Part shown: one piece after another, positions 1-22,918 of the stretch
Numbering within the stretch: position 1 is the stretch's first letter
Layout of the letters: every line of letters starts with the position of its first letter
Virus record (IMG/VR): IMGVR_UViG_3300033148_002811
Span: 19,550 to 42,467 of that record
Direction: 5' to 3' (one strand)
DNA from: a virus
DNA: 22,918 nucleotides
Notes under the pieces: generated by a model
Told to the model about the DNA's origin: nothing
What the model saw: only the letters and a program-made list of their open reading frames with translations
Database searches by the model: none
Translations under genes and position numbers: made by a program

Positions 1-1
1 C

Positions 2-265
2 CCCGGGTGGGAGCTTGGTACGGGCAGGCCGACCCGCGTATGGCGCCCCGAGGTCACCATCGACAAGCTCAAGGCCACCGCCAAGAAGCTCAAGAAGCCC
101 GTTGGCGATGTGACGGTCAAGACGAAGCCGCGCATGGCGACGCTGCCGGCGCTAGAGAAGAAATGGGGAAAGTCAAAGGCCGTCAGGGACGCATTCAAGG
201 GCTTGTGGGAAAGCAAGCCAGGGAGTCCGAAGCTGGTCAGGAAGAAGGAGGAGAAGGATGCCTGA
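2..265 (+). CDS. C-terminal fragment of a phage protein, possibly Cas4/RecB-like exonuclease
   Basis: This reading frame is open from the window edge and ends at the TGA at 263-265, so only about 87 C-terminal residues are seen and the start is missing. The fragment is Lys-rich and ends with a KPGSPKLV stretch followed by a charged tail. Similar GSPxLV tails occur at the ends of phage Cas4/RecB-like exonucleases of the DUF2800 type, and the position just before a possible ssDNA-binding protein and RusA suits a recombination nuclease. No catalytic residues are in view, so that identity is an inference. Its last codons overlap the start of the next gene at 258, which suggests translational coupling. 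Confidence 0.5.
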   Translation, partial: PGWELGTGRPTRVWRPEVTIDKLKATAKKLKKPVGDVTVKTKPRMATLPALEKKWGKSKAVRDAFKGLWESKPGSPKLVRKKEEKDA

Positions 266-803
266 GGAACAGGTACAGGAGCAACAGGAGGAGACGCAGC
301 CGGAAGACTTGTGCTTTGATCGCTATGGCGGTCGTGTGGTCGGACAAGCCGTGTCGCAGTCGCAGAAGGGCTACTACCAGCTGGCCGCGACGTGCCTGCT
401 TGAGAGCGCTCAGGAGCGCGCGCGAGGTCCGTACAAGGCGCTGCCCGAATCCGTGACGGTCACAGCGTACATCATGCTCTCGGGCTCGAACGGCCGCAAC
501 GAGAAGCAGTGTCAAGCCCTCAAGGACGCGCTCGGGTGGGACGCTGACGAGGACCCGGTGAACGCCCTCGCGCGGCTTCAGAACACCGACTACTCGGAGC
601 AGGAGGTCAGCTTCAAGGTCGGCGACGAGGATGACAAGGACGGCAACCCGGTTCGCCGTATCCAGTGGATCAACCGCAGGGGCGTCGCGAAGAGCAGCGC
701 AAAGAAGCTCAAAGAAATGGGCGAGGGCTGGACGGCGCTCGGCCCGCAGCCGGACCTTCCGACCGACGAGACGCCGGGGGAAGCAGCGCAAGCGACGTAC
801 TAG
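258..803 (+). CDS. Putative phage ssDNA-binding protein (DUF669-like)
   Basis: The 181-residue acidic protein starts at ATG 258 behind a strong purine-rich Shine-Dalgarno (AAGGAGGAGAAGG). The middle has a short 'alkdaLGWdadED' segment (about residues 88-98) and then a segment with 'EVSFKVGDED-KDGNPVRRIQWIN'-like composition (about 113-138). That order, a small domain with a LGW turn followed by a strand pair ending in a W-x-N, is typical of DUF669-type single-stranded DNA-binding proteins near phage recombinases. The tail is acidic and Pro-rich, as in many SSBs. It overlaps the preceding gene by 8 bases and lies upstream of rusA. Family assignment is from pattern memory only; it could be an unrelated unknown. 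Confidence 0.6.
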   Translation: MPEEQVQEQQEETQPEDLCFDRYGGRVVGQAVSQSQKGYYQLAATCLLESAQERARGPYKALPESVTVTAYIMLSGSNGRNEKQCQALKDALGWDADEDPVNALARLQNTDYSEQEVSFKVGDEDDKDGNPVRRIQWINRRGVAKSSAKKLKEMGEGWTALGPQPDLPTDETPGEAAQATY

Positions 804-812
804 GGGATAGGC

Positions 813-1208
813 ATGCCCGCCCTTTCGTTCATGAAGTGCTGGAAAGCCGAGGTTCGCTCCGGGGAGAAAAGACAGACTATCCGCCGGAAGGGCCAGCGTG
901 ACTACAAGGTCGGTGATACGCTCTATCTCTACGCCAGCATGAGAACGAAGCAATGCGAGAGCTTGGGGCAGGCATCGTGTCGTGGCCTCGCGTATGTGCT
1001 TCGCCTAGCCCCCCGCAAGTGGCGATTCATCCGGCAAGAGGGCGCACCCAACGCCGCGTTCGACGCGGCGAAGTCCTGCGTGTGTTGGCGTGGGACGCGC
1101 CAGTACAGAAAGAAAGGAGACGAGCCGTGGCGAAGAAGAAAGACCTGGCCAAGGAGAAGGAACGCAAGCAGGCCAAAACAGACTACCAGAAACATCTCGA
1201 CGCAGTGA
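813..1208 (+). CDS. ASCH/PUA-like domain protein
   Basis: Starts at ATG 813 after AGGGGATAG. Residues 1-50 carry the pattern of small ASCH-like (PUA-fold) phage proteins: a short strand, 'GEKRQTIRRKG', then 'YKVGDTLYLYASMRTKQC', where the kTqTIR and kvGDtlylY blocks line the putative nucleic-acid-binding cleft. ASCH proteins are thought to bind RNA or modified nucleotides; a specific job here is unknown. The end is odd: beyond about residue 90 the sequence becomes Arg/Trp-rich and unlike the family, and the frame overlaps the next gene (GTG 1127) by 82 bases. The true protein may be shorter, or a frameshift may have replaced its C-terminus. Confidence 0.6.
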   Translation: MPALSFMKCWKAEVRSGEKRQTIRRKGQRDYKVGDTLYLYASMRTKQCESLGQASCRGLAYVLRLAPRKWRFIRQEGAPNAAFDAAKSCVCWRGTRQYRKKGDEPWRRRKTWPRRRNASRPKQTTRNISTQ

Positions 1209-1495
1209 TGGAGTTGAAGACCATGACGGACACGCCCGCGTGGCAGGCCTACTACCGCATGATACAGAACGAGATCAAGCGGCACGGCGAGGCGGTCCTC
1301 AATGCCGAAAAGTCCCGCGAGGTGATCGCGCATCAGGAGGGCGTGAAGGTGCTTCGCAGCCTGATCCGTCGCGTGAAGGCGCCTATCGACTCGCTCGACA
1401 GTTTCATTCGCGCCATGCCGCTTTTTGTCGGCGACATGAAAATGCGGGCCGAGTGGAACGCTGCGTTGGGAAAGGTCGAACTGAGGACCGTATGA
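1127..1495 (+). CDS. Hypothetical helical phage protein
   Basis: I start this 122-residue protein at GTG 1127, which is 7 bases after an AAAGGAG ribosome-binding site; the upstream extension of the frame (ATG 953) gives implausible Arg/Pro-rich sequence. The N-terminus is very basic (KKK, KEKERK), followed by long amphipathic helices with 'TPAWQAYY' near residue 38 and a 'HQEGVKVLRSLI' stretch near residue 74. Small phage proteins with a W-containing helix followed by a QG- or QEG-type helix are common, but no function is known to me. It ends in an ATGA overlap with rusA, so it is probably co-translated with it. Confidence 0.65.
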   Translation: MAKKKDLAKEKERKQAKTDYQKHLDAVMELKTMTDTPAWQAYYRMIQNEIKRHGEAVLNAEKSREVIAHQEGVKVLRSLIRRVKAPIDSLDSFIRAMPLFVGDMKMRAEWNAALGKVELRTV

Positions 1496-1860
1496 CGCCC
1501 TACGAGACGACACTCAATCTCCGACTCGTCAATCCCACGAATGATCGGGGGCATTGGGGAAAGGAGGCCGGTCGAGCCGACAAGCAGACGCGGAAGGTGA
1601 TAGTGCGACTGGCAAACGCGCGTATGGGAGGGGCCATCCCCCCGGCCCCTCCCTTTAGGGTCACGATCACGAGACTGTATCCGCCCAGGGCGCAACCGAT
1701 GGACAAGGACAATCTTGCCGCCGCCTGCAAGCACGTTCAGGACGCAATCGCGACGACGCTCGGCGTTGACGACGGCGACAAGAAGGCCTTTGACCCGCAC
1801 TACCGACAGGAACGCGCCGAGAAGTACGGCGTGAGGATCAGGATTGAGAGGAAGCCATGA
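1492..1860 (+). CDS. rusA: RusA-family Holliday junction resolvase
   Basis: RusA enzymes are small dimeric metal-dependent endonucleases that cut four-way DNA junctions made during recombination and replication. The 122-residue length is normal for the family (about 120). The diagnostic part is the segment after 'YPPRAQPMDKDN': the acidic DxDN motif, a helix with 'KHVQDAIATTLGV', then 'DDGDKKAF', which matches the catalytic Asp cluster of RusA (DxDN... lDal...gvi.DD). Start ATG 1492 overlaps the stop of the preceding gene (ATGA), and the ATG of the next gene overlaps its own stop. It lies among recombination and replication genes, as is usual in phages. Confidence 0.88.
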   Translation: MTPYETTLNLRLVNPTNDRGHWGKEAGRADKQTRKVIVRLANARMGGAIPPAPPFRVTITRLYPPRAQPMDKDNLAAACKHVQDAIATTLGVDDGDKKAFDPHYRQERAEKYGVRIRIERKP

Positions 1861-2045
1861 CTTTCAAGACGAGCTCACAGATGTATGACGAGATCATAGA
1901 GGTCTCGGACAAGATTTGCACCGAATGGGAGATCGACTTCCTCGAAAGCATCGGGCCGCACCTGAAGCATGTTGGCGCGATCTCCGACAAACAGCGCGCC
2001 GTCTTGGAACGCATCTACGCAAAGGCATGCAGGAGCCCCTACTAA
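1857..2045 (+). CDS. Small hypothetical phage protein
   Basis: A 62-residue acidic to neutral protein whose ATG at 1857 overlaps the rusA stop (ATGA). The sequence 'WEIDFLESIGPHL' followed by 'ISDKQRAVLERIYAK' has the look of a small two-helix module found in phage and plasmid proteins near helicases and primases, in which a WE.dFl.si helix precedes a lS.kQ..vL..I helix. Its role is unknown; it may be a protein-protein or DNA-binding accessory. It ends one base before the helicase start, so the two are likely translated as a pair. Confidence 0.7.
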   Translation: MTFKTSSQMYDEIIEVSDKICTEWEIDFLESIGPHLKHVGAISDKQRAVLERIYAKACRSPY

Positions 2046-2046
2046 C

Positions 2047-3549
2047 ATGACCCTCGCCCTCAAGAGCCCCAACTGGCGTTACCCCTCCCGCCGCTGGCAG
2101 GGCGAGGCCTTCGGCGCGGTGCGCAACCACCTACTCGGAGCCTCACCCGTGCCGGCAGTCGTGTCGGCAATCATGGGCGCGGGCAAGTCCCTTCTGATCG
2201 AGGAGCTGTGCGCCGCCGCCCGCCTTCGTCGGAATGAGATCATCGTCGTCTCGACATCGACTCAGCACCTCGTCGAAGACCTGGCCGACGCGATCCGCCA
2301 GAGGACCGGGACGTGCGGCTATTGGTACGGGCGGCGGAAGATGCTCGGTCGCGTCGTCGTGAGCTGCTACGACTCAACGATCCAACTGGCAAAGAAGCTC
2401 GAAAGAGCGGGCAAGAGGGTCGCCCTGTGGATAGCCGACGAGTGTCACCGCACCGAATGCGAGACGGTCCTCAGGGCCTACGAGCAGCTTGCCCCTGCTC
2501 ACGCCATCGGCATGACGGCGACTCCGTTCAGGACCGATGCTCAATGGGAAAGCATCAGCCTCTTCGGCACGCTCCTCTACCGCTACACGGCGGCGCAGGC
2601 CCAGGCGGATAACGTGGTCGTGCCCTGGCGCATCGTCCATTCCGAGACGGGCGGGGAGCTGGACGACGTATGCCTTGAAATGATCCGCTCGGCCGAGGGT
2701 CCGGGCCTTGCGAACGCGGTCAATATCGCTGATGCGGAGGCCTTCGCGAAGCACCTAACCACCTCAGGAATCACATCAGAAGCGGTGCATAGCCGCCAAA
2801 GACGGCAGACTCAGCGACAGATCATCCAGAGACTCAAGGGCGGCAATCTCCGGTGCGTCGTCCACGTCAACATGCTCTCCGAGGGCGCGAACTTCCCCTG
2901 GCTTCGCTGGCTCTGCCTCAGGCGCGAGGTCGAGTCTCGGGTGAGGTTCGTTCAGGAGGTAGGCCGACTTCTCAGGGTAGCGCCGGGAAAGACCGAGGCG
3001 ATCTTCTACGATCCGCACGACCTGTTTGGCACGTTCTCGCTGGCCTACGCTGAAGCATTGGGCGAGGCCCCCGAGAAGCCGGAATGGGAAGGCATCGTGC
3101 CCGAGCCTGAGGAGATCGCGGAGAGGATTCTGGACGCCGACGAGGCTGTGGCGATTGCATGGATTGAATCGGTCGTGCGGACGCTGGTGGTCGCGGCAGA
3201 GACGGCCGGCTTTCCGCTCAGGCGCAAGATCATCAAGAAGGCCGAACGCTTGGCGCCATCGACATTACTTCAGCATATCGCCATGCAGGAACAGATCGGT
3301 GACCTTAACGGGACCATTCCCGGCGACTGGAAGCGCTGTCTTCAGCAAATCATCGACAGGCCCGAGTGCGTCCGCTTCGGTTTCGCAGCGGACCTGCTGA
3401 CGTTGTTTCAGGCTGTCGAGGACACGGGGAACTGGCCGGATATCCAGACTCGCATCCGGCATGTCAAGTTGATCGGGGACGGACAGCTGCAATTCGCAGG
3501 CTGTCACGAGACGTCACAGCCTGTCACAGCTATCGACGGAAGGACGTGA
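2047..3549 (+). CDS. SF2 DEAD/DEAH-type DNA helicase
   Basis: A 500-residue superfamily 2 helicase/ATPase that probably unwinds or remodels branched DNA during phage replication or recombination. Motif I (Walker A) is MGAGKS with Lys47; motif II is DECH at residues 131-134, a DExH variant; motif III-like 'GMTATPFR' follows near residue 157; motif VI is 'QEVGRLLR' from residue 303, with the arginine finger. The C-terminal 180 residues after the second RecA-like domain have no recognised motif. I choose ATG 2047 (AGGAG at 2031-2035) because an upstream extension would overlap the preceding small gene. General architecture resembles the UvsW/RecG-like and type III restriction-like helicases of phages; I cannot separate these. 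Confidence 0.88.
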   Translation: MTLALKSPNWRYPSRRWQGEAFGAVRNHLLGASPVPAVVSAIMGAGKSLLIEELCAAARLRRNEIIVVSTSTQHLVEDLADAIRQRTGTCGYWYGRRKMLGRVVVSCYDSTIQLAKKLERAGKRVALWIADECHRTECETVLRAYEQLAPAHAIGMTATPFRTDAQWESISLFGTLLYRYTAAQAQADNVVVPWRIVHSETGGELDDVCLEMIRSAEGPGLANAVNIADAEAFAKHLTTSGITSEAVHSRQRRQTQRQIIQRLKGGNLRCVVHVNMLSEGANFPWLRWLCLRREVESRVRFVQEVGRLLRVAPGKTEAIFYDPHDLFGTFSLAYAEALGEAPEKPEWEGIVPEPEEIAERILDADEAVAIAWIESVVRTLVVAAETAGFPLRRKIIKKAERLAPSTLLQHIAMQEQIGDLNGTIPGDWKRCLQQIIDRPECVRFGFAADLLTLFQAVEDTGNWPDIQTRIRHVKLIGDGQLQFAGCHETSQPVTAIDGRT

Positions 3550-3609
3550 ATTGGCAATCCGAGAGGGTACGGCGGTCACGGGCGCGCATATGAGGGGACA
3601 CGTCAAGGC

Positions 3610-4728
3610 ATGAAGCTCCGCGTCGGCTCAGTCTCAAGCGGCATAGGCGGCGACGGCGTCGCGTGGCACCCACTCGGGTGGGAGTCCGTGTTCTTCTCCG
3701 AGATTGCGCCGTTCCCATCGGCCGTCCTGGCTCACCGCTTCCCCGACGTGCCGAACCTTGGGGACTTCACCGCCGCCGACTTCTGCGAGCGAGCGCGGAC
3801 GTGCGGCAAGATCGACATCCTGGCTGGCGGCACTCCGTGTCAATCGTTTTCGATAGCTGGCAAGCGCGGAAGTCTTGAGGACGACCGCGGGAACCTGACG
3901 CTCCGCTTTGTGGAGGTAGTCCATGAACTCGACCCAACAATCGTTGTTTGGGAAAACGTGCCCGGCGTCCTCAGCACCAGGGACAACGCTTTCGGATGTT
4001 TCCTCGCTGGAATGGTGGGAGAGTCCGAGTCGCTTGAGAGTGGCCTTGAGCGCGGGCGGTGGCCGAACGCGGGTGTGGTTGTCGGACCCGTCCGAACCCT
4101 CGCATGGCGCGTTCTCGACGCTCAGTACTTCGGCCTGGCCCAGCGTCGGCGCCGCGTGTGTGTCGTTAGCTTCCGTACTCGAGACGGGATCAATCCCGGA
4201 GCGGTACTTCTTGAGCCGGAAAGCCTGCGCCGGGATTCTCCGCCGAGCCGTGAAGCGGGGGCGGGAGTTGCCCGCTCTGTTACGGCAAGCACTGAAGGCT
4301 GTAGCGAAAAAGAGCAGCAGCACTCCTTCATGCGAGAAGACGGCGAGCCGCTGAACCCGCTTGGAATACCAGCGATATCGCCAGCGATCAACGCACGCGA
4401 TTCGAAGGGACCAAGCAGCGACGGACCGCCTTTGATCCCAGTCGCCCCCACCCTCCGCGTCCGCCGCCTGACGCCGCGCGAGTGCGAGCGGCTGCAGGGT
4501 TTCCCGGATGGCTGGACGCGTATCCCGTGGCGCAAGAAGAGCCCAGCGTCCTGCCCCGACGGGCCGCGTTACAAGAGCCTCGGCAACGCGTGGGCGACGA
4601 ACGTCTTTCGCTGGATCGGGTGGCGGATAGAGAAGGTGCTCAAGACCGAGGCCATGGAGGAATTCCCCGACCATGCAACCACCAAGGACACCAAAAGCGG
4701 CAAGGCGAAGAAAAGGGAGACGGCATGA
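3610..4728 (+). CDS. DNA (cytosine-5)-methyltransferase
   Basis: The enzyme transfers a methyl group from S-adenosylmethionine to C5 of cytosine in a specific DNA site. All main motifs are present in order: motif I 'SSGIGG' near the N-terminus, motif IV 'GGTPCQSFS' with the catalytic Cys77, motif VI 'WENVPG' with Glu115, motif VIII 'QRRRR' from residue 178, a variable target-recognition region at about residues 190-280, motif IX 'RLTPRECERLQGFPDGW' and motif X 'SLGNAW'. The 372 residues are typical. No cognate endonuclease is seen, so it looks like an orphan phage methylase, probably protecting phage DNA from host restriction. A 60-base gap with no clear terminator precedes it; its own Shine-Dalgarno is weak. 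Confidence 0.93.
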   Translation: MKLRVGSVSSGIGGDGVAWHPLGWESVFFSEIAPFPSAVLAHRFPDVPNLGDFTAADFCERARTCGKIDILAGGTPCQSFSIAGKRGSLEDDRGNLTLRFVEVVHELDPTIVVWENVPGVLSTRDNAFGCFLAGMVGESESLESGLERGRWPNAGVVVGPVRTLAWRVLDAQYFGLAQRRRRVCVVSFRTRDGINPGAVLLEPESLRRDSPPSREAGAGVARSVTASTEGCSEKEQQHSFMREDGEPLNPLGIPAISPAINARDSKGPSSDGPPLIPVAPTLRVRRLTPRECERLQGFPDGWTRIPWRKKSPASCPDGPRYKSLGNAWATNVFRWIGWRIEKVLKTEAMEEFPDHATTKDTKSGKAKKRETA

Positions 4729-5111
4729 GCAAGGTATGGGAGATCGAGGTTGCCGAGGCCCTGGTCGCGGACCTCTACATGAACCAGGGGCTGGGCGGGC
4801 AGGAGCAGTTCCGCGCCGAGGCGTACCGCCGCCGGCTCGTGTCGCAGATGGCGGGCATCCTGGGGGAGTGCAAGGACGCCCGCGTGGCCGAGATGGAGGG
4901 GGCGCTTGAGGGGGCATGGCCGAGCGAAGCCGACCTCGACTGGCTCATGACGGCATTCCAGCGGGAGCACCCGGACCCGGACATTTGGCTACGTCAGCAC
5001 GCAGAAGACCTGGGGGCCAGGGCCATTGCGAAGGTGATCGTGAGCGTGTGGGAGGCGGGACGGCTCAAAACCGAGAAGGTGCAGAAGACCCTCGCCAAGG
5101 GCGGCGGCTAG
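4725..5111 (+). CDS. Hypothetical protein
   Basis: A 128-residue mostly helical acidic protein. Its ATG at 4725 overlaps the methyltransferase stop (ATGA), and AAAAGGGAG lies just upstream, so it is probably translated together with the methylase. The middle contains 'EADLDWLMTAFQREHPDPDIWLRQH', suggesting a helix-turn-helix-like or purely structural helical fold, and the tail is basic. I do not recognise a family. The context is a run of small accessory genes between methylase and primase. Confidence 0.65.
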   Translation: MSKVWEIEVAEALVADLYMNQGLGGQEQFRAEAYRRRLVSQMAGILGECKDARVAEMEGALEGAWPSEADLDWLMTAFQREHPDPDIWLRQHAEDLGARAIAKVIVSVWEAGRLKTEKVQKTLAKGGG

Positions 5112-5140
5112 GGCAGAGGCGCCAGATGAGGAGGCGCAGG

Positions 5141-5563
5141 ATGGAAAAGTGGCAGGGTGTACACGTAGAGGTCCAATTACCCGAAATGCCGCTGGAGTAT
5201 TGCGGCCCGAACTACGAAGCCGAGTGCCGCGCGCAGTGCGAACAGATAATTCAGCAGATCATGCGGCATGTGGACTTCGTCGGTGACGCAGAGATCAAAG
5301 AGGGCTGGAGTAGCTGGGAACTCGTTCGTAAGGTCGAAGCACTTGAGGCCCGCGTGGTGGAGTTGAAGGAGGCGCTGGAAAAAGCGGCAGAAGAAGACGA
5401 GCACGAAGCGTGGAACTGGGCGCAGTCGAGCGACATGCATGTCCGAGAAAATACCTTCGAGGAGTGGCGGGCTGCGCATCCGTCAGATATGCGCAAGGCG
5501 CTTAAGAAGGACGGAGGCGGCAGCGAGGGCGCATCTCACTGGTCCGGCTTGCCGAGCAGGTAA
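5141..5563 (+). CDS. Hypothetical coiled-coil protein
   Basis: I start at ATG 5141, 6 bases after GAGGAGG; an in-frame ATG at 5126 would place that ribosome-binding site inside the gene. The 140-residue protein is acidic, with a likely coiled coil at about residues 62-90 ('VRKVEALEARVVELKEALEK'-type heptads). The C-terminal 'SHWSGLPSR' is encoded by the first copy of a 59-bp direct repeat whose second copy precedes the primase gene. No family is recognised. Confidence 0.65.
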   Translation: MEKWQGVHVEVQLPEMPLEYCGPNYEAECRAQCEQIIQQIMRHVDFVGDAEIKEGWSSWELVRKVEALEARVVELKEALEKAAEEDEHEAWNWAQSSDMHVRENTFEEWRAAHPSDMRKALKKDGGGSEGASHWSGLPSR

Positions 5564-5587
5564 TCAGAGAGGAGACCACATGAAACT
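5529..5587 (+). repeat. 59-bp direct repeat, copy A
   Basis: This segment runs from the end of the coiled-coil gene through the ribosome-binding site and first codons of the next gene. It aligns without gaps to 6227-6285, with 49 of 59 positions identical by hand count. Shared blocks are CACTGGTCCGGCT, ATCAGAGAGGAG (containing the Shine-Dalgarno) and CATGAAACT (start codon). The two copies flank the Ala/Trp-rich gene. Confidence 0.8.
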
Positions 5588-6281
5588 CTATAAGCTGACC
5601 GATCAGAAGATGCGGACATACAATGACTTTCAATGGGAGCTTGGCCGATGGTATGAAACGAGCGGAGAGGGCGACCTCTGTGGTCCGGGCTGGCTGCACT
5701 TCCACACTAACCCGCTGTTGGCAGTGCTGTTCAACTCAATCCATGCGGACTTCAAGAATCCAAGACTCTTTGAGGCCGAGGGAGAGATAGGCAAACGTAA
5801 CTACAATATCAAAGTGGGATGCAAGCGCGGGCGCGTCGTGAAAGAAATCGAGCTACCAGAGATCACAACAGCACAGCGCGTGCGGTGGGCCATTCTGTGC
5901 TCGTTGGAAGCCTGCGACCAGCCGGAATACAAGCGGTGGGCGGCAGACTGGCTGTCGGAAAAAGACAGGACGGTGGCGGCGGCGTGGGCGGTAGACTGGC
6001 TGTCGGGAAAAGACAGGACGGCGGCGGCGGCGTGCGCGGCGGCAGCGGCGAGGACGGTGGAGGTGCCGTTGGTGGCGGCGGCGGCGGAGGCGAGGACGGC
6101 GGTGTGGGCGGCGGAGGCGGCGGCGTGGGCGACGGCGGCGGCCGCGAGGGCAGCGGCATGGACGGCGAAGGTGGCGAGGACAGCGGAGGCGGCGGCATGG
6201 GCAGCGGAGGCGGCGAGGACGGCAGCGCGCATCCCACTGGTCCGGCTCGCAAAGCAAGCTATCAGAGAGGAGGTCGCATGA
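5580..6281 (+). CDS. Phage protein with conserved N-domain and Ala/Trp-rich repeat tail
   Basis: The 233-residue protein starts at ATG 5580 behind AGAGAGGAG. Residues 1-115 form a compact domain beginning 'MKLYKLTDQ', with 'FQWELGRWYETSGEGDLCGPGWLHFHTNPLLAV', resembling small phage/bacterial domains of the DUF7666 type in which an 'Gx..Y...g...lC..G.H...npl' core recurs. From about residue 119 the chain is a repeat tail: two 16-residue units, WAADWLSEKDRTVAAA and WAVDWLSGKDRTAAAA, then a long run of AAA/AAW/ART triplets. Repetitive (A/W)AA tails are known from phage proteins of this kind and probably form helices or a solenoid. Function unknown. Ends in ATGA overlap with the primase. Confidence 0.75.
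   Translation: MKLYKLTDQKMRTYNDFQWELGRWYETSGEGDLCGPGWLHFHTNPLLAVLFNSIHADFKNPRLFEAEGEIGKRNYNIKVGCKRGRVVKEIELPEITTAQRVRWAILCSLEACDQPEYKRWAADWLSEKDRTVAAAWAVDWLSGKDRTAAAACAAAAARTVEVPLVAAAAEARTAVWAAEAAAWATAAAARAAAWTAKVARTAEAAAWAAEAARTAARIPLVRLAKQAIREEVA
5940..6035 (+). repeat. Tandem 48-bp repeat (two units)
   Basis: Two adjacent 48-bp units (5940-5987 and 5988-6035) encode two 16-residue repeats of the Ala/Trp-rich protein. They differ at only a few bases (for example CAGAC versus TAGAC, GGAAAAAG versus GGGAAAAG, GGTGG versus GGCGG), which points to a recent in-frame duplication. The GGCGG-rich sequence continues to about 6225 as a degenerate simple repeat. Confidence 0.85.
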
Positions 6282-6285
6282 AACT
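6227..6285 (+). repeat. 59-bp direct repeat, copy B
   Basis: Second copy of the segment at 5529-5587. It spans the end of the Ala/Trp-rich gene, the AGAGAGGAGG ribosome-binding site and the start codon of the primase. The distance between copies is 698 bp, almost exactly one gene. Confidence 0.8.
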
Positions 6286-7492
6286 GTCTGACCTGAAACG
6301 CAACAAGGCGCTACTCCTCACCGTCCTGGGGATCGACAAGGCGGGCGACAATCTCAGGTGCCCCTTCCATGAGGACAAGAACCCGTCTTTCAGCGTCAAG
6401 GAGATCGATGGCGTATGGCGCTGGAAGTGCTACACCGGATGCGGGTCAGGAACCATCATCGACGCGATGATGAAGACTGCGAATCTGACCTCAGCCGCCG
6501 ACGCCTTCCGCGTCCTGGAGAAGAAGCTCGGCATACGCATCGGCCGCGACGAGGAACTGCAAGAGCCCCTGATCGACAAGTCCCGCGCCGAGAAGCTGAT
6601 CCGCGACGCGCACGACAACCTCATGGGTTCATTCGAGCTTCAAGAGAAGTACCTACTCGGCAAGCGCGGAATCTCCAACCTCGACGTCGTGAAGCAATAC
6701 CGACTCGGATTTATGAAGGGGCTGAAGTTCAAGCAATGGCACTGGCGTCTCAACTGTTGGGTGATTCCCGTTACCGACGCCACAGGCAGGCTTCTTGCGG
6801 TACGCCTTCACAATCAGGGGCCGCGCCCGAAGAGAATGCCAAAATGCCTGTGGGCGCCAGTGTGCGAGAAGAAGCCTTACGGAATCGCGACCCTCTTCCC
6901 CGCGCCGGAGCAATTCGCGGGCGTCGAGCGACTATTCATAACGCCGGGAGAACTGAAGGCCCTTGCAATCGTGGCAGTCGGCAAGGCCGCCACATCCCCG
7001 ACCCTGGGCGAGGGCGGAGCGATGCAGTCCCGACTCGTAAAGCGTCTCGCGGCAGTCAAGGCCAAACACTATACCGTTGTGTTCGACAACGACACGGCGG
7101 GGCGGAACTGGCGGGACAAGATGCTCGCGACGCTCAGGGACGCGGGGCTCGCAGCAAGCGCGGGCTGCTTCACAGACAAGCGCTCGCGTGTCAAGAAGAC
7201 GGACCTGGCGGCGTGGGCGCAGCTGAAGAAGTCGGATACCGACGAGCCCTGGCTTGACCGGTGGAATGACGAGGGCCGCGAGACGATCCGGTGGATATCC
7301 GAACACCAGGCCGAGTTACCCCGCCGGCAATTCGACCTATGGCCAGGCGTCACGATCACGGATTTGCACGGCTTCTATTGCGATCTTTACTACGCGGTAC
7401 GCACGACCGAGGAACCCGTCACGGAAGAGGACGATCAGCGCATGTGCCGGATGATTCGCCTCAGGAGACTGATCGAAGATGGCTTACTGTAG
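6278..7492 (+). CDS. DNA primase (CHC2-type zinc finger, toprim)
   Basis: The 404-residue enzyme makes RNA primers for DNA replication. The N-terminal zinc-binding site is visible as Cys28-x2-His31 and Cys51-x3-Cys55 ('CPFHEDKNPSF' and 'WKCYTGCGSG'), the primase CHC2 pattern. The toprim part follows: 'FITPGELKAL' supplies the conserved acidic residue, and 'VVFDNDTAGR' supplies the DxD metal ligands Asp270 and Asp272. No helicase domain is fused, and a separate RepA-like ATPase lies downstream. The chosen ATG 6278 follows AGAGAGGAGG and overlaps the preceding stop. The frame stays open upstream through Gly-rich sequence to 5819, which I treat as an out-of-frame reading of the Ala/Trp gene. Its 3' end overlaps the next gene by 14 bases. 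Confidence 0.9.
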   Translation: MKLSDLKRNKALLLTVLGIDKAGDNLRCPFHEDKNPSFSVKEIDGVWRWKCYTGCGSGTIIDAMMKTANLTSAADAFRVLEKKLGIRIGRDEELQEPLIDKSRAEKLIRDAHDNLMGSFELQEKYLLGKRGISNLDVVKQYRLGFMKGLKFKQWHWRLNCWVIPVTDATGRLLAVRLHNQGPRPKRMPKCLWAPVCEKKPYGIATLFPAPEQFAGVERLFITPGELKALAIVAVGKAATSPTLGEGGAMQSRLVKRLAAVKAKHYTVVFDNDTAGRNWRDKMLATLRDAGLAASAGCFTDKRSRVKKTDLAAWAQLKKSDTDEPWLDRWNDEGRETIRWISEHQAELPRRQFDLWPGVTITDLHGFYCDLYYAVRTTEEPVTEEDDQRMCRMIRLRRLIEDGLL

Positions 7493-7673
7493 ACATTGCC
7501 GCATCTACTACCGGGAGCCCGCCGGAGAGTGGGGCGATCATCCATGCCCGCGATGCAGGCGGGGACCGGGCGACGATAACGAGCGGTTCGATGACAATTA
7601 TCCGGACATCGACGCGCGGCCCATTGGACGCATGGCATCCTTCGAGGATGATATGGATGAGGACGACAAATGA
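7479..7673 (+). CDS. Small zinc-ribbon protein
   Basis: A 64-residue protein that starts inside the end of the primase gene (ATG 7479). Two CxxC pairs, 'CRHC' at residues 4-7 and 'CPRC' near residue 23, form a short zinc ribbon or knuckle, and the rest is a very acidic tail. Such proteins commonly bind nucleic acid or a protein partner, but no specific role can be given. Its stop overlaps the start of the next zinc-ribbon gene (ATG 7670), so primase and both zinc proteins form one translated unit. Confidence 0.7.
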   Translation: MAYCRHCRIYYREPAGEWGDHPCPRCRRGPGDDNERFDDNYPDIDARPIGRMASFEDDMDEDDK

Positions 7674-8200
7674 CCACGCATGCGACTGGACTCAAGTGCG
7701 CCACCGGCGCTCGGCGCTTCTGCCCCCGGTGTCAAGCGCTGCGAAAGACCAACGTGCTTGATACCTGCCTGGATCCGCACAACCGCCGTCGCCGGCGGCT
7801 TGTCTGCCGGGAGTGCGGCGAGAGGTGGACGACGTACGAGCTGCGGCGCGACGAACTCGGGATGTGGGCCTCAATGCCGCAGCGCGTGTTCGATGCGGCG
7901 CTCGTCCAGATACGCGAGGCCTGCGCGAGCCTGGATATCCACAAGGACGCCATCGTGGCGGCGGCTCGGGCCGTCCGGGAGACGGTCTGCCCGGCCGGAG
8001 CGCCTCTGCCGCCCAAGAACGCACTTCTGGAAGCCGCCCGCGCGGCGACGGAGGAGGTGCTGCGCGGCCTCCATCCCGTGGCCCACGTCCGCTACGCGCT
8101 GGCCATGCGATGCCGCTCGGCTGCCGACTGCCTGGGCGTCCTGGCCGAGCACATGGTCACGCCGCAACAGAACGGAAGCGAGTCGCCACGGTTCAGATAA
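7670..8200 (+). CDS. NrdR-like zinc-ribbon/ATP-cone-like protein
   Basis: The 176-residue protein has a zinc ribbon, Cys18-x2-Cys21 and Cys46-x2-Cys49, with the spacer 'VLDTCLDPHNRRRRRLVC' and the following 'CGERWTTYE'. This closely matches the NrdR N-terminus (CP.C...V.DtR......RRRr.C..C..RfTTyE). Residues 65-165 resemble the ATP-cone part of NrdR: 'VFDAALVQIREAC', then 'LRGLHPVAHVRYALAMR', comparable to the family's L..L..vAYvRFAsvYr ending. Bacterial NrdR represses ribonucleotide reductase genes in response to bound nucleotides. The protein is a little longer than typical NrdR (about 150), with an extra N-terminal segment. The zinc-ribbon match is clear; ATP-cone homology is an inference. 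Confidence 0.72.
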   Translation: MTTHATGLKCATGARRFCPRCQALRKTNVLDTCLDPHNRRRRRLVCRECGERWTTYELRRDELGMWASMPQRVFDAALVQIREACASLDIHKDAIVAAARAVRETVCPAGAPLPPKNALLEAARAATEEVLRGLHPVAHVRYALAMRCRSAADCLGVLAEHMVTPQQNGSESPRFR

Positions 8201-8227
8201 CCTAACCGCAGCGAATGACAGGGAAAC

Positions 8228-9412
8228 ATGGCAGAAACATCCGGCAAGATAGACGCTAACGACTACGCCGCCGCGCACGGACCGCAGGCCTTGGCCGATG
8301 CTGCCGACGCCCTGGGCGACGAGGCCCAGCGCCGTGCGCTCTACGACCTCGGCTTCCGCACCATCGACGAGCTCGTCGAGGAGACGGGAGGACAGTATCG
8401 CGAGCATGTAATTAACGGACTCCTCAGGCGCGGCGAAACGATGAACGTGGTCGCGGACTCCAAAGCAGGTAAGTCGTGGCTGCTACAGTACATACTCCTG
8501 AGCGTCGCGAGCGGACAGGCACTGTTCGGGCGCGACGAATGGCACTGCAAACCCGGATACGTGGCCCTGATCGACAACGAACTCCACAAAGAGACCCTAG
8601 GAGCCCGTCTACCCGCCATACACGCCGCCATGAAGCTGGACCCATCCATAAGGGGTCGATTCCTCACTCTGTCGCTCAGAGGTCAACAGAGGCCGCTAGA
8701 CAAGCTTCTGGTGGCCATCAGGCAACTCCGATGCATCCAGCCCCGTCTCGTCGTCCTGGATAGCCTCTACCGATTCCTGCCCGCCGGCACCAACGAGAAC
8801 GACAACAATGCTATCGCCCAGGTCTTCAATCAGTTGGACATGTTCGCGTCCGAACTGGACACCGCGGCCTTTGCTGTCGTTCACCACACCAGCAAGGGCT
8901 CGCAGGGATTCAAGCGGATCACCGACGTAGGCTCGGGCGCCGGGTCACTTTCTCGAGCGCCCGACACTCATATGATCCTCAGAGAACACGAGGAAGAGGA
9001 ATGCTACGCAGTCGAGGCGGTCACGCGAACGTGGCCGAAGCCCGAGTCATTCGTAATGCGGCAAGCCTTCCCCTTGTGGGAGCTTGCCCCCGAGCTTGAC
9101 CCCGCCAAGCTGAAAGGCGCGAAGCGGAGCAAGGTCAAAACTCAGGTGCCCGACGAGATCGCGGACGACGAATTTGCTGCGCTGCTGGCGACCCAGGAAG
9201 GCACGACCCACATCGGTGGAATGATCTACCTCTTGCAGGAAGGCCCGCCCAAGGTGTCCGAACGAAAAGCCCGTGCCCGTCTCGCATGCATCCGAGAAAG
9301 GCACGGGCTCAACGCTTTACGCACCGAAGATGGCTGGAAGGACTGCGGAGCCTTCCACGTCCGTGCGCGGCGCAATACGCTTGAGTTCAGCCTGTCGCGG
9401 AATCCCGACTGA
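8228..9412 (+). CDS. RepA-like RecA-fold ATPase/replicative helicase
   Basis: A 394-residue AAA_25/RepA-type P-loop ATPase, the kind that acts as a hexameric helicase in plasmid and phage replication. Walker A is 'ADSKAGKSWLL' with Lys82; Walker B is 'RLVVLDSLYRF' with Asp178; 'VVHHTSKGSQGF' near residue 218 matches the conserved H-H-x-x-K-G region, and 'DVGSGAGSLSRAPD' the downstream G-S-x-x-x-x-R-x-D region. The last 90 residues have a charged linker and a possible winged-helix-like end. It begins at ATG 8228 with a modest AGGGAAAC site, 27 bases after the NrdR-like gene, and its 3' end overlaps the convergent minus-strand gene by 26 bases. Confidence 0.87.
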   Translation: MAETSGKIDANDYAAAHGPQALADAADALGDEAQRRALYDLGFRTIDELVEETGGQYREHVINGLLRRGETMNVVADSKAGKSWLLQYILLSVASGQALFGRDEWHCKPGYVALIDNELHKETLGARLPAIHAAMKLDPSIRGRFLTLSLRGQQRPLDKLLVAIRQLRCIQPRLVVLDSLYRFLPAGTNENDNNAIAQVFNQLDMFASELDTAAFAVVHHTSKGSQGFKRITDVGSGAGSLSRAPDTHMILREHEEEECYAVEAVTRTWPKPESFVMRQAFPLWELAPELDPAKLKGAKRSKVKTQVPDEIADDEFAALLATQEGTTHIGGMIYLLQEGPPKVSERKARARLACIRERHGLNALRTEDGWKDCGAFHVRARRNTLEFSLSRNPD

Positions 9413-9572
9413 CGAGCTTGCCGGGGTCCTCTTCCAGCAAATCCAGCATGCGTGAGATCAGGGTGTTAGTCGATACCATCCCACCCTCTTCGACACGCTG
9501 GACCGCATAACGCAGCATGTTCAACCTGTCCCGCGTGGTGCGCGACACCACGACCTTGATTTCGCTAGGCAT
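9387..9572 (-). CDS. Small ribbon-helix-helix-like protein
   Basis: The 61-residue protein starts at the ATG complementary to 9570-9572, preceded on the minus strand by GTGGAAAGGAA. 'EIKVVVSRTTRDRLNMLRYAVQRV' followed by 'STNTLISRMLDLLEED' has the strand-helix-helix periodicity of ribbon-helix-helix (MetJ/Arc) DNA-binding proteins. It may act as a small repressor, perhaps on the control region near 11007-11556. An upstream in-frame ATG at 9605 exists but lacks such a ribosome-binding site. It is the last gene of the minus-strand block and overlaps the end of the RepA-like gene tail to tail. Confidence 0.7.
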   Translation of the reverse strand: MPSEIKVVVSRTTRDRLNMLRYAVQRVEEGGMVSTNTLISRMLDLLEEDPGKLVSRDSATG

Positions 9573-9701
9573 ACTATTCCTTTCCACATAACGGAGAGCG
9601 CCCATCTCGATGGACGCCCCCGCGTCATCACGTGTTGGCCACGAGGGCTACGGATTGCCAGGATCCGCATTCCACGCGGCGGCCAGTTTCTCAGCTACCC
9701 G

Positions 9702-9941
9702 CTAGCATGCTGCTCGATCCTCGTCCACGGGTACGCACTCTGCCGTTACGGGATGATACGCCCCCGCGGCGGAGTCCGATTTCAGATAACCACAGGCGCA
9801 AATCAACTCGTCGGCGCTACCGGTAATCTCACAGCCATCCCCATCCACCTCGTAAATCCGCACCCCGTCCGCCTCATAATGCCTATCCATCGCTACCGCC
9901 TTCCCGCCCCTCTTGGGGCTACGTCCAGGTTTACCCTTCAT
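9702..9941 (-). CDS. Small hypothetical protein
   Basis: A 79-residue protein with a basic N-terminus (MKGKPGRSPKRGGK) and an acidic, Cys-containing remainder ('DGVRIYEVDGDGCEITGSADELICACGY'). The start at 9941 overlaps the end of the AAA+ gene by 11 bases. The internal Met at 9890 has a better ribosome-binding site (GGGAAGGCGG) and would give 62 residues. I do not recognise a family. The bases between this gene and 9573 (about 130) show no gene. Confidence 0.55.
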   Translation of the reverse strand: MKGKPGRSPKRGGKAVAMDRHYEADGVRIYEVDGDGCEITGSADELICACGYLKSDSAAGAYHPVTAECVPVDEDRAAC

Positions 9942-10581
9942 CGGTCATCACGCCCGCTTCTATGTTCTGCAACATCATTCGCATGTTGTTTCGGCACTCT
10001 TTGGCCAGCCGCTGATACGCTGCAATGGGTTTTCCGTCCAGGCCTTCCGCGCGCGCGATTTCCTGGGCACGCGCCGCGAACGCTTCGCAAAGCCCGCGAC
10101 GCGCAAGACTTAACTCAATGCACCTGGACAGCAGCGGTCCGGCGTCAATCGCGTCATCGAACAGCGACTCCTGCCCGTCGTTCGTCGTCGTGAATATCCA
10201 CGCGACATGTTCCGGGATAGGTTCAAGGAGCGTCAGCAGGCGGCGCATGATATCCTGCCTGAGTCCGTGTGCTTCATTGACGATAATTGCCCGACCAGGC
10301 TTCTGGCCGAGACCCGTGCAAGAGATAGACTTTCGGGTCTCGCGTATCCAATCCGCTGTGACCTCGGACGCGTCGAGCTCTTCTACGTTCATATCGTCGG
10401 CGATCTCGCGAGCGAGAAGCCGGGCGATAGTGGTCTTGCCGGTTCCGCTCTGCCCGTTAATCCAGAAGCCCCGACCGCCAAGGCCACGACGGCCGAGTGT
10501 ACGAATCTGCCGAAGCACCTTCTCCTGGCCGACGACTTCATCGAACGTCCGTGGCCGATATGCTTCGAAAAGGCTAGGCAT
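9931..10581 (-). CDS. Clamp-loader-like AAA+ ATPase
   Basis: The 216-residue AAA+ ATPase opens with 'YRPRTFDEVVGQ', the hallmark N-terminus of DnaX/RFC clamp-loader subunits, then Walker A 'GQSGTGKTT' with Lys49, Walker B-like 'AIIVNEAHGL', sensor 1 'FTTTND' and the 'LLSRCIEL' box containing the SRC motif of clamp loaders. The usual Walker B Asp is Asn102, although Glu103 is kept. It is much shorter than gamma/tau and ends soon after the lid. Such proteins probably load a clamp or helicase during phage replication. Start 10581 is chosen for GTGGAAAGGAA just upstream. No DNA polymerase or clamp gene lies in this window. Confidence 0.82.
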   Translation of the reverse strand: MPSLFEAYRPRTFDEVVGQEKVLRQIRTLGRRGLGGRGFWINGQSGTGKTTIARLLAREIADDMNVEELDASEVTADWIRETRKSISCTGLGQKPGRAIIVNEAHGLRQDIMRRLLTLLEPIPEHVAWIFTTTNDGQESLFDDAIDAGPLLSRCIELSLARRGLCEAFAARAQEIARAEGLDGKPIAAYQRLAKECRNNMRMMLQNIEAGVMTDEG

Positions 10582-10610
10582 GATCGTTCCTTTCCACTCC
10601 AAGGAAAGCC

Positions 10611-10964
10611 TCAGGACGCAGCATACACCTTCGCTATCTCATGCCAGTCCACACGGGCCAGAGCGGCCCCGAGCAGCTGTGAGATCATCATCTGGGAATA
10701 CTGGTCATGTCCGTTCGCGTTCTGCGTGATGGATTCGACGTGCTCTTTTATCTCGCCGGCCAGCTCAAAGATCACGTATTCATTGAAAATCACGTGTTCA
10801 TCCTCAGTCCATTCATCGCGCTCCGCAGCCTGCTCTTCCGCAGCCTGCTCTTTGAGTGCCCTCGCGCGCGCTCCCCAATACGTGTGCTGGGCTTCATCAT
10901 TTGCCATGACAAGGTTGACGCCCCACGTCTCGTAATTAGTCCACCCCTGATACTTCTCGTTCAT
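10611..10964 (-). CDS. NYETW-motif protein (DUF7249-like)
   Basis: The 117-residue protein starts at the ATG ending at 10964, preceded on the minus strand by GGAAGGTGGAG. The N-terminus 'MNEKYQGWTNYETWGVNL' and the C-terminal 'SQLLGAALARVDWHEIAK' match a family of small phage and plasmid proteins (I recall DUF7249) in which NYETW...NL is followed by a variable acidic middle and an LLgaALs.VnWhEIA end. The middle here is an Ala/Glu-rich helix. Function of the family is unknown. It is the first gene of the minus-strand block, so a promoter should lie between 10965 and about 11200. Confidence 0.75.
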   Translation of the reverse strand: MNEKYQGWTNYETWGVNLVMANDEAQHTYWGARARALKEQAAEEQAAERDEWTEDEHVIFNEYVIFELAGEIKEHVESITQNANGHDQYSQMMISQLLGAALARVDWHEIAKVYAAS

Positions 10965-11390
10965 CGTCTCCACCTTCCACCCCGTAGGGCTCCGAGCGGA
11001 CCCCATGCCCGCGTGAAAAAGACTCTCTACCTATAGGGTCAACCTGAGTCGCCTGGTCACGATTCAATCACCGTCGTATCCATGCCAGCAATGCCGTAAA
11101 TCGCATATCGACCTATAGCGGTATAAAATGACCGTTTTTTGATTTTTCTTGGCGCGATCACGCAAGTCGAACCCACGCCATAACTTGCAAGCGAAAGTTT
11201 TTTTCGTGGTCATTCGGTAACATTGACCTCGCGGGCATACCACGCATACTAGCAATGCTATTGACCTCGGCACATTCTGTAAAGTTGTAAACTAAAACGC
11301 CTTGAATCGGCCGAGAGATGCCGAATATTAAACTCTGCACTCTGCAGCATATATAGGTAGTTGCAAAGTGTCCGAGTTAGATAGGTCAAT

Positions 11391-11444
11391 GCCAGTATCT
11401 CAAGGGGGGCTGTTGACACAGCCCCCCCTTGAGAGATAACTGGC
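11391..11444. repeat. 54-bp imperfect palindrome
   Basis: The left arm GCCAGTATCTCAAGGGGGGC + TGT and the right arm ACAGCCCCCCC + TTGAGAGATAACTGGC are inverted copies with a few one- or two-base offsets, around a 4-base centre TGAC at 11414-11417. No T-tract follows on either strand, so it does not look like an intrinsic terminator. It overlaps the best -35 box in the region, which suggests an operator or a structured DNA element. Confidence 0.85.
11413..11440 (+). promoter_or_regulatory. Candidate promoter for packaging/head operon
   Basis: A consensus -35 TTGACA at 11413-11418 is followed after 16 bases by GATAAC at 11435-11440 (four of six matches to TATAAT). The -35 sits at the centre of the 54-bp palindrome and the spacer contains seven C residues. 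Transcription would begin near 11447 and give a leader of roughly 110 bases before the small terminase gene. A weaker alternative is TTGACT at 11525-11530 with CATACT at 11547-11552, which would place the start site at the ATG itself. Confidence 0.45.
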
Positions 11445-11556
11445 AAGACCTACTCGACCGTCTCGGCTGTCAACATCTACATTAGAAAATCACGATCATT
11501 ACAGTATATGACCAAGGATCAACCTTGACTATCAACATCCGTGGATCATACTGCTA

Positions 11557-12192
11557 ATGGTTGGCAAGAAGACTGCATTGGCAGAGACGTTCCCATCCGA
11601 AGTTCGCAATCCTGCAACTGTCACAGATGCTCAGCTAAATGCCCTAGCACCTGACGGTTTCACACCAACTAATGCTATGCGAGCATTGGCAAGAGCACGC
11701 ATCATAGCTCTGCCGGGTGCAACGACTGCGGAAGTTGCCAAGAGCATCAACTTGAATCCCAATACCGTCTATACGTGGCATCACAAACACCCATTGTACC
11801 ACATTTGGGAAGCCAATGTTCTCATGTATATGTGCCGACGCGCCGTCCCGCGCGTCTGGCAGAAAATCTTGGAGCAAGCCGAGGCTGGATGCAAAACCTC
11901 ACAGAAGCTCATAGCACAGCGGTTTGACAAGGGTATGCGCAAAGAGCCTGAAAAGGACAGGGAAACAAGCGAGGAAGAGCTTGCGAGTATTGCCAAAAGA
12001 GCTCGTCGGTTGGGGGCATCATGCCCTACAAGGCAAGATGTCTCTGGCGCGCGGCAGGCCCAGGCGGCAGTCGCACCCGATGCCGATGCCGATGCGACCC
12101 CGGCGGGGGGGGAGTCCGACTTTCTGTATATATGTACGGACCCCTCTCAAAATACCGATGGCGAAAAATCGCCCGATACTAGGAGTGCATAG
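11557..12192 (+). CDS. Putative terminase small subunit
   Basis: The 211-residue protein has an N-terminal helix-turn-helix-like part: 'ALARARIIALPGATTAEVAKSINLNPNTVYTWHHKHPLY' at about residues 45-85, the pattern of phage small-terminase DNA-binding domains that recognise the packaging site. A helical middle ('ILEQAEAGCKTSQKLIAQRF') could form the oligomer core and the tail is polar and disordered. It opens the packaging operon, but the large subunit lies 3.5 kb downstream. The ATG at 11557 lacks a clear Shine-Dalgarno, so an internal start is possible. Its base composition is visibly less GC-rich than neighbouring genes. It could instead be a regulator with the same domain. Confidence 0.62.
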   Translation: MVGKKTALAETFPSEVRNPATVTDAQLNALAPDGFTPTNAMRALARARIIALPGATTAEVAKSINLNPNTVYTWHHKHPLYHIWEANVLMYMCRRAVPRVWQKILEQAEAGCKTSQKLIAQRFDKGMRKEPEKDRETSEEELASIAKRARRLGASCPTRQDVSGARQAQAAVAPDADADATPAGGESDFLYICTDPSQNTDGEKSPDTRSA

Positions 12193-12416
12193 TGAGGCTT
12201 CTGCGCGTTTACGGCGAGATGGATTGGGGTGTTGCGGTTCGGATCGTTCATGGCGATATACCTCCGTACTCCGGCCGCGACATTGTGGTTGACCTGTACG
12301 CATCTCGTCTAGAGCGCCTGAAGGGTTGGCTGCATTGTCGCATCAAGGCGCTCTGGCGGGCGTTTTGGGGCATTCCGGTGCCGAGGAAATGGTACGAGAT
12401 CGAAGGAAGTGCCTGA
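12192..12416 (+). CDS. Small hypothetical protein
   Basis: A 74-residue basic protein starting at GTG 12192, which shares a base with the preceding stop; AGGAG lies at 12181. It contains many aromatic and basic residues ('RLERLKGWLHCRIKALWRAFWGIPVPRKWYEIEG') and no clear membrane helix. No family is recognised. The 116 bases after it (12417-12532) show no gene. Confidence 0.5.
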   Translation: MRLLRVYGEMDWGVAVRIVHGDIPPYSGRDIVVDLYASRLERLKGWLHCRIKALWRAFWGIPVPRKWYEIEGSA

Positions 12417-12532
12417 TGAGGGTACTTGACGGTTTCAGGGTGGGGGTTTGAGCAGGGCGTCGGAGGGGCGCCTGTGCGGTCCTTAGCGGGAGGGTCTTCC
12501 GGACGCTTTTGGCCCTTACATGGAGGTGACTT

Positions 12533-12880
12533 GTGGCGAAGGATGCGAAGCCGAGCGTGGTGGTGTCGAGTGATGCGGAGAAGAAGCCTTCGAAGATTGC
12601 CGACACCGAGATTGTGAAGGTCAAGGACGAGCCGAAGGCGGCCTGCAAGTGGCGTCAGGAGTATAAGTCCTGTGGCGTCCTCTGCGGCTGGACCTGTGGT
12701 CTGGAGCCGACGGTTCTCTCGAAGATCGAGGTGGTCGAGAAGGGCGAGATGGTCGAGGTTGATGGTCCGCCGGAGCCTCGTTGGTGCAACGCGCCGCGCG
12801 GCGAGAAGCCGCCCCACAACTGTCCTCTTCGCGACGGCGTGCGTACGATTGGCGGCGTGCGCTACATGATCGCGAGGTAG
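12533..12880 (+). CDS. Cysteine-rich hypothetical protein
   Basis: The 115-residue protein starts at GTG 12533 just after GGAGGTGAC. A Lys/Glu-rich N-terminal third is followed by 'CKWRQEYKSCGVLCGWTCG' (four Cys within about 15 residues), then 'RWCNAPRG' and 'HNCPLRDG', so six Cys and a His are spaced like zinc ligands. It may be a zinc-stabilised phage protein of unknown function. It lies 16 bases upstream of the dehydratase gene and probably shares its transcript. Confidence 0.65.
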   Translation: MAKDAKPSVVVSSDAEKKPSKIADTEIVKVKDEPKAACKWRQEYKSCGVLCGWTCGLEPTVLSKIEVVEKGEMVEVDGPPEPRWCNAPRGEKPPHNCPLRDGVRTIGGVRYMIAR

Positions 12881-12896
12881 TCGAGGAGGTGCCCGA

Positions 12897-13889
12897 GTGA
12901 AGCGCATCCTTGTCACGGGTGGCTGCGGGTTCATCGGCCACCATTTCGTCGAGCATCTTCTACGCGAGACGGATTGGGAGATTGTCGTTCTCGACAAGCT
13001 GACCTACGCTTCGACGGGGCTTCGCAGGTTGCGTGACATTGAGGCATTCGACGGGGGCCGGGTGAAGGTGTTTGCGGCGGACCTGGCTGAACCCTTGGCC
13101 CCGTGTCTCAAGGACGAAATGGGCGAGTTTGACTACATCGTTCACATGGCCGCCGAGACGCATGTTGACCGGAGCATCGAGGACGCGCGGTCTTTCGTGA
13201 AGGCGAACGTTCTTGGAACGCTCGGCATTCTTGAGTACGCGCGCGAGGTCGAGCCTGACAGGATGGTTTACTTCTCGACCGACGAGGTGTTTGGTCCCGC
13301 GCCTGAGGGCCGGGCATACAAGGAGTGGGACAGGTACAACAGCGGCAATCCCTACGCGGCGACGAAGGCTGGGGGGGAGGAGTTGGCCCTGGCCTTCCAG
13401 AATACCTACGGAGTCCCGGTTTTCATCACGCACACCATGAACGCCTACGGGGAGCGACAGCACCCTGAGAAGTTCATTCCGAAGGTGATCCGCAAGGTCC
13501 GCGACGGGGAGATGGTGACGATCCACGCGGACAAGACGCGCACCGTGTCGGGGAGTCGGTGCTGGATTCACGCGCGCGAGATTGCCAACGCCCTGACGTT
13601 CCTGCTTCCGGTCGGCGTGCCGGGGGAGAAGTACAACATCGTGGGCGAGGAGAAGTCCAACCTCGATATTGCGTTGATGATCTCTTCTTTGATGCCTGCG
13701 GAGTGCCCTTCGCTTAGTTACGAGATGGTGGACTTCCATTCGAGCCGGCCGGGGCATGATCTCAGGTACGCGCTCGACGGCAGTTTCCTCGCATGTCGGG
13801 GATGGAAACCGACGCTCTCTCTCGAGGAATCGCTCAGGAAGACGGTCGAGTGGACGCTGGCTCGGCCCGAATGGCTGGAGGCTCGGTGA
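12897..13889 (+). CDS. NAD-dependent nucleotide-sugar 4,6-dehydratase (RmlB-like)
   Basis: A 330-residue extended SDR enzyme. The Rossmann motif 'GGCGFIG' is at the N-terminus. Catalytic residues are visible: Thr128-Asp129-Glu130 ('STDEVFG', the TDE motif typical of dTDP-glucose 4,6-dehydratases) and Tyr153-x3-Lys157 ('YAATK'). Further family marks are 'HMAAETHVDRSI' and 'NAYGERQHPEKFIP'. The likely reaction converts an NDP-hexose to its 4-keto-6-deoxy form, the first step to amino and deoxy sugars. The substrate (dTDP- or other NDP-sugar) cannot be fixed. Starts at GTG 12897 behind GAGGAGGT; ends in GTGA overlap with the acyltransferase gene. Confidence 0.9.
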   Translation: MKRILVTGGCGFIGHHFVEHLLRETDWEIVVLDKLTYASTGLRRLRDIEAFDGGRVKVFAADLAEPLAPCLKDEMGEFDYIVHMAAETHVDRSIEDARSFVKANVLGTLGILEYAREVEPDRMVYFSTDEVFGPAPEGRAYKEWDRYNSGNPYAATKAGGEELALAFQNTYGVPVFITHTMNAYGERQHPEKFIPKVIRKVRDGEMVTIHADKTRTVSGSRCWIHAREIANALTFLLPVGVPGEKYNIVGEEKSNLDIALMISSLMPAECPSLSYEMVDFHSSRPGHDLRYALDGSFLACRGWKPTLSLEESLRKTVEWTLARPEWLEAR

Positions 13890-14458
13890 AGCAAGGGATG
13901 CTTATATACGGCGCGGGCGCGTGGGGCGAAATGGTCGCCGAACTGTTCGGTGATTACATGCCGGTGGTCGGTTTCGTCGATGACCACAAGAAGCAGGGTT
14001 CCGAGGTCGGAGCTTTTGAGGTTGTGGGAAACGCGGGAGCGCTCAGGGGGCTTGCGGAGGATCACGAGGAATGCTTCGTTGCTATCGGCACGAATGAGCT
14101 TCGCGAGGCGGTGTTCGCGCGTGTCGAGAAGGCGGGTTTCACGATACCGTCGCTCGTTTACCCGACCGCGCTTGTGAGCACGTCCGCGAAGATTGGTGCT
14201 GGGGCGCTCGTGATGCCTCACGCGGTTGTCGAGACAGGCTGCACGGTTGGCAGGGGGGCAATCGTGAACACGGGCGCCGTGGTCTGCCATCACTCGGAGG
14301 TAGGCCTATTCGCGCACATGGCGCCAGGGGCGAAGTGCGGCGGGCATTGCATGATTGGTGCCCGGGCGCTGGTGGGGATCAACGCGGCGGTGAATCGGGG
14401 CCTTGAGATTCTGGAGGATCAGGTCATTCCGAGCGGGAAGGCGGTCTTCTTCCAGTGA
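13886..14458 (+). CDS. Sugar O/N-acyltransferase (NeuD/PglD-like)
   Basis: The 190-residue protein starts at GTG 13886, after GGAGG and overlapping the previous stop. The N-terminal half has a Rossmann-like UDP-sugar-binding domain ('LIYGAGAWGEMVAELF', 'VVGFVDD'), and the C-terminal half is a left-handed beta-helix of hexapeptide repeats ('AKIGAGALVMPHAVVETGCTVG', 'NTGAVVCHHSEVG', 'MAPGAKCGGHCMIG'). His293-like catalytic His is present as the 'CHHSEVG' pair. This is the NeuD/PglD family, which acetylates sialic acid or amino-sugar nucleotides. Placed between a dehydratase and an aminotransferase gene, an N-acetylation of an amino sugar is plausible but unproven. Confidence 0.85.
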   Translation: MKQGMLIYGAGAWGEMVAELFGDYMPVVGFVDDHKKQGSEVGAFEVVGNAGALRGLAEDHEECFVAIGTNELREAVFARVEKAGFTIPSLVYPTALVSTSAKIGAGALVMPHAVVETGCTVGRGAIVNTGAVVCHHSEVGLFAHMAPGAKCGGHCMIGARALVGINAAVNRGLEILEDQVIPSGKAVFFQ

Positions 14459-14673
14459 TCGTCGCAGCGGCGGTACGACTTTCGGACGAGACTGTGTTGC
14501 AGTCGAGCATACGGTTGGGTCCGGGCGTATCAGATTGCGCGCAGTATCACGACTTGGTGCGCGACGCCGTGGAGATAGCCGTCAAGGCCCGTGGCGACAG
14601 CGAATGCGTGGGTACGTTTACGGTGTCGGACTCCGAAGACTTCGTGGAGGTGTTGGAGAGGGAATTGGCGTGA
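14455..14673 (+). CDS. Small hypothetical protein in sugar cassette
   Basis: A 72-residue acidic protein with a GTG start at 14455 overlapping the stop of the acyltransferase gene and a stop overlapping the GTG start of the aminotransferase gene. It begins with a hydrophobic strand ('IVAAAVRLSDETVLQSS') and ends with a helix ('DFVEVLERELA'). The start resembles small phage proteins that begin 'IVAAAIR..dG.v..g.RH', but I do not claim a function. Translational coupling on both sides argues that it is real and belongs to the cassette. Confidence 0.65.
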   Translation: MIVAAAVRLSDETVLQSSIRLGPGVSDCAQYHDLVRDAVEIAVKARGDSECVGTFTVSDSEDFVEVLERELA

Positions 14674-15722
14674 TACCGTTCTGCAGGCCCAACGCGAAGC
14701 CGACCCAAAACCTGATGTGCGAGATACACAAGGTTCTCGCGTCGGGGCGGCTGGCGTTGGGTCCGAAGACGAAGGAGCTTGAGGCTCGCGTGGCCGCGTT
14801 CGTCGGCGCGAAGTACGCGGTGGCAGTCTCAAGCGGGACCGCCGGGCTGATGCTTGCGGTCAAGGCGGTGGACGCGAAGCGCGTTGCTGTCCCGAGCTTC
14901 ACCTACATGGCGAGCGTGCATGCGATCAAGTGGGCCGGGGCGACGCCTTTCTTTGTCGATATCAGTTCTCGCTCGCTTTGCATGAGCCCTCGCTCGTTTG
15001 CCGAGGCGACGGAGGGGACGGTCTGCGATGCGATCATGTCCGTGGCCGCGTTCGGGCATCCGGTGGAAGTGCCGAAGACCCCGCCGTACATGATCGTGGA
15101 TGCGTGTTCGGCGTTTGGTGTGCCCCATAACAAGCATGTGCTGATGACGGTCTATTCGCTTGGCCCCACGAAGCAGGTCACGGGATGCCAGGGCGGCGTG
15201 ATCGTCACAAACGAGGGATATGTCGCGAGACGACTTCGCATCATGCGCCGGCAGGGGTACGAGGACGGCAATCGCAGCGCAACGATGCCGGGCCTTAACG
15301 CGCAACTCTCCGAGGTCCATGCGGCTATCGCGCTCTCGCAGGACTTCAGCCGAGCGGTGGAGTCTCGCAAGCGCGTGTTCCTCGCGTATCGGGCCTTGCT
15401 GGGGGATTTGAAAGACGTGACGCTGACGACATTTCCCGAGGACCACACGGCGCTGCACTTCCCAATCATGGTCAAGGATCGCGAGGCATTCCTTGACAGG
15501 CTGGAAGGCATCGAGGTGCAGACATACTTCGATCCGCCGTGTCACTTGCAGGAGGCATTCAAGCATGAGCCGCGGTTGATGTCGCTTCAGACGACAGAGC
15601 ATGTCGCGCGGCGCATTGTTTGTCTGCCGGTGATCGACATGGAGACGGCCGAGGAAGTGTCGCGGCGCGTGAAGGCCGCGTTGGAGGTCGGGAGTGGCGT
15701 ACTCGCGGCAACAGCAGATTGA
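14670..15722 (+). CDS. DegT/DnrJ/EryC1-type sugar aminotransferase
   Basis: The 350-residue PLP enzyme transfers an amino group to a keto-sugar nucleotide. Family marks in order: 'IPFCRPNAKPTQNL' start, 'LASGRLALGPKTKELEARVAAFVGAKYAVAVSSGTAGL' (PLP phosphate-binding SSGTAGL), 'VPSFTYMAS', 'VDACSAFG' (ring-stacking Asp region) and 'GPTKQVTGCQGGVIVTN', in which Lys168 should form the PLP Schiff base. The usual His of the DAAQAhG motif is Phe here. Starts at GTG 14670, overlapping the preceding stop. With the upstream dehydratase it could make an amino-6-deoxy sugar; which carbon is aminated is unknown. It overlaps the large terminase gene by 29 bases. Confidence 0.9.
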   Translation: MIPFCRPNAKPTQNLMCEIHKVLASGRLALGPKTKELEARVAAFVGAKYAVAVSSGTAGLMLAVKAVDAKRVAVPSFTYMASVHAIKWAGATPFFVDISSRSLCMSPRSFAEATEGTVCDAIMSVAAFGHPVEVPKTPPYMIVDACSAFGVPHNKHVLMTVYSLGPTKQVTGCQGGVIVTNEGYVARRLRIMRRQGYEDGNRSATMPGLNAQLSEVHAAIALSQDFSRAVESRKRVFLAYRALLGDLKDVTLTTFPEDHTALHFPIMVKDREAFLDRLEGIEVQTYFDPPCHLQEAFKHEPRLMSLQTTEHVARRIVCLPVIDMETAEEVSRRVKAALEVGSGVLAATAD

Positions 15723-17157
15723 GCAAATCCGCGAGCGATGCAGGAGCGACCCGTGGTTCGCAATGACCGAGTTCGTTTGGACAGAAGACCCGCAGGCGCT
15801 CCCGGGAGAGCGCAAGCGGAAGTTCCCGAATTACGGATATCTGTTTCGGGCGCTGACTTCGATGGTCAAGGAGGTAGTGACACTCGTGCCTAAGTCGAGA
15901 CAGTTACTTCTAACCTGGTTGATTTGCGCCTACGCGGTGATCGTGGCGGCGTTCGCGCCGTCCGGTCAGGTGCTTGTGCAGTCGGAGACTGAGACGAAGG
16001 CGAAGAAGCTCATTCTCCGCATGGGCTACATGATCCGGCATTTCCCGAAGTGGCTTTTGCCGTGCCGCGTGGACGTGAAGAAGTCCGAGATATGCTTCGA
16101 GTGGCCGAACGGCGACAGGAGCTATATCTGGTCTGTCGCGCACGGGCCGGATCAGGTAGCAAGCTACTCGCCAACGCTCGTGATCTTCGACGAGGCGACA
16201 CTCCAAAAGCATTTCGAGGCCGCATGGCTTTCGACGGCGCCGATCCTTCGCGGGAACGCCAAGGCGATTGCGGTCGGCACACCGCGGTGGCACGAATACT
16301 TCTACAGCCTTTGCACCAAGATCATGCCCGAGCGGGCCGTCACGGTTCACTACAAGGAACACCCGGGCTATCAGGCTGAAGCCGAGGAAATGGGCGGTTG
16401 GGACGCTTGGGCCAAGGCGAAGCAAAAGCTGTGGGGCTACATGCGGAAGGACGGCACGGTCGATCAAGCCAAGTGGGACCGTGAAATGGAAGTCAACTGG
16501 GACGTGACGGGCGAGGGGACAGTCGCATTCCCCGAGTTCAAGAGGTCGATTCACGTTCAACGACTCGGGCCAAACCTTGCATGGCCGGTGATCCGCGGAT
16601 GGGACTTCGGCTTTCACCACCCCGCATGCGTCTGGTTTCAGATTCACCCGCTGACGGGACAGCAGCTCATCTTGCGGGAGTTGATGGGCGAGGGTATTCA
16701 GCTTCACCAATTCGTCCAGCGGGTGCTTCGCGTCTCGCGCGAGCTGATGCCGGGCTGTACGCCCTATTCCGTGCCGCGCGGTCCGTTCGAGGACTTCTGC
16801 GATCTCGCGGGCTCGCAGCAGAAGGATGTTGGCCCCACGTCCATTGAGGTGCTGAACGAGAATCGCATCTACCCGAGCTACAAGCGGTCGAAGCCTATTG
16901 ATCGCGTGAAGCTGATTCGTCGGCAACTGGCGTCGATTCCGGACGGTCTGGTGCGGCGACCGGGGATGCTTGTCGATCCGTCGTGCGACACGATCATCCG
17001 GGGCCTGGCGGGTGGCTGCACGTTCAAGCATGACGATCATGAGACGGTCGATTTCGGCATTTTCCAGCACGTGTTTGACGCTCTCGGGTATGCAATGACG
17101 TTCAAGTTCCACCTTGGGGCAGTCGAGGCGAAGGGGCGGCGCCATGTCACCGCTTAA
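15694..17157 (+). CDS. terL: Terminase large subunit
   Basis: The 487-residue packaging motor cuts concatemeric DNA and pumps it into the prohead. The ATPase part has a non-classical P-loop region ('TLVPKSRQLLLTW', as in many terminases) and Walker B 'LVIFDEAT' with Asp166-Glu167, then coupling motif 'AVGTPRW'. The nuclease part has 'RGWDFGFHHPA' (first metal Asp) and the late 'HVFDALGYA' acidic site. The GTG start at 15694 lies inside the end of the aminotransferase gene, with TTGGAGGTCGGGA upstream. It is followed directly by head genes. Length and motif order are normal. Confidence 0.9.
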   Translation: MAYSRQQQIEQIRERCRSDPWFAMTEFVWTEDPQALPGERKRKFPNYGYLFRALTSMVKEVVTLVPKSRQLLLTWLICAYAVIVAAFAPSGQVLVQSETETKAKKLILRMGYMIRHFPKWLLPCRVDVKKSEICFEWPNGDRSYIWSVAHGPDQVASYSPTLVIFDEATLQKHFEAAWLSTAPILRGNAKAIAVGTPRWHEYFYSLCTKIMPERAVTVHYKEHPGYQAEAEEMGGWDAWAKAKQKLWGYMRKDGTVDQAKWDREMEVNWDVTGEGTVAFPEFKRSIHVQRLGPNLAWPVIRGWDFGFHHPACVWFQIHPLTGQQLILRELMGEGIQLHQFVQRVLRVSRELMPGCTPYSVPRGPFEDFCDLAGSQQKDVGPTSIEVLNENRIYPSYKRSKPIDRVKLIRRQLASIPDGLVRRPGMLVDPSCDTIIRGLAGGCTFKHDDHETVDFGIFQHVFDALGYAMTFKFHLGAVEAKGRRHVTA

Positions 17158-17404
17158 GATGCCCGAATTGGTAACGGCGCCTCCGGTAGGGAGTGAGCCG
17201 GATCAGGACCGGGCGGAGCCGGGGAAGCCGGTATGCCGGCATGTCTGGATGGAACTGTCGGGGCCGGATGATCCGTATGATCGGAACAAGCGAAGGCGGA
17301 GGACGGTCCTGGTGAAGTGTCTGAAGTGCGGTAAGCGGGCGATCCAGAAGCGCAAGGTTGTTCCGTATGCGCCACCGCCGGGGAACCCGAGGACGGGGTA
17401 CTAG
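17144..17404 (+). CDS. Small zinc-ribbon protein between terminase and portal
   Basis: An 86-residue basic protein; ATG 17144 overlaps the end of terL and follows AAGGGGCGG. An alternative start lies at 17114. 'CRHVWMELSGP' and 'CLKCGKRAIQKRK' give a C-x-H plus CxxC zinc-ribbon signature. Phages often encode a small zinc protein between terminase and portal genes; its role is not known. The portal gene starts 1 base after its stop. Confidence 0.7.
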   Translation: MSPLKMPELVTAPPVGSEPDQDRAEPGKPVCRHVWMELSGPDDPYDRNKRRRRTVLVKCLKCGKRAIQKRKVVPYAPPPGNPRTGY

Positions 17405-17405
17405 C

Positions 17406-19160
17406 ATGGGTGAGACAGCAGCTCCGGTAACGAAGCACGGAGGTGCATGGAACGACTATCGCCGCTGTCGCGATGCGGCGCAGTCGTCTCTTGACGCGCG
17501 GCGGCGGAAGTACCGCATTGACTACCGTCAGGTGCTTGCCCGCGACATTTCTCCGAAGCCGTGGGGCGCAAAAGTCAACACGCAACTCACTCACACGCAG
17601 ATCATGGCGCTGACAGACCACGTAATCTCGGCGCTCTTGTCAACGTGGCCGTGGTTCGCCGGCGAGTCGCGCGAGCTTCCGATGGGCTGGCAGATCAATC
17701 GCGGCGACATGGAGGCGTGGGTGACGGCTGAGTTCAACGGCCAGCTTCGACAGCTTCATTTCTATCGGCATATTCGTCGCTGGCTTCGCCTCATGGCAAT
17801 AAAGGGGCTTGGCATCACGCGCATGTCGCTCGACCCCACGAGCATGCGTGCGCTCATCGCCCTCACGGACCCGGCGAACATGCTCTGGGACCCCGAGGCC
17901 ACGGCGCTCAGGCTTGATGCGAAGTGGGTCATGGAGGAAATGACTGTTACGATTGGCGATCTTCGCATGCTGGCCGAGAACCGCGATAGCGGTTGGGACG
18001 CGGGTGAGATTGAGATAGTGGCGCAGGGCGGCGCGGACGTTGCTGAGGCTCCACGCGACGAGGCCGCGCGCGAGCGCATAGAGGGCCTTGAGCGGGGTAG
18101 CCGCGAGGGTGACGGGCGAACTCTCAGGATTCGCGATCATGTCTATCCGGATCGGATTGTGACGGTTCATGACGAGTCGATGCGAGTCCTGGGCGAGCGC
18201 CCGAACGGGCTTGGCTACATCTACTATTACGATTCAAGCCTTTACCCTGAGGTCTTCGAGATTCAGGGCTTCTCGCTGCCCGAGTTGATGCGGGATATCT
18301 ATGACGAAATGTGCACGTCGAAGCGCCAGCGCATCGACAACAACAGCCTTTGCGCGAACCTCATGCTGAAGATTCGGCGCAGCTCGGGCCTCGACACCTA
18401 CAACATGATCGCGCGGCCGGGAATGCAGATTCCGGTCAACGACCCCGATGACGTGACCGTGCTTCAGCCGCCGCAGCTTGGGGGGGCGCTTCTCAACGAG
18501 GAAATGAAGCTCGAGAATGAGGCCTCGCGGCTGACTGGCATTGGCGCGCAGCAGCGCGGCGAGCGCGGCGAACAGATGAAGGCCACCGTCGCAAGCATTA
18601 TGAATCAAAGCGCCAATACCCGATTCGGCGCCAGCGTGAACGACATGGACGACTATCCGCTCCGCCCGTTCCTTCAGGATTTTGTGGACATCGCCATGAT
18701 GCGCGACGAGCCCGCCGTCGTGACGCGCGACGAATGGATGATGCTCAGGCGCGCGCATCAGGCGGGGCTTCTGAACCTCACGCCGAGGCCGGAATCGCAC
18801 ATCGGCAACGCCTTCGGCAAGGCTCAGGTCTTGCAGACGGTCTTCCAACTCGTCGCGCAGCACTTGGACCCGATTGGGCAAGGCGAGTTCCTGAAGCGGA
18901 TACTTGATCTCGTACAGGTTCGCGATCCCGAGAAGATCACGTCACATATGCTGCCCCCGAGTCTGGACCCGAATACCGCCGGAGTGATTCAGGGTCAGGT
19001 CGATAGCGCCATGCAGACCGCGCAGCCGGCGGGGCAAGGAGAGCCGGCGCGGATAGGTAAGCAGGTCGAGGAGACGACGACGGGCATCGGGCTACAGCAG
19101 GAGTTGGCCCGGGCGCTGGCCGAGGGACAGGCGGGCTTCAGAGCGGAGACTAGGGTATGA
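17406..19160 (+). CDS. Portal protein
   Basis: The 584-residue protein is placed exactly between terL and scaffold/capsid genes and has the length and make-up of podovirus/siphovirus portal proteins: an N-terminal helical region with 'WWPW'-like aromatic turn ('LLSTWPWFAG'), the 'DPANMLWDPEAT' segment where portals keep a D-P-x-x-[IV]-x-D/P turn, a long stem helix region ('LPELMRDIYDEMCTSKRQRIDN'), and a GIG-type crown/tail end ('ASRLTGIGAQQRGERGEQMKATVAS'). Twelve copies would form the ring through which DNA enters. Identification rests on these patterns and on gene order. The ATG at 17406 follows a short gap; its stop overlaps the next start (ATGA). Confidence 0.85.
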   Translation: MGETAAPVTKHGGAWNDYRRCRDAAQSSLDARRRKYRIDYRQVLARDISPKPWGAKVNTQLTHTQIMALTDHVISALLSTWPWFAGESRELPMGWQINRGDMEAWVTAEFNGQLRQLHFYRHIRRWLRLMAIKGLGITRMSLDPTSMRALIALTDPANMLWDPEATALRLDAKWVMEEMTVTIGDLRMLAENRDSGWDAGEIEIVAQGGADVAEAPRDEAARERIEGLERGSREGDGRTLRIRDHVYPDRIVTVHDESMRVLGERPNGLGYIYYYDSSLYPEVFEIQGFSLPELMRDIYDEMCTSKRQRIDNNSLCANLMLKIRRSSGLDTYNMIARPGMQIPVNDPDDVTVLQPPQLGGALLNEEMKLENEASRLTGIGAQQRGERGEQMKATVASIMNQSANTRFGASVNDMDDYPLRPFLQDFVDIAMMRDEPAVVTRDEWMMLRRAHQAGLLNLTPRPESHIGNAFGKAQVLQTVFQLVAQHLDPIGQGEFLKRILDLVQVRDPEKITSHMLPPSLDPNTAGVIQGQVDSAMQTAQPAGQGEPARIGKQVEETTTGIGLQQELARALAEGQAGFRAETRV

Positions 19161-19483
19161 ACCCTGAGCGCGTAGCGGGCATTGATGAACGCGAACTGGC
19201 GGCGCTCGAAGTGGAAGAGCAGCGGCAGGAGGCGGCCAAGCTGCAAGACGAAGACAGGCGGCATCGCGCGGAAGTCGCGCGAAGTTCCGCCTACTTCGAG
19301 TTGAAGACGCAGATTGACGCGATGCTGGCGGCTTTGAGCGCGAAGTTGGACGAAGCGGAAAACCCGATTGAGATTCACCGTGCCCAGGGCGGACGGGCGT
19401 TCGGGCTTGCGCTCAAGGAGCATTACGAAGGCGCATTAGCCAGCCTGGAGGCTGGCGGTGTGATAAGCGAAGCCCCGCGTTAG
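19157..19483 (+). CDS. Hypothetical helical protein in head operon
   Basis: A 108-residue Glu/Arg/Ala-rich protein that is probably all-helical with a coiled coil over residues 8-60. The central 'SSAYFELKTQIDAMLAALSAKLDEAENPIEIHRAQGGRAF' is of a type seen in small phage head-operon proteins with a conserved 'eihraQGg' segment. The start overlaps the portal stop (ATGA), so it is likely made in step with portal. No specific function is claimed. Confidence 0.68.
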   Translation: MNPERVAGIDERELAALEVEEQRQEAAKLQDEDRRHRAEVARSSAYFELKTQIDAMLAALSAKLDEAENPIEIHRAQGGRAFGLALKEHYEGALASLEAGGVISEAPR

Positions 19484-19534
19484 TGGGAAGCGTGCGCTTC
19501 CGCGCGGGCGGTGCAGAAGGAAGGAGAGCTACAA

Positions 19535-20317
19535 ATGGAAAGTACGGGGATGTCGGACAGTCCCGAGTTCACGGGCGGGCTTGCCACTGAGCCTTCCCCG
19601 GACGACCTCGGGCCCGACACAGGCGCACCGTCGTCCCCCGAGGCCCCCGACGCGCCCCCGGCAGACGCCGGACAGGGCGAAGGCGGACAGGGCGAGGGAC
19701 AGGGCGAGGGTGGATCGCCGGAACCGGAAGGCCATCAGCTCAACCCTGAGGTCACACGGCTACAGCAGGAGTTGGCGGAGGAGCGGCGGCGTGCGGCGGC
19801 ACGGGAGGAGTTTCTGAGGCAGGAGCTTGAGGCCTCACGAAGCGCTCTCGCGCAGCCAGCTGCGGCTTCCGAGCCCGTCTTGGACCCCGACGCGCAGAGG
19901 CAGTTCGATGCCGCTCTCGCAGCAAGCTCTGTGGGGCGGAAGCTTCAGGCGTCGGCAGCCGGTGCGGTTGCATTGGCGACGGACGTCAGCCTGAGGGGTC
20001 GGGATCATTACGATGCCCCTGGCGTTCGAGAGGCGATCCTGCGGGACGTGAGTCGTGCGGGTGTTTCGGACCCGGCGCAGCTCGCCGAGGTCGCGGAAAT
20101 GGCCTATGACCACCATACGAGGTCGTTGCGAACCAACGAGGTAGCCGCTCTGAAAGCGCGGATTGCCGAGTTGGAGAAGCGCGACCGGGTCGCGAGTGGT
20201 GGACCGACAGGGGCTTCGACCCGCGCACCGGACGTACCAGCGCCGGGCGTCGAGGAGACGAGCGAGCAGTACCGTAATCGCATGGGACTGCCGCCCCGGA
20301 CTGCCTACGACGTTTAG
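19535..20317 (+). CDS. Putative scaffolding protein
   Basis: The 260-residue acidic protein starts at ATG 19535 (AAGGAGAG upstream). The first 70 residues are low-complexity Pro/Glu/Gly ('GQGEGGQGEGQGEGG'), then a coiled coil ('LQQELAEERRRAAAREEFLRQELEASRS', about residues 68-105), a middle helical part, a second coil ('NEVAALKARIAELEKRD') and a tail. This make-up plus position directly before the major capsid gene is typical of scaffold proteins that guide capsid assembly and are removed before DNA filling. No protease gene is visible in the window. Sequence similarity is weak in this class, so the call depends mostly on context. Confidence 0.75.
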   Translation: MESTGMSDSPEFTGGLATEPSPDDLGPDTGAPSSPEAPDAPPADAGQGEGGQGEGQGEGGSPEPEGHQLNPEVTRLQQELAEERRRAAAREEFLRQELEASRSALAQPAAASEPVLDPDAQRQFDAALAASSVGRKLQASAAGAVALATDVSLRGRDHYDAPGVREAILRDVSRAGVSDPAQLAEVAEMAYDHHTRSLRTNEVAALKARIAELEKRDRVASGGPTGASTRAPDVPAPGVEETSEQYRNRMGLPPRTAYDV

Positions 20318-20338
20318 CGTCGGTGTACGTTGTTTCGC

Positions 20339-20362
20339 GTTCCTAAGACAGAAACGAGGAAC
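20339..20362 (+). promoter_or_regulatory. Hairpin at the capsid ribosome-binding site
   Basis: GTTCCT at 20339-20344 pairs with AGGAAC at 20357-20362, enclosing a 12-base loop. The right arm contains the Shine-Dalgarno-like GAGGAAC that lies 5 bases before the capsid start codon at 20368, so folding of the mRNA could hide it. Confidence 0.4.
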
Positions 20363-20367
20363 ACGAA

Positions 20368-21435
20368 ATGGCCACGGCTGCAACGCCAACTGTCTATTCG
20401 TATCCGGCGGGCGAAGCAGGCTCAATGGATGCGGCGACCGCGCAGCACTGGGAGAAGGAAGCCCTGGATACGCTGCGCCCGAACCTCATTTGCGCTGAGT
20501 TCGCAAAGAGGTCGGGGCGGGCAGGTGTGAAGCGCATACCGGTTCGCGAAGGCGACATCATCAACATGTGGCGCCTGCCGGAGCTGGACGCGCAGACGAC
20601 TCCGCTCGCCGAGACGGCCGCCGATCCGAATGCCTCGAACATCAGCGCCGCTGCGGTAACAGCGCGGTGTGCGGACTACGCTGATTACGTCAACGTGTCC
20701 CACAAGCTGCCCGTCGTGGCGGTTGCCGATCCCTTTGGGGAGTTCGGTGCCGCATTGCGCTTCGGCGCAATGAAGACGCTCGACGGACTCCTCAGGACCG
20801 AAATGACGGACAACGGGACCGCGCTGTACTTCGACGGGGAGACGGCCGCCCTGTCCGCCGCATCGACGCTCTCCGCGACGACACACAAGCTCACGCGCGC
20901 GGTGCTTGAGAGCATCGCCACCAAGCTCAAGGTCGAAAAGGTGCCGGTCTTCCCGAAGACCGGGGCCTACCTCTACGGCTCGCACCCCTACACGATCAAG
21001 GACGCCCGAGGCGACACCGGGACGGGTGGGTGGCTCGACGTGGAGAAGGCGCTGAGAGATCAGCCCGCGCACCTTCGCGGTGCGTTCATCGGTCGCATCG
21101 CCGGCTTCGACGTGTTGGAGTCAACGGAGATCGCGACCGCGGCGGACGGCGCGTCGTCCACGACCGTCTACCGCAACCTCTACGGAGGCTACGGTGGACT
21201 GGCCTACGTTTCCCTCGCGGGGAACTGGACGCCGCCCGAGGCCCGGACAGGGGATCTTATTCGCAAGGCAGGCTACAAGCCGCCCACGAAGAACATCCGC
21301 CTGATCTACAAGGGCTACAAGGAAGGTGGTCCGAGCAACCCGCTCGAAAGACGGGCGACGCTGGGCTACCTGTTCACCACGGCAGCCAAGGTGCTTGAGG
21401 CCGCGCGATGCGGCACTCACCTAGTCACGAGGTGA
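20368..21435 (+). CDS. Major capsid protein (N4-gp56 family)
   Basis: The 355-residue protein builds the icosahedral shell. It resembles the N4-gp56 family of HK97-fold capsid proteins: 'LRPNLICAEFAKR' near residue 36, 'IPVREGDIINMWRLPELDAQTTPLAETAADPNASNIS' (the vtf.R...l....TPLtEG..p segment), 'ARCADYADYVNVSHKLPVVA' (YG-yv..sD..), and a C-terminal part ending with 'TLGYLFTTAAKVLEAARC' where the family usually has a conserved gy....Aa.vl. Position after a scaffold-like gene and before a strong hairpin fits a highly expressed capsid gene. Confidence 0.85.
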   Translation: MATAATPTVYSYPAGEAGSMDAATAQHWEKEALDTLRPNLICAEFAKRSGRAGVKRIPVREGDIINMWRLPELDAQTTPLAETAADPNASNISAAAVTARCADYADYVNVSHKLPVVAVADPFGEFGAALRFGAMKTLDGLLRTEMTDNGTALYFDGETAALSAASTLSATTHKLTRAVLESIATKLKVEKVPVFPKTGAYLYGSHPYTIKDARGDTGTGGWLDVEKALRDQPAHLRGAFIGRIAGFDVLESTEIATAADGASSTTVYRNLYGGYGGLAYVSLAGNWTPPEARTGDLIRKAGYKPPTKNIRLIYKGYKEGGPSNPLERRATLGYLFTTAAKVLEAARCGTHLVTR

Positions 21436-21442
21436 ACCCATA

Positions 21443-21470
21443 GGTGGGGGGGGCCGAAAGGCCCCCCACC
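21443..21470 (+). terminator. GC-rich hairpin after the capsid gene
   Basis: GGTGGGGGGGGCC and GGCCCCCCACC form a stem of about 11 pairs with two unpaired G and a GAAA tetraloop (21456-21459). No T-run follows, so it is more likely a pausing, partial-termination or mRNA 3'-end stabilising element than a full intrinsic terminator. It separates the capsid gene from the ribosome-binding site of the next gene. Confidence 0.6.
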
Positions 21471-21485
21471 GCCGAAGGAGGATTC

Positions 21486-21857
21486 ATGGCGCGGTCAATG
21501 TTCGCATTCCAACTCAAGGAATTGCTGCGGGACGTTGCGGGTAACCGCTTCGAAATAGGGAGCTCCATCCGGAATCACTATCGCGAAGCGGGTATCTGTT
21601 TCGATGGACACTATATCGGCGCTTGCGAGCGGAGCGAAATGCCGAGGGACGATTTCGAGACGAGCGACCCGCACAAGCCCGAGAGAATGTACCTCTGGCG
21701 TGGCTGGAAAGAGGTTCTTCGGATACTCACCATGAGCGCTGGAGCCGTCCAGTGGATTCCCCGCAAAGTGCGGGCAAAGTTGCTGGAGACAGCCGAGAAA
21801 CGGGGTTGGCGTAACTGGATCGAGCCCCACGAGAGACAGGCGGTGGCCTTGCCGTGA
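21486..21857 (+). CDS. Hypothetical protein after capsid gene
   Basis: A 123-residue protein with ATG 21486 behind GAAGGAGG. It is basic with several Trp residues ('YLWRGWKEVLRIL', 'EKRGWRNWIEPHERQ'), looks helical and has no signal peptide or membrane segment. I do not recognise a family. The position after the capsid protein is where head-completion or decoration proteins often lie, but the GTGA overlap with the glycosyltransferase gene ties it to that gene too. Confidence 0.65.
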   Translation: MARSMFAFQLKELLRDVAGNRFEIGSSIRNHYREAGICFDGHYIGACERSEMPRDDFETSDPHKPERMYLWRGWKEVLRILTMSAGAVQWIPRKVRAKLLETAEKRGWRNWIEPHERQAVALP

Positions 21858-22813
21858 GGATCATGGTCACAAATTGGGACATGAACCGCACGGGTGGCAC
21901 GGAGACGCTTGCCGTCCGTCTTGTGCGCGCGCTCAACGCAATGGGGCACAGCGCATTCATTCTGACGCCCACGCGCGGGGCGTTCGCGCTCTGGAATCAG
22001 GACGTAGAGGTCGTGTTGCCATTCGAGCCGATGCAGGTCGAGAAGGCCCTGGACCTGGCGCGCGCGGAATACAGAAAGAAGCGGACGGACGCGGGCAAAG
22101 CTCGTATCGCGGAGTTGGAAGCGCAGGTAATGCCGAAGCCGGACGCGGCCATTCTCATGCACCCGCGCATATTTCCCGGCGTGACATTCCCCGAGAAGAA
22201 GGTCTATCTCGCGCTTGGGTGGGTTGGTGCGGAGAGCCCGGTCATGGGCGCCGCGCCCTACGTGGCCTTCTCCGACGAAGTGGCAACGTGGTTGAGTTTC
22301 TACGGCATCGAGAGTGAGGTCTGTTTCGCGTCCGTGGACTTGGACAGGCACACGCCTGGCCCGGCCTTGCGTGCGACGAATCCTCGCGTGACGCAGATCG
22401 CATCGCGCCCCCGAGATGTCGAGATCATCAAGCGCTCATGCGAGCGCGCCGGCTTCGAGTACGTTGACAAGCGGTGCGGGGCTCCGATCCGAAATCTTCC
22501 CGAGGTGTATCAGGACGTGGATATCGTGATCGGGACCGAGACGTGCATCAAGGAGGCGATGGCGTGCGGGCGTGCGGCCTACGTTTTGGGTCCGTTCGGC
22601 TGTGATGGATGGGTCACGCCGACCAACTGGCGGGATCACGAGCGCCACGCCTTCAGGGGGACGCTCGACCCAAGGCCGTTGACCGTTGATGGCTTGGCCG
22701 AGGAGTTGAGTGGGTATTCGCCCTTTATGGGGCGCCCGAACAGGCTCATTGCCGAAGAGAATTGGGACGTGCGAAAGCTGGCCGCACGTCTCTTGGAGAT
22801 CGCATGCGGGTAA
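21854..22813 (+). CDS. GT-B-fold glycosyltransferase-like protein
   Basis: The 319-residue protein begins 'MVTNWDMNRTGGTETLAVRLVRALNAMGHSAFIL', the N-terminal beta strand plus glycine-rich GGTE helix start that marks GT4-like (GT-B) glycosyltransferases. Later segments fit the donor-binding domain: 'QIASRPRDVEIIKRSCERAGFEYV', 'EVYQDVDIVIGTETCIKEAMACGRAAYVLGPFGCDGW' (the E-x7-E-like acceptor/donor loop of GT4, 'tetCIKEAMACG..a') and a short C-terminus. It is shorter than usual GT4 enzymes (about 370) and its donor sugar is unknown. GTG start 21854 overlaps the preceding stop. Confidence 0.75.
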   Translation: MRIMVTNWDMNRTGGTETLAVRLVRALNAMGHSAFILTPTRGAFALWNQDVEVVLPFEPMQVEKALDLARAEYRKKRTDAGKARIAELEAQVMPKPDAAILMHPRIFPGVTFPEKKVYLALGWVGAESPVMGAAPYVAFSDEVATWLSFYGIESEVCFASVDLDRHTPGPALRATNPRVTQIASRPRDVEIIKRSCERAGFEYVDKRCGAPIRNLPEVYQDVDIVIGTETCIKEAMACGRAAYVLGPFGCDGWVTPTNWRDHERHAFRGTLDPRPLTVDGLAEELSGYSPFMGRPNRLIAEENWDVRKLAARLLEIACG

Positions 22814-22918
22814 TTGGCGCCACGGTGATGATGGGGACGCTCGCGAAATGGCGCGAGTTTGTGCCGCATCTGCGCGAGCATGTCAATGGATGGATCGCGT
22901 GGAATCCCGGCGTACCTG
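22804..22918 (+). CDS. Start of a gene cut by the window end
   Basis: An open frame begins at ATG 22804, inside the end of the glycosyltransferase gene, and runs past the last base. The visible 38 residues begin 'MRVIGATVMMGTLAKWREFV' and contain 'NGWIAWNPG'. This start, a hydrophobic strand followed by a helix and a 'wi.wnpG'-like strand, is reminiscent of small phage glycosyltransferase-like proteins of the GT-A type, but too little is seen to assign it. Confidence 0.6.
   Translation, partial: MRVIGATVMMGTLAKWREFVPHLREHVNGWIAWNPGVP

Follow-up and report, generated by a model that had tools for sequence, protein, structure and literature searches.

Covalent glycans have been reported on the major capsid proteins of mycobacteriophages (PMC11256854, PMC12619734), both sources attributing the description of virion glycosylation in phages Che8 and Rita to Freeman et al. 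2023. According to these sources, phage glycosyltransferases are proposed or shown to glycosylate the major capsid protein along with the tail tube protein, and in the related mycobacteriophage Maravista the glycosyltransferase genes lie near the genome 3' end while the structural genes occupy the left arm (PMC11256854). The literature found describes glycosylated phage capsids for no more than a few mycobacteriophages. Comparable donor synthesis occurs in bacteria, where the VioA/VioB, DesI and PglE/PglD 4-acylamino-4,6-dideoxy pathways share a 4,6-dehydratase, a C4 aminotransferase and a left-handed beta-helix N-acyltransferase. The same enzyme classes occur among the rmlB and gmd auxiliary metabolic genes of groundwater and marine phages, often annotated as O-antigen nucleotide-sugar biosynthesis, and those reports infer envelope targets from pathway labels.

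Two phages offer partial parallels in gene order. The left arm of the cultured Streptomyces phage Zuko (MN204493) carries genes for a UDP-glucose dehydrogenase, a glycosyltransferase related to the GT2 described below, an HTH protein and terminase, followed by portal and capsid; it differs from the present locus in its sugar enzyme, in a cassette located upstream of the HTH gene and not in the HTH-terL interval, and in tail genes that mark it as a long-tailed phage. Rhizobium phage RHph_Y1_11 (MN988558) carries an epimerase, a DegT aminotransferase and a glycosyltransferase a few genes upstream of terL, but the epimerase annotation is GalE-like, the cassette has no PglD-type gene, and the stretch shown has no annotated capsid-linked glycosyltransferase.

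The window, a stretch of 22,918 nucleotides, encodes the three activities of the bacterial pathways in a phage-borne cassette for which no nucleotidyltransferase of its own was found. As in the mycobacteriophages, glycosyltransferases of the phage are implicated, here by gene content; unlike in the mycobacteriophages, donor synthesis is also phage-encoded and everything lies within a head operon of the SU10/N4-gp56 type, a context that points to the particle. On balance, we favor a model in which the cassette forms the half of a phage-encoded module for virion glycosylation that supplies the donor sugar. Phage capsids bearing glycans have been described before; the novelty lies in the placement among head genes, in the recurrence of this placement and in the self-made aminosugar.

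Organization of the cassette and its position near terL

The rmlB gene, a pglD/neuD-type acyltransferase gene (neuD), a 72-codon ORF (p72) and degT occupy positions 12897-15722, all on the plus strand (Table 1), and each junction is an overlap of the GTGA type: the neuD GTG at 13886 overlaps the rmlB stop at 13887-13889, the p72 GTG at 14455 the neuD stop at 14456-14458, and the degT GTG at 14670 the p72 stop at 14671-14673. An alternative neuD start, ATG, lies at 13898. The terL gene begins with a GTG 29 bp inside degT, with GGAGG immediately 5' of it. The first-pass annotation had described three consecutive, translationally coupled sugar genes with a 72-residue protein coupled on both sides, and both descriptions hold. 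Its suggestion that expression is timed with that of the late genes also agrees with the location of the cassette in the late operon together with head genes. In codon usage and GC3 the cassette agrees with terL, portal and the major capsid protein (MCP) gene, and a recent raw insertion was therefore rejected. A search at Rfam gathering thresholds revealed no RNA element.

Table 1. Features of the window and of the rest of the record, with the basis of each assignment.
Feature	Position	Strand	Basis or remark
C5-cytosine methyltransferase	3610-4728		PF00145, 1e-38
HTH protein, putative terS	11557..12192	+	first gene of rightward (late) block
74-aa ORF	12192..12416	+	no family match
115-aa ORF, Cys- and Trp-rich	12533..12880	+	no family match
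RmlB-like NDP-glucose 4,6-dehydratase	12897..13889	+	TIGR01181, catalytic motifs
PglD/NeuD/VioB-like left-handed beta-helix sugar N-acyltransferase	13886..14458	+	PglD_N, Hexapep, TIGR03570
p72, 72-aa ORF	14455..14673	+	coupled on both sides
DegT-family PLP aminotransferase, nearest DesI	14670..15722	+	PF01041, TIGR04427, PDB
terL	15694..17157	+	PHROG terL, 1.8e-19; start codon within degT
Portal, SU10 type	17406..19160	+	SU10_portal, 2.9e-11
Probable scaffold	19511..20317	+	position between portal and MCP, acidic composition only
MCP, N4-gp56 family	20368..21435	+	TIGR04387, 1.3e-19, 70.6 bits (cut-off 60)
137-aa ORF between MCP and GT	21444..21857	+	no Pfam match
Glycosyltransferase GT, weakly recognised, GT4-like	21854..22813	+	Glyco_transf_4, 0.0033, sub-cut-off
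Further ORF start, cut by record end	22804..22918	+	open frame
GT2 glycosyltransferase	L002:486-1826, record's other end		Glyco_trans_1_2, 1.5e-8, above cut-off; after partial open frame

The cassette had also been read as an insertion between terS and terL. Its terL boundary is evident, but two ORFs separate the cassette from the gene at 11557, whose identification as TerS is weakly supported: the Pfam matches to HTH_Tnp_1 (4e-4) and HTH_23 (8e-4) are sub-cut-off, as are weak matches to several terS PHROGs (E 0.009-0.09), and there was no match in the annotated phages searched.

The layout, described at first pass as unusual, is not unique: similar cassettes adjoin terminase genes in other phages. 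In the viral loci L120/L121, L098, L140/L141 and L303, an rmlB gene precedes terL at a distance of no more than 3 kb, and in L140 the order is (terS-like)-rmlB-glycosyltransferases-terL. The lineages reached with a terL profile that included two spring-water phages do not share this trait: none of those 80 distant loci has sugar genes near terL. Single-protein scans with terL, NeuD and DegT yielded no close relatives in viral contigs, and DegT has none in genome contigs; a portal-profile scan returned a single relative species, in three contigs. Pseudomonas phage Y5 (H1), considered as the bearer of a phage DegT, was discarded, as this unverified record reads like bacterial DNA. Head genes were recognised near only 15 of 80 phage rmlB loci and 12 of 80 phage degT loci; that most such loci lie away from recognised head genes counts against a virion-directed module.

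Enzyme families and the predicted sugar nucleotide

Matches far beyond chance place the three enzymes in the classes assigned at first pass. The dehydratase belongs to the extended SDR family (Epimerase 4.5e-47 and GDP_Man_Dehyd 7.3e-45, both above cut-offs); its top-scoring family is the dTDP-glucose dehydratase TIGR01181 (6.2e-81), whose equivalog cut-off it misses (271.9 vs 365.1 bits), and the gene is therefore named RmlB-like. The acyltransferase matches PglD_N (1.3e-11) and Hexapep (8.6e-8), each above cut-off, and the NeuD/PglB/VioB family TIGR03570 (2.5e-45) below its cut-off (154.5 vs 160.8 bits). The aminotransferase matches PF01041 (DegT/DnrJ/EryC1; 2.1e-60, 205.3 bits, cut-off 19.8), although the relatives found share only some 25-35% identity with it. 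Its nearest subfamily is DesI, which acts at C4 of dTDP-4-keto-6-deoxyglucose (TIGR04427, 1.5e-47), at a score far below the equivalog cut-off (162.6 vs 650 bits), and its top PDB match is 2po3 ('4-dehydrase', 1.7e-31), which we take to be DesI. That all three proteins score under their NCBIfam equivalog or subfamily cut-offs counts against the module. The catalytic residues, whose loss could have sunk the pathway reading, are conserved throughout: the T-D-E and Y-x3-K of the dehydratase (motifs STDEVFG and YAATK) align with solved RmlB, the acyltransferase has a catalytic His of the PglD type (VCHHSEVG aligned to PglD IEHECVIG), and the PLP Lys of DegT is invariant in alignments. The p72 protein has no family match in Pfam, PHROG or NCBIfam and no homologue among the viral loci searched.

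An N-acylated amino-deoxy sugar nucleotide, the joint product originally proposed, is supported as likely by the three enzyme classes, and the enzyme sequences indicate that it is likely a dTDP-4-acylamido-4,6-dideoxyhexose of the dTDP-Qui4NAc type. The best matches to RmlB, DesI and PglD/NeuD, together with the failure to find FdtA or RmlC in the record, make a C4 amino sugar likelier than the 3-amino sugar of FdtB/QdtB-type pathways, though the profile search for the FdtA 3,4-ketoisomerase was one in which the control was recognised in just 1 of 14. The subfamily comparison called for at first pass thus bore out PglD/NeuD and turned from FdtB/QdtB to DesI. We infer substrate, product and acyl group alike, and dTDP-Qui4NAc is the most likely specific sugar. 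The idea that the phage makes its own sugar stands for the three downstream enzymes; since no nucleotidyltransferase (RmlA) was found in the record, the sugar would not be made from scratch and host dTDP-glucose would be its source.

Glycosyltransferases linked to head genes

The record also contains two glycosyltransferase genes, GT and GT2, which neighbour the MCP gene of the N4-gp56 family. Locus L120 has a terL 36% identical to the one described here, a counterpart of the scaffold candidate at the same place, and a gene in the position matching that of GT whose product is 33% identical. The AF2 model of GT, built on an alignment of 3 sequences, is unreliable (pLDDT 44.8), and the weak recognition of this protein counts against the module. 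GT2 is homologous to L120 GT2, for which a confident GT-B model was obtained (pLDDT 88.6) that matches GT4 enzymes. A match between L120 GT-A and the truncated ORF at the record start was not supported (E 0.32).

The GT2 family is tied to head genes well beyond this record. Among 80 viral loci, a capsid gene precedes the family member in 47 and follows it in none; an adaptor gene follows it in 46 and precedes it in none. In many phages the family thus occupies the interval between capsid and adaptor. Of 57 loci below 80% identity, 31 have an MCP gene less than 5 kb upstream, 12 more have a portal gene without a recognised MCP, and the 18 with rmlB or degT all have head genes. Relatives of GT2 are accompanied by a wide range of other sugar genes and in many cases by no sugar gene at all, which also counts against the module. 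In the complete podovirus MW202801, genes for an oxidoreductase, a glycosyltransferase, a dioxygenase, a methyltransferase, a nodB-like protein and a second glycosyltransferase lie between MCP and a stabilization protein.

Target of the sugar

The first-pass annotation had left the target as DNA, virion protein or host surface. Two glycosyltransferase genes beside MCP, one of a family tied to head genes elsewhere, lead us to favor a virion protein. RmlB would produce dTDP-4-keto-6-deoxyglucose from the dTDP-glucose of the host, the DegT enzyme would aminate this intermediate at C4, and the PglD/NeuD enzyme would N-acylate the amine to give the dTDP-4-acylamido-4,6-dideoxyhexose. GT and GT2 would then transfer the sugar, singly or as part of a short glycan, to a protein of the head or of another part of the virion during head assembly, with all genes read from the late head operon. 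We infer both the virion target and the use of this donor by GT and GT2; what links donor and transferases here is their shared genome only, and an arrangement of head genes does not by itself identify the glycosylated molecule, both of which count against the module.

Remodelling of the host surface, in which the sugar nucleotide feeds LPS, capsule or another envelope glycan to block superinfection or alter adhesion, is how phage auxiliary metabolic genes of the rmlB type are usually read, and this reading was applied to rmlB, rmlD and gmd of groundwater phages (PMC12911398, PMC10980836). Both RmlB and DegT typify O-antigen synthesis, an integrase in the record suggests that the phage may be temperate, and in the stretch read of a cyanophage, rmlA-rmlB-rmlC-degT is not close to any recognised head gene. 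Nevertheless, cassette and transferases are interleaved with late-operon head genes, members of the GT2 family keep a set position relative to MCP and adaptor genes, and a search for the Bac_transf family revealed no initiating membrane sugar transferase, so that we consider this reading unlikely, though the likeliest of the alternatives. Improbable, in our view, is the decoration of a modified cytosine or other base before packaging as an evasion of nucleases. The C5-cytosine methyltransferase and the neighbouring packaging genes would suit it, as would two precedents: glycosyltransferases by which phages hypermodify DNA (Pyle 2024, as cited in PMC12619734) and YerA41, whose DNA resists sequencing and which carries a sugar cluster (PMC7354516). 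However, the transferases sit with capsid genes and not with DNA-metabolism genes, the record yielded no thymidylate-synthase-like hydroxymethylase (PF00303), and Tet_JBP (PF12851) had no match in a search whose control was also silent. A soluble or signalling metabolite or a decaying passenger, with no virion, DNA or envelope target, would fit a p72 that lacks known relatives but is very unlikely given intact catalytic centres, tight coupling, adapted codon usage and the recurrence of sugar genes beside terL in other phages.

Extending the virion-glycosylation model, we tentatively propose, at somewhat less than even confidence, that many short-tailed phages with SU10 portals and N4-gp56 capsids have heads coated with sugar by a variable glycan module in the head operon, and that some supply their own acylated amino-sugar donor. 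In such phages the module would lie in the capsid-adaptor interval and, in some, also in the surroundings of terL. If this is correct, virion glycosylation would be a common trait: dozens of uncultured phages have a conserved glycosyltransferase between capsid and adaptor, and the sugar-nucleotide genes next to it or next to terL are interchangeable. The rmlB, gmd and degT genes of phages would be reinterpreted, as the nucleotide-sugar 'auxiliary metabolic genes' published for such phages would often serve virion decoration and not the host surface, and particle stability, adsorption and immune recognition could be affected.

The late gene block and its sugar cassette

Of an uncultured virus record of 42,467 bases, the window covers the right-hand 22,918. 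Gene direction diverges at ~11.3-11.5 kb: genes on one side run leftward, and on the other a late block runs rightward in the order HTH protein, two ORFs, sugar cassette, large terminase gene (terL), portal, probable scaffold, N4-gp56 major capsid protein (MCP), a 137-aa ORF and a glycosyltransferase (GT). At the opposite record end a truncated ORF is followed by the gene of another glycosyltransferase (GT2), by structural genes, among them that of an SU10-type adaptor, and by integrase and RecT genes. Judged by its portal and adaptor families, the phage is probably short-tailed and SU10-like. Open frames lie at both record ends, with no simple frame continuation from one to the other.

The first-pass annotation placed the cassette as an insertion between the small (terS) and large terminase genes. 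Its place ahead of terL holds. The putative terS matches an HTH family under cut-off and several sub-threshold terS families, and has no relative among annotated phages; since two ORFs separate it from rmlB, the simple insertion picture is right only in part.

GTGA overlaps join rmlB, neuD/pglD, p72 and degT; degT in turn overlaps terL by 29 bp, and GGAGG precedes the terL start. Cassette GC3 (0.74-0.79) and codon usage resemble those of terL, portal and MCP; within it, simple scans detected no promoter-like site, and terminator-like sites were scarcer than in shuffled sequence. RmlB best matches the dTDP-glucose 4,6-dehydratase family (6e-81, under the equivalog cut-off), has RmlB enzymes as its closest solved structures and contains the catalytic TDE and YxxxK. 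NeuD combines PglD_N and hexapeptide domains, contains the catalytic His and is closest among solved structures to a pilin glycosylation protein, PglD and perosamine N-acetyltransferase, while DegT has DesI as top subfamily, 2po3 as top structure and the PLP Lys. No match to p72 appeared in any of the families and viral loci searched, and no RmlA-type nucleotidyltransferase, RmlC or FdtA was found in the virus record.

Coordinates of the features discussed (window positions unless a locus is named; L002 holds the other end of the same record, other L-numbers are viral contigs or loci from searches)
Feature	Location	Remark
Protein with repetitive Ala/Trp/Arg-rich C-terminal half	5439-6281	directly ahead of primase gene
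NrdR-like zinc-ribbon protein	7670-8200	in replication module; PF22811 3.7e-5, below cut-off
HTH protein, putative terS	11557-12192	first gene of late block
rmlB	12897-13889	+ strand
neuD/pglD	13886-14458	+ strand
p72 (72-aa ORF)	14455-14673	+ strand
degT	14670-15722	+ strand
GT	21854-22813	weakly recognised
GT2	L002:486-1826	
Repeat protein	L002:17564-18751	many near-identical ASGSARVYASGSASV-type repeats; probably repetitive beta structure
PF03214 "reversibly glycosylated polypeptide" (RGP)	L303:846-1721	6.6e-36; in glycan cassette
PF03214 protein	L140:10982-11860	8.5e-10; in glycan cassette
PrkA-type kinase, YeaH-like and SpoVR-like genes	L098:3414-9982	just ahead of rmlB and terL; named by sequence reading
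GroES-like small ORFs	L146:3335-3598, L150:8974-9246, L263:9129-9392, L266:6484-6750, L303:9136-9396	near capsid and GT2 genes; co-chaperonin label from reading the sequences
terL in at least two gapped ORFs	L008:4556-6289, L023:211-1964, L036:1208-3089, L046:8265-10807	distant relatives; may be introns, inteins or frameshifts

A glycosyltransferase between capsid and adaptor genes

Scanning with a profile of GT2 returned 80 loci, from which MCP and adaptor profiles were built. All counts given here are of best hits selected by pattern and do not represent a random sample. MCP lies upstream of GT2 in 47/80 and the adaptor downstream in 46/80 (upstream in 0); both flanks are present in 23, over an interval of 1.4-9 kb. 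Removal of GT2s with at least 80% identity left 57 loci: MCP lies <5 kb upstream in 31 and downstream in none, 12 have a portal without a recognised MCP, and 5 have <3 kb of upstream sequence. rmlB and/or degT occur in 18 of the 57, and head genes in 18/18 of those. A recognised MCP or portal accompanies 15/80 rmlB-scan and 12/80 degT-scan loci, and GT2, rmlB, degT and neuD are absent from the fetched flanks of distant terL relatives (0/80). Because these other scans rarely or never show it, the tie to head genes is a property of GT2-bearing phages and not of phage sugar genes generally.

For GT2 from L120, an uncultured relative, the predicted model (pLDDT 88.6) is that of a GT-B enzyme; its nearest matches are GT4-type transferases and glycosyltransferases of other uncultured phages. 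A longer GT2 subset of ~560 aa (L263, L270, L264, L254 and others) carries additional sequence relative to the 350-420 aa form.

Gene order in related phages

An RmlB scan of IMG/VR supplied L120 and L121, one phage from two samples; L252 and L335 repeat the same contig, and L336 comes from a further sample. Identity to the window phage is 36-38% for terL, portal, MCP and GT2 and 55% for RmlB. Their order is exostosin-like gene, rmlB, GT-A glycosyltransferase, terL, portal, MCP, GT and GT2. In L140/L141 a short ORF that reads like terS, with zero database matches, precedes rmlB; next come two genes of GT-A type, one for a cytidylyltransferase and one that is LicD-like, and then terL, portal, a capsid gene with weak recognition and GT2. 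L303 has a GT-A-like RGP, DUF3431, rmlB, two small ORFs, terL, portal, MCP and GT2; the RGP family is best known from plants.

In L098, which reads like a myovirus from its tail genes, rmlB lies 110 bp upstream of terL; the kinase gene set listed for this contig we take to be a bacterial stress operon. The nearest RmlB, sister to that of the window on the tree (support 0.965), is carried by L093, 6.7 kb upstream of terL among transferase-like genes. Similar genes lie downstream of MCP in L146, L149, L150, L180 and L216, including rmlB, hexapeptide and degT in L180/L216. Among cultured or deposited phages, Streptomyces phage Zuko has ugd, GT, HTH and terminase, RHph_Y1_11 has epimerase, DegT, GT, ParB-like, ORF and terL, and podovirus MW202801 has sugar genes that follow MCP and precede the next structural gene.

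Predicted sugar and its proposed target

A dehydratase, a C4 aminotransferase and a PglD-type N-acyltransferase together yield a 4-acylamido-4,6-dideoxy sugar nucleotide. Because the first enzyme is RmlB-type, dTDP-Qui4NAc is the likeliest product, for which we infer hexose configuration, acyl group and base. We propose a model whereby the cassette would turn host dTDP-glucose into a sugar donor, which GT and GT2 would move onto a virion protein while particles assemble; gene position is what suggests this target. Published work on phages indicates that phage enzymes can glycosylate capsids (PMC11256854, PMC12619734). The common alternative is that the cassette remodels the host envelope, as rmlB-type genes in metagenomes are usually read (PMC12911398, PMC10980836). 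The sugar might alternatively modify phage DNA, but a base-hydroxylating enzyme was not detected in the record, a weak test.

Phage sugar-nucleotide genes, capsid glycosylation and DegT/PglD chemistry are already known singly; in the literature searched, which lay mostly outside subscription journals, no account was found of a head-operon glycan module whose anchor is a single glycosyltransferase family lying between the capsid gene and the adaptor gene, and whose donor genes sit there or next to terL.
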